Shown here: one piece after another, positions 1 to 64,000 of the stretch
Numbering within the stretch: position 1 is the stretch's first letter
Layout: every line of letters starts with the position of its first letter
Assembly: GCA_003024785.1 (NCBI GenBank)
Contig: PUQB01000780.1
Coordinates: forward strand, 35,735 to 99,734
Direction of reading: 5' to 3'
Source: Selaginella tamariscina
Taxonomy: Eukaryota > Streptophyta > Lycopodiopsida > Selaginellales > Selaginellaceae
DNA length: 64,000 nucleotides
Translations under genes and position numbers: made by a program
The notes under the pieces: model-generated
What the model saw: only the letters and a program-made list of their open reading frames with translations
What the model was told of the DNA's origin: nothing
Database searches by the model: none

Positions 1-531
1 ATAAACCAATTAACTTGAGGTTAAAGTTCATAAGTCTAGAAACTCACTTTCTAAAGTTAGCTGAAAATAACACATATATTCGTCCATTGTACTCCACCGA
101 AAAAATATCCATGAGTTGTGCATAGCAAACTTCACCTGCATGGACAAAAAATTACACTATTTACAACATGATATTAACTTCAAAAAACATGCCTGTGTTG
201 TCAGGGTCTTGTGTCACCATTGTACTGCCTGACTTGAAGATTGTTCCACGAATACAAATAGCTTTGTGTCCAAAGCATTCCTGGTTCATAATTCCAGTCG
301 CCTGGAACTCCACTCCTATAAGGCGTGCAAGTGCTTCCACCTGCAATGTAGAAATATGCTTGCCTTTTTGCCGGGTTACAAGGACTCCTGTCTCTGAAAT
401 CCTTCTCCCCAATCTCTAGAACCCATGTCCATACATTGTTTCCATACCTCCATAGCTAAGTCTTTGAACTTACCACAACTATTCCATTTTTCACCAACAC
501 CTTCTCCAATGAACCTGTAGAAATTATGCAC
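1..531 (-). pseudogene. Unrecognised coding fragments left of the giant element
   Basis: Two minus-strand open stretches are visible. One runs from about 560 to 397 and contains FYRFIGEGVGEKW and LAMEVWKQCMDMG, ending in a stop near 397. The other, in a different frame, runs 412-161 and contains HISTLQVEALARLIG and GTIFKSGSTMVTQDP. No family is recognised. Because the other side of the proposed element (14.2-17 kb) also codes on the minus strand, this could be the severed C-terminal part of that transposase-like gene. That is inference and was not tested by alignment. Single frameshifts make it a relic. Confidence 0.3.
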
Positions 532-650
532 GTTGTAACTTAAAGTGGGCATGATACGTGAAAATGGGAATATAAAATAAATTACTAATTAATACTTAAG
601 TTTTAATTATTAATTAATCATTTAATTAATATGTAATTAAGCCTTAAATA
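532..650 (+). repeat. Left terminal inverted repeat and subterminal AT-rich zone
   Basis: The core GTTGTAAC lies at 532-539. After about 26 bases the sequence becomes AT-rich and follows the left half of the MITE at 21638 closely (shared GTGAAAATGG/ATGAAAATGG, GGAATATAAAA, TAATACTTA, TTAATTATTAAT). Confidence 0.6.
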
Positions 651-831
651 TTAATTAATTAATTAATTAATCCTTCAATAACCTTACTTAGTAAGGAATA
701 TTCCTAAAATATCTTAGAATATTCATATTATTCTAAAAATAGTTTACAATAATGAAGAAATACTATCAAACATAATTACAAATGAAATCATTTTCTTATC
801 AACATGTTAATTTTTTATAAATACTTTCTTC

Positions 832-2000
832 CTAACCATACAGAGAAATCTTCCTCATTTTGTCTAAATCATCACTCTCCGGATTAATCAAATCATTTTG
901 GTCAATATCTTGATGTTGTTGCCACCACTTAACACTCTCACGAATGCAATTGGGAGTTGCCATCCTTGTTAATACATAAGATGTAATAAGAAAGGTCTGC
1001 ATAAAGGCTCATCTAAAAATGACGTTCCTTAAGAATAATATTATAAAGCGCCCGGTTGCTATCCTTCATTTTATAAAATTCAAAATCACGAGAAAGAAAA
1101 GCTTCAGGAAATGTTGATACGGTGGATACTGCTCACAAAAATTTTCGAGATTCTTCTTTCTGAGGCACGTATCCAAGTAGTTCACTAGCTCATCCATGAT
1201 ATCGGTATCAGAATATGGATCGAAAGTGATTGGATGAATACAAGCAATGTTTTGGTTGAGCATAGCCTTCTGAGGAGAGTCGTCTACACTAAGATATGTG
1301 TTCTTCATTATCCTTAAGCGACTGATCTCCCCATGAGTCCCAATTATTCTTTCATTCTTGAAGAAGTATGGCTTGCTTTCCTTTCTTATATTGTGAAATT
1401 CGAGAGGTTTATAACATATTCGCTGGTCAAAAATCCAATCTTTACGAATCACCTCTTCTGCAACACTACAATGTTTCTTAAGCAAATTCAACAGCGGTGT
1501 TAAGTTATGAATCTGCATGCATGACCAAATCCCCACAAGCGCACCCATCTCCTTAAGCTTTTGAAAGAGACGATCCAACCCTGGACGAAAAATAATATCA
1601 TATCGAAATTTACCATGACAAGGAATGAAATCTCCTTGTTTGATTTCTTTTTTCCTATCCTCGGGCCTTTGTCGATGAAGCAGAACACCATTGACATCCA
1701 ACAACACAATATGGCCATGAGTAACATGGATAGCGTTGCCTCTTGAATACTTTGCAAATCACTTGTTTGCTCCCTTTCACATTTATCCGTTGCCACTATC
1801 TCGTTGCCTATCCCTTCATCATTTAATTGTACATCATCCTTACAAGATTCAGATATTGCATGCGCTGAAGAAATTGATTTCGGAACTGAAGCCAATAAAA
1901 ATGATGATGAAAAAACTGAAGTGGCCCCCATGGTAACGATGTTTTGAGCTGCATTATTATCCATTTCCTGCATGAACTCTGTCATTCTGACATGTGGCAC
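832..2000 (-). pseudogene. FCP1/NIF-like HAD phosphatase relic
   Basis: Residues encoded from about 1740 down to 1066 give a recognisable FCP1-homology (CTD small phosphatase) domain. Motif I is VLLDVNGVLLHR, in which the second Asp of the usual DxDx(T/V) is Asn. A mid-domain WSCM follows, and the acidic motif is LSVDDSPQKAML. Known members dephosphorylate phosphoserine on proteins such as the RNA polymerase II CTD. The Asn substitution suggests weak or no catalysis, although DxN variants exist among plant relatives. An acidic, Ser-rich N-terminal stretch (2000-1740) lies in another frame, so an indel or unseen intron is needed. Near 1110 the frame shifts again to PEAFLSRDFEFYKMKDSNRA. A last exon (about 966-832: CIRESVKWWQQHQDID...DKMRKISLYG, then stop) may complete it. 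It lies just downstream of, and in the same direction as, the ParB-like gene. Confidence 0.55.
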
Positions 2001-2254
2001 AAGAAATTGTCGCCAAACCCCTCTCTTACCTCATGCCAATGCTGAAAATCCATGTTCTCAATTGTTTCATTACATCTGCAAAATGATAATTAGCTGACCT
2101 TAAAATTATCAAGGTATATTATTTACCTTGTTAATGTGTGACCCATGTTTGAACTAAAAGCTTCATTAATCCTTGAGAATTTATTTTCTGTACAAATATA
2201 AACGAAATATACAAAAATGCCTTATGTTACACTCATTTACAACTATTCGTCACT

Positions 2255-5200
2255 CTAAGAACTCATTAACAATTCTTCTTCGCTATTACCTTCTGAGTGA
2301 GGCGAAGAAGGTCTAAGCCGCTTGTGAGATGGTTCAAGATCTTCTGTATCTTCTTGATGTTTCCATGGGTAATGGAGTGTGTGAATGTTCTGTACTCCTC
2401 GAGATAACTTCCGGTCTAATATCTGATTGAAGTTCGTCTCAGACTCCGACATTGAACCAGATTCGTCTTCAGAGCTATCGCACTTATCTGGAGGGAACTT
2501 TCTCAAATACTCCTTATGGTCGTTGGGGTAGTCAGTTGAGAACCTATCTATCCACTTGTTCAGGTCCTCAACCATGGTCTTATCCTTTTCAACGGCAAAC
2601 ACACATGTATCCGAAGGTAACACTCCTTCAAGACGGACCCCCTAGTGCAGTAGTCAAAAACCCACGCATCACTGTGAGGACCCCTGATCAAGTTGACGAT
2701 GCTCCGTGCCGCTTGACTTGATGTTTGGATAACGTACATTGCCGAATACGTCACTCTCACCTATCGGTGTATCGGATGGAGGTTCAGGGCCGTTGGAGTG
2801 CAAACAGATGCCTGGCCAGTCATTTGGAAGTTTGAAATTGTTTGGCGCATTCCTAACAACCAAGTGAACAACCGAATCAATGCACTTCGGATCAGCATCA
2901 TTCATATAAAATCCTGTCCAACGATGTTTATTCTCTTGGCAAAGGAGAAGGCAAAGGTATCGGTGACATGAGCAAGAATCAAGAAATAAATACCTGAAAA
3001 CGTAGATATCAGTCAAGAGTGCAAGTATGAATTCAATAATAAATACCTTCTTTGTACATACTTGCACGGCTAAGTTTCTCCACCAAATCCTCTAGTGTCC
3101 TGTCTGTCGAAGGATTTTTTGACACCCGCCGATCCATCACGAACAATTGAAACGGTTTCCTACAAGCAGTGATGTACCCCATAAAGTCTCCGAATCCAAC
3201 AACAAACATCTGTAGGGCTTGTCGTGATTCGTAGCATCCTCCTTTATAAGGTTCAACTCGGTTCTCCGCTGCTGAAGGACTGCCATAAGAGAAGGCGTCA
3301 TCGCAATGTTCTCCTTTTGGCGTTGGCGTGCAATAGATTCTTGCCCAGATCTTCCGATTGATTCACCCATTCGACAAGCATATCATCATTTGTCACATGC
3401 AAATATTTGCTGACCTCTTCGTATGTTGAAGCCGATCCAACCCAGTTTGTGGCAGTGTATTCCCAACCACTCCTTGAAGTGCCTGACCGTCTTCAACTCC
3501 ATTGCCTTGAGATGAAAAGGAGAGGTGGGCTGCTGTTGTTAATCTGTATTTGCCATCAATCACCAAATCAGCCAAGACTTCCATCTCCTCCATCGTTGTT
3601 CCATTTAAAGGCTTCAACCATGTGAGCTTGAAATCGTTGTCTACATCCTTTATAGATTGAACAGACTTAGCCTTCGGCGTCTTACTGGGTTTCTTTGCAG
3701 ACTTCTCTGAGGGCTCCACTTCACTTGTCTGCTTCTTCTTCAGTGTTCCTTTTGCAAAGGATTCCATAATCCCCAACCATTTGGCAAAGATCCTATCCTC
3801 GGGACAAGAAATCAACATCATCAAAAAGGATGTTTCCTTCCCGCCCACCTGGGCAAAATCAACTGCTACAATTTCTTCAACTCTCTGAAAAAAAGACAGA
3901 TTAATATACCGGCGAGATAAATCCCGCCCAAACAATTTGCTTACCCGGTAGTCCGCAGATTGTGTATTCCCTGCGGTAGCTCTTTGTGGTCGCTGAAGAG
4001 ATTCCCACACGGCTCGCGTGTGTTTGAACTTCTCCCATATTTTGCTGTTGTAGTGGTTGGTGTTGCAGCGTCCCATTCCGCCGATAACTTATGGTACTGC
4101 TCGATTGTGAGATTCGGCTTCGCTAAAAACGCCGATCTTTTCGTCAGCTTCTCACGGGTATGCTCGGAAAGTTTTGTTGCCATCGTTCCTTTGTTGTGTT
4201 CGTCGAGAAGTCGTTGGGCTGCCGTTATTGTGTGCTGGCCACTAATGATGTAGTACTTGATTGATCTATTCTCCGTCTGAACCTTCCTCATTTGTTCCGG
4301 TGTTGTGATCCACACTTTGTCAGCGCCTTTGTTCTCTCGTAGTATGCGCACAAAACAGCATTATGTGGAACGGTGTAAGAATTGTCGTCCTTCATCTTCT
4401 CCATGAGCTCAGCTACACGTTCCTGATTGAGTGGCCTGTAATTGAAGTTTGGGTTGACGCTGCAATACTTAACCCTACACTCGTAAATCCTATCATCCAA
4501 CATCATTTCCTTGTGGCTTATTGCAGCATGGGATGCCACAGGTGCAGCTGACAAAACGACGATGATTTTCTTCTACGATCCGAATCAACATGTGTGATCC
4601 CCGATTGATGCTGTTCTAATGTTCTCGGCACACTCTTCCAGCTCCCGAAATTTGCTAAGCAAATTGAACGTGATCTGTAAAGAACCTGAGACCAAGCCAC
4701 CCTCTCAATCTCCTTATGATGTCGCTGTGTTCTTCTTCAATGTGAAGAGGGAAGATTGCTCCACTTGTGGATTTTCTGTATTGTGAAGCAATATCTCCTG
4801 AGAATACACCTACTCGATGAGTCTGAAGATCTTCGAAGTAGACATCCAGTTGGATCCCCTCCATAGATGGGCTTTCGTTGAGTTGAAGAAGAACTCCAGG
4901 TCAACATCATTAGTGAACACGTGAACGTCATTATCCACAAGTCGACAAAACCACCCGAAATTAATGTTGTAACTGGCGACCTCTGGATCCGAGAACGTGA
5001 CATTGGATGGAACAAGGCATATGTGTCGAGCATCTTCAATCTGGGTTCGCAGCATGCTTTCGGATGCTTGACTAGCACACCCACTTTCCATTGTTTTGCT
5101 TGTCCATGCGATGTGACAGAGGTTAGTTTGACAGCAACCATGGTTGTTCCAATGCGCTTCCCGTTTAGTTTGAAATATGGCCAAGTTGATTCCAGAATCC

Positions 5201-5380
5201 CCCTGCCCATCTCTTCTCCTGCTCTCGTCTTTAATGTCACCTCAATTCCACATCTGAATACAAAAATGATTAGTTCAAGCACATATCCGAGTATAACAGA
5301 TTTTATTTTAATTCTTACCCAGAATTTGACGACGACTCCATACTAATGACTCGATCTCCTTGTTTAATTAAATCGTCCTT
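2255..5380 (-). pseudogene. ParB/Srx-like domain protein with possible DNA-methylase fold
   Basis: A long minus-strand gene is reconstructed from shifted frames. The 5' exon (5380-5319, KDDLIKQGDRVIS) joins across a 65-bp GT-AG intron (5254-5318) to CGIEVTLKTRAGEEMGRGI, a module also found in the gene at 10.6 kb. From about 4500 to 4180 a ParB N-terminal/sulfiredoxin-like domain follows: FNYRPLNQERVAELMEKMK, later YYIISGQHTITAAQRLLDE, resembling the RPL..R..L and G.H...A motifs. A Lys/Ser-rich linker (about 3750-3650) comes next. Near 2700-2580 WVFDYCTRGSVLKE and CVFAVEKDKTMV resemble motifs I and II of a SAM-dependent DNA methyltransferase. ParB-methylase fusions are known from phages and bacterial mobile elements. 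A Glu/Ser-rich tail ends at 2255. At least three single-base shifts are needed, so it is probably dead. The methylase reading is tentative because no clear DPPY/NPPY was seen. Confidence 0.5.
3885..3944 (-). other. 60-bp GT-AG intron containing one palindrome copy
   Basis: On the minus strand, CCGG|GTAAGC...TTTTTTTCAG|AGAG delimits a 60-nt intron, a multiple of three without stops. Splicing joins SADYR to RVEEIVAVDFAQ. Inside it, at 3911-3928, is GGCGAGATAAATCCCGCC, a two-mismatch copy of the palindrome that forms the arrays at 5.7 and 9.7 kb. Confidence 0.6.
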
Positions 5381-5483
5381 CTGCAAAATAATACACTATG
5401 AATACAAATCATATAAAAACGCACACACACTTGTATAAACCCGAATATACAAAAATAATACACAGAGAGAAGTGGACGGAATT

Positions 5484-5567
5484 AACTGTCCAAAGCTCAC
5501 TTTGTGCTAGTGCAAAAGAAAGATAACATTTCTTTAGAACCACCACAAATGTGAGCTCTGGACAGTT
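5484..5567. other. Stem-loop, 23-bp arms
   Basis: AACTGTCCAAAGCTCAC (from 5484) pairs with GTGAGCTCTGGACAGTT (to 5567). The stem extends inward by TTTGTG/CACAAAT, leaving a loop of about 37 nt. There is one mismatch and one bulge. It sits upstream of the first visible exon of the ParB-like gene and next to palindrome array 1. It could be a transcribed hairpin (miRNA-like size), a terminator-like structure, or a small MITE. Confidence 0.5.
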
Positions 5568-5679
5568 TTACATAGATTCCTAGCTTTTACTCGAAATATT
5601 ATGATAAGATGATAAAAGTAAATAAAATGAGATATGCAACTTATATATACTAATACACATATATATTCATGGAAGGTGC

Positions 5680-6778
5680 GGCGGGATTAATCTCGCCACC
5701 CCTTCAATGCCTCCTGAAAGAGTGGGCGGGATTAATCTCGCCACCTTTCTGGAGGCCTTGAACGGGAGTGCGGAATTAATCTTGCCACCCTTCTCGGTCT
5801 CAGAGAGAACTGGCAGGATTTATTTGGCACACCCCTTCAGTGACTCCAGAAAGGCGGCGGGATTAATCTCGCCCACCATGTAAGGGATGGTAAATGAATC
5901 TCGCCACCCTTCCCAGTCTCTCCATTGGTATGTTGTAAACCTTTACGTTCAGACAAAACGTTTGGGATTGGTCCGACTCACCAATGGAGAAAAAGGAAGG
6001 GTGGCATTCACCCAACAGGCATTGAAGGCTCGGCGGGATTAATCCCGCCATCGCCCTAGCCGGGATTAATCCCCAGGCTTGCAACTGCGGCGGGAATCCA
6101 CTCGATCCGCGCAGGCAATGTGGCGGGATTAATCCCGCCACCCAGGCCCTTCACTCGGGCCTTAGTCAGCGGGATTAATCCCGCCGGACACCAATGCCCT
6201 GTGCAGAATTCGGCGGGATTAATCCCGCCGCCTAGGCCCTTTAGGTAGGCCTTTGGCGGTGGGATAAATCCCACCCAATTCTGCGCAGGGCATGCGTAGG
6301 CGGTGGGATCAATCTCGCTGCCCAGGCCCTTCACTTGGGCCTTAGTCAGCGGGATTAATCCTGTCGGACGCCAATGCCCTATGCGAAATTCGGCGGGATT
6401 AATCCCGCCGCCTACGCCCTTCAGGTAGGCCTTTGGCAGCGGGATAAATCCCGCCGATTCCTTGCAGGGCATGCGTAGGCGGCGAGATTAATCCCGCCGG
6501 ACGCCAATGCCCTATGCAGTATCCGGCGGGATTAATCCCGCCGCCTAGGCCCTTCAGGTAGGCCAATGGCGGCGGGATAAATCCCGCCCGATTCCGCACA
6601 GGGCATGAGTAGGCGGCGGGATTAATCCCGCCACCTAGGCCATTCACTCGGGCCATGTGCGGAGGGATTAATCCCGCCGCTCATTTGGCTAACCAAATTA
6701 CCTGCCTGAAATGGCGGCGGGATTAATCCCGCCGCTACACACGTCTCACCATATAGCGGCAGGATTAATCCCGCCGCT
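5680..6778. repeat. Palindrome array 1 (about 23 copies of GGCGGGATTAATCCCGCC)
   Basis: The 18-bp unit is a perfect palindrome. From 6122 to 6661 consecutive copies start at 6122, 6168, 6212, 6258, 6302, 6348, 6392, 6438, 6481, 6525, 6571, 6615 and 6661, an alternation of about 44 and 46 bp. This makes a higher-order unit of about 90 bp. Copies before 6000 are degenerate (GATTAATCTCGCC, GATTTATTTGGC). Spacers are themselves inverted modules, such as CCTAGGCCCTTCAGGTAGGCC-like and CCAATGCCCTRTGC/GCRCAGGGCATG. It is GC-rich in an otherwise AT-rich region. Reading frames through it give only GGINP/AGLIPP repeats and are not genes. Confidence 0.9.
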
Positions 6779-7190
6779 ACACACACACACATATATATAT
6801 GTATATGTGTGTGTAGGAGAGTGCGTGTATGTGCCAGAGATAGACAAATCAAATAAAATTATACAGATACACACACACACACATATATATGTATATGTAT
6901 ATGTATATACAGGAGAGTGCGTGTGTGTGCGAGAGATAGATAAATAAATAAAATTATATAGATACTGGTACACATAATATATGTATGTATACATAGGTAT
7001 ATATATATATATATATGTGTATATGTATATAGTGTGTATGCGTGTGTGAAACAAATAAAATCATACAGGTAAACAAACACACACACACACATATATATAT
7101 ATACAGGAGTGTGCATGGTGTGCGAGAGATACAATTAACAAATCAATAAAATTATACAGATACACACACACACACATATATATATGTATG

Positions 7191-7223
<33 letters not shown>

Positions 7224-7263
7224 AGGAGTGTGCGTGTGTGCGAGAAATAGATAAATAAATAGA

Positions 7264-7301
<38 letters not shown>

Positions 7302-7361
7302 ATGTATACGAGTGTGCGTGTGTGCGAGAGATAGAGATCTATAGAGAAGAGAGAGAGAAAA

Positions 7362-7435
<74 letters not shown>

Positions 7436-7560
7436 CTGTGTGTGTATATGTATACGAGTGTGCGTGTGTGTGCGAGAGATAGAGATCTAAATTATATTAT
7501 TAAGATACACACACATATAAATATATATGTGAATAAAAATAAATAAATAAACTCAAAGGA
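6779..7560. repeat. Compound CA/TA microsatellite in tandem units of about 90-130 bp
   Basis: Six to eight irregular units each contain an (AC)n(AT)n tract, then GAGTGTGCGTGTGTGCGAGA, then GATAGATAAATAAATAAAAT and ATACAGATACAC. A pure (TA) tract of about 70 bases lies at 7364-7430. All long open frames here are low-complexity artefacts. Confidence 0.85.
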
Positions 7561-8560
7561 GTGTGCGTGTGAGAAAGAGAGAGAGATCTCACCTGTGTGA
7601 GAGAAGGAGATTTCACTGTCGTCGCCCTACAAACCCTAGGAATATACTTAAACCTTAAAAGGAATAGAATATATATTAATCCTAATCAAATATTCCTTCT
7701 AAGAATATACTTAAACCCTAAAAAGAATAAACTATAAATTCGCCCTAAACGAATATTCTTTCATTATATTATCAGCGTGTGCGTGGGCGTGGGTGTATCA
7801 CATACACCCCAAGAATAAATATTATGCAAGGGTTTAACACGTGTGTGTCCATGAGAGTGTTAAAGTTTCACGTGCAGCAATACATATATACACACATAGT
7901 ATTATACACATAGACATACAATGTCATACATATTAGTACATATTAATATTAGAGAGACAGAGTACAAGATTATGTATGGTGTGTATGTATAAGAGAAGAG
8001 TGACAATACATATTATGGATCATGCATGGTGTGTATGTTTGAGAAAAAGAGACAGCACATATTTACATGGATCATGCATGGTGTGTATGTATGAGAGAAG
8101 AGAAAGAGTGTTAACAAATTAAATTCATACACAATGTCATTGCATATATTAGTACACACATATACATACACACGTGTATACACACAGACATACTTACATA
8201 TTACATGTGTAAATTCAATGTGTTACATAGGGTTTAGGGTTTAGGGTTTAGGGTTAGGATGGATCATGCATGGTGTTTATGTATGAGAGGAGTGAGTGTT
8301 ATACACAGATATACATTATACATATTACATAATATTATAACATCAGTACATATTATGGATCATGCATGGTGTGTATGTATGAGAGAAGGGATTATGCATG
8401 GTGACACTGTGTATGTATGAGAGAAGAGATAGAGTGTTAACAAATAAAAACCGTACACATTGCATATATTAATACACATATATACATACACACGTGTATA
8501 CACACAGACATACATATATATTACATGTGTAAATTCAATGTGTTACATACACACAGATTG
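7561..8560. repeat. Satellite-like tandem and direct repeats
   Basis: The motif GGATCATGCATGGTGTGTAT recurs at about 8015, 8068, 8262 and 8352, with variants near 7973 and 8393. A longer block at about 8095-8235 (GTTAACAAAT ... ACACACGTGTATACACACAG ... TGTAAATTCAATGTGTTACAT) recurs at about 8425-8555. Near 7630-7750 a unit with AAGAATATACTTAAACC is repeated. No gene is seen. Confidence 0.75.
8230..8258. repeat. Interstitial telomere-type repeat (TTTAGGG)
   Basis: Three to four TTTAGGG units, the Arabidopsis-type plant telomere repeat, end in a degenerate GGTTAGG. The run is far too short for a chromosome end and sits inside satellite DNA. Confidence 0.85.
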
Positions 8561-9720
8561 AGTACATATAGATCATACATGCGTTGAACATGATGTTTTC
8601 AATAAAGAAGCAACATAAAATTTCTTAACTTTGGTTTAGGGCAATGTGCATGTGTGTACATATGTGTCTTTGTAAGTGCTTCTAATGCGTGTGCACGTGT
8701 ATATATAAATTTATAATCATGTTTATATATAATATGTGCAAAACAAACATCGAATAATTAAGAAAATAATATTAATATACACACAATGACATAATAATAT
8801 ATGATTTTATCTAATATATAGCCATATATAGTTTTAATAATATATATTAATTTAATTGAGAAAATCCTATTAATATATACAAATGTAATAATTACTGAGA
8901 TAATTAAGAATAAAACTAATTTAATTATGATAATCAGGTTTAATATTGGAATATTCTTTCAATATTAAGAAAATAATAAAGAATATCCCATTAATAGTAG
9001 GAAATGTAAATTAATTACTCGAGTAATTAAGAAAATAATAATAATAAACAGACTATGAATATATTTTAAATGATACATAATAATATATCAATTTATTTAT
9101 TGTATTAGTTTATATATATATAATATAAACTTAATAATATATACTTGAATATTAAGAATGTAGAACAATTACAAAAACTTCGTAATATTAAACAGCTTGA
9201 AGCATTTGAATAACATTAAATGCAATTTTAAAACACTCATTGAAATTGGAGAGTATATATGTCAAACTGTCGGTTATTTGTTTCAACTCATCTTAAATTT
9301 TTTTTTCTGTTATTTTAAAAATTTTGAATTTCTGACATAAGTATTATTAGTCTGACATGTAAATTTGAAAATGCATTTAATTTCCCACTCAAATTCAGAT
9401 TTGGTTTTTTCTTTCCGGCAAGGGTTTCTTTATTTCTTTATTTTTCACTCTTTAGATTTTCTTTTTTCTTCTTAGTGATCAGCTCAGGAGCGACATTAAA
9501 TTGGGTGCGCTATTGTTTATAGGAAAGCACGGCGCCTTCAATGCTGTTTATAAGTAAGTATTATAAACAAATTTAGATATATTTATAAAGATTCACTCTC
9601 TTACATTCTCTTTTAAATTTTAGAATTTAGGGATTTAGAAATGCATTAGGATTACAATATATTCTGTTAGGGATTTATCCTGTTTAAATATACCTTTAAC
9701 TTAATATTCTCGGTTAGCCG
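8561..9720. other. AT-rich stretch without a recognised gene
   Basis: This is mostly AT-rich sequence with repeated AAGAAAATAATA and GAATATTC motifs. A T-rich stretch at 9300-9480 has no coding continuity. Nothing supports a gene on either strand. Confidence 0.6.
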
Positions 9721-9721
9721 G

Positions 9722-10436
9722 GGCGGTGGGATTAATCCGGCCATTTTTTTTCGCCTCTTTGAAGAGGTGGCAGGATTAATCCCGCCACCATATCTTTCAT
9801 AGCTATAACAGAATTAGTTCAGGCAATGCTTTTCCGCCTCTTAAAAAGAACAGCGAAATTAATCCCGCCGATAACTCTCTCAACTGATAATGATTTACTT
9901 GAATTTATTAAAAAGAGTTGTCGGCGAGATTAATCTTGCCAACCATTTTAGGAGGCAGAGAAGGGGTGGCGGGATTAATCTCGCCACTACTTCCCTATTT
10001 TAAATATTTGTGGGCACGATTCATCCCAAATCTCTTTGAAATCATAGTTTCGGAGAGAGTTGTGGGCGGGATTAATCCCGCCACTTATTCCCGTCGTCAG
10101 AGTTGTGGGCGGGATTAATTCCGCCGCCTATTCTCCGTCGTTAGTGTTGTGGGCGGGATTAATCCCGCCGACTTTCACAGACGAGGAAAATCCGGCGGCG
10201 GGATTAATCCCGCCGCTACTTCCTCCAACGAGGAAGAGGGGGTGGGATTAATCCCGCCCACAACACTGACGACGGAGAATAGGCGGCGGGATTAATCCTG
10301 CCCACAACTCTGACGATGGGGAATAAGCGGTGGGATTAATCCCGCTGACTCTCTCCGATGAGGTAGAGTCAACGGCGGGATTAATCCCGCCGACTCACTC
10401 TGAAGGGTAGAGTCTGCGGCGGGATTAATCCCGCCC
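9722..10436. repeat. Palindrome array 2 (about 14 copies of the same 18-mer)
   Basis: Copies start at 10065, 10108, 10152, 10197, 10241, 10285, 10329, 10374 and 10418, a spacing of 43-45 bp. Five weaker, irregular copies lie between 9722 and 9980. The palindrome is the same as in array 1, but the spacers differ (CCGTCGTCAGAGTTGT and its complement ACAACNCTGACGANGG). The last copy is about 150 bp upstream of the first coding sequence of the plus-strand transposase relic, so the array occupies its promoter region. Confidence 0.9.
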
Positions 10437-10583
10437 ATTAGTTATATTAATAAAGCATGAGATATTATCTTTATACATAATTATGTATTATTGCACATGC
10501 ATATTATTAAGCAACCGCAGTTATGATTTCTTAGAAATATTGTATAAACAAATATCATAAATAATACAATTATTTATGTGCAG

Positions 10584-13500
10584 GACAATATGTATAATAC
10601 TGGAGATAAAATATGTCTTCTTCGGAATAACGAGATAGTTGGCACTGGAACTGTGGAAGTTCGAGATGATAATGCATCATGTCACAATATTGCCCAAGGA
10701 TCTTGTGTGTACGTATGGGTGAACACCATTTTCAAGCATGTTGAGGTTCCTGGAATGGAATTTGAAGAGGGTTCTCCTGTATTGTGGAATTTGGATGAAG
10801 TCAAGGCTGACACAGAATATACAAAGTCACAAACAAACAGTAACATGAGTTTTCCAGATGATGGCTTGCCTGCTGTGATGGATGAGGTGATTCTCTTTCT
10901 TCATGAGATTGAGGTTGGGAGAGGCATCATCACAGCTATAAATCCAATGGAAGCAGTGTCAGAAAAGAAACTAGGGTCCGACTTCGTGGGTGTAGTTGTG
11001 ACAGAGGTTTCACCTAATGGCACTTTGCATCTTGGATCCCTCGTGAGGTGGCGAACATCTGAATTAAGACGGCAAGATGGTTCAACATATTCTGGGTTGG
11101 ATTTCAATAATAACAACTCGGAAGAACAACTCATATTTGAAGAGGTTCCTTGCATTGGTCCTATTGTAAGAAAAAGGCGATTCATGGGTTGCAGATCTTC
11201 CCCTGCATGTTTCAGCAAGAGGGTGAAGATGGATCCTACATCTTCCAAAAGTGTTACAAGCATTTCCATGATTGACTGCTGCAAGAAAAAGTGTTGTCAG
11301 ATGGCAGACCGGAATGAAATTATCCAATGTAGACATGTTTTCGTACGCTCACCCAAAAGCAAAGGCATGAGTTTGTATATGCTGCATTAACTGGGTGTAT
11401 TGATGGAATGGCTTTGGACACAGGTTATCAGAGTACATCCATGGTATTTAATAAGGTGGCCATCTGCTTCAAAGCTTGGTACAGTATATATGGAATCCCA
11501 AATACCACGTTCTACCGTTGGAGGGATGAGTGGCTAGATGGAGCGCGAACCTCAGTACATGGGAACACTCGCTTGGTCAAAACCTGCTCTCATATTATGG
11601 CAGCCATAGAGATACTCAAAACTTTTGTGAAATCAAATGCAGATAGGATGCCTCACAAATGCCGAACCACAAATGCAGGGGTCAGGGAAAATCTCAAGGT
11701 TTTGCCTTCGATCTACACTCAATTGAAGCTGTGTGAACATGTGAACAAGTGCCTCAGCTTGAAGGGGCTGCAAGCAATCTGCACTGGTACCTTCAACAAC
11801 ATATGGAATACTCATTTTAAGGATGTGGAGATTGCAAAACACTCTAGCTTTTCCAAGTGTGACACTTGTACATCATTGAAGGTTGTAGAGGCTTGTGCAA
11901 AAACCTTGGTGGAGATCACTACCATTCAAAAGAAGATAGAGCCCACATGATTGCTCAACAAACTTGCCGGTCTCAGTATTATGCACACCGCATGCTTTCT
12001 GTGTCATGCCCATCAGAGTACTTGTGCTTGATCCATGACAAGATGGATCATTCAAAGACAAGCTTTCAAAGCTCGTTGCAACACCAAAGTGCCTTGGAAA
12101 TGTCATGAAACTTCCGATTTCATTGACATGTGTGCTAACACATGGACACGGTTGTGAATCATATGGACACTTTTCACTTCCACATTGGTCTAGCGACTCC
12201 AATTTCACTATTGGGTCGTTGGCCATGTGTTTCAGAAACCTTGAAGCCCACTCACAGACAAGTCCTATCAGTGATCTCAAAGTGAAGAAACAACACCTTC
12301 AACCTTTACATAATGCTCTCATGAACACGTCTACACTTGAGGCTACTTGGGAATATGAGAGGCATTGTCAGCAACCTGCACAAAAAATAGATGGCCCTGT
12401 TGAGAGTTCAGGTTCAGTGGAGGGATCTAGCTCAAATAGTGTACATGTGTCCTGAACATCAAATAAGCTTCCTCGTCATTTGCTTTTACAGATGGATAAT
12501 TGTGCAGGCGAGAACAAAAATAGGTAAATCATTTTACTTAAGGGTTTCTCAAGCTCATACTTACTTTTATTTTTTAGATATGTGTTAGCATACTTGTCAA
12601 TGCTTGTTGCCAAAGGTGTGTTTGAAACAATCACGCTCAGTTTTCTTATGGTTGGTCACACTCATGAAGATATTGATGCGTTCTTCAGCAAGGTCTCCAA
12701 CTCTACAAAAAGGACAAGTGCACTTACCTTACCGCATATGATGAATCTTTTTGAAAATTGCATCTTCAAAAAAAGTTGTGCTTTGCTTGTGACTGAGGTG
12801 CCAGACTTCAAAAAATTTCTCAAGGAGTATATAAAAGAGGGGAGTGATTCTTTAGTTGGTCACCTTGTGTTGCTACAATTGTTTTTCTCCATACGAGATG
12901 GTATACCTATTATGCAGTACAAGTTACAGCCATCAGAGTAGGAGTGGTTACCAAAAGAGGGCTTAATGCTCTTCAAAAGTGGAGAGAATGGAAAGCCACT
13001 TCTCCCAGAAGGACAACCAGACCCTATTCCATTGAGTGCCCAGCTCAAGGAACAAGAGGTTATTATTGATGGCATCAAAAAAATATGTGGCATGGGTTCA
13101 AAAATCGATGCCAAAGAATTCTGATAAGGCAACTGGTTACTCAGAACTATATAAGCATGTGGTGGACTATTGGGAGACTGTTGTTCGAGAGTTGGAAGGG
13201 CCTACTGTCACAAGTACAGAATTGCAACACCCTTTTTGGCCTAAAACAAGGTGGCGAGAGGAGATTGAAATGACATCACTGAGCACAGACAACATAGAAG
13301 CCACTAGTGATGTGGAAGTGCAAACCCCACACTTTGTTGGACAAATGAACCAAAAACCTAAAGCATACTTTGATTGCTGCTAGGATCTTCAAAAACTAAT
13401 GATGGTTCTCATTACTCCAGATGCGTCATATAATTAGCCTATTTGGATGGGTCAAATTATCGACACACCTGAAGTAATCACAAAAAATAGTATTGTTAAG

Positions 13501-13707
13501 GTTGTATGGTTCAAACCACAAAAAAGGCGACACGAGAAGGAGAGCGAAAGATATAATGGATGCCTAGAGAAAACATGGTCTCCCAATCAAAAAGACCCAG
13601 CATATTTTATAAATGTTAAATCCATTCGATATGGGTGGATGTCAAGAAGCGTTGATAAAGTCACAATTAATAAAACTGTAAGGGAATGTATGTTTTCTGA
13701 AGCTTAA
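10584..13707 (+). pseudogene. DUF7869-type transposase relic with N-terminal DUF8039-like modules
   Basis: The visible coding part starts after a splice-acceptor-like TTTATGTGCAG at 10583. N-terminal residues form two similar modules: GDKICLLRNNEIVGTGTVEV...SCVYVWV, and VILFLHEIEVGRGI...DFVGVVVTEVS, resembling DUF8039. After a frameshift near 11341-11365 comes HEFVYAALTGCIDGMAL, an HTH-like stretch (NTTFYRWRDEWLDGA), FSKCDTCTSLK, CLIHDKMDHSKT, LLLQMDNCAGENKNRYV and FLMVGHTHEDIDAFFSKVS. These last motifs are typical of DUF7869 proteins, and the three acidic sites could be a DDE triad (inference). QMDNCAGENKN joins RYVLAY across a 54-bp intron (12524-12577). The C-terminus contains WMGQIIDTPEV and YNGCLEKTWSP and ends at 13707. 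Breaks include shifts near 11341, 11890, 12058 and 13078, and in-frame stops at 12453 and 12939. Confidence 0.7.
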
Positions 13708-14186
13708 AGCAATTACAAAATTATAAAATATATATATTTAATATTCATAATTATTATAAACTCTTTAATAATAGTACCAAATTGTTTACTTAACTATATA
13801 AATTTAAAAACGATATGGAAGATTGACTATATTATTATAGGATTTGTATATTATATATATATTATTACTACTACAAATTTTAATTAATAATGTTATATTT
13901 AAATATTAATATTTTAATAACAACATCAATATTTATATAATGTACCTCTTATGCTCTTCCTTAATTGTTATATTAGGCAATATATTATATAATTTAATAC
14001 CTTCTACTTTTATAATGTTATTAATTTTTATTCAATGAATGCTATAATTTATTAAAGGGTCGAATACAAAAAAGAATATTCTAAAGAATATTCTGTTTTC
14101 AAACATATATTCTAAAGAATATTCCTTTAATATTAGAAAATGCTAATTAAATAGCTAAAATTGCTAATTATTAGGAAATGGGACTA
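13708..14186. other. AT-rich subterminal region, no gene
   Basis: This is over 80% A/T by eye. Two AAGAATATTCT-type repeats (near 14073 and 14110) belong to the end zone shared with the MITE at 21.6 kb. Confidence 0.6.
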
Positions 14187-14211
14187 TAGCCATGCCCATT
14201 TTAGTTACAAC
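14187..14211 (-). repeat. Right terminal inverted repeat of the proposed element
   Basis: GCCCATTTTAGTTACAAC ends at 14211 and is the reverse complement of the left end apart from one A/T and about one A/G change. Upstream, AGGAAATGGGACTATAG matches AAGAAAATGAGACTATAG in the MITE at 21.6 kb. Confidence 0.6.
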
Positions 14212-17066
14212 TTGCATAATTAGTTTTATAAAGCTTTGATTAAGCATACGTCTCAAATGTTTTGGTGGCAACAATCCATCCCTTTCCAACATCATTTGCT
14301 CTTGAATGGTTGTAAAAACCCCCCTGCTTACACAAGTTGGTAAATAAGAAGATCCCATAAGTTGTAGAAAATAGAGTACGCACCTTAGATGGGTCTTCTT
14401 CGTGTACATCATTTCCATTTGTATATTGTTTGTCTCGGTTGCATTCAACACTTTGATTTGGACTCATACTTGTAACACCAAGTGTTCGCAGAAGAATCGA
14501 ACAAAAAAATATCCTCACAAATATGGCCTCGTCCGAACGCATGCATCAATACAGATTGATGAGGCCCAAATTTCAAATACCATAGAACCTCAACTGCGCT
14601 GCAAAGTTCCCGCATATCATCAAGTGTTTTGACAGTCCATCCGAAACTTCGACTCCAGTCATATAACAACTCCGTCAATAAGAAGTAGATCTTCATGTGC
14701 TCATTGTCAAGGAGGCCATCTACTGCATACAATGTCATTTGGTACCATTGTACAAAATGTTGGTGCTCCTGAGCTTGCCAAAAACCAAGCTGAGTCAATG
14801 GATGATATGGTCTGCGACCTCCCTTCATGATTGAGGTTCGATGTTGTAGCAAGGTCTTCATTCGTGATCTCAATATTTGCATGGTAGATTCCTTGCCTTC
14901 TTGTATTTTGTTGAATGTCTGCTCGTTGCACACTTTTAACACATTCAAGACACCACAAATGCATCACGTCAAATGTTGAAAACTCCAATAAATTAACTCT
15001 GAAAAGAAAAGTGATGAATTGGCTTAGAAAACTGTTACATGTTTGCTTACCCGTAAACATCAGCTAACTTGAGTAGCATGCTTGCACCACGTACTCCAGA
15101 ATCCCATTGGAATTTTAGCTTATGAGATGTGCTCGAGATTGTTCCTAGCACCTCAATCGCTTCATTGATCTCACGAACTGTCCGAGGTTGAGGTGGCTCC
15201 ATGGAATTCTGGAAAATGTCAGAATGTTTTCCATTGCTTCCCGTCCTGTGTAACTGGAGTCTTACATTTCCTACAACTGTTTTTGCCACCTGCATGGGGG
15301 ATAGCTTGTTAAAGACTTCCTTAAATGAAAAAAACCAGCATCAACGTACCACTCGAAAGCTTGAGAAGTTCACATTGTGCCGGATGGTCCGCAGCAACAA
15401 CTAGGAGCAAAGCCCTGAGACAAAAGTTTTTTGGCAACCCCCACATAGTGGTCAGGATCTAGAGAATAATCTACCTCCACCCTTCTATAAACAATGACAC
15501 AAGCTCCTCAATCAACAAGTTCATGAATGCATCCAGGCTGTCTGTCCCTGCTTCCCTTCGGAATGTACATGATTGGTAATGTTGCTGTAGAGTGTGCTGC
15601 TCCTTGCAAACCTGTATTTAGTACTCTAATGTTTAATGCTCCTGAACTCCTCTGTTGGTTCTGGCAGATTGAAATCCATCCCAATGAAGTTGTAGTGCCA
15701 AGTTCCTGGGGTCCCTTTGACTAGCCTTCGAGTAGCTTCAAAAATAGAATGGCATGAAGGGCATTTTACCTTGTACATACCATGTTGATCCACATCCACA
15801 CCATTCATGCACTCATTTCTAAATGGCCATTGACGTATGAATTCCTCGCAAAAGCAACACTTGATAGGAAGCTCAAACTCTTGATCAGGATCAAAAAACA
15901 CTTGATACTACCGCCATTTGCTACCTTCCCAAATCTTATTAATTTGTTCAGGTGGTTCGTGCAATGCTCTATGTTGCCACGAATCTCGCGCTCTCCAAGG
16001 CCTAAGGTCATCCCAGTATATGGATTTTACTTTGGATCGTAAAAGGAGTCGAGGACCCAAGGGAATGTAGTAAAAGGATATTGAGCTGCTAATACTTGCA
16101 CCACAGAATGAGCATTCCTCTTTGCATGTGGCACAATGATGAAGGGGAACCCTACATAAAACACAAATTGGTTGTGTCAATTCAAGGCATTTAACAAACC
16201 ACTATGTTAGAGACTTACCCGCACCCACACTGCTCATCACAACTGCTGAATGCAAAAGATGGAGTGTTTTTATGCAATTAGAAATCATGACGTCTTGGAT
16301 TTGGCATACCTAAGTTGCGCAGAGGCGATCTAGGGCACGTGAAGATCGTGGAACCTTCAAGTCGCCCCACCTCCCAGTCCAAGATGGGCACAAGATATGG
16401 GCTATTGTTGCTTCTCCTGTGCCGAACATTGCTTGCAAAATGTTTGTCCTCACTGCCTCTGAGACATGCCCATAATCAAACAAATGACATAATGAAATAA
16501 AAACCTCAACATCTGTGCTGCAATAGGTTGGTTTGGGACGGGAAGTTCATCAAATGCCAAAATATGCTCTTGATCATCTTCATTAGCCGAGTCAACACAA
16601 CAGCATCGAGCTCATCTTCATCTTCATGGTGTTGATCTTTATGAAAACTGTCATCTCCATTTTCCAAAGCCCCCATTATCAGCCCAAAGTTACAAACATT
16701 TTGCTGAGTATGAGAGACTTCTTCATGGCTCTCATCAGGCTCACTGCCTTCAATAATGTTTGTGTTAAACCTAGACTTGTATCTTGTGTGCAAGTGATTA
16801 TAGAAGCCTGACTTGCTGTAATGTTTACCTCCACTCCCAAACTGCTCAGAGCATTGTGAACATTGACAGACAAAGGCTCCACAAGGATCTTCATGATTTT
16901 TTGCACGGTTTGACTGTTCTCGTGTGTGCCATCGCCAGGCACCCCTTGTGACCTGCTTCCCATTGATTATGTACTCTCTACGCCTGGTCATGTTTTGCGT
17001 TGATGAACATGTTCTAAACATCAACTTAACGAAGTTTGTTTTAAGCAAAATGTGAAGTTCTTCCAT
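14212..17066 (-). pseudogene. Cysteine-rich transposase relic (KDZ/Plavaka, CACTA-like)
   Basis: Several minus-strand frames read as one protein from 17066 downward. REYIINGKQVTRGAWRWHT is followed by a C2H2-like finger (CQCSQCSEQF...HYSKSGFYNHLHTRY), then an acidic stretch. Next is a Cys cluster (PICVLCRVPLHHCATCKEEC, then CSFCGASISS), YYIPLGPRLLLRSKV, and a second Cys group (IKCCFCEEFI, VKCPSCHSIFEA). FDVMHLWCLECVKSV resembles the D-x2-H site of CACTA/Plavaka transposases. The last part is helical (WYQMTLYAVDGLL ... LWYLKFGPHQSVLMHAFGRGH). A 52-bp GT-AG intron (14999-15050) joins KLADVYG to VNLLEFSTF. Several indels break it. The family is inferred from overall layout and no single motif is decisive. 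Confidence 0.45.
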
Positions 17067-17233
17067 TAAAGGCAGGCGGGCACATTAATCTCTATACAAT
17101 GATTCCCGCGTTGTGGGCGGGGCTTACTTACGGATTTCAAGCTAAGAAGTACCTTTAGGTTTAGCATTTTGTTCTTTAGTGAATGTGGGTTTAGTTTATT
17201 CCATTTGTGCCCTCACTTCACTCAAATCGATAG
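17067..17233. promoter_or_regulatory. Divergent intergenic region with degenerate palindrome half-sites
   Basis: This 167-bp gap separates the start of the minus-strand transposase relic from the ATG of the plus-strand SAM-domain gene. It contains GGCGGGCACATTAATCTC (about 17074) and GATTCCCGCG (about 17101), which look like broken copies of the palindrome found at 5.7 and 9.7 kb, followed by TTGTGGGCGGGGC. No TATA box is convincing. Confidence 0.35.
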
Positions 17234-19023
17234 ATGGCGACATTTGTACACACGAATCTTGAATCCCTGAAGCTGGAAGAGGTAGGTGCCTTGCTATCCA
17301 CGAAGTTTGGTTCAGCTGGGGTCGATTTCAATACCCTAGTTGCAAAGGAGAAGATCAATGGAGAGGGCCTTGCTGGGATGAGCACAAGAGATTGGTCTGA
17401 TGTGGGTGTACCACGAGGAACAGCTGCCGCTATTGTTAGGTATGTGCAATCATCATTGAAGACCCAAGCTCCTTCGCGAATCCCATCAACATCTGCAAAT
17501 GCTAAGTGCAATCCCATCAACATCACAAATGCTAAAGTGCACATTCATGGTAGTCGCACCAAAGTTCACATCCATGGTTTGGATGTGAAACTGAACACAT
17601 GGGTGGGGCCATAGTGTCTCATCTTCTTCGACTGATTTGAAGGCTGGCCGAGTTATCACTGCAAAGGAACTCCGTTGGCAGGTGAAAGCTGCATTCCCCA
17701 ATTATTGGGCTGCAAGGTTCAAGGGAAAGCTTGCTGGCAGATATCTTCCACGAAGGACAGAAATCATAGATCGACTATATGGAGTGAACTGCTCAATGCA
17801 AACTCGAGAGCATGCAGAGAAGAAAATTGGGCGTAAGCTTGTAAGCTTTCGTAGAAACATCACCAGAAAGAAGCAAGCTTTTAGGGAGGAAGGTCGATTG
17901 GAACGTGATTATTTATGGAACTGTACACTTGTGGAATTGCAAGCATATGGGCAAAACTGAAAGAAACAGATGTTGAGTTCTTTATTGAGCTGCACTTAGC
18001 TCATGCAGAAACCGCATCCATACTTAGAGAAGAAGTTGCATGTGTTTATAACTTTTATGGATGGCCAGGGATGTATACTTTTGAGCAAAACAATCATGAT
18101 AGTGATTCAGAGGAAGAAGCCGCCCTATGTGGAGACATTCTCAAATCTAAGGCCGTTACAGAGAACAAAGCAAATTTAGAGAAGGTAAAACAATTTTCTC
18201 AGTATGTTGAAATAACTATTGTGGATTACAACAGGTTGGACAAGACACAGTTGATGTAGCCAATAGAAAACGACGCAAGCCAGGACAAAGGCCACTGCTC
18301 TCTCAATACCTAACTCATAGAAGGTCAAAACATTTTTTCAACAACTTAGAAACTTAATATTGTTGTATTTGTTCAGAGGCCAGAAGACACAGACAGAAGT
18401 GACTCTGATTCAGATTTAGAGGTTGGTTAAATCATACTGAATTATTTTTTTTCCTTCATCAAGCTATAAGTAATACTAAGTTTTATTTCACAAATAGGAC
18501 TCAACCCGAGGTAGGCCAAAAACAGACACTGATCCTAGGATGATACCCAATTCACAGAAGGTAAGTTTTAATATTATACATATGTGATGTGTTTATTTGG
18601 CCTCTTATTTTCAGAGGCTAGGAGATGCTGATGAAAGTGACTCTGACTTGGATGAGGAGGAGTTTAGGTGGGGCAACATTGACAAACAAAACACTTTGTC
18701 TAAGAAGAGATTAAGAGGCAATACACCAATTCCAAATTCGCAAAAGGTAGTTTGTTTTTATAGTGTTGTATCCTTGAAATTTTGTTTATGTTTGCCAGTG
18801 ATTTATTTAGACACGATCGGATTGTGACTCTGAGATGGACACTAAGGACATAGCAGATGTTGTGCTAGATGACAAAGAGAAATTTGTAAGCACCAATGAG
18901 AAAAACAACACAGACGAAGATGAAAATAACCAGCATGACTACATGGTATTTCTAGCATTTCTACTTCATGAACTAAGGAATTGTTTATGTACTAGTTGCC
19001 TAAAAATGGGAGGAGAAGTTTAA
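17234..19023 (+). pseudogene. SAM-domain protein with serial acidic exons
   Basis: The start ATG at 17234 opens a sterile-alpha-motif-like domain: LEEVGALLSTKFG, then INGEGLAGMSTRDWSDVGVP and a helix IVRYVQSSL. SAM domains mediate protein-protein or RNA contacts. A stop at 17612 is followed by another frame (17637-17960, basic, RYLPRRTEIIDRLYGV), and a shift back near 17930 leads to AKLKETDVEFFIELHLAHAE. A 50-bp intron (18185-18234) joins ANLEK to VGQDTVDVANRKRRKPG. Further short exons follow, separated by introns of roughly 50-75 nt. Two are clearly related: PEDTDRSDSDSDLE (about 18379-18421) and LGDADESDSDLDEEE (about 18616-18660), each followed by a segment ending IPNSQK. It lies head-to-head with the transposase relic, so it may be that element's accessory gene. 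Function unknown. It is classed as a relic because of the frame changes. Confidence 0.45.
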
Positions 19024-21637
19024 ATAATTGGACATTGAGATCTTCAAACTATTTGGAAGCATACTTCTACAACAGCCAAAAGAAAAAGTTTCTTTGATGG
19101 CACTCAAATCATTTGCAGTTGCTCACAACAAATCAGTGGTGCCAAAGTTTTTGCAATTACTGCATCTATGCGCTTTTCTGTTGCACTTAAGCATGTTGCA
19201 CAACGAGCCATATCCAGGGTGTGCTTAAAGTTGAAAGGCATGTATGGGATAACAAGAATTGGCAAACCCACACTGTCACTCTCAGTAGACTTTAGAATTT
19301 GGTGTATAGTTTTCCATCCATGAAAGCCACTTTGGTTCCTTTCTATGAAATATGGTATATATTCATGTTTGAAATTCAAACGATATATCCATTATGTTTA
19401 TGTTGCCATTTCGTGTTCAAATATCCACTATTTATTTCATAACATTGTACAATTCAAATCCATTATGAAAAACACCATGAGTTGTGCAACTACTTGCTAC
19501 TTTTGAAGCTACTCTACTATCACATTGTATATCATGGTCAAATCTTCACATTCATTTACACTATGGTCTTCACTTTCTAAACCACTATGTTTCATAGTCT
19601 TGAATGCCACTACTAGCATCAACTTAACATAGTGGTTTTTGTAAGTGGATAGTCCTGTCAACAGCCAAGTTACTATAATTCTGGCTTTCATGGCAGAATC
19701 CACCATCCGTGGCTCGTTGTGATAAAAGTAAGAAGAAAGGGAGAAAGATAGGGAGAGTCAAACAAGGGAGAGACTCTTCAAAGTCACACTTGGCATGATT
19801 GCAAGTGAATCAATCCACATGAAAAATTAACGCGGGGACAAGTACTATCGGGTATGTAACATCCGCGGGTCCCACAACATAGACAATTGACTTAGCACCA
19901 CTTACAAAAGATTAAAGCTCAAGCTCATGATTGTCCACACAAATGGCTATGTCAGTCCCATTTCGTGAGTGTGTTTGCTACCGTAAAGAATGAAGACTAT
20001 TTCGCCACACAATGTAAATGAAGACGGCAACATGTGATAACAAATTAAGAAACTTAAGCTTGTATTGACCAATACTAGAGGAAACATATCGTGTCATGTT
20101 ATGAGCATGACGCATTGTGTTATCAAATTGAGTTTAAAAGTAAAGACATGATGAATTGATGGCGAGTGAACCCCTTAATATACTCTTGAAAGAAAGGCAG
20201 AGGGGTCATCAACTTATTTGCACAAGGACCCTCATTTCCCAAAGATTCACTACATCACTACAACAGTTCAATTGGACGTTGTTGATGCCAAGATCTCCAC
20301 CTTAGAAATGGAGGTTGCCAATTGAGGGAATGTAGACAACACCGATACATGTGTGCAATCTTGTCAATCTCCATCAGAGCATGGCCATTCCCAATGTAAA
20401 GTGGAATTAGAGCACATGAAGCTGCATGTGGGAGAAGTAATGTTTCAAATCGTTATGCTAGCGAAGAGCATCCTCAAGGGTCACTAGAGCCAGTGCATGC
20501 ATAAGCCCCACAAAGTCCTAACAAAGTGTTACCATAACATGCCTAACTTAATTTGTTTCGACATGTTAAACTTTACAAAAGCAAGAGGCTATGAAAGCAA
20601 ACTCCCGATGGCTCCTAAAGAATACGATGCAATTAATCATAGTCATCACCATGCCCAAATATACATTTAAAGATGAAAGAGTACTCCAATTCTCACAAGT
20701 TGTTATGTCTAAACCATTGTACCACTGCAATACCGTCCCTTAAAAACAAGTAGGAAACTCGCATAAACAGTGAGTATCATTTCTAAAATGATATGTGACA
20801 ACCATTGTGAAGTGATCAAACCAATGATACACATCATCCTTAAGATTTTATGGAAGAAATTCGGTTGGACTCGAGGATTCAAAGCATGAGTATAAGAAGT
20901 AGCACCATGCCGTGAATGTTGCCACTAACTGAATTTAATTACTTAGTTGCACCTGCATACATATAACAATTGCATGAGGTATTGTTTCACAAACAAAGGA
21001 TTTGCCTGTTGCACATCCATGGACAAAAAGAGAGAGAATAGAGCTAGATTTATAAGAATGGAACAGATGTAGATAATGGAAATTTAAATATAAAAAGATA
21101 GAAGTTCTCATATTGGTGAAGGTGAGGGCATGTCTAATTGTCTATAATATGGAGCGTCAAATTTATGCCTTTTTGTTTAGATCTTGAAATTTGAATGTGC
21201 ATGCCATATTAGCCCAAAACCCTAGATTATATATAGGAAAAGTGGTTCAAATTGAAACCAATCTGATGGCTATCAAAATTTCATTATGATATGTACACAT
21301 GGACCTCACATTGTGAATCAATAATTATTAAAACTTATAAAGTTACATTAAAATTATTTAAATTTACTTTGAAAATCATTGCTACAATCCTTATAACTCA
21401 TTGTTAATCTTTTTATTAATATAATAAGTAAATTATGTTATGTAAATTTTAGATTGTACCTACACAAATGCAAAAGTAGTATATGTTATAAAAATATACT
21501 TCAGTAGTTATTAATATTAAATTTATACAAATGATTAGATCAAGTAAAAACAGATTTATTATCAATGAAATAATGTTATTGTTAGCTTATGGAGTAATAA
21601 CATATATGCACATTGTGTATGTATTTATATGTACAAC
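19024..21637. other. No recognised gene; one dispersed repeat fragment
   Basis: AT-rich sequence with only short open stretches (for example minus-strand 19379-19104) that match nothing recognised. The segment at about 20155-20260 (AGAAAGGCAGAGGGGTCATC, CTTATTTGCACAAGGACCCT) is the reverse complement of part of block R (about 47720-47800 and 60235-60315), so it is a third copy of a dispersed repeat. Confidence 0.55.
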
Positions 21638-21849
21638 GTTGTAACTAAAATGGGAATGATATATGAAAATGGAAATATAAAAAAAAAATTAATTTAATAC
21701 TTATATATTAATTATTAATATTTTAAATATACATTTTAAAAACTATTCTTTCTTTAAACATATATTAGTCTAAAAAATATTTCTTTATATTAAAAAAATG
21801 TTAATTATTAAGAAAATGAGACTATAGATATTTCCATTTTAGTTACAAC
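21638..21849. mobile_element. MITE, 212 bp
   Basis: The ends are GTTGTAACTAAAATGG (21638) and CCATTTTAGTTACAAC (21849), in an AT-rich body with no coding capacity. The left half matches 532-650 and the right half matches about 14060-14211, as expected for an internally deleted copy of the proposed 13.7-kb element. No clear target duplication is visible (flanks TATGTACAAC and GTTCATACAT). Confidence 0.7.
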
Positions 21850-22438
21850 GTTCATACATTGTGTATGTGTGTAAGCTATATATACACATTATTAACAGGA
21901 AAGTTAATAAAGATCTTGGTAAGTTTATAGAGAGTTTGGACAATAGACTTGAGAGTATGAAAACAAGTTAAGGGCTACTGATGTCCTCATAAAATGAAGA
22001 ACCCTAAAATGGTGGAGAGCTTGAGGTAAAAAACAAGTACATACATTATTAATAATTAATAAAATTAGTTTTTTAATGTGGTGTATTAATAGAATGTTAA
22101 TATATAAATGTTATTAAATTTTAAAAAACATATATATAAGTTTTATATAGATATAATTATAATCTAAATAGTCCCATCCTAAACTAGAAGTATTTTGCAA
22201 AAGGGAAGATGGTACGTGATGGCCAATGTTTACTAATGAATATAAATCAAATATAATAAATTCAATATAATTTAATATGAACTATGTAATGCTAAATGAA
22301 AGTATAATGGATTACATTCTCTCTATAACATATCTCGAACACATATTGACACACAAATATTTAATTGTTTAATTTTTTAAAAGTCTTTTTATATATTTTA
22401 AGATTAATACTAGAGCTAAGGTTTAAATGTGATCAAGC

Positions 22439-22527
22439 TGTTAGGAGTTAGAGTTCTTCTCTAGGGCTATATAGAGTATGACCACTACCAATTGTTTTAT
22501 TTTAATACACTTAAGGGGCTTTGTTCA
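22439..22527 (+). repeat. 5' LTR of degenerate copia element (short)
   Basis: It begins TGTTAGGAGTTAGAGTT and ends AAGGGGCTTTGTTCA. The same sequence recurs at 27673-27769 with several differences and an 8-bp length change. At about 90 bp it is unusually short for a Ty1/copia LTR. Confidence 0.6.
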
Positions 22528-22708
22528 AGAACTCAAAGAATTGAGAATCGGTTTAAAGCTAACATCCTTCAGGTTTTAAGGTGAAGCCTTGGGCTTGTGC
22601 AAGGGGCACAAGTGGATCTTGGTGGTAGTAAAGTGATCAAGAAGAGTTCATGATCTAGGCATTGCATTAGGTGACTATTTTGCACATTCTTTTTCTTTGG
22701 GATGCAAA

Positions 22709-25700
22709 CATGGCAAACTTTAGGATGGATATGAAAGATTTCGACAAGTTTGACCGATCAAATGCTATGGTATGGTTCTAAAAAATGCAAAGCATGCTAG
22801 AGGAGAGAGATGGTTTGGGATGTTGTATTTGGAGCAAAACCAAGACTTGGTAATGATGAAGAAGAGGACAGCCAGTTAGTCTCAAACAAGCAAGAACCCA
22901 GTAGCAGCACTTGCTGTGAGAAAAAGAAAATGTTTGTGGAAGACAACCCAAATAAACTCGTGTGGATGAAGAAAGACAACAAGGCAAAACCACCATGATG
23001 TTCAGCTTAAAGGATGGGCAAATTCCTTTAGTTAGATTGATGAAAACAGCTAAAGAAGGGTGGGAGTGCCTAAAAGGAACCTTCAAGTAGTGAGCTATGT
23101 CACAAAAGCTTGTGCTTTAGTAGTTTTTCTTTGAAGTGAAGTTGGGGGAAGGAGAAGACCCTAAGGATCACATCAGAAAAATGCAAGCATTGGCGGATCA
23201 ACTTGTAGCTTTGCAGCACAGAATTTGAGATGAAGATTTGACCATGGCAATTTTGGCTAGCTTACTAGATTCGTACGACTCCATCAAGCAGATGATGGAA
23301 TGTCAAACATGGAGGATGTGCTCATATATGGTGATAGGAGGAGTTCTTTAAGCGTCTCTATTGACCCAAAAAAATGAAGAGATAGCTCTAGTGGCAAAGG
23401 AAACATAATGGCAAAATAATGACAAAGTTTATGGTTAGAAATGCACCCAACCAGGTCATATAGCTCGTTATTGTCACACTAAGGTAATAGAGGATAAGAA
23501 GAAGAAAGAATTTGTTGAGGAGGCAGGTCAAATAGGGGAGCGAGCATCATTTTAGCCTAGAGGAAGAGGAAGATGTGGAGGTCGTGGTAGAGGAAAAGGC
23601 AAATAGACATGCTATAGCTTGGGTGCAGAAGAAGAAGAGTCAGGCTTGAGTTCACACTGGGATGAAGAACAAGAGTGGGTGGAGAAGCTCAAATAGCAGT
23701 GCTTGAGGATGAAAATGGAGGAGCTTACCTCAAGGTTGCACCTTCAGTGTCCAAGATGAGGAGGACACATTGGCTGAAGATGTCTCAAAATGATCCAGAT
23801 GAGGGATTTCTTAGAGACAAGATGGAGGAAAGCCATTGATGATGAGAAGTTAACTAAAGAAGAAGTTCAGTGCACTCCAGAAGTACTTGTAGCTGAGGTG
23901 GAAGCTTTAGGAGCTGAGACATCCACAAGGTCATGGGTGATGGATTGTGGGGTCACTTGATGACACATTGCCGACTGGTTTATTGAGTTATCTCCAATCT
24001 CAGCAGAAAAGTTTGTGAATGGTATCACCTCCGGATTAAAGGTGGCAGGACAAGGGAAAATCCAGATGACTTTCTTGGATGGAAAACGTGTGTTGCATAG
24101 AGTTCTTTATGTTTGAGCTAAGGAAGAATTTGCTGTCTCTTTCAAGACTAGCAGATGTCGGGGTGAACTCATACATATGCAGTAGAGAAACGTTCTTGGT
24201 GAATCACACCAAGGAAGTCATTGCAAAGGCTATACGTTCAGGTTTCCTGTATACATTATTGGAGCAATCAAAGCAGTGGTTTGAAGCACTTGTGGCTGAG
24301 CAGTTGATAATGAACTTGAGTTATGGCATCAACGACTCGGTCATATCTCGGAAGAACGATTGAGAAGATTGAAGAATGAGCAGATGGTGGATGGTCTCAC
24401 AATAAAACCAGGTCAGAAGCTCGAAGTTTGTGAAGGTTGTATCATGGCAAAACATCACAAAAGGCCACGATCCAAGGAGCCAGGGGAAAGAGCAACAAGG
24501 TTGTTGGGACTAGTCCATACCATCAGTGGCATGGTAGCAGTTGCAACAACAGGAGGAGAGAAGTACTTTATGGTACTAGTTGATGACTATTCCAGGAAAA
24601 ATTTGTGTATCTTCTCACAACCAAGAGTCAGGTGCTTGGAAAATTTAGGCAAGTAGTAGAGAAAAAACTGGATTGGAACTGGGAATTCTTAGGTGTGATA
24701 ATGCAAAGAAGTATGTGTCCCAGAATTTCAAAAACTCTATATGAAGCAGGGTGCAAAGACAATTGGCAGTGTAGTGGCTTATGAACATCACACCAACAGG
24801 GTGGTAGAGAGGAAAATCTAGACATTGAGGGAATCTGCATACTCCATGTTGAAGTTTGTTGGGCGTCTTGACTATTTTGGGGAGATGCCATTAAAAGCCA
24901 CATATGTTCAAAACTGAGCACCAACTATAGTAGTTAAAGGAAGGACACTGAAGAGTTTGGACAGAAAAAAGCCAAATGTCAACCACCTATGAATATTTGG
25001 AAGCCCAGAATTTGCAATGTACCATAGAGAAGAGGTTGAGGATAGATGATCATGTAAGAAGATGCATTTTCATGGGGTACAATTAGGAAGCAAAAGCATA
25101 CTGGTTGATGGATGCAAGAACGTGGAAGTACATAGTTAGCAGGAGTGTGACATTTGATGAAGTTGCCATGGGAGCAGAGGAATTTTTTATCAACATGATG
25201 ATGCTATGGGACTTTTTCAAGATGAGACCAAATCACAAATTTGTCTAGATCTTTAAATGTCATTGCTCACGAACCATGCCAAGCATAGACCATACCAAAC
25301 ACACCCCAACAACAACAACAATAGTCGGATCTTCATGAAGTTGAGGGGTTTTCCAACAGAGTCACCATCGAATGCAACCAAGTCATCGTCAAATGTAACC
25401 ACCAGGAGTGAAGTTCCAGAGAAAGTGTTAACAAGAAGATTCCAATGACACACCAACCAATAGAGAGATGGTTGGAGTACATGTAGTCTAAGGCCAAGTT
25501 TTCCCATGTGTTGGCCATGCAAGCTTAGCTTGAGGAGGAGTGCTTGAGTTGGTGGCATGTTGACCTTGAAGAAAATTGCGTAGTTGAAGCTTTTGTTTTA
25601 GAGTTGTTAGAACCGATGATAGTGAAGAAGCCATGGAAGGACCGCACCCAAGTGACTGGAAGAAAGCAATGGATGAAGAGATGTAGTCCATGGCTTTAAT

Positions 25701-27030
25701 CAAAGCATGGGAGCTCACATTACTACCACTAGGGAGGAAGACAATCAATTGTAAATAGGTGTTCAAGGTGAAAACTATAGTTGATGAACAAGTAAGCAAA
25801 TTTAGAGCTAGGCTAGTTGTAAGAGCTTCACAAAATGCAGGGGATTGATTATGATGAGACTTTCAGTCCAGTGGCAAAAATGACATTAATCCGGTGGTAT
25901 TAGCTTTGCAGCTTAGGAGGATTTTGAAAGTACACAATGGAATGTAAAAAAATTTCTTAATGGTGAGCTTGAGGAAGAAATTTACATGCAACAGCCTGAA
26001 GGTTATGCAAAAAGGTTGTGAACATTGATTTGTCGGCTTAGAAGGCATTGTATGGGTTGAAGCAGAGTCTGAGGGCTTGGTACAAATAGAATAGACAACT
26101 TTCTCAAGGGACATGGATATATTAGGTGCACCACATGGAATGTCTATGCAAAGTATGATGAGTAGGAGATAATGATTGTTGTGGTATATGTTGATGATTT
26201 AATCATGACTGGAATAATTTTAGTGGTGAATAGGCTGAAGCAAGCACTCACTCGAACCTTTAGGAATGACGGATTGAAAATATTTAGACCTGCCTCATAT
26301 TAGAATTGGTTCAAGAAAAGAAACAAAGGAGGATACTCATTCATCAGCTAAAGCAGTGCTAGAGTGTGTCGAAGGTTTGGGATGGAGAATGCTACTTCAA
26401 AAGGACATGCCTGTAGCCATAAACATTAGGTTATCCAAGAGCATGGAACTAGAAACGACCCAAGAGCAAGGGGAAATGAAGGATGTTCTATAAAAATGTT
26501 GTGGGGTGCTTAATGTACTTAATGGTGAGCAGCATGCCATATATTATAGTAGCAGTTGGAGTGGCAAGCAGATTCATGCAAAGCCCAGGAAAGGACCACT
26601 AGCTAGCAATAAGAGAATCATCATGTACCTCCAAGGACATAGGACATGGGAATACTTTATGGACTAGACTCAAACAACTCGGAGGCGACTTTGGTAGCTT
26701 TTGTAGACTCCGATTGGGCTAGAGATCCCGAGAATAAGAGGTCAACAACATGATTCTCTATCATGCTACATGGAGGGGAATAGCTGCAAATAGACAAGTG
26801 TTGCTCTCTCCTCATGTGAGGTAGAGGACATGGCTACATCTATTGTAGTTTGGAAGACAATTTGGCTTCGATAGTTTCTAGGGGAGTTGGGATATGAACA
26901 GGAAAAGGCAACTATTGTGTACAATGATAATTGCAGCAGCATTGCACTTACAACAATCTGATTCTCCACAAATGGTCGAAGCACATCAACATGCATCATC
27001 ACTATACCAAAGATTAAGTGGTTGAAGGGT
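22709..27030 (+). pseudogene. Copia gag-pol relic
   Basis: The gag start is MANFRMDMKDFDKFDRSNAM, with a stop after VWF. A zinc knuckle near 23438 reads KCTQPGHIARYCHTK, with its first Cys lost. The protease site reads WVMDCGVT then stop (about 23938), in place of D-S/T-G. GAG-pre-integrase reads ELRKNLLSLSRLADVG, LWHQRLGHISEERLRRLKN and CEGCIMAKHHKRP. The integrase core includes KYFMVLVDDYSRK. RT retains EIYMQQPEGYAKR and YVDDLIMTG (YVDD at 26186-26197). RNase H reads VAFVDSDWARDPENKRST. Many stops and shifts are present, making this the oldest-looking retroelement in the window. Confidence 0.85.
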
Positions 27031-27240
27031 GATCAACATGGAGTACTATCCAATTGAGGAAATGCCTACAGTGTCACCCAGCTTAGAGTGATCAACATGG
27101 AGTACTATCCAATTGAGGAAAATGCCTACAGTGTCACCCAGCCAATTGAGGAAATGCCTACAGTGTCACCCAGCTTAGAGTGATCAACATGGAGTACTAT
27201 CCAATTGAGGAAATGCCTACAGTGTCACCCAGCTCAGAGG
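27031..27240 (+). repeat. Tandem 59-bp repeat, 3.5 copies
   Basis: The unit GATCAACATGGAGTACTATC ... CAGTGTCACCCAGCTTAGAGT occurs four times, one copy lacking its first 18 bases. The copies are nearly identical, although the surrounding copia element is heavily decayed, so the expansion is recent. Confidence 0.85.
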
Positions 27241-27334
27241 CACATGTGATCGAGGGGTTTAGTTAGATAAGGACAAGTGTGCCAACTTAGTGGTGTAAAC
27301 TTTACTCAATGTTTCTCCCCTGATGAGAATAGAA

Positions 27335-27480
27335 TCTGGAACCACTCTGATACCAAATGTTAGAGCCTTTCCCTCTCTCCTTATGCCAACTAGGCAAAGA
27401 GCCAATTGGTATTTAAGAAAGGGTCCCTAATCGTGATGACCCAGTTATGCCTGAGTCTTTTTGCCCACATATCCTACAAT
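27335..27480 (-). repeat. Antisense LTR end plus tRNA-Met primer-binding site
   Basis: On the minus strand, GGCTCTAACA is followed by TTTGGTATCAGAGTGGTTCC. TGGTATCAGAG is the usual plant initiator tRNA-Met PBS, and the preceding CA would be the 3' end of an LTR. It therefore marks a fragment of a different LTR element in opposite orientation inside the copia 3' region. The outer boundary of the fragment is not visible. Confidence 0.5.
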
Positions 27481-27672
27481 CTTTACCCAAGTAGTCAACC
27501 CACTAGGTTAGAACTATGTCATACAGATATACTCACAAAGCCTCTGGTTTGAGAAACCTTCATCAAGCATTGTCTTGTCGCAATAGAAAGTTGTACTTGT
27601 AGTATAGAGTAAGGTATAAATGCTCTTAGAACATTAGACATGGGGGAACACATTCTGAGCAGAACAAGGGAG

Positions 27673-27769
27673 TGTTAGGAGTTAGAGTTTTGCTCTAGGG
27701 CTGTACAGAGTACGCCCACTATATGTAACCAGTTGTTTTACTTTTAATACATTTAAGGGGCTTTGTTCA
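27673..27769 (+). repeat. 3' LTR of degenerate copia element
   Basis: TGTTAGGAGTTAGAGTTTTG...GGGGCTTTGTTCA, paired with 22439-22527. It is preceded by a purine-rich tract. Confidence 0.6.
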
Positions 27770-27836
27770 AGAACCTAGTAATTATTTCTAATCTAAGAAT
27801 TGTCACAAGCCAAGGCTAAGTTCAATATTTTATTTA

Positions 27837-30083
27837 GGGAATTGATATTGTCACCACACACTTTGCTATTGCCACCACACTAGTCACCATCACACCACAC
27901 AAATGCCACCACATCAGTCACATGGTCTTTGTGGTACAACATCGTGCTATGGGGCTACGCCCACCAATGCCAATACTTGACTTGTTGCTCCACCCTTGCA
28001 AATGCTTGGGTGGCTTGCCATGTTTGACGAGGGGACGTGGTTGTCAGAGTTTTAACACAAGGGCCAACCGTGGTTACTAAGTGGCCATTTGGCATCATCA
28101 CCATGTGTGAGCAACCTTAAGTCTTCCAAGATAACCCTAAGAAATTTGACTTAGGGGCCCAATTAAGCAAAAAATTTAGAGTCCTACCCTAAGTCCCCTA
28201 GAATGACCATCTCCTGGACCTAGAGGATAACCTGAGTAGACTTAGGATCCTGTCCCAGTAGACCTAGACATGCTCATGCCCTAACCCCACAAAGAAGATG
28301 TGTCTCACATACCCTCGTGAGAGAGCTAAGGCATCGTCACTTACCCCTTAAGGAATCACCCTCATTCAGGAGTACAACCCCTTTAGGGCGACAAGGGGTA
28401 CCCTGAACCACGACTAACCCCCTAAGGGTTTAGGTGGCCAAGTCATACCTAGACCTAGGCTAGTACTTAGTGAGGACACGAGTGTGCGCTGTAGGCGACA
28501 TGAGTATTTTACTAAGTAAACTCCCTAAGGCTAGTTTGGATAACCTAAGTACATGACCTTGCGAGTGCTTCACGAAAAGGCTCATGCTAAAAGCTTAGGT
28601 TGTTCCCCTTGGAATTCCAAGGAGGACACAGTGTGCCTAAGCACACCTAGTTACAAGACCTAACCTCCCTTGAGCAAATGCCCAAGGCTTAGCACCCTAG
28701 TGCAAGCACAAGTATGCTGTTTGTTAAAGTATCCAACCCCTTAGTGACAGGCCCATGACATAACCCCAAAGGGCGTACTTCAGGTGTTGTATCATGTGAC
28801 GTTTAGCCCAGTGTCACATCTCCATGTGACACTGCCTTCCCGTTGTGGGCTATCATGCCATAGCCCTTATTCAAGAGTTGTACCAAGTGCCACAAACATG
28901 GCTCCTAAAATGCCAACTCTTAGAACGCCTTAGTGAACACTTAGGAACTAGGTAATGTGAACCCGTCAAACATGATCCCACGCCCACAGTTGGATAAGGA
29001 CACGAATGTGCCTTGCTTGGCCATGAGTGCTACACCTAGCTTGATGTGGAGGAGGAGGCTGGAGACAAGCCTCAACCTATGCCTCTTGGAACGTGCATTC
29101 CGACAAGCATGAATTCGTCAACGTTAAGGGTGAGTTACCCCGAAGGTGGGACGTACCCTTGTCATTAAAAGTTAGGGCGGCACAACAGAGGGTTGTGCCT
29201 TGACGACACAAGCTAGAGCTTGCACTGGGAGAAGAGTAACGAGCTTCGTCATAAACCCAGAAACCCTCACTCCTATATACTACCTTATTTATGTGACAGA
29301 GCACCCCTCCCCCCCTGTTTTTCTATTTACATAAGTGGGCTGGCACAGAATCTCATTCCCAAAGGGAATATACTTGGTGAGTTATCCATCGACCCCTAAA
29401 CCCTAACTTGTCAAACCTAGGGATATTTCTAAACATATCTGACATGCTGAACTCATCGGAACTAGCATTAACCAATCGGGACATAAAACCAAGGTAAGAG
29501 TTTTCTAGATGGAAGTGCTAGCTTCGCCTAGAGTTTCTTGCAAATACCTAATGACACCCGGCCAGACCATCACTAGATATCCAAGTGCACTAAGCGGGCC
29601 TGTTTCTTCTACACCTAGGGCTTATCAACATAATATAGTAGGTAACAATAGTCAACGTCCAAAGTAAAGGGAGTCATAATAAAACTATGACACATGGTTG
29701 TGGTTGTCATTCTTTATGGCCATCATCTACTTGTTGTCCAGGAACAACCAATGAGATGCATGGTGGTATCGTACTAGCACTCATGGTTAACCTTGATGTG
29801 CTTCCTATACTCAATGTACCCCACGGTCGGAGCCTAGCTCAATGCAGCCTCAAACATTATTATCCATTTGACAATGAACATGAAACCGCTTTTAAGGTTG
29901 TAGTTATGGACATGCTCGACTAAGTTGTTTGTAATTCGGAAACATTGCATCTATGTTTAAGTATATTGTAGTTGTGGAAGTAGTGGGTGCAGGTCACTTG
30001 GGTAGGGTAACCGTAGAACAAATGTGTACCTTGTGGTGGTGTAGCAATAATAGCAAAAGTGTTTGGTGGCAATATCAATTCCC
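27837..30083. mobile_element. TIR element (non-autonomous) carrying a nested solo LTR
   Basis: The left end GGGAATTGATATTGTCACCA and the right end (complement) GGGAATTGATATTGCCACCA match, and the similarity continues for about 45 bp (ACACTTTGCTATT / ACACTTTTGCTATT). The flanks TTTATTTA (27829-27836) and TTGATTTA (30084-30091) could be an 8-bp target duplication with one mismatch, as in hAT or Mutator-like elements. Without the solo LTR it is about 0.6 kb with no coding capacity. Confidence 0.65.
28042..29692 (-). repeat. Solo LTR (Ty3-type, long subfamily)
   Basis: It starts TGTCAGAGTTTT and ends AACTATGACA on the plus strand, and is the reverse complement of the LTRs at 45816-47534 and 58486-60186 over its length. 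No internal region adjoins either side, so it is a solo LTR, the usual product of LTR-LTR recombination. The flanking 5-mers (GTGGT / CATGG) do not match, so the target duplication is lost. Confidence 0.75.
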
Positions 30084-30219
30084 TTGATTTAAGAAGTGGT
30101 TACAGGAAATTGATTATTTAGGCACATATCTTGTTATTAAATTTTTTATATATTATACTAAGATTAATTAGATCAGTCTGCTCTACTTTCACTTTATATT
30201 GAGATGGTCTTGCTCTGAT

Positions 30220-30540
30220 GGAGGTTGATGCTGTTGTTGCTGATGTACTAGAACAAGGTTGGGGCCATGGACGTGCAATCCGTTGTTGGGTGTGTGGTGA
30301 GGTTGGACACACCTATTAGCGTTGTCAATGTTTCCCTGATTGACCTTGGCGTCAATAACGTAACTTTAGTTGGTGTTGCTGCTATGGAAAGGAAAAGGTC
30401 AACCCAAAGTTAAAAGTGTTACAATATTATACTTTAAAACTTTTGGCGAGAAAAAATCATGGTTTTGTCATAACTTTATCACCATTTTCTACAAAAGTGT
30501 GACTTAGGGTTTCAATTACTAGGGATCGATGTTAATTAGA
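30220..30540 (+). pseudogene. CCHC zinc-knuckle fragment and dispersed repeat
   Basis: RAIRCWVCGEVGHTY-stop-RCQ encodes a CX2CX4HX4C knuckle with a stop inside it. The following 30345-30535 is the reverse complement of 47535-47695 (shared CCATTTTCTACAAAAGTGTG, GGAAAAGGTCAACCCAAAGT). This is therefore a retroelement-derived fragment of the same family as the sequence next to the LTR at 47.5 kb. Confidence 0.5.
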
Positions 30541-31019
30541 GTTAAACCATGCCTTATGGCCATAATGCAGCAGCATGTAGCATTTCATACATGTACATGT
30601 TTATGGTCATGCATGTACATTTGTATGCTTTTGTTCCAAATTTAGGGTTTCATTCTAGGGTACAAGGAGTCGGCAATCCTTGAAAGAACCCACTTCAATA
30701 GGTTAGAGGATTTGATTTAGGGCTTGATATGCAGATGGCTCCTGGCTGCTTAATGAAGGATTTGGCATAGGTGCTAGACTAATCCTAAGTATTTATCTTT
30801 TGCTCTTCGGAAGTTGGGTTGGAAGGGTCAATTCTCATAACTAACCATGCAACAAATTGGTCAACAATCCAAGAAGCTATTCCACTAGATCGATTTGGAA
30901 GCAACTGGGGTGTGAAGGTTGTAAAGGGGTATACTTGCATCTCAGGGTTGTCGCGTTTCAGAGTTAAGAATTTTTATATATATATTTTTTGGTGATTTTC
31001 ATAGATGTTTTTCCAGGAA

Positions 31020-31775
31020 AAGAGTGGGGCGTGCATTACAGTCCATAGATCCTTCCAAAACTGAACGCAGGAAAACAAGAGTCATTGTACGAAGGACTTA
31101 TGACATTATGGAGCCAATGCTATTGTGGCATATGGATTGTAAGTTGTCTTAGTTTGTTAAGTTATTGATATGTTTTTTTTTGTAGCTTATGATAAGTTGG
31201 AGGGCTACGGGATGCGAGTCCATGGATTTATTGATGGTGGTACTCATTACCTTCTTTGTTGTGTGGTGTCTGGAACAAACGTGCTGCAACTATATACAAT
31301 GTCTATGCTGAAGCAATTCGACAATTTGGACGGCCGAAGAGAATCCGCTCTGATTTTGCATGTGAGCACTCTTCTTTGAGCTAGATATGCAACTCACATT
31401 TCCGGGTCATCAACAATGCTTCCTAAGAGGTAAATCAACTCGAAACCAGGTAAGTCATTTGTTTTAAACATTTTTGGAAACTTTTTTTTTTTTTTCCACT
31501 ATAGAGAATAGAACGGTTTTGGCGGGTTTATTTGAGAAGGTTTTCTGGTACTACAAGTACCTAGTCAACCTCATGGAGGACGTTGGACTGTTGGATATTT
31601 CAAATCCTTGGCACAAGGAGTCATTATGCCTTTCTTGGATGCCTGAGATCCAAAGTGCTGTTGACGAGTATATTCAGTGCATGGAACTATCACATAGTGC
31701 GGGCTACACATGATCGTAAGTCTCATGTTCCTGTGAAAGAATTCCAGCCCGAGGAGCGGAGAACAAAGTAAGCAT
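31020..31775 (+). pseudogene. rve-type (DDE) integrase-core relic
   Basis: TRVIVRRTYDIMEP and LLWHMD join SYDKLEGYG...VHGFIDGG across a 47-bp intron (31139-31185). A one-base shift later, EAIRQFGRPKRIRSDFACEH follows. RNQ joins RIERFWR across a 55-bp intron (31450-31504). A C-terminal helix reads FSAWNYHIVRATHD. WHxDxYDKL, HGxIDG, RSDxxxE and RIERFWR are the hallmark motifs of the integrase-core family found as single-gene elements or domesticated copies in animals, fungi and some plants. They supply the D-D-E residues. At least two frameshifts make it a relic. Which element it belongs to is unknown. Confidence 0.7.
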
Positions 31776-31799
31776 ATTTTTTTTTTCTATAAATGTTTA

Positions 31800-32684
31800 A
31801 CACTTCCTCATTACAGTGTCATTCCTCCTTTAACGTCTAAGGAGATTATGGTCATTGAGGATGAACAGAATGATAATGAACCAGGTGCTTTCTTGCCAAA
31901 CGTAAGCTCATTTTCAGTGTCATTTGATGTAACTAATCACTATCCTAACAGGAGTTCCGTATTGTTCGAGATGCTGCATATAAAGCTAACAAAACAGGTT
32001 TGAAGAGAGGACGTGTTGTTTTTGTTACATCTTGATCTGACTTTGGAGTGTGCATCTGCATTCCAACAGAACTTACCATTGCAAGATCATGTCGCTCAAG
32101 TACTTGAAGGTGGAGATGATCACCGGAAAAATGTTGTCAACATGATAGTGCCGTTCTTTATGAATATATGCTTTATTTCTTTATATGGAAAGCTTTCATT
32201 TATTTCTATCTTTATTTTTATTTCTAAGCAACTCCTATGTTGTTTACAAACAGTATCCTATGCATGATCTTGTATAGACTCACATCACAAGTCATTAGAT
32301 ATAGAAGTTAGTTGACGTATATGTCATGCCACAGCCTCTAGCTATTCAACATATTTTTCTGGAAGCTTTACGAATAGTATCCCATGCATGATCTTGTAAT
32401 TAACTCACACACCAAGTCACTAGGCTATAAAGTGAGCCTTTGAAGCTTTACACTCGTTCATGTGAAGACTCATTTTGAGGTCTAGGAGCACTCTTGCTGA
32501 AACAAGATAGGGTGGTAAAAGCTTTAGGATGCTTCAAGGTAGCCATGGAGTATGTTTATACGAGAGATGAGGTTTGAAATCCAAGCCGTTTGATTTCATT
32601 GGCTAGACCAATCTCAACCCTCGAAAATGTGGTTTGAAATTGCAGGTTTTAGGTTTCCTGGATCCTTTGCACAAATAGATAGGA
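31800..32684. other. Weak coding traces and repeat
   Basis: 31820-32030 contains acidic open stretches bounded by GT/AG-like sites that may be further exons of the integrase relic. 32230-32450 contains two copies of a motif with CCATGCATGATCTTGTA and AACTCACAC...AAGTCA; a third, degenerate copy lies at about 33770-33840. No gene is recognised. Confidence 0.4.
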
Positions 32685-33160
32685 ATGGCATCTATGGAAG
32701 TAATGGTAATGAGCGTGGCATCTCTTAGTAGCGATTCATTATTTATGTGCAGCAAATGCAGCAAATGGACAGCTTTATGTGGGAATAACATGTGGAGAGT
32801 GGTGCAGGTATATATACTCTTGTGTGTGTGTGTGTGCACGCGCGTGCATGCATGCGTGTGTGCATGAGTTTGTATGAAAATTCAAAATTCTGCAGTTTGC
32901 TTGGATGGAAGTGTGCCTGCACAGAGTTTATCTTCATAGATAGGCGCAAGAGAACTTGGCTTCGACAACGAAGTAGCCTTGGGGGCACATTCATCGATAT
33001 GTATAGAAAATGCAGGGACATGCTAGAGGCTCATCATTTTTTTGATGGACTAGTGTACGAGATGTTATATCCCTGGATAGCTTTGTTACTTGGATACGTG
33101 GAGAATGGGATGCAGGATTGCATAAGTTGGAGATGGGAGTGTCGGTTCATAGGAGGGCTA
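32685..33160 (+). pseudogene. PPR protein fragment
   Basis: LGGTFIDMYRKCRDMLEAHH, then FFDGL and ALLLGYVENGMQD, follows the plant pentatricopeptide-repeat consensus (IDMYxKCGxxxxAxxVFD...W..ll.GYxxnG). Only about one and a half repeats are recognisable. There is no start, organelle targeting sequence or DYW end. A (GT)n/(GCAT) microsatellite sits in the upstream part (32820-32870). Confidence 0.55.
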
Positions 33161-33945
33161 GGGAGCATGGTTTATGATATTAATATATGCGCCATGCATG
33201 TGTGTGTGAGTGGTCATGGTGACAAAAACAATAGCAAGGATAGTAGTAGGGTTGAAACTGCTAATGTTTTCCCTATTGAAGTGGAGGAGAAATCTTGTAT
33301 TTGTGTTAAAAAGAGAGAGAGACACGGTTCCTTGTTTTAATATATACATTGACATACATACACATTATATACACATACATCAAATATAAACATTCACACA
33401 CATACATACACATACATGAGTAAAAAGCATTAACGACACCTGTAGTTTTAAGCAAGTTGTGTGTGTAGCAAGAATGTCAATTTTCTAACTAATAACATGC
33501 TAATATATAGTTTACATGCATATAAATACTTATATATGTAAAATATGTACCTGAATACACATACGCACATATTAATTCTGCAAATTGTTTTTCAAAAACA
33601 AAACTTCAATTGATATTTAAGAGGACTCCTTTACCATCTCTTTGTACTAGACGTCCAAAGTCTAGGTGAAGCTTGGGTGAAACTTTGGTAGGAGCAAGAG
33701 AAGGTAATCTCATTTCAGCTTTAGCATTGTCTCCAATTCTAAAGACACATCTTCATTAGAGAACAATGCTATGTATGATCTTGCATATAACAATATAAAC
33801 GCACAGCACCAAGTTAGACTAGGTTATAAAGTGAGCCCTAAAGTTTGGCTAGAAGTATCTAAGGACTTGAATTTCAATTAACATGAAATAAATATAAAGG
33901 AAGTGATTCATTAATAAAATGACAGAAAAAAAACATAGACTTAGT
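33161..33945. other. No recognised gene; microsatellite and dispersed repeat
   Basis: 33340-33420 is (TACA)n-rich. The rest is non-coding by appearance, with the repeat noted at about 33770-33840. Confidence 0.5.
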
Positions 33946-34889
33946 TCAGGCGTAGCCATAGTCCTTGTAGGCAATAGAGAAAAGCAGCTTGTTCTGGAGA
34001 ACTTTAAAGCTTGAGTATGTGTTGTGAATACACAAGCTCCTAGAACACGTTCGTCCCACGGAAAGGTACTCTTCAGACTTCACAATTCCAAGTTCAAACT
34101 TGATGCTTAAACTGATGTTCTTTTTGAAGTAGCTCCTATCAGTCACAAACCTGTAGAACTGCCACAACTCCTTTGGTGTCATCTTTTGAACAACAGTTTT
34201 GAACATTTCATAAGTCATTCTTGGGAGGTTCACGTTGACACACTCATGTAGTAGTGGCTCAACTTCAACTCCAAATGAGGCAGAGAACGTCTGTTCAAGG
34301 AAGTCGACTCCTATGTTGTCAAGGACAGAATGAAGCTCTGCTTTCCTCGTGCTTCCAGGATTTTGTGCAAAATTCTTAATGGTGAATCAAAAGCCATCTT
34401 GCAATGCAGTTGCAATAATGTTACACTCCTTGAAAAGCCGATTGTAACAACATGCCTCATGACTTTGTTCACCTCATCCAAGAACGTCTCTCCTGCATCC
34501 ACAAAAGTGTGTAAGGTTCCAAAGCTTTGACATTTGGAAGATGTTCAATTCCCGCTTGCTAAGCCTCATGAGTTGTGAAGGTTCGTAGATGGTTCAATGG
34601 CTCCCACAGGTCAGGTGCAGATGCTTCAAGGTCTTGTTCAAAAACAGCCCCCTGGATTGAACCTCGGATCATTAATTGCTGGCATATTGTCCACGAGCAA
34701 ATGAAAGGTAGCATAAGTACATTTTCCGAGGCACATAGGCTTTCAGCCGCACAAGGTGGAACATAATTTGTCCCATGATAATTATGCACTAAAAAATAAT
34801 GTAAGCTCATATATCACAGAACTCTTTTTATGTTACCTGTCGATGTGCTTCCTCTTCTAGCTCCTCATCTTCCATGACAAGAGGATGCC
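33946..34889 (-). pseudogene. HECT-like C-terminal part of a gene split by the Ty3 insertion
   Basis: Minus-strand frames give FLDEVNKVMRHVVTIGF, LPRMTYEMFKTVVQKMTPKE, LWQFYRFVTDRSYF and YLSVGRTCSRSLCIHNTYSS followed by FKVLQNKLLFSIAY...DYGYA and a stop. This matches the HECT C-lobe pattern (tT..eL..Fl.FvTG, then the L-P-x-x-x-T-C catalytic Cys box, then Y.s...L..KL..AI). In HECT E3 ligases this Cys accepts ubiquitin. HECT-like domains of this divergent kind also occur in proteins encoded by DNA transposons. The upstream frame (34810-34559) contains WTICQQLMIRGS. The rest of the gene lies beyond the retrotransposon, at 42225-44650. Shifts between frames suggest decay even before the insertion. 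Confidence 0.5.
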
Positions 34890-34894
34890 AAACA

Positions 34895-35860
34895 TGTCAG
34901 AGTTTTTACCTAGTGCCACAAAGGCGGCTTGCCAGGTGCCAACCCTAGAATCCCCTCTCGGAAACCCCATGGAACCTGGTAAAGTAACCCGTATTAGAAC
35001 CCAAGCCTTAGGAAGTCAAACCCTAGTTGACTAAGTCCTCGAACGAGACTCACCTTGTGAATCAAGATACACGGACTAACTAAGCTTTAGGTGTCGTTCC
35101 TAGCTTGGCGTGGTTGAGGCGGCCGGAGCAAGGCCTCAACCACTAGTTTTGCAGAACGTGAACTTGGGCAATGCCTTTGAGCTTGCGAGCAGGTTTTCGA
35201 ACCAAGGAATCTGACCAACTCCTTGGAAGTGACGTGCCCCTATCTCAAAGGCAAGATCCTGCCAACGATAAGGATAGTCTAACCCTAGGGGGGTTATACC
35301 CCTGTCGTGTGGAAGTTTGAGCGGCACAACGAAGGGTTGCACCTTGACGACACAAGCTTAGCTTGCATCGGTAGGAGGTTAACGAGCTCTCTTTTGAACC
35401 CAGGAAGCCTCACTACATATACTCTACCTTATTTATGTGACGGACCCCCCCCCCCTCCCCCTAAGTGAGTAAGTGGGCTAGCACGGAAATGCCAGCCCTT
35501 AGAGAAAATGGTTGTCCTAACCTAATCCTAAACCTAACCCCTAGGGGGGGGTTCAGGACGTGGGGTTAGGGCAACCCTAGGGTTAAGTCAACCCTAGGGG
35601 TGTCCCTAACCCTTATTTTGACAAGCTATAATTTGCAAAGAACCCTAACTTGGAACGTCAAAACGGGGGAGAGTTTCTAGAAGGTAAGTTCTAGCTTCGC
35701 CTAGAGTTTCCTGCAAATACCTAATGACACCCGGCCGGACCATCACTAGATTCCCAAGTGCACTAAACAGGCCTGTTTCCTACTACATCTAGGGTTCGTC
35801 ACACAACTCGGTAAGTAACAATAGTCAAACCCAAAGTAAGAGTCATTAAAAACTATGACA
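34895..35860 (-). repeat. 3' LTR of the chromovirus
   Basis: TGTCAGAGTTTTTACC to AAACTATGACA on the plus strand. It contains telomere-like runs (CCCTAAACCTAACCCCTAG-type) and a C run in CGGACCCCCCCCCC. A TATA-like TTATTTATGTGACGG marks the probable promoter. Confidence 0.9.
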
Positions 35861-35876
35861 CACTCCCCGCCTTGGA
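35861..35876 (-). other. Polypurine tract
   Basis: On the minus strand, CAAGGCGGGGAGTG immediately precedes the 3' LTR and is the plus-strand primer site for reverse transcription. Related fragments have AAAGGTGGGGTG (45.8 kb) and AAAGTGGGGAGTA (58.5 kb) at the same place. Confidence 0.75.
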
Positions 35877-36234
35877 AATGTCAACGTCCTCGTTGACGTC
35901 TAACTCCAAGACTAGATTAGGTTAGGAAAAATTAACTGAAAACTAATGCTAATCACTCTATGCGGAGTCAGCAAAAAGTTCACAAGTTTTATTACCCCCT
36001 TGCATTACGCGAAGCCAAATACTTCAGAACCGTCATTCACTAAGCAAGAACTCAGCTGCCGGAGGCACCACCTGCGACAAGAAGTCATTTGGAGACCTTT
36101 TGCACGTCTGTAAACTGTCACCTGACACAGACAACAAGTTAGTTAATTTCTTTAAGTTAACTAGAATTTATATTGGAGGCCTCTAGTTAAGGTTGTCTGT
36201 CGGCCCCTAGGTTAATAAGAAAAACTTTATTTCT

Positions 36235-39200
36235 TAATCAGTTTGAGATCTCGCCTCAAACTCATTCACTAACTCCATTGCGTTCTGCAGACTCTCCAAT
36301 GGTTCCCATGTCGACTCGCATGCCGGTACCCTTTCCACTTAAAAGATATTCATGTTTACGTTTTGCCGTCCATGAATATTTCGCCCCTTTAATATCGCCT
36401 CAACTTCAAATTCTTTCTCCTCACCAACTAACTCTGGAGGCGGACGCAAACTATGATATCTATGTGGATGTTTCTCACCTTGTGGAATGGCTCGAGCAAG
36501 TTGACATGAAACACATTGTGTATTGTTCCTAACTCTGGAGGAAAGATCTAACCCATAAGCCACTTTCCCTACTGCTTCACCACCTTGTATGGCCTATGTA
36601 GTGCGATAGAAACTTCTTCGAAAGAGTTGTTGGAACCTTCAGGTTTTGGTACTCAACAATACCATGTCCCCAACCTGATACTCTACATCCCGTCGATGCT
36701 TATCGTACTGCTGACGATACCTTTCCTGTGCTGCAGCCATCGCTTGACGAGCAGCTTCCCATGTTCGATACAATTGTCCCGTGAACTCTGCTACAGATGG
36801 AACTCGATTGCTATCGTCTTTCGGTAACACCATACTCTGAGGAATACCACCCTTATTCCCAGTTAACACTTCCATCGGGCTACATCCGATTGCAGTGTGT
36901 GTCGAGTTATTGTAACATATCTCAGCCATATCCAAGTGTTCAGCCCAATCAAGTTGATCACCTTGAACATAGCATCTGAGATAGTCCTCGACTTGTCGGT
37001 TCACTCTCTCGTTTGACCATCAGTTTGCGGATGGTAGCGTACTGAACTTGAGCATCGTACCAAACTGCTTAAACAACGTTCCCCAAAACTTGCCCGTAAA
37101 TCGAGGATCCCGATCTGAGATCATCGTTTCCGGTAGCCCGCGCACTCTTATGACTTCGTGGAAGAACAACTTGCTGCTTGAATTGCATTCACTGTCTCTA
37201 CAGTTGGAATGAAATGAGCAACCTTTGAAAACCGATCGACTACCACCATGAGCGTTAAAACCACAAGATTTTGGCAATCCCATGATAAAGTCCAAAGTAA
37301 CACTTTGAAATGGCCGCTCTGGAATCGGTATACACTGCAACTTCCCAGCTCGTTTTTGCGATCGGCTCTTTACTTGTTGACATGTGGGGCATGTCTTGAC
37401 ATACTTGGCAACATCATCTATCATACCCGGCCAATAGAATCCCTGTTTCAACAAAGCCAACGTCTTATGCCTTCCACCATGTCCTGCCAAAGGAACGTCG
37501 TGATGCTCTCTTAACAAGCCTCTCCCTCCATGTCCCTTCTGGAACATAGAGTCTCTTTTCTTTATAATAAAGAACTCCATCTCGTACCGCAAAATGCGCC
37601 TGTTTGAGTGCATCCATTCGACTTTCTATTCCTGCTGGAATATTACCATCTCTTCGTAACTGATGAACTTGTTTCCTCTTTGCCACCAGGCTCAAAGCCT
37701 CCTTAGCAAACTTGTCCTGAGGATACGCCGTCACAAATTCATCCACCAAAGTTGACACGGTGCTGACATAACACGAAGATGACCCTTTCCTACTGAGTGC
37801 ATCAGCTACCACATTGTCCTTTTCCCGCCTTATGTCTGATTTCAGGCTGGAACCGTGACAACTTCTGCTGCCATCTGGCATACTTTGGCGATAGCTCGGC
37901 TGCGTTTCAAAATACCTTAGAGTTACACTATCTGTCCAAACCACAGTGCCATGACTTGGAAGATAATGACGCCAATACTCCAAGGAAGCAACAATAGCAT
38001 ACATCTCCTTTTCGTGAGTAGGCCATCGAGTTTGCGCGGCATCTAACTTCTTCGAGAAAAAGGACACTGGATGTCCTTTCTGTTGCAATACACCACCAAT
38101 TGCAAAGTCGGAAGCGTCACATTCTACTTCAAAGGGATCTTCAAAGATGGGCAACTGCAAAACTGGCTCAGAAGAGATAGCCTCTTTGAGTTTGACGAAT
38201 GCACGTTGGCACTCTGGAGTCCAATGCCATGGAATGTTTCGTAAGATCTGTCAATGGGGCCGCTATTTCCGAGTAACCCTTTATGAATCTTCGGTAATAC
38301 CCTGTCAGACCAAGAAATGATCTAACTTCATGCACGTCTTTTAAAGTCATCCACTCAGTAATAGCTTGAATTTTCTTTGGGTCCATGGCAACCTCCCCAC
38401 CTGAGATCAAGTGTCCCAAGAAATCTATCTTGGTTTGACCAAATGCGCACTTGCTTTCTTTAGCATACAACTGGTTCTCTCTCAACCTCTGAAACACTTT
38501 TTCTAAGTGTTCCACATGTTCTTCAATTGTCGAACTGAAAATCAGAATGTCATCAATATACACCACTACGAACTCGTCTAGATAGTAGTCTCTAAACACA
38601 TCATCCATCATTGTGCAAAAAGTTGCTGGAGCATTGCACAACCCGAATGGCAAGACTAGAAACTCAAATGATCCATAACGCGTTCGAAAAGCGGTCTTCT
38701 CAATGTCATTCTCTGCTACCCGAATCTGATGGTACCCCGATCTCAAGTCTATTCTTGAAAATACTTTGCTTTTGATAGCTATCAAATAAGTCGTCCACTC
38801 TGGAAGAGGATACTTATTTTTGATAGTTATCGCGTTCAGCTCGATAGTCCACACACATTCGCATCGTACCATCCTTTTTCATTACAAACAAGATAGGTGC
38901 ACCATATGGCGATCGACTAGGTCGAATGTGTCCTCGACCAATCAATTCTGTCAGCTGTCTCTTCAATTCTACTAACTCTTGAGGATTCAACCGATATGGG
39001 GCTCTTGCCGGTGGAGACGAACCTGGCAAAATCTCTATCTGTGGTCCACAGCTCGACGTGGAGGTAACTCAGGCGGCAAAGTCTTCTGGCAACACATCCT
39101 AAACATGTTCAAGACTTCCAAAATAGGTTCGGAACAGATTCTTGACCATCTCCTATTTTGACTTCACCAGTATCCAAAACCATTGCAAGAAACACACGTT

Positions 39201-39843
39201 CCCGATGTCTAACTGCCTTACGCAACTGAGTTAAGGTAAGGAACATAGGATTCCAATCCTTATCAGTTAGCGTTTCCATTTGAGCGTGTTTTCTAATGTC
39301 TCTTTATCTGCTGCAAGCGTGATTCGATTATCTCCGGAACCCCTCATTTCGATTACATGTTTATGGAACCATTCCATACCCAAAAAAGTCAAACCCCGTC
39401 ATATTCAAGACAACTAAGTCTAGCTTAGCCTTCCAATCTTTGATTTGGACAGGAACTGCCCTTGCTATATTATTAGTATTTTGAGAACCTTTGCCAAAAT
39501 TGATCTTTATTTCACACATCTTTATTACATCCAAATTCAATCGACGAGCTAGACTAGTCGATATGAAGTTGTATGTTGCTCCAGTATCGATCATCATTCG
39601 GACTCGGTCCCCTCGTATCCTTCCTGTCAAATATAGCAAAGGGTCAGTTTTGTCTTGAATAGCGAATAAGGCAGGTTGTGTCTGGCACAACATTACCTCT
39701 TCTGACTCATCTTCCGGATCTTCAAGCGTTTCTGGTTCAGCAACTTCCTCTTCTACCATCGCCTTGAAATGTCCTGATTGTTGTGAGGGTGCCGGACACT
39801 CTTTAGCAAAATGACCAGGCTTGTTACAATTATAACATTTCAC
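36235..39843 (-). pseudogene. Ty3 pol: protease, RT, RNase H, integrase, chromodomain
   Basis: The zinc knuckle CYNCNKPGHFAKEC opens this frame (about 39838), continued by an aspartic protease MMIDTGATYNFIST. RT reads [45 protein letters not shown] and VVYIDDILIFS (Y-x-DD). RNase H reads ECDASDFAIGGVLQQ. Integrase has the HHCC zinc finger (HHDVPLAGHGGRHKT...CPTCQQVKS), SVTLDFIMGLPKS and ISDRDPRFTGKFW. A GPY-like region follows, then a chromodomain EVEAILKGRNIHG ... ESTWEPLESLQNAMELVNEF, cut by one shift and one stop. The chromodomain places it among chromoviruses, which target heterochromatin. Shifts occur near 38870, 38165, 37470, 37015 and 36350. Confidence 0.9.
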
Positions 39844-40920
39844 GACCCCGCCTGCGGAACGCGGGGGAGCAGACTTTGGAGCCGATCCTTTGGCTGCTGA
39901 GGAGGTGGTAACGCCAATGGTTTCCGAAATCCGGTGGGTCTTGATGTGTCCGAAAACTTGGAACTGCCGACAAAGGGACTTGCACTTCGAATTGATGGCG
40001 ATTGATCTGGTCGCCTATCAAACCTTCTGAACCCAGACTTTGGAGGAAACCTCCTTGGTTTAGGTTTTGCTTCCTCCCCTTTGTACAAGTCTTCTAACGA
40101 CATGCCATAAGCAACCTTTTGAGCTGCCTCTTGACATTCCCGATAGCTTGTTGGCTTGTACCTTAAGATTTCTCTTCGCGTCTTCTCATTCAAGCTAGCC
40201 ATGAAGCAACTTCGAGCTTCATCATCGCTCATATTTGGCACCAATCGCCGTACACTTTCGAATCGATAAACGTGGTCCATAGGACTTCCCCGAACTCCCT
40301 GTTGACAAAGTGCCAGGTCAGCACGCAATCGCAAACCGAGATCATCCGGCATATACTGCTTTTTGATCTCCTTTTTCATGTGCTTCCAGCTGTTTCGGTA
40401 TCCACGTTCACCTTCAACAATTCGCCACCAAGTCTTAGCTTCTTCTTTAAGAAACTGCTTGGCACATGCAACCTTTTCTGTCTTTCTCACGGAAGCAGCC
40501 TCGAAATAGCTTTCCATATCATACAACCAGTCATCCAAAACCTTGTAATCCTTTGAACCCATGAAACTCGAAGGCTTTACCGGTTTGAATTTACTGGGAC
40601 CTCCACCACTACTTCCGTCGAAGAATCTGATTCAGAGGAACCTGACTCTGAGTCATGCTTCTTCTTCTTTTTCCGTGTGTCTGGTTGCGGAACATCTGGC
40701 ACTGCCGTATTCGTTGGAATCCGAACGGCAACATTATCGATTCGGTCGTTCAACCCAAACATCCCCTCGAAGTTCGTTTAGGGCATCCATCATTATTTCT
40801 CGCCAACCAGGTCGTTGCTAACCTAGGGGGTCGACCTGGATCAGCCTCATCCATCTCCTCATTTTGAGCCTCTGCGACAGCCCTCTCTGCCTCAGGCTCT
40901 GGTTGCTTTCTCTTGCTCAT
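39840..40920 (-). pseudogene. Ty3 gag
   Basis: The start MSKRKQPEPEAE (ATG at 40920) leads into an acidic region with a Lys run (DTRKKKKKHDSESG). The retrotransposon gag core follows (VLDDWLYDMESYFEAA, KTWWRIVEGERG, SYRECQEAAQKV) and a basic/Pro-rich tail. Frameshifts near 40760, 40580 and 39842 separate the pieces. The nucleocapsid zinc knuckle lies in the next frame. Confidence 0.85.
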
Positions 40921-41233
40921 CGTATTGAACCCTAGTTCAACACTCGGAGAATATGCTTGGAATATTCCCAATGTGAAGTTGGAAACACCCTGCACAGGTT
41001 GTACACCCACACACATCAGCTTAAACTAGCATAAGACTTTCGGACATACCTAGAATCTCACGCCGACTCACTGAGCAAGTGTTCTCCGAAGTTTGACAAC
41101 TCACAGGATCAAACTCTCTGCGCAGAATACAGACATGTCAACCGAAAGCAATAGAGTATATCAAGAATTTAGAGTTATCTAAACATTGAAACACCCTATG
41201 ACTTAAGGCAGTCCTACTGACCGCAGAGAACTT

Positions 41234-41247
41234 GCTCCGATACCAAT
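41234..41247 (-). other. Primer-binding site (tRNA-Met type)
   Basis: TTGGTATCGGAGC on the minus strand, one or two bases after the 5' LTR end, differs by one base from the common plant iMet PBS TGGTATCAGAGC. Confidence 0.8.
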
Positions 41248-42219
41248 TGTCAGAGTTTTTACCTGGTGCCACAAAGGCGGCTTGCCAGGTGCCAACCCTG
41301 GAATCCCCTCTCTGGAAACCCCACGGAATCTGGTAAAGTAACCCGTATTAGGAACCCAAGCCTTAGGAACTCAAACCCTAACTGACTAAGTCCACGAACG
41401 AGACTCACCTTGTGAATCAGGATACACGGACTAGCCGAGCTTTAGGTGTCGTTCCTAGCTTGGCGTGGTTGAGGCGGCCGGAGCAAGGCCTCAACCACTA
41501 GTTTGCGGAACGTGAACTCGGGCAATGCCTTTGAGCTTGCGAGCAGGTTTTCGGACCAAGGAATCTACTAACTCCTTGGAAGTGACGTGCCCCTTCTCAA
41601 AGGCAAGATCCTGCCAACGATAAGGATAGTCTAACCCTAGGGTGGGTTGTACCCCTGTCGTGTGGAAGTTTGGGCGGCACAACGAGGGTTGCACCTTGAC
41701 GACACAAGCTTAGCTTGCACCGGTAGGAGGTTAACGAGCTCTCTTTTGAACCCAGGAAGCCTCACTACATATACTCTACCTTATTTATGTGACGGACCCC
41801 CCCCCCCTGTTTACCTAAATGAGTAAGTGGGCTGGCACGGAAATGCCAGCCCTTAGAGAAAATGGTTGTCCTAACCTAACCCTAAACCTAACCCCTAGGG
41901 GGGGGTATTAGGGCGTGGGGTTAGGGCAACCCTAGGGTTAGGTCAACCCTAGGGTGTCCCTAACCCTTATTTTGACAAGCTATATTTGCAAAGAACCCTA
42001 ACCTGGAACGTCAAACGGGGGAGAGTTTCTAGAAGGTAAGTTCTAGCTTGCCTAGAGTTTCCTGCAAATACCTAATGACACCCGGCCGGACCATCACTAG
42101 ATACCCAAGTGCACTAAACGGGCCTGTTTCCTACTACATCTAGGGTTCGTACACAACTCGGTAAGTAACAACAGTCAAACCCCAAAGTAAAGGGTCGAGT
42201 CATAGTAAAAACTATGACA
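41248..42219 (-). repeat. 5' LTR of the chromovirus
   Basis: TGTCAGAGTTTTTACC to AAACTATGACA on the plus strand, 972 bp, paired with 34895-35860. It is followed by the target duplication AAACA. Confidence 0.9.
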
Positions 42220-42224
42220 AAACA

Positions 42225-44650
42225 TGCCCATTTTTACTATGGCCAAAGTATTCTCTCAACTGGAAAATAATAAAGTACAACTATTAGAAAAACAAAAAAA
42301 AAAAAGAAAAGAAAAAAAAAAGAAAACAACTTACATGTGACGAAGCTTGGTCCCATGCTGCTGCAAAAACACGTATACTAGGACCTCCTGTGTCAATGGT
42401 GCCATGTTCGATGATGCCTTTTCCCTTGTAACCATATTGGAATGCTGGTCTTGGAATTTGTTTAAACATGTCCGAATGAAAATAGCTATCAAAGTAGAAG
42501 TACTCACTATCTTCAAGTACCTAGTAAATACAATATTAGAAGAATATGAACTTGAAGAAAAAAAAAAGTACAAACCACTTGCCGAGCCACAGGAACATCC
42601 TTCCTATATAGTGGAGAGAATGTCTTCATGATAACTTCATCAAATATAAAGTCATGCATATCCGCAAATATCTCTTCTGCAGCCTTTAGCAATTCCCTTT
42701 TCTTTTGCATGGGTTTCACTCTCCAACTGTAACTTCTCCTTTTCCACCTGTTTTCTGAGCTTTTGCTAAGCCTCAAGCCACCTAGACTCCATGTTGTTGT
42801 ACTTCTCATGATAAGCAATAGCAAGTGTGATGTGGTTTTTATCCAGTATTACAAATGCTGCTTGAAATTGTAGAAAAGCCCTCCACAATATCAAAATGGA
42901 GGTGCCAAAGTTATCAAAAGGTGGAAAGAGTATCCCTGCACATTGATAGAAGTGAGGAATTGCTTATACAAAAAAGAACATTACCTCTAGCTGCCTTTGG
43001 CACTAATTCATTAGCATGATCATGAGGTGAGACAATTCTTCCTTAAGAAGAAATGAAGGAGTAGCCTCTTCAGGAAGTCCATGTGCAGTTGACAAACTAC
43101 ATTGTGGAACTTCTAAAGATCCAAAACATGAACCTGCATGCATGCAAATAGTAAGAATAAACATATAAATAAGTGCACCTTTTGACTTACTAAGAGGTGT
43201 TCCATTTGTTGTTGACGTCTCTAAGTTGAAGAATTCATCAATGTCTTTGTTTTCCATGTTGAAATCTTCAGTTGCATCTTCCGCTAGCTCAACTTCTTTG
43301 TGGATAGTGGTTGGATCATCCTCCTCAAGTACATGCTTCCACAAGCTCATTGGGATCCTCATAAGTTGCATAATTCTCAACTTCTATCTCTAGCGGTTCC
43401 TTAACAATCTTTTTGGGATGAGGATGTTGAAGTCTTCTTTCCTTCTACACAAGCTCACGCTCAGCAGTTTGAAAATAAAACTTTTGCTGCCAAGGTTTAG
43501 GTGCTCTTCCTTCCATAATAGCATGACTGAAGGCTGTCCTTTGTAATGTAGCCTGTTCGGTGAACTGGTGTGTCCGGACTATACACAGCAAGGAAGTAGC
43601 TTGCCTCTCCAACTGACAGTGGATGAACACTAATGCCGGCTCTCTTGACCCAATACCTTTTGGCCTCCGCTTCTCTTGTTCATCTATCTTGAGCTTCGCA
43701 AGTAGCTGGACTGCAACGGCTTTTTGAGCTATCCCAGGAGGGAACTCTTCAAAACACTTATAACCATCTCCCCATTTTAAATCTGCTAGAACATTCACCT
43801 CCACTGGCAGTAACTTCTTGTGTTTAGTATAGGTACGGTTCTTGTCCACAACAATAGCACATGCCACACTCACGCTAAACCAACGAGAAATCAACTTCAA
43901 GTTAACAGCAGCCAAGGTTGAACTGTTCAGATGTGTACGTCGTTTGCTATTGACTCTAGCAGTGTCATCCACCATTTTGGTAACTGCTTCACTTAGCAAC
44001 GTAGATGATCCATATGTATTCTACAAACACAAAATTATTGGACCATTTACATTTAAACCAAGAAAAATTACCCTTGCTGTAGTTGTCATCTCCAGCATTC
44101 GACTTGGTGAAGGTTTGAATGCTCTAGAAGTTTCAAACCTCATTTGACATCCTAAAAGTACATCTTAGTAATTACAAAAAAAAAAATGGCAAACACAAAG
44201 TAAAAAAGCATACCATTCTAGGTAGCACTTCAGCTAGAAGTCCTTGTCTAGAGCATTCTCTTGTTGAGAAGTCATTGCATTTCTGTAATGGAAGAGCAAG
44301 CTTCAACAAAATGTGAAAAAAAATTACCTCTCTATTTGTAGTCTTAGATGGAATGAAAGCTGAACGTGCATTGTCCTCATCAATATTCTGCAAGTTTAGA
44401 GAAACTAAATGAACTTCAAGTGCTTGAACATACCTCTGAGCTATCATCTTCTACTACAATGGGTTTTTGTTGCTGTATAGAAGCTTGTGAAACTCGCCGT
44501 GAAACACCAACCTCAATCTAAATGAGCATTTAGTGCATCAATTGAAAGGAAATCTGCTCAAGGTGCAATTTTCCTTCTTCTTGGAGATGTCTTCAATGGA
44601 GAAATAATGTCCAAACCCACTGCTTTCCTCTTTTGCCGAGTCATCTGCAT
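42225..44650 (-). pseudogene. N-terminal part of the HECT-like gene, upstream of the Ty3 insertion
   Basis: Minus-strand open stretches read STLLSEAVTKMVDDTARVNS, LAAVNLKLISRWFSVSVACA, KRRPKGIGSREPALV (about 43999-43445), an acidic stretch (HKEVELAEDATEDF, about 43300-43200), and EEIFADMHDFIFDEVIMKTF (about 42700-42600). No domain is recognised in this part. It continues across the Ty3 element at 34889, since both flanks carry AAACA and both code on the same strand. Frames change several times, by introns or indels; GT/AG-like borders are present but were not resolved. An A-rich tract at 42291-42325 lies near the insertion. Confidence 0.4.
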
Positions 44651-45135
44651 TGGAATGTGAGAAAACAAAAAATAGGAATGAAAAAAATCTTACCGGTGCC
44701 ATGAAGCTTGGCTCCTAGGGCTCACACCGCCTAAGTCAATTAAATGCCTATCTAATTTTGGATTCAATCTAGGCCATTGAGGCAATCAACGGTCAGCCAT
44801 GCATAGATGAGATCATCATATGCTTGGATGAATATGCTAGATTCCATATATGGGTTGAATTTCCTAGTTTCCACATAGTTTCTAAGAAAGGTATGTTAGC
44901 TTATCTGGTCTTGAACTGGTCGGTGTTATGAAAGAGTACAAGTTAGATTGCGAAAGACGAATGGTAGAGCTATCACACTTGGTTGTAGATTTGACTCAAT
45001 TGATTCCTATCAGGAATAAATTATGTTAATGAACACACAAAATGGATGGCATTGGCAATTGGTATGACCTTGTTGTATACATGTGTACGGCCATGCGCCT
45101 CTGTGATCGCCTCTGGCCAAATTGACATGTCTACA
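44651..45135. other. No recognised gene
   Basis: This may be the 5' flank of the HECT-like gene. Short plus-strand open stretches (CHTWL-type, near 44940-45060) match no family that can be named. Confidence 0.4.
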
Positions 45136-47534
45136 AAGAACAAGGTTTCAGGAATAGTACTTTAGTATTGGAAAAGAACTTGATTCCGATAAAGTCTCAT
45201 ACCTAGTCTGAATGTAACTATATACTAACAAGGGATAGGTACAGTAGCAAACCTTACATAAAGGGGTAATGAGAAACACCAAGGGATACAAAACAGTGAG
45301 GCTATAATACCGTGACATGTGGAAATGTGGAACAATTGAAGAAACATGAAGGCATTTGGTTAAGCACTTGAGATGGACGTCAAAGTGCTTGTTGTGTGCT
45401 AAGACGACAGGGTCGTTAATAGCGTTTGATATTAAGGAATAAAGCAAGTCTTTATTTGTTATTAACCAAGGGGCTGGCAACAACACTAACTAGAGGCCTC
45501 CAATATAAATTCTAATTAAGTAAAGAAATTAACCAGTGTTGTGTGCGTCGAGTGACAGACTTTGCAGATGTGCAAAAGGTTCCAAGTGACTTCATGTCGT
45601 AGGTGGTGCCTCCGACATCTGGGTTTTACGACTCAGTGAACGACGGTTCTGAAGTACTTGGTTTCGCGTAATGCAAGGGGGCTAATAAAACTTATGTGAA
45701 CTTTTGGCTGACTCCACATAGAGTAATATGTTAGTTTTGGTTAATTTTTTCTAACATTATCTAGTCTTGGAGTTGGACGTCAAACGAGGACGTTGACATT
45801 TTCAAAGGTGGGGTGTGTCATAGTTTTTACTATGACTCAGCCCTTTACTTTGGACATTGACTGCTGTTATCTACTGTACTATGTTATGGACCCTAAATGT
45901 AGTGAGAAACAACCCCGCTTAGTGCACTTAGGTGTTTAGGGGTAATCCGGCCGACTATCTTTAGATGTCGTGAGAAACTCTAAGCGAAGGTAGCACTTAT
46001 CTTCTAGAAAACCCACCCTCAATTTTGACGTCCTAGTTAAGATGAGTTTGGCATGTTAAATAGGGTTAGGAACACCCCTAGGGTTGACCTAACCCTAGGG
46101 TTGCCCTAACCCACGCCCTAAAACCCCCACCCCCCTTGGGTAGGGTTTAGGGGTAGGGGTTAGTGTGCAAACTCATCTCATTAATAAGGGGCTGGCATTT
46201 AGTGCCAGCCCACTTACACATACAGGAAAAGAGGGGGGGGGGGCTCCGTCACATAAATAAGGTAGAGTATATGTAGGAGAGCTCCTGGGTTCATGAATGA
46301 GTTCGTTGCTCTTCTGCCGGTGCAAACTTTAGCTTGTGTCGTTAAGGTACAACCCTCTATTGTGCCGCCCTAACTTCCAGATGATAGGGGTATGTTCCAC
46401 CTTCGGGGTAGCTTATCCTTAACGTTAACGAATCCATGCCTGGGAGGTCTTGTCGGGATGTACGTTCCAAGAGGCAGAGGTTGTGGCTTGTCTTTAGCCT
46501 CCTCCTCCACGTCAAGCTAGGTGTAGCACTCATAGCCAAGCAAGGCACATCCGTGTCCTTGACCGGTTGTGAGTGTGGGACCTTGTTTGACAGGTTCACA
46601 TTACCAATTCCTGAGGGTTCACTAAGGGGTTCTAGAGTTGGCATTTAAGGGCCACGTTGGTGGTACTTAGTGCAACTCTCGAATCTAAGGGCTATGGCAT
46701 GATAGCCCACATCGTGGAAGGCATTGTCATATGGAGATGTGACACTGGGTTAAAAGTCACAAGATACAATGCCTGAGGCATGCCCTTTGGGGTTGTGTCA
46801 TGGGCTTGTCACCAAGGGGTTGGATACTCTGACAAACAAGCATGCTTGTGCTTGTGCTAGGGTGCTAAGCTTTGGCATTTGCTCAAGGGAGGTTAGGTCT
46901 TGTAACTAGGTGTGCTTAGGCACACTTGGCTAGGGGAGTGTTCTCCTTGGAATCTAGGGGTTAAACAACCTAAGCTTGTTAGCAAGAGCCTTTTGTGAAG
47001 CACTTGCAAGGTCATGTACTTAGGGTTATCCAAGCCTAGCCTTAGGAAATTTGCTTAGCAGAACACTCGTGTCCACCTATGGCGCACACTCGTGTCCTCA
47101 CTAAGTACTAGCCCTAGGTCTAGGGTATGACTTGGTCACTCAAACCTTAGGGGTTAGTCGTGGTTCAGGGTACCCTTGTCGCTCTAAAGGGGTTGTACTC
47201 TCGGATGAGGGTGATTCCTCAAGGGGTAAGTGACGATGCCTTAGCTCTATCACGGGGTTATGTGTGAGACACATCTCCTTTGTGGGGTTAGGGCATGAGC
47301 ATGTCTAGGTTTAACTAGGACAGGATCCTAAAGTCTACTCGGGTTATTCTCTAGGGTTCAAGGGATGGTCATTCTAGGGGACTTAGGGTAGGACTCTAAG
47401 TCTTTTGCCTAATTGGGCCCCTGAGTCAGACTCTTAAGGTTATCTTGGAAGACTTAGCGTTGCTCACACAGGGTGATGACGTCGAAGGGCCACTTGGCAG
47501 CCATGTGTTGGCCCTTTGGGTTAAAACTCTGACA
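45136..47534 (+). mobile_element. 5'-truncated LTR element fragment (block Q, copy A)
   Basis: 45136-45815 matches the 3' untranslated internal part of the Ty3 element at 35.9-36.2 kb (shared CTAGAGGCCTCCAATATAAA, GAAGTACTTGGTTTCGCGTA). It is followed by a polypurine tract and the LTR at 45816-47534. No gag-pol remains. A near-identical copy lies at 57814-60186. Confidence 0.75.
45816..47534 (+). repeat. LTR, long (1.7-kb) subfamily, copy A
   Basis: TGTCATAGTTTTTACTATGA to TTAAAACTCTGACA. Its first 0.5 kb parallels the 0.97-kb chromovirus LTR; the rest is longer. It contains G8-10 and telomere-like CCCTAGGGTT runs. Related LTRs lie at 28042-29692 (inverted) and 58486-60186. Confidence 0.8.
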
Positions 47535-47996
47535 CCTAGTAATTGAAACCCTAAGTCACACTTTTGTAGAAAATGGTGGTAAAGTTATGACAAAACCATG
47601 GTTTTTTCTTGCCGAAAGTTTTGGAGTATAGTATGCTACACTTTTAACTTTGGGCTGACCTTTTCCTTTCCGTATGCTGCAATGGAAAGTTTTGATATTG
47701 TATGGTGAATCTTCTAGGAAATGAAGAATCACATAAGTAAAGGAGGGTCCTTGTGCAAATAAGTTGGTGACCCCTTTGTCTTTCTTTCGGGAGTATCATC
47801 AATGGGTCACTTGGCACCGGTTCATTTGGTCTTTACTTTTTAAGTTGAATTTGATAAATATAACATATTCTGTTTTCCTTTTAGTGTTTGATTGATACAA
47901 GCTCAATTTTGTCTTCTATTCCTAAAAAAGGATGTCCGTGGTGAAGCTCCCAAAATTTAGGTAGGTCGTTATAGATATCATAATATTATGTATAAA

Positions 47997-48030
<34 letters not shown>

Positions 48031-49260
48031 ACTTTTACAGGTGAGTAAACAGAAACAATTTCGAAAACTCTTTGAAAACTTAAAGGTCTTGTACCAATCT
48101 TCAAACTAAATTGGGAATAGAATGATAAAATGATTAGTCAAATATAATTGATGAAAATTAAAAAATTAATTAATTATTAATAAATGTTAAATAATTAAAA
48201 TTGCTACCCATTTTAGAGGGTTTTAATACATTAAGGCGTGTACAATGCTACTATGGTTATGGGTATGATATTGTGTAAAATTTACATTTATTCCGACCGG
48301 GAAGTAGAATTTGTAGAAGATCTGATACTCCATGTTAAATCTTGAGTTTTAAATAGCGTCCATTAAAATAAGTTCATGTTTTAATAAGATTTAAAGAACA
48401 TATTTTTAAGGAATATATATATTCTGCAGGTTAATGACATTAACAATTTAACTTAATATGTATGTATTTAAGATTGAACAAATAAAAATAGATTAGTACA
48501 AAACAAAAATAATAAATAACACAAATTATAGATTATGGAATAATAAATTCAATAAGAATTATTTTATCACAAAATTTAATAAATTCTAAGTGGGATTGAT
48601 ACAAAATCCTTCGCAAATTTTTACTATGTTTTTTTAATTTATACTAATATTATAATATAAATTAAAACTAAAATATATTTATAAGTGTATATAGTTTATG
48701 CATGTATACAATATCAATTACTAGTGGTTATAATATAAAATTTAAAATATACAAATAAAAACTATATAGTATATAGATTATAAATAAAAAATATAATCTC
48801 TATAAGTTTATAATCCATACAATTAAAATATATATGCTAATGTCAAGTTATTTTCTGCTAACAAAAAACAAACTCAAAAAATCATTAACAATTAAATTAA
48901 TTTATAAGATAATTTAAATGTTTTGCCAGAATAACAAAGGTACTTAAATTTATTATTATAATTTTTTAATTTAACTTATAAAAACTTTTCCCTCTTGTGT
49001 CCAGTGAAAACCCTATTCATGTTTATATATATAATTACGTTAATATTTTAGCTTTTTTATTTTTATTTTCTTAAGGAAAACTATAAAATGGTTTGCTTGT
49101 GACATAAATTGAATGCTAGAATGAATTTTATGCCTTTTATTAACTGCAATAGAATTATTTTAAAATTATAAAAAATATATTATTCTCTTTAATGTGAAGT
49201 CTTAATTCAAATGGTAATTTAATTTGTTACAAGGCACATAAATCAATACTTTTATACACG
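47535..49260. repeat. Duplicated AT-rich segment (block R and start of P, copy A)
   Basis: 47700-48991 matches 60213-61491, and 49030-49692 matches 57143-57808, both in direct orientation. 47565-47699 is absent from the second copy but has an inverted relative at 30345-30535. No gene is seen. A (TA)n(TG)n tract lies at 47997-48032. Confidence 0.75.
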
Positions 49261-50461
49261 TGGACAATTATCATGTGCCAACGTGGCTCACACGCGTTCC
49301 CATGCATTTACATGGACAAGTAGGTCTAGAGCATTTCCTTCTACATGGGAGCGATTGTTTCGTCAATGAAGGGGTACTTTGTTTTACTCCTAGTAATTCT
49401 TTTCTCTCGCTAGGCGCCATTAGATTCTCCCCATCTTTTGCTGTTACTTTCACTCTCACACAACCCATTGTCTCTGCTTCAAAGCCCTCATCCCCCTCTC
49501 TCTCTTGGCTTCATTCCACTTCACATCGGCACACTCTGATTCAAAGCCGTCGTGTCCCCCTTCTCTCTCTTGGCTTCACTTCCCTTAATCCCACTCTCAC
49601 ATCGACCCACTCTGCTTCAATCCCCTCTTCTCTTTCTTGGCTTTACTTCCCTTACTCGCACTCTCACAACGGCACACACTCTGCTTCAAAGCCCTCGTCC
49701 CCACACCCTTATCTCCCTCCCCCCTCTCTCTCACACACAGTGTCACTTACTACTACTAAACATACCCATCAATCGCTTTGTCCAATTCGCATTGGGTTTT
49801 ATATGGATTTTCGATTAGATTTCTTAGGTTGCAGGACAAGGCTTTTCCGTACTTGGGTTCCGGTCATATAGCCATGCTATGTGTTTTTTGTAGAAAAACG
49901 CTAAGGAGCTCTATTGTGGTTACTAGATCTCGCCTCTAGAGTTCAGTTTTCAGAGGTAATAAGGATACTTGCAGCGTGGATGTATACATGCACACACATG
50001 TCTTACACAATTATGGTGTTTGCTTTTGCAGCAACCTCTCCGATGAAGGCAAAAACGTGCTTTCAAAAGGTGAAAGCCCAAATGCACAAGCTCAAGCGGA
50101 AGCCCCATGGTAATGTGGTTACACAACGAGATAGGAACAACCGTATTGAGAAGAAATATGTTTAGTGGACGAAGCGGGGAGAGGTCAATTCCTGCATGTG
50201 AAGGATTGGAATGGTAAAACGCTGAAATACATCAAGATGGAGGCCATGGGTTGGTTAACAGCTTGGGTACACAACAATCGGCCTTGGTACACGATCATAA
50301 CGTGCACGATTGTGACCGAGCCAATATCAAAGCTATATAGGTACCGAAACAGGGTTCATGTCATTAGGTCGAGCGTGCGTGGGTTTTGGATGAGAAGGAT
50401 GAGACATGGTTTGAGATGGCTTTCACTCGCATGCAGCTTATGCAAGAACAAGACGTAGATA
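49254..50461 (+). CDS. Uncertain small gene or promoter-plus-exons
   Basis: G-box-like CACGTGG at 49257 and AACGTGGCTCACACGCG precede a C/T-rich minisatellite (49440-49700) that is probably untranslated. The sequence TTTGCTTTTGCAG ending at 50033 looks like a 3' splice site. It opens MKAKTCFQKVKAQMHKLKRK, which stops at 50165, and another frame then reads GRGQFLHVKDWNGKTLKYIK, ending at 50458. No family is recognised. The two frames may be exons of one gene or parts of a relic. The promoter-like portion is duplicated at 57.4 kb, but these exons are not. Confidence 0.2.
49440..49700. repeat. C/T-rich minisatellite, unit about 60 bp
   Basis: Four to five imperfect units of CTCTCTTGGCTTCA(C/T)TCC ... 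CACTCTGCTTCAAAGCC. The shorter homologue is at 57585-57805. The open frame through it is Ser/Pro/His-rich and is treated as an artefact. Confidence 0.75.
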
Positions 50462-51180
50462 GCTGAAAACTTATGGTGATTATGGTGTAAATAACAATTA
50501 GTATGTGTGTTTTATGTTCTAAATAAAATGTCCTTTTAAGCTAGTTAAATATACATATTGAGGTATGTGTAAAGGGACGCATCCTCGGATAACGAAACAC
50601 GCATATATATTTTTATTTATTACTATCTCTCTATTTTCAGGTTTACTATATTCATGTTTTTAGGATAGTGGAAATTGAGATGGATTGTCATGTCCATATT
50701 GGAGCTGTTGTGTTTACCTCACATATACACCGTATAAACATAATGACACATTGCATATGTATAATATATGAATATATGTATATTATGCTTGTATCTATGA
50801 TGTATGCGTATGTACATAATGTACCCCAATCATGTATATAGGCTTAAAACTAGTGTAAGCAGACATAATTATGTATATAGTATGAAATATGTGTGTATGT
50901 GTGTGCGCGTTGTGGATGTAGATGCACAAATGGTCTTGCAAGGATGTTGATGCACCATGGAATCTTTGTGGAACGACTCAATAACAAGGAAACCATAATA
51001 AATTATTGAATCATAACATCATTTGTTCTTAATTAGCAAAATTAGAAGAAGACTACTCTATAAAGGTATATTTTATAACCCTTGAACTCTCTATTCCAAA
51101 GCTATAGAACTACTCCATGTGTAATCAAATATTGGATGGACCCATCCACTATTTGGTGTTAAACGACCTTTGACGAAAAA
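50462..51180. other. Intergenic, no gene seen
   Basis: AT-rich sequence with TATG/TGTA microsatellite-like tracts at 50740-50910. It forms the 3' flank of the GH9 gene. Confidence 0.5.
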
Positions 51181-54573
<3,393 letters not shown>

Positions 54574-54657
54574 AAAGAGGGGAGAAAAGCTCTCATGAGC
54601 GCTGCCATAGCTAGGAATCCCTTGAGAACAGAATAGGAAAATAATTAGGGCTTTGGG

Positions 54658-54692
54658 TATATAAATGTGGTGACGTGGCTGGACACGTGGCC
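54658..54692 (-). promoter_or_regulatory. GH9 promoter elements: TATA-like and G-box
   Basis: On the minus strand, ATTTATATA (54658-54666) lies 85 bp upstream of the chosen ATG. CACGTG (54684-54689) and GCCACGTCA (about 54671-54679) are G-box/ACGT-core sites bound by plant bZIP and bHLH factors. Positions fit a proximal promoter; regulation is inferred only from the motifs. Confidence 0.45.
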
Positions 54693-54699
54693 GTTCAAG

Positions 54700-57142
54700 A
54701 CGTTCTTTAATAAGAGAAGCAGAAAAACACAATGAAAACCTCAATTTTATACTATTACTCTTGGGGATATGTGCATCTACATTTAATGTATTTATTTTAC
54801 ATACGCTGCTGCATAAACACGTAGGTACACACTCACACTATCCAGAAGGTTCATTTTACATTTACATTTTTCATTTAACCATTTGTTAATATCTCAATAT
54901 CCAATATACTTGATAATTATTAATTGTTTATGTTAACATACCCCTATTTTGAAACATACAATCAACTATATATGTACAAGCATATGTAAATAAATTTTTT
55001 TCAAAGTTGTGTATACGTACCTATATAAGTGATAGTCTTATTAATTACTGATGATTAATTGTTAATATAAATATATTACTACTTCATTATATAAATTATG
55101 ATTTTTACCTTGCTATTGAAAAACCTTGAATTTTAAGACCCTTTACGATATATATATATATAGAATAAACTTTATAATAAATACAAGTTAAATATAAAAT
55201 ATTTTTCAGGAATTGACTCTTTTATAAAAATTCTCGTAAATGCAACTATAGGCCTTAAATAAGATAACTGATTTAGTCTAAAAATATCCTGTACCATTGT
55301 GTGTATAAAAATTTATTAAAACAAGCTCGTTGAAGGCTCATGGACCATGTCTTGCATTGGTATAATATACATCTTTATATGTCTACATAAAGACAAATAT
55401 ATTTACATGTTTATAATATTCATATTATTTAAATAATGGAGCATATTCTAGTCTCAAGTCGTCTTTTATTTATTGTTAAGATATGCTCATCATCCCATAT
55501 CCTAGATTTACTAAACAAAGTTTAAAGTTAATGCTAAATTATTTAATTAATTTGAACCATAAATTTAGAGCATATTCTTAGGATATATTGCTTATGACAA
55601 GAAAAAAAAAGTCAAACACTAATGTTTGAAACTATTAGCTTTTACACACTCTACGTGACAACATAAAAAGTGTCGTCTTCCGCATGAGCATCTCTTGCAT
55701 TTCCTAAGCTTTATCCTGTAATTGTGAGTTTTTGGTATTTCTACCGCTCATATACATGTTTAAACTGAATATTTAATGGATGGGTATTAAGCGTGTTGAT
55801 TTTAATTTTGAAAAAAAAAAGAAAAAAAAAAGCTATATACAACATGCGTTACCTAATGTGTATAAGGTAAAAGGTTTTTAAACTGATTATTTTGGTACAT
55901 ATAAAAAACTAAAGTTCACAATGATTTAATCTAAAAGGTTTTCGAATCATTTCTTTTGGTATAGATTAAAAACTAGAGTTTAAAATAGTTTAATCTAAAT
56001 TGTATATTGGGATGCAATATAACTTACACGTGAAAACAATACTTTAGGTATGCATTCATTTATTTAGAATATATGGTTAACCTCGCATGGACATGAAAGT
56101 TCACATACGTCTAGTTGTTGAATATTGTGTATTGTAGAAGTCCAATTTTCTTTCTTCTTTCTTCTCCTTTTTTTGGTTTTAAACACGGTAAGAAGGTATT
56201 ATTCTATTGATTTATGATCATGTATTATTCAGCCAGCTAAATTTAATTATGTGAAAATTAAAATACTAACTATAAATTTAGTTCTATTAAGTTGCAGCAT
56301 GGTTCACTATCATATGAGTGGTTGAAATCCCGTTAACTTATGAAAGATCCAAGGGCAAAAGGATGCATATGGTATGTATACCACAGTAACACATATGATT
56401 TTGATAAGGTTAAATGCCCGTGTGTATGTATGTTCACATACAAGGATGCATCACACGTCTTGTTAAGTACGATCTTAATAAGTTTAATTCCTAAATGCAT
56501 AAGTTTATAAATCACGGGGCAACCACTTAAAAACAAGTCTTAAGAGTCTTTAATTAATGATAATATATTTTAAACGTGATATATACGATTATTTAGGTTT
56601 CTAATTTTTTATTAAAATATATGTAGTATAAAGTTACATATGTATATTTACATTCCTCGTAAATTAATTAGCTTATAAGGTTAGCATTTCATTTGCTATA
56701 AACTTTTATTATTTATAATTCAAATTTGGAGTAATTTATAGTCCATAAATTATATGTAAAATAGAATATAATTCTTTTTGTTATAGTGCTTTATTTTAAT
56801 AAGTATTATCAAATAGTAATGTTTTTATATAGAAATGCACGTGTACATAAATACAAATATTATAAATTTTGAATATACTTTCTAGATTCTATTTATAGTT
56901 CACACGTCAATCCGGACCGTTCATATTCTAGATTATTCTAAGAATATTTTTAACTAATAAGGATAAATCTTTAGTAATAAAATGTAAGATATTTATGTAC
57001 ACAAACACACACGTGTGTGTATAGACCACCATCATTATTTAATTATTTAGACGGTAAAACTAAAGCACTATAATATATAAAGTACATATAATGCATTTAT
57101 AATAAACAGTATTATAAATTCAAATGACGTTAAATATTAATA
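54700..57142. other. AT-rich intergenic region, no gene seen
   Basis: There are only short open stretches. GAAAAAAAAAAGAAAAAAAAAA occurs near 55810, and a block with AAAGGTTTT...AAAACTA(A/G)AGTT is directly repeated at 55865-55915 and 55935-55985. Confidence 0.5.
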
Positions 57143-57808
57143 TATATATATATAATATATAATTACGTTAATATTTTAGCTTTGTTATTTTTATTGTGTT
57201 AAGGAAAACTATAAAATGGTTTGCTTGTGACATAAATATGAATGCTAGAATGAATTTTATGCCTTTTATTAACTGCAATAGAATTATTTTAAAATTATAG
57301 AAATATATTATTCTCTTTAATGTGAAGTCTTAATTCAAATGGTAATTTAATTGTTACAAGGCACATAAATCAATACTTTTTACACGTGGACAACTATCAT
57401 GTGCCAACGTGGCTCACACGCGTTCCCATGCATTTACATGGGACAAGTAGGTCTAGAGCATTTCCTCCTACATGGGAGCGATTGTTTCGTCAATGAAGGG
57501 GTACTTTGTTTTACTCCTAGTAATTCTTTCTCTCGCTAGGCGCCATTAGATTCTCCCCCATCTTTTGCTGTTACTTTCACTCTCACACAACCCATTGTCT
57601 CTGCTTCAAAGCCCTCATCCCCCTTCTCTCTTTGGCTTCATTCCACTCTCACATCGGCACACTCTGATTCAAAGCCGTCGTGTCCCCTTTCTCTCTTGGC
57701 TTCACTTCCCTTACTCCCACTCTCACATCGACCCACTCTGCTTCAATCCCCTCTTCTCTTTCTTGGCTTTACTTCCCTTACTCACACTCTCACAGCGGCA
57801 CACACTCT
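57143..57808. repeat. Block P, copy B (duplicated promoter-like segment)
   Basis: It is nearly identical to 49030-49692, including TTACACGTGGACAACTATCA and the C/T-rich minisatellite, but breaks off after GCACACACTCTG, where it joins block Q. The downstream exons of copy A are missing. Confidence 0.8.
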
Positions 57809-60186
57809 GAATAGGGTTTCGGGAATAGTACTCTAGTATCGGAAAAGAGCTTGATTCTGATAAAGTCTCATACCTAGTCTGACGTATCTATATACTAACA
57901 AGGGATAGGCATAGTAGCAGACCCTTACGTAAAGGGGTAATGAGAAACACCGAGGGATACAGAACAGTGAGGCTATAATACTGTGACATGTGGAAATGTG
58001 GAACAATTGGAGAAACGTGAAGGCATTTGGTTAAGCACTTGAGATGGACGTCAAAGTGCTTGTTGTGTGCTAAGACGATAGGGTCGTTAATAGCGTTTGA
58101 TATTAAGGAATAAAGCAAGTCTTTATTTGTTATTAACCAAGGGGCTGGCAACAACACTAACTAGAGGCCTCCAATATAAATTCTAATTAAGTAAAGAAAT
58201 TAACCAGTGTTGTGTGCGTCGAGTGACAGACTTTGCAGATGTGCAAAAGGTCTCCAAGTGACTTCATGTTGTAGTGGTGCCTCCGACATCTGGGTTTACG
58301 ACTCAGTGAACGACGGTTCTGAAGTACTTGGTTTCGCATAATGCAAGGGGGGTAATAAAACTTATGTGAACTTTTGGCTGACTCCACATAAAGTGATATG
58401 TTAGTTTTGGTTAATTTTTTTAACATTATCTAGTCTTGGAGTTGGACATCAACGAGGACATTGACATTTTCAAAAGTGGGGAGTATGTCATAGTTTTTAA
58501 TATGATTCGAACCTTTACTTTGGACGTTGATTGCTGTTACCTACTGTACTATGTTGACAGACCTTAGATGTAGTGAGAAACAACCCCGCTTAGTGCACTT
58601 AGGTGTTTAGGGGTAGTTCGGCCGACTATCTTTAGATGTCGCGAGAAACTCTAAGCGAAGGTAGCACTTACCTTCTAGAAAACCCACCCCCAATTTTGAC
58701 GTCCTAGTTAAGATGAGTTTGGCATGTTAAATAGGGTTAGGAACACCCCTAGGGTTTCCCTAACCCACGCCCTAAAACCCCACCCCCCTTGGGTAGGGTT
58801 TAGGGGTAGGGGTTAGTGCAAAACTCATCTCATTAACTAAGGGGCTGGCATTTAGTGCCAGCCCACTTACACATATAGGAAAAGAAAGGGGGGGGGCTCC
58901 GTCACATAAATAAGGTAGAGTATATGTAGGAGAGCTCCTGGGTTCATGAATGAGTTCGTTGCTCTTCTGCCGGTGCGAGCTTTAGCTTGTGTCGTTAAGG
59001 TACAACCCTTTGTTGTGCTGCCCTAACTTTCAGATGATAGGGGTACGTCCCACCTTCGGGGTAACTTACCCTTAACGTTTACGAATCTATGCCTGGGAGG
59101 TCTTGTCGGGATGCACGTTCCAAGAGGCAGAGGTTGTGGCTTGTCTTTAGCCTCCTCCTCCACGTCAAGCTAGGTGTAGCACTCATGGCTAAGCAAGGCA
59201 CATCCGTGTCCTTGACCGGTTGTGAGTGTGGGACCTTGTTTGACAGGTTCACATTACCAGTTCCTGAGGGTTCACTAAGGGTTCTAGAGTTGGCAGTTAA
59301 GGGCCACGTTGGTGGCACTTGGTGCAACTCTCGAATCTAAGGGCTATGACATGATAACTCACATCGTGGAAGGCATTGTCACATGGAGATGTGACACTGG
59401 ATTAAAAGTCACACAATACAACGCCCGAGGCATGCCCTTTGGGGTTGTGTCATGGGCTTGTCACCAAGGGGTTGGATACTCTGACAAACAAGCATGCTTG
59501 TGCTCGCGCTAGGGTGCTAAGCTTTGGGCATTTTCTCAAGGGAGGTTAGGTCTCGTAACTAGGTGTGTTTAGGCACACTTGGCTAGGGGAGTGTTCTCCT
59601 TGGAATCCAGGGGTTGAGCAACCTAAGCTTGTTAGCAGGAGCCTTTTCGTGAAGCACTTGCAAGGTCATGTACTTAGGGTTATCCAAACCTAACCTTAGG
59701 GAGTTTACTTAGCAGAACACTCGTGTCCACCTACGGCGCACACTCGTGTTCTCACTAAGTACTAGCCCTAGGTCTAGGGTATGACTTGGCCACTCAAACC
59801 CTTAGGGGTTAGTCGTGGTTCAGGGTACCCCTTGTCGCCCTAAAGGGGTTGTACTCCCGGGTGAGGGTGATTCCTCAAGGGGTAAGTGACGATGCCTTAA
59901 CTCTATCACGGGGTTATGTGTGAGACACATCTCCTTTGTGTGGTTAGGGCATGAGCATGTCTAGGTCTATTGGGACAGGATCCTAAAGTCTATTCGGGTT
60001 ATCCTTTGGGTTCAGGGGATGATCATTATAAGGGATTTAGGGTAGGACTTTAAGTCTTTTGCCTAATTGGGCTCCTGAGTCAGACTCTTAGGGTTATTTT
60101 GGAAGACTTAGCGTTGCTCACATAGGGTGATGACGTCGAATGGCCACTTGGTAGCCATGTTGGCCTTTTGGGTTAAAACTTTGACA
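57809..60186 (+). mobile_element. 5'-truncated LTR element fragment (block Q, copy B)
   Basis: It matches 45136-47534 throughout, with scattered substitutions and small indels. The LTR part is 58486-60186 (1.70 kb, TGTCATAG...ACTTTGACA). The polypurine tract AAAGTGGGGAGTA precedes the LTR. Confidence 0.75.
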
Positions 60187-61491
60187 CCTAGTAATTGAAA
60201 TCCTAAGTCACACTGGTGAATCTTTTAGGAAATGAAGAATCACATAAGTAAAGGAGGGTCCTTGTGCAAATAAGTTGGTGACCCCTTTGTCTTTCTTTCG
60301 AGAGTATCATCAATGGGTCACTTGGCACCGGTTCATTTGATCTTTACTTTTTAAGCTGAATTTGATAATACAACATATTCTGTTTTCTTTTTAGTGTTGA
60401 TTGATACAAGCTTAATTTTGTCTTCTATTCCTAAAAAAGGATGTCCGTGGTGAAGCTCTCCAAAATTTAGGTAGGTCGTTATAGATATATATAACATTAT
60501 GTATAAAAAATATATATGTGTGTGTGTACTTTTACAGGTGAGTAAACAGAAACAGTTTCGAAAACTCTTTGAAAACTTGAAAGGTCTTGTAATCTTCAAA
60601 CTAAATTGGGAATATAATGATAAAATGATTAGTCAAATATAATTGATGAAAATTAAAAATTAATTAATTATTAATAAATGTTAAATAATTAAAATTGCTA
60701 CCCATTTTAGAGGGTTTTAATACATTAAGGCATGTACAATGCTACTATGGTTAAACAACCTAAACATGTTAGCAGGAGCCCTTTCATGAAGGGCTCGCAA
60801 GGTCATGTGCTTAGGGTTCTCCATGTTAAATCTTGAGTTTTAAATAACGTCCATTAAAATAAGTTCATGTTTTAATAAGATTTAAAGAACATATTTTTAA
60901 GGAATATATATATTCTGCAGGTTAATGACATTAACAATTTAACTTAATATTTATGTATTTAAGATTGAACAAATAAAAATAGATTAGTACAAAACAAATA
61001 ATAAATAACACAAATTAGAGATTATGGAATAATAAATTCAATAAGAATTTTTTTATCACAAAATTTAATAAATTCTAAGTGGGATTGATACAAAATCCTT
61101 TGCAAATTTTTACTGTGTTTTTTTTAATTTATACTAATATTATAATATAAATTAAAACTAAAATATATTTATAAGTGTATATATGTTTATGCATGTATAC
61201 AATATCAATTACTAGTGGTTATAATATAAAAATTTAAAATATACAAATAAAAACTATATAGTATATAGATTATAAAAAAAATATAATCTCTATAAGTTTA
61301 TAATCCATACAAACAATTAAAATATATGCTAATGTCAAGTTATTTTCTGCTAACAAGAACACAAACTCAAAGAATCATTAACAATTAAATTAATTTATAA
61401 GATAATTTAAATGTTTGCCAGAATAACAAAGGTACGTAATTTATTATTATAATTTTTTATTTAACTTATAAAAACTTTTCCCTCTTGTGTA
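60187..61491. repeat. Block R, copy B, with an LTR-derived patch
   Basis: It matches 47700-48991. At about 60751-60820 the expected sequence (48260-48329 in copy A) is replaced by about 70 bp with AACATGTTAGCAGGAGCCC and GCAAGGTCATGTGCTTAGGG, which belongs to the LTR (compare 59622-59690). Similarity stops at CCCTCTTGTGT, 61491. Confidence 0.75.
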
Positions 61492-61514
61492 GAGCTTCAG
61501 AACCATCAACTTCA

Positions 61515-61536
61515 CACACACACACACACACACAAG
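61515..61536. repeat. (CA)n microsatellite
   Basis: About 11 CA units, just downstream of the sirtuin 3' end. Confidence 0.9.
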
Positions 61537-61745
61537 ATTTTGGTAAAATTATCTAAGAGTTAAAAAAATTAATAATAAAAGAGTTTAATAATTTAATGAC
61601 CAATGCAAACGACATATATAATTTACACCCCCAGTCTGCAAGAAAACGGTCTGAAGTAAACTAGAATATGATTTTCACGACCATAATAACATACTTCCTC
61701 TCTGGATTTAGAAAATTCTTAAATTTAGGTAATTGTTGTAATTTA

Positions 61746-61912
61746 TTAATATTCTAAAAAGTAGAATATGTCATTAATTAATTCTGTATTATTTACAAGG
61801 GATTGAAGCTTAACGATCCCACTGCCAGCTCTTGATAAAAGCTGGGATATATACATACATTAATATGGGTATGTGTAGCATGCAATACTGTACACACACA
61901 CACACACACACA

Positions 61913-61948
<36 letters not shown>

Positions 61949-64000
61949 AGAGAGGGGGGGGGGGGGGGGGGAGACTGACTAGTTTTTTATGAAGACATAA
62001 TGGTACATAGATGTATGGTGTTAGTATATATGTATGTATATACCAGTGGGCGTATACAAGGCGGCATAAGCATGCAAATATATGGTGTCCTTTAGTACAG
62101 TTCCATGGTTAATGTCTTTAGGCGGGCTATATGCATACAATAAAAACGTACCTCACCAGCACGACATTGGACCTTTAAAGAAGCAATATCATCAGCTCTT
62201 GTTTCGCCAGAATTCAGCAAGGCAATAGGAATCCCATTGGTGTGCAGAACTGCATAAAAGTATATACATAAATACATATATACATTTATACACAAACACA
62301 TATATATAGATATGACTTATTTAGCTAAACATGTAGGTTAACAATTAATCTGACCAATAATCACTGACCTTGCGAGACGAAAAGCAGAGAAAACCATGAG
62401 AGAAGAGCCAACAACCAGTAAAGCATCTGAGTTTTGAACCATACTTGCAGCTGCTTGAACTCTCTCTCGAGGCACGCTATCCCAAAGAAAACAACCTACA
62501 AAATATCTGTGCGTGAGTTTAATCTGACATAAAATAACACGCACACGCACACGCACACGCACATATACAATACAACAAATCAGAACCAGTTATGCATAAA
62601 AAGATACTGTGTGAATCAATGAATTAGGATATTAAATAGGCATGCTAATGCATATGCAAAAAATTATTTTGCCCGGTGAGAGGCATATGAAAACTTACGT
62701 CAGGCTTCAAGGCTCCACTGCAGAGTATACAAGAGGGAATCTGAAAATCCTGTCTTTCGAAAACACTATCGTCGATTTCAATGTCTCCATCTGGTCGCTG
62801 TTGCATTCCAAAGCTTCCATCCGAGCCTGGCTCACCCCTTTCCAGCTCTCCTACTGCTGCTGCCCACTTTATAAACCACAATTGAGAGAGAGGGAGAGAG
62901 AGACAGTAGTACCTCTGGATTAAGATGTTTCATACGATCTTGAAAAGCTTGTCTGCTGGACAAATCGCTGCAGTTTAAGCAGATTACTTCGTGAGTTGTC
63001 CCATGTAATTCAATCGGGTTGCTCCCTGCTTTATGATGTAATCTGATGCATGCAAGTTAGTAGATGTACGTACACACATACATGTCAGGCTGTATGTATA
63101 AGAACAAACATTCATATACATCATAGTAAGTGAAAGACATAATATGATGGTACCTAAACAGTATTTCTTTCTCTTTCATTACAGAAACAACATACTGTAC
63201 CTATGCATGTGTGAACTAATAAATTACAATAGCTCACCTATCGACGTTTTGAGTGATCATTCCCATGACTCGTCCTGATTTCTCAAGTTGTGCAAGGCTA
63301 ATATGGCTAGGCCCTGGCAGTGTATTAGAAAATCTCCTCCATCCAATATAACTTCTTGCCCAGTATCTTCTCTCACTTTAGAAGATGCTACAAATTGCTG
63401 TAATATGCAAACAGAAAAATATATTATAACCTGAACATAGTCCATATAATTAAATATAAGAACGTATATATGATAAAGCTTATCAGTTTGTTGTTCAATT
63501 CTACGTATACAATAAAGTTTGAAAAAGTTACAGTTTTAAATGTGAAGCATGTAGATATGGTTCATCTGTGTGCAATGTGTGTGTGATGGATTCTAAAAAT
63601 ATATCTATCATACCTGATGTGTTGTAGGCTTAAAACCACTACTGTAAGCGCCATTTGGGCTGGTTTACAAACAGTAATTCAGTTAATGCCTCCTAACAAG
63701 ATAATTAAGATAGTTGTACCCTCTGTAATCCGGGATGCCTGATTCAGTGCTAACTCCAGCGCCGGTTAGTACAACAAGCTTCTTACTGGAATTATCACAA
63801 GGTTATATACATGCATATACACGTGTATAGACATAGTTTGCGAAGTTCATCTATATAACACAGTACAACGCATATATGGGGTTTCATACTGTATTATTTC
63901 AAGTATACAAAGATGTTTTTACACACATAAGTGTCTATAATATGTAACTTTTACATATACTTGGATGAACTTTTCCTGGAAGTCACATATACGTATGCAG
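61746..64000 (-). pseudogene. SRT2: SRT2-type (class II) sirtuin, 5' end outside window, three frame breaks
   Basis: An NAD-dependent protein deacylase of the SIRT4/plant SRT2 class, normally mitochondrial. Exons with GT-AG borders: 64000-63961 (uncertain), 63785-63720, 63659-63614, 63397-63238, 63042-62913, 62866-62699, 62495-62369, 62249-62152, and a probable last exon 61841-61746. Motifs: [21 protein letters not shown] split over GAGxS and the NAD pocket, PNGAYSSGFKPTTHQ, RRYWARSYIGW, MITQNVDRLHHKAGSNPIEL with the catalytic His in LHG, Zn Cys pairs CLNCS and CILCSG, QQRPDGDIEIDD, VVGSSLMVFSAFRLA, and LLNSGETRADDIASLKVQCR. Three apparent breaks exist: a GA run at about 63369-63376, a G run (TTTGGG|ATAGCG) at about 62480, and a CA run at about 62238. 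All are in simple runs, so assembly error is as likely as pseudogenisation. A 46-bp intron (62867-62912) is extremely short. Confidence 0.8.
61892..61971. repeat. Compound microsatellite (CA)n(TA)n(GA)n with an 18-G run in a sirtuin intron
   Basis: CA, TA and GA tracts are followed by 18 consecutive G on the plus strand (61954-61971), within the last sirtuin intron. On the transcribed minus strand this is a C run. Confidence 0.9.

Follow-up and report, generated by a model that had tools for sequence, protein, structure and literature searches.

Arrays of an 18-bp palindrome before the two divergent genes of a DNA transposon carrying a DUF7869 gene

The window analysed here, a 64-kb stretch of DNA, contains a TIR DNA transposon of 13.7 kb at about 527-14216, reading TGCA...TGCA and delimited by its inverted ends and by the homologous ends of other copies. 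The left terminal inverted repeat (527-553, plus strand; 90.6% over 32 bp against 14191-14221) pairs with the right one (14191-14216, minus strand), and the ends read TGCA-N-GTTGTAACT. The left end finds matches of 97.9-99.2% in 4 other copies, the terminal inverted repeats are common to dispersed copies, and both ends are seen in the window and in 3 other copies. If the end is taken as ATGCA, then AATT flanks both sides in the window, while 3 other copies have no consistent duplication. Open frames lie on both sides of the element, from which we propose that it may be nested in another transposon gene.

The right side of the element is occupied by a plus-strand DUF7869 gene (10590-13707; PF25273, E = 4.9e-26) with a predicted intron at 12523-12577 and with frames that are broken in this copy. 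Its product has 29% identity to moss DUF7869 proteins, over 79% and 75% of the product; compared as proteins, these relatives (Physcomitrium patens A9RIR0 and Ceratodon purpureus M758_UG068900) have the HDKMD, DN, and GHTH motifs in common with it. The N-terminus has a weak likeness to Transposase_23, below Pfam's cut-off (E = 0.12 and 0.023). A leader intron of this gene is predicted at 9554-10583 on the plus strand by splice-site consensus only; its acceptor is found in 17 of 20 other copies and its donor in 0 of 20, the place of the donor being beyond most of the stretches examined. On the left side an unclassified minus-strand gene (2255-5341) comes first and then a minus-strand NIF (FCP1-like) phosphatase gene (1066-1758; PF03031, E = 1.6e-11), which is found in 5 other copies. 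The unclassified gene also has broken frames in this copy and matches no family, and its product has no recognised domain and no relative at E up to 1e-3 or 1. By eye, this product had been likened to ParB, and its C-terminal part (DYCSRGSVLKECY) to a DNA methyltransferase. The methyltransferase likeness found no match on searching, and Pfam, NCBIfam, and solved structures gave no ParB match, so the ParB-like genes named in the preliminary description as neighbours to look for were not found, and the centromere or parS-like platform proposed there is unsupported, with no ParB-family protein found in the element. The likeness by eye to ParB around GQHTITAAQ stays, search sensitivity being limited.

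The 18-bp palindrome is GGCGGGATTAATCCCGCC, and 37 copies allowing up to 6 mismatches sit in two clusters, in agreement with the earlier estimate of about 37, now split as 22 and 15 in place of about 23 and about 14. Array 1 (5680-6775, 22 palindromes) is upstream of the minus-strand gene, and array 2 (9725-10435, 15 palindromes, both at up to 6 mismatches) is upstream of the plus-strand gene, so the placement of the arrays between minus- and plus-strand genes of one element holds, the element being a TIR transposon with divergent genes and an array before each. If the predicted leader intron is correct, it would enclose all of array 2. At the stricter level of up to 3 mismatches there are 33 matches in the window, 32 of them inside the two clusters and 1 at 3911, against 0 in 100 shuffles; the simulated chance level for the entire 64-kb window is 0.03 at up to 3 mismatches and 4.7 at up to 6. 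The lone palindrome (3911-3928) is inside a predicted 60-bp intron (3885-3944) of the unclassified gene; 6 of 6 copies compared carry it unchanged, and most of the intron around it is unchanged in them too. Changes among the window palindromes are C>T or G>A in 37 of 51 cases, as expected if methylated cytosines have decayed. Some array units are fixed degenerate variants.

The spacing is regular with exceptions. In array 2 it is mainly 43-45 bp (exceptions 71, 83, and 52), and in array 1 it alternates between 44 and 46 bp from 6122 to 6661 (exceptions 42, 55, 63, and 176), with the palindrome at 6059 out of register; in other copies, 77% of right and 64% of left steps under 60 bp are 44-46 bp. 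This much of the described spacing stands, but the four helical turns read into it do not, since 44-46 bp is 4.2-4.4 turns at 10.5 bp. The mean rotation between successive sites is about 85-95 degrees, which rules out that successive palindromes are on one face of the helix. The spacers of array 1 run in the order a b c b' a b c b' b c b' a, where b' is inverted b, and the segment 5671-5742 has an inverted relative at 9923-9994 (82% identity). The statement that spacers differ between arrays while the palindrome is kept applies between lineages, and within the window it fails in part, the spacers there being partly related. Spacer self-symmetry is weak, with a combined p of 0.0013 over 21 non-independent spacers by single-base shuffles, and weaker by dinucleotide shuffles.

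The arrays belong to the element, and other copies have them in the corresponding position. Among chosen copies of the DUF7869 gene, 20 of 20, on 20 contigs, have an upstream array of 9-19 palindromes, and in the 17 copies with a recognised start-codon motif the array's final palindrome starts 159-162 bp before that motif. Genome-wide, the palindrome with up to 1 mismatch occurs at 46,888 places in 300.7 Mb, and the reversed-pattern control at 0. Adjacency to the element rests on the first 100 places listed of the 46,888, with contig C1 covered in part; these places, all exact, fall in 12 stretches, and 12 of 12 carry element genes. Among the 100 places listed, clusters adjoin genes of the element, and clusters away from it are absent.

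An explanation that we consider quite unlikely is that the arrays are a functionless, satellite-like by-product, the self-complementary 18-mer acting as a template-switching hotspot that multiplies both orientations and homogenises the palindromes. The mirror order of the spacers is in its favour, as are large inverted repeats with a palindrome or a spacer at their centre, the variation in array length from 9 to 28 units between copies, and the much better folding of the single strand than of shuffles (z = -32). It does not sit well with the constant place beside both genes and the near-constant distance to the start codon, with the matching lone palindrome in an intron, or with the palindrome core, in which T8, A11, and T12 are changed in 2 of 921 cells across 307 palindromes.

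A comparison of two subfamilies, I with 19 right arrays and II with 9, which diverge by about 10% in 150 bp of unique DNA beside the array, indicates what is maintained. The modal palindrome is the same in both, being exact in 178 of 296 palindromes of I and 64 of 150 of II, while none of the 92 distinct spacers of I is exactly in common with the 79 of II, exact sharing being a strict measure by which some I and II spacers are one base apart. In 15 of 15 aligned pairs between subfamilies, palindromes differ by 2.0-9.5% and the remainder of the array by 19.9-26.9%. It is the palindrome, not the spacer, that is kept between the two subfamilies, as had been said of the palindrome rather than a whole satellite unit; spacers are far less conserved than palindromes here, and the opposite result is absent from the pairs compared between subfamilies. 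Within subfamilies there are exceptions in which the palindromes are slightly more divergent than the rest, namely the right-array pairs L064a-L068, L066-L067, L066-L068, and L067-L068 and the left-array pair L063-L065. In the window's 180-bp duplication, palindromes (9 of 72) and spacers (13 of 108) differ alike by hand count.

Counting minor cells in 8 right arrays, with the caution that cells are not independent, G/C positions give 42 of 1008 in the palindrome arm, 51 of 456 in the flank, and 89 of 1024 in the spacer; A/T positions give 4 of 384 in the palindrome core and 120 of 1384 in the spacer. Conservation of the core A/T positions does not clearly exceed that of flank A/T (4 of 384 versus 32 of 1360, p = 0.15), and the few A/T columns of the palindrome arms vary most (6 of 40). 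Divergence in subfamily II is 4.6% for palindrome arms and 4.7% for the flank. Single copies decay at the flank rate, and therefore the constraint is on active lineages and not on inserted copies. Palindromes could also become uniform in the absence of selection, through gene conversion or template switching, and this counts against a binding function.

We favour, as moderately probable, the reading that the arrays are promoter-proximal, multi-site protein-binding platforms in a TIR DNA transposon of high copy number that carries DUF7869 in its right-hand gene. Of the platform first proposed, a regulatory role survives as the best inference from sequence, and the parS or centromere role and the helical phasing are dropped. 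Both divergent genes are preceded by an array of their own, close to where coding begins, and array 2 may lie within a leader intron. A dimeric protein would read the 18-bp dyad, it would be encoded by either gene of the element itself, and its assembly along the array would control whether the element's genes are expressed or silenced, in the manner of TNPA in Spm/En or VANC in VANDAL elements. Another explanation, which we regard as unlikely, differs in who supplies the binder: the palindrome might instead be a host transcription factor site, multiplied by the element as an enhancer and bound by no element protein, the host binder being perhaps a cell-cycle or homeodomain-type factor. Promoter-proximal arrays before both genes would suit a host factor, and so would a motif that is identical in both subfamilies despite divergence of other noncoding DNA, and a Pfam search that recognised no DNA-binding domain in the element's proteins. 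But all 100 places listed of the 46,888 are inside loci of this element, and GGCGGGAT differs from the plant E2F consensus.

It is very improbable that the palindromes form functional hairpins in the RNA of leader introns or transcripts, for processing or as a source of siRNA. Array 2 and the lone copy each lie in a predicted intron, a leader intron in the case of array 2, but G-U pairing predicts sense C>T over G>A, and the counts, which are inflated by inheritance, are 42 versus 34 in right arrays and 21 versus 38 in left arrays, the latter in the wrong direction. With the bias reversed in the left arrays, an RNA hairpin constraint is unsupported.

The nearest parallel to the platform reading is the anti-silencing system VANDAL/VANC of Arabidopsis, in which the element's own VANC protein binds a short tandemly repeated motif (PMC5735166, PMC10398659). 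In both cases a plant DNA transposon has multiplied a short motif in tandem within its noncoding regions, and the repeat structure diverges fast between related elements (PMC5735166, PMC10398659). The VANC21 motif given there, YAGTATTAY, has 9 bases and, as printed, is non-palindromic; the targets vary from one VANC family to another (PMC5735166, PMC10398659). Here, in contrast, both subfamilies have one and the same 18-bp dyad, next to a DUF7869 gene and an unclassified gene, and the binder is putative. A VANC-type protein carries DUF1985. Neither such a protein nor a Mutator-like VANA transposase was found by Pfam in the element pieces searched.

CACTA elements such as Spm/En, Tam1, and Tgmt* contain many motif copies, partly stem-loop forming, which are subterminal cis-determinants of excision; TNPA-type proteins bind them and regulate the element as well (PMC2613891). 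Both systems have the motif in many copies, and the N-termini here weakly recall a TNP1-type domain. The element has no CACTA/CACTG ends, and Pfam finds no TNP2/TnpD transposase in its genes. Unlike the CACTA motifs, these arrays are internal, 5.2 and 3.8 kb from the element ends, and are absent from one MITE examined (21630-21860), which has the same ends as the transposon and no palindrome. Movement therefore probably does not require the palindromes in cis, and of the transposase binding among the early suggestions, a need for the palindromes at the moving ends is not supported.

A full-text literature search did not find DUF7869 or the 18-mer, found the 12-base core of the latter in one unrelated paper, and had nothing on this element among the matches listed. 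Few systems are well documented in which a plant transposon regulates itself in a sequence-specific way. It is possible, though we put it forward tentatively and lean against it, that in an early land plant a DUF7869 transposon has its own sequence-specific regulatory or anti-silencing system of VANC-independent origin, with an element-encoded protein docking on about 25-45 18-bp dyads before two divergent genes and about 47,000 near-exact sites spread through a 300-Mb genome. If true, a role would be suggested for both genes of a DUF7869 element. With near-identical dyads numbering tens of thousands within a single small genome, and two subfamilies that have one motif but different spacers, such an element should let one pull-down identify the binder and would test whether motif-array anti-silencing had a repeated origin in land plants.

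Among the proteins encoded on viral contigs, none is related to the DUF7869 alignment. Outside plants, the palindrome is present in 1 IMG/VR contig, at a single site, and in 49 stretches of bacterial genome contigs, at a single site in all but one (L012), which has two.

The palindrome arrays are genuine and occur genome-wide as part of one transposon family. At up to 3 mismatches, GGCGGGATTAATCCCGCC occurs in the window in 32 copies over two clusters plus a single outlying copy at 3911, the clusters being array 1 (5680-6775, upstream of an unclassified minus-strand gene) and array 2 (9725-10435, upstream of a plus-strand DUF7869 gene). At up to 6 mismatches they hold 22 and 15 palindromes against a chance expectation of 4.7 per window (0.03 at up to 3 mismatches), hence the count of about 37 in the preliminary description holds. 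The 300.7-Mb genome contains 46,888 palindromes with at most 1 mismatch, and a reversed-pattern control in the same search gave 0 matches. The proposed adjacency of palindrome clusters to genes of the DUF7869 element is also borne out: the first 100 palindromes listed of the 46,888, all exact and on two contigs (C1 and C2), are covered by 12 fetched stretches, and genes of the element are present in 12/12. In the reverse direction, all 20 DUF7869 copies chosen from 20 contigs, mostly for long open frames, have 9-19 palindromes upstream, and in the 17 with a recognisable start-codon motif, that motif lies 159-162 bp after the start of the last palindrome. The DUF7869 genome search produced 4,249 first-look candidates, 150 of which were scored. 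Taking 25 sites per window copy, a rough inference is that there are about 1,200-1,900 element equivalents in the genome.

The window copy of the element is 13.7 kb long (527-14216), with inverted ends at 522-553 and 14191-14221 that match at 90.6% (32.2 bits, where the top score among 60 simulated pairs was 28.2 bits). The ends in other genome copies read TGCA-N-GTTGTAACT, and other copies with both ends visible are about 14.8, 15.4, and 13.8 kb. Inside are the DUF7869 gene (plus strand, PF25273, E = 4.9e-26), the unclassified gene (minus), and a NIF-phosphatase gene (minus, PF03031, E = 1.6e-11). The frames of both large genes are broken in the window copy; in other copies, reading frames as long as 1,092 residues are open across the DUF7869 exon, and the closest named relatives of its product are from mosses. 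Open minus-strand frames flank the element at 126-455 and 14167-17084, without a Pfam match in the pieces searched, and may belong to a single older transposon gene into which the element inserted. In one fetched stretch (L061:2329-3022) two copies are adjacent, with about 370 bp separating the right end of one from the left end of the other; in another (L064:2337-3976) a plus-gene fragment of the first ~208 residues ends directly before another palindrome array, which looks like two element copies joined through rearrangement.

Flanking DNA divides 28 right arrays into subfamilies I and II (n = 19 and n = 9), with ~10% divergence between them in the unique DNA adjoining the array and mostly <2% within. 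The modal palindrome is identical in both (exact in 178/296 and 64/150), and no exact spacer is common to both among 92 versus 79 kinds, though some are only one base apart, so the view that spacers differ while the palindrome is kept stands. With palindrome columns taken from other copies, all 15 aligned between-subfamily pairs have palindromes 2.0-9.5% different and the rest of the array 19.9-26.9%. Left arrays follow the same trend more weakly (0.104 versus 0.184, 21 pairs, one copy badly alignable). In five pairs within subfamilies the palindromes are slightly more different than the rest of the array, and in G/C cells of subfamily II the palindrome arms (4.6% changed) and flank (4.7%) have decayed similarly. 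This is the pattern that selection among active lineages, and not on dead insertions, would give. Homogenisation might also have kept the palindromes alike. Among 307 palindromes, T8, A11, and T12 are changed 0, 1, and 1 times and arm positions up to 44; in the window palindromes, C>T and G>A together account for 37/51 changes. The direction of changes gives no support to RNA pairing of the palindromes.

The spacers of array 1 run in a mirror pattern, a b c b' a b c b' b c b' a, and the centres of large inverted repeats are palindromes or spacers; because of these two features the array strand folds strongly (z = -32). Of all steps <60 bp, 77% (right) and 64% (left) measure 44-46 bp, and each of these rotates the helix by about a quarter turn beyond the roughly four turns described earlier. 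A second theme is frequent in right-array spacers of many copies, e.g. CCTCGTCGGAGG or GACTC...GAGTC, which may be another dyad under weaker conservation. Array 2 has a 5' splice consensus on one side, at 9554, and an acceptor on the other, at 10583, and may therefore be inside a predicted leader intron. The single outlying palindrome at 3911 falls in an intron of 60 bp predicted for the minus gene and, like most of that intron, is identical in 6/6 copies. Four TTTAGGG telomere-type repeats (8228-8255) lie within the AT-rich stretch separating the arrays.

A MITE of ~230 bp at 21630-21860 has both ends related to those of the 13.7-kb element (left 81% over 85 bp; right 82.5% over 63 bp and 77% over 75 bp), and scanned at up to 6 mismatches it yields no palindrome. 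A 13-bp direct repeat close to both of its sides, ACATTGTGTATGT, may be its target-site duplication. Three observations favour regulation over movement, partition, or satellite DNA: the palindromes are located upstream of both genes, they are conserved at the level of lineages, and the MITE lacks them. Of the protein-binding platform proposed earlier, the regulatory, non-satellite reading is retained and the partition reading is not. The likeliest reader of the palindromes would be a protein encoded by the element. The N-termini of both genes are weakly alike and weakly like Transposase_23 (TNP1), with E-values (0.12 and 0.023) that miss the Pfam cut-off; single-sequence hhalign gave the minus N-terminus 78.7% against the second plus repeat and 0.4% against the first. 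We take this resemblance as a lead only. As working models, the arrays might serve anti-silencing on the VANDAL/VANC pattern (PMC5735166, PMC10398659) or TNPA-type autoregulation on that of Spm/En (PMC2613891); tested features argue against membership of the element in either family. The present arrays would be a variant, with a putative binder, of a known theme in which repeated motifs serve the regulator of the transposon that carries them.

The gene content of the window, with GH9 and Ty3-element genes, marks it as plant DNA, as do its TTTAGGG repeats. One Ty3-type LTR retrotransposon (34895-42219) has gag, protease, RT, RNase H, and integrase-zinc domains between direct repeats 94% identical, and a long direct duplication (45138-49683 versus 57155-61490) has 92-97% identity, with more relatives at 28042-29692.
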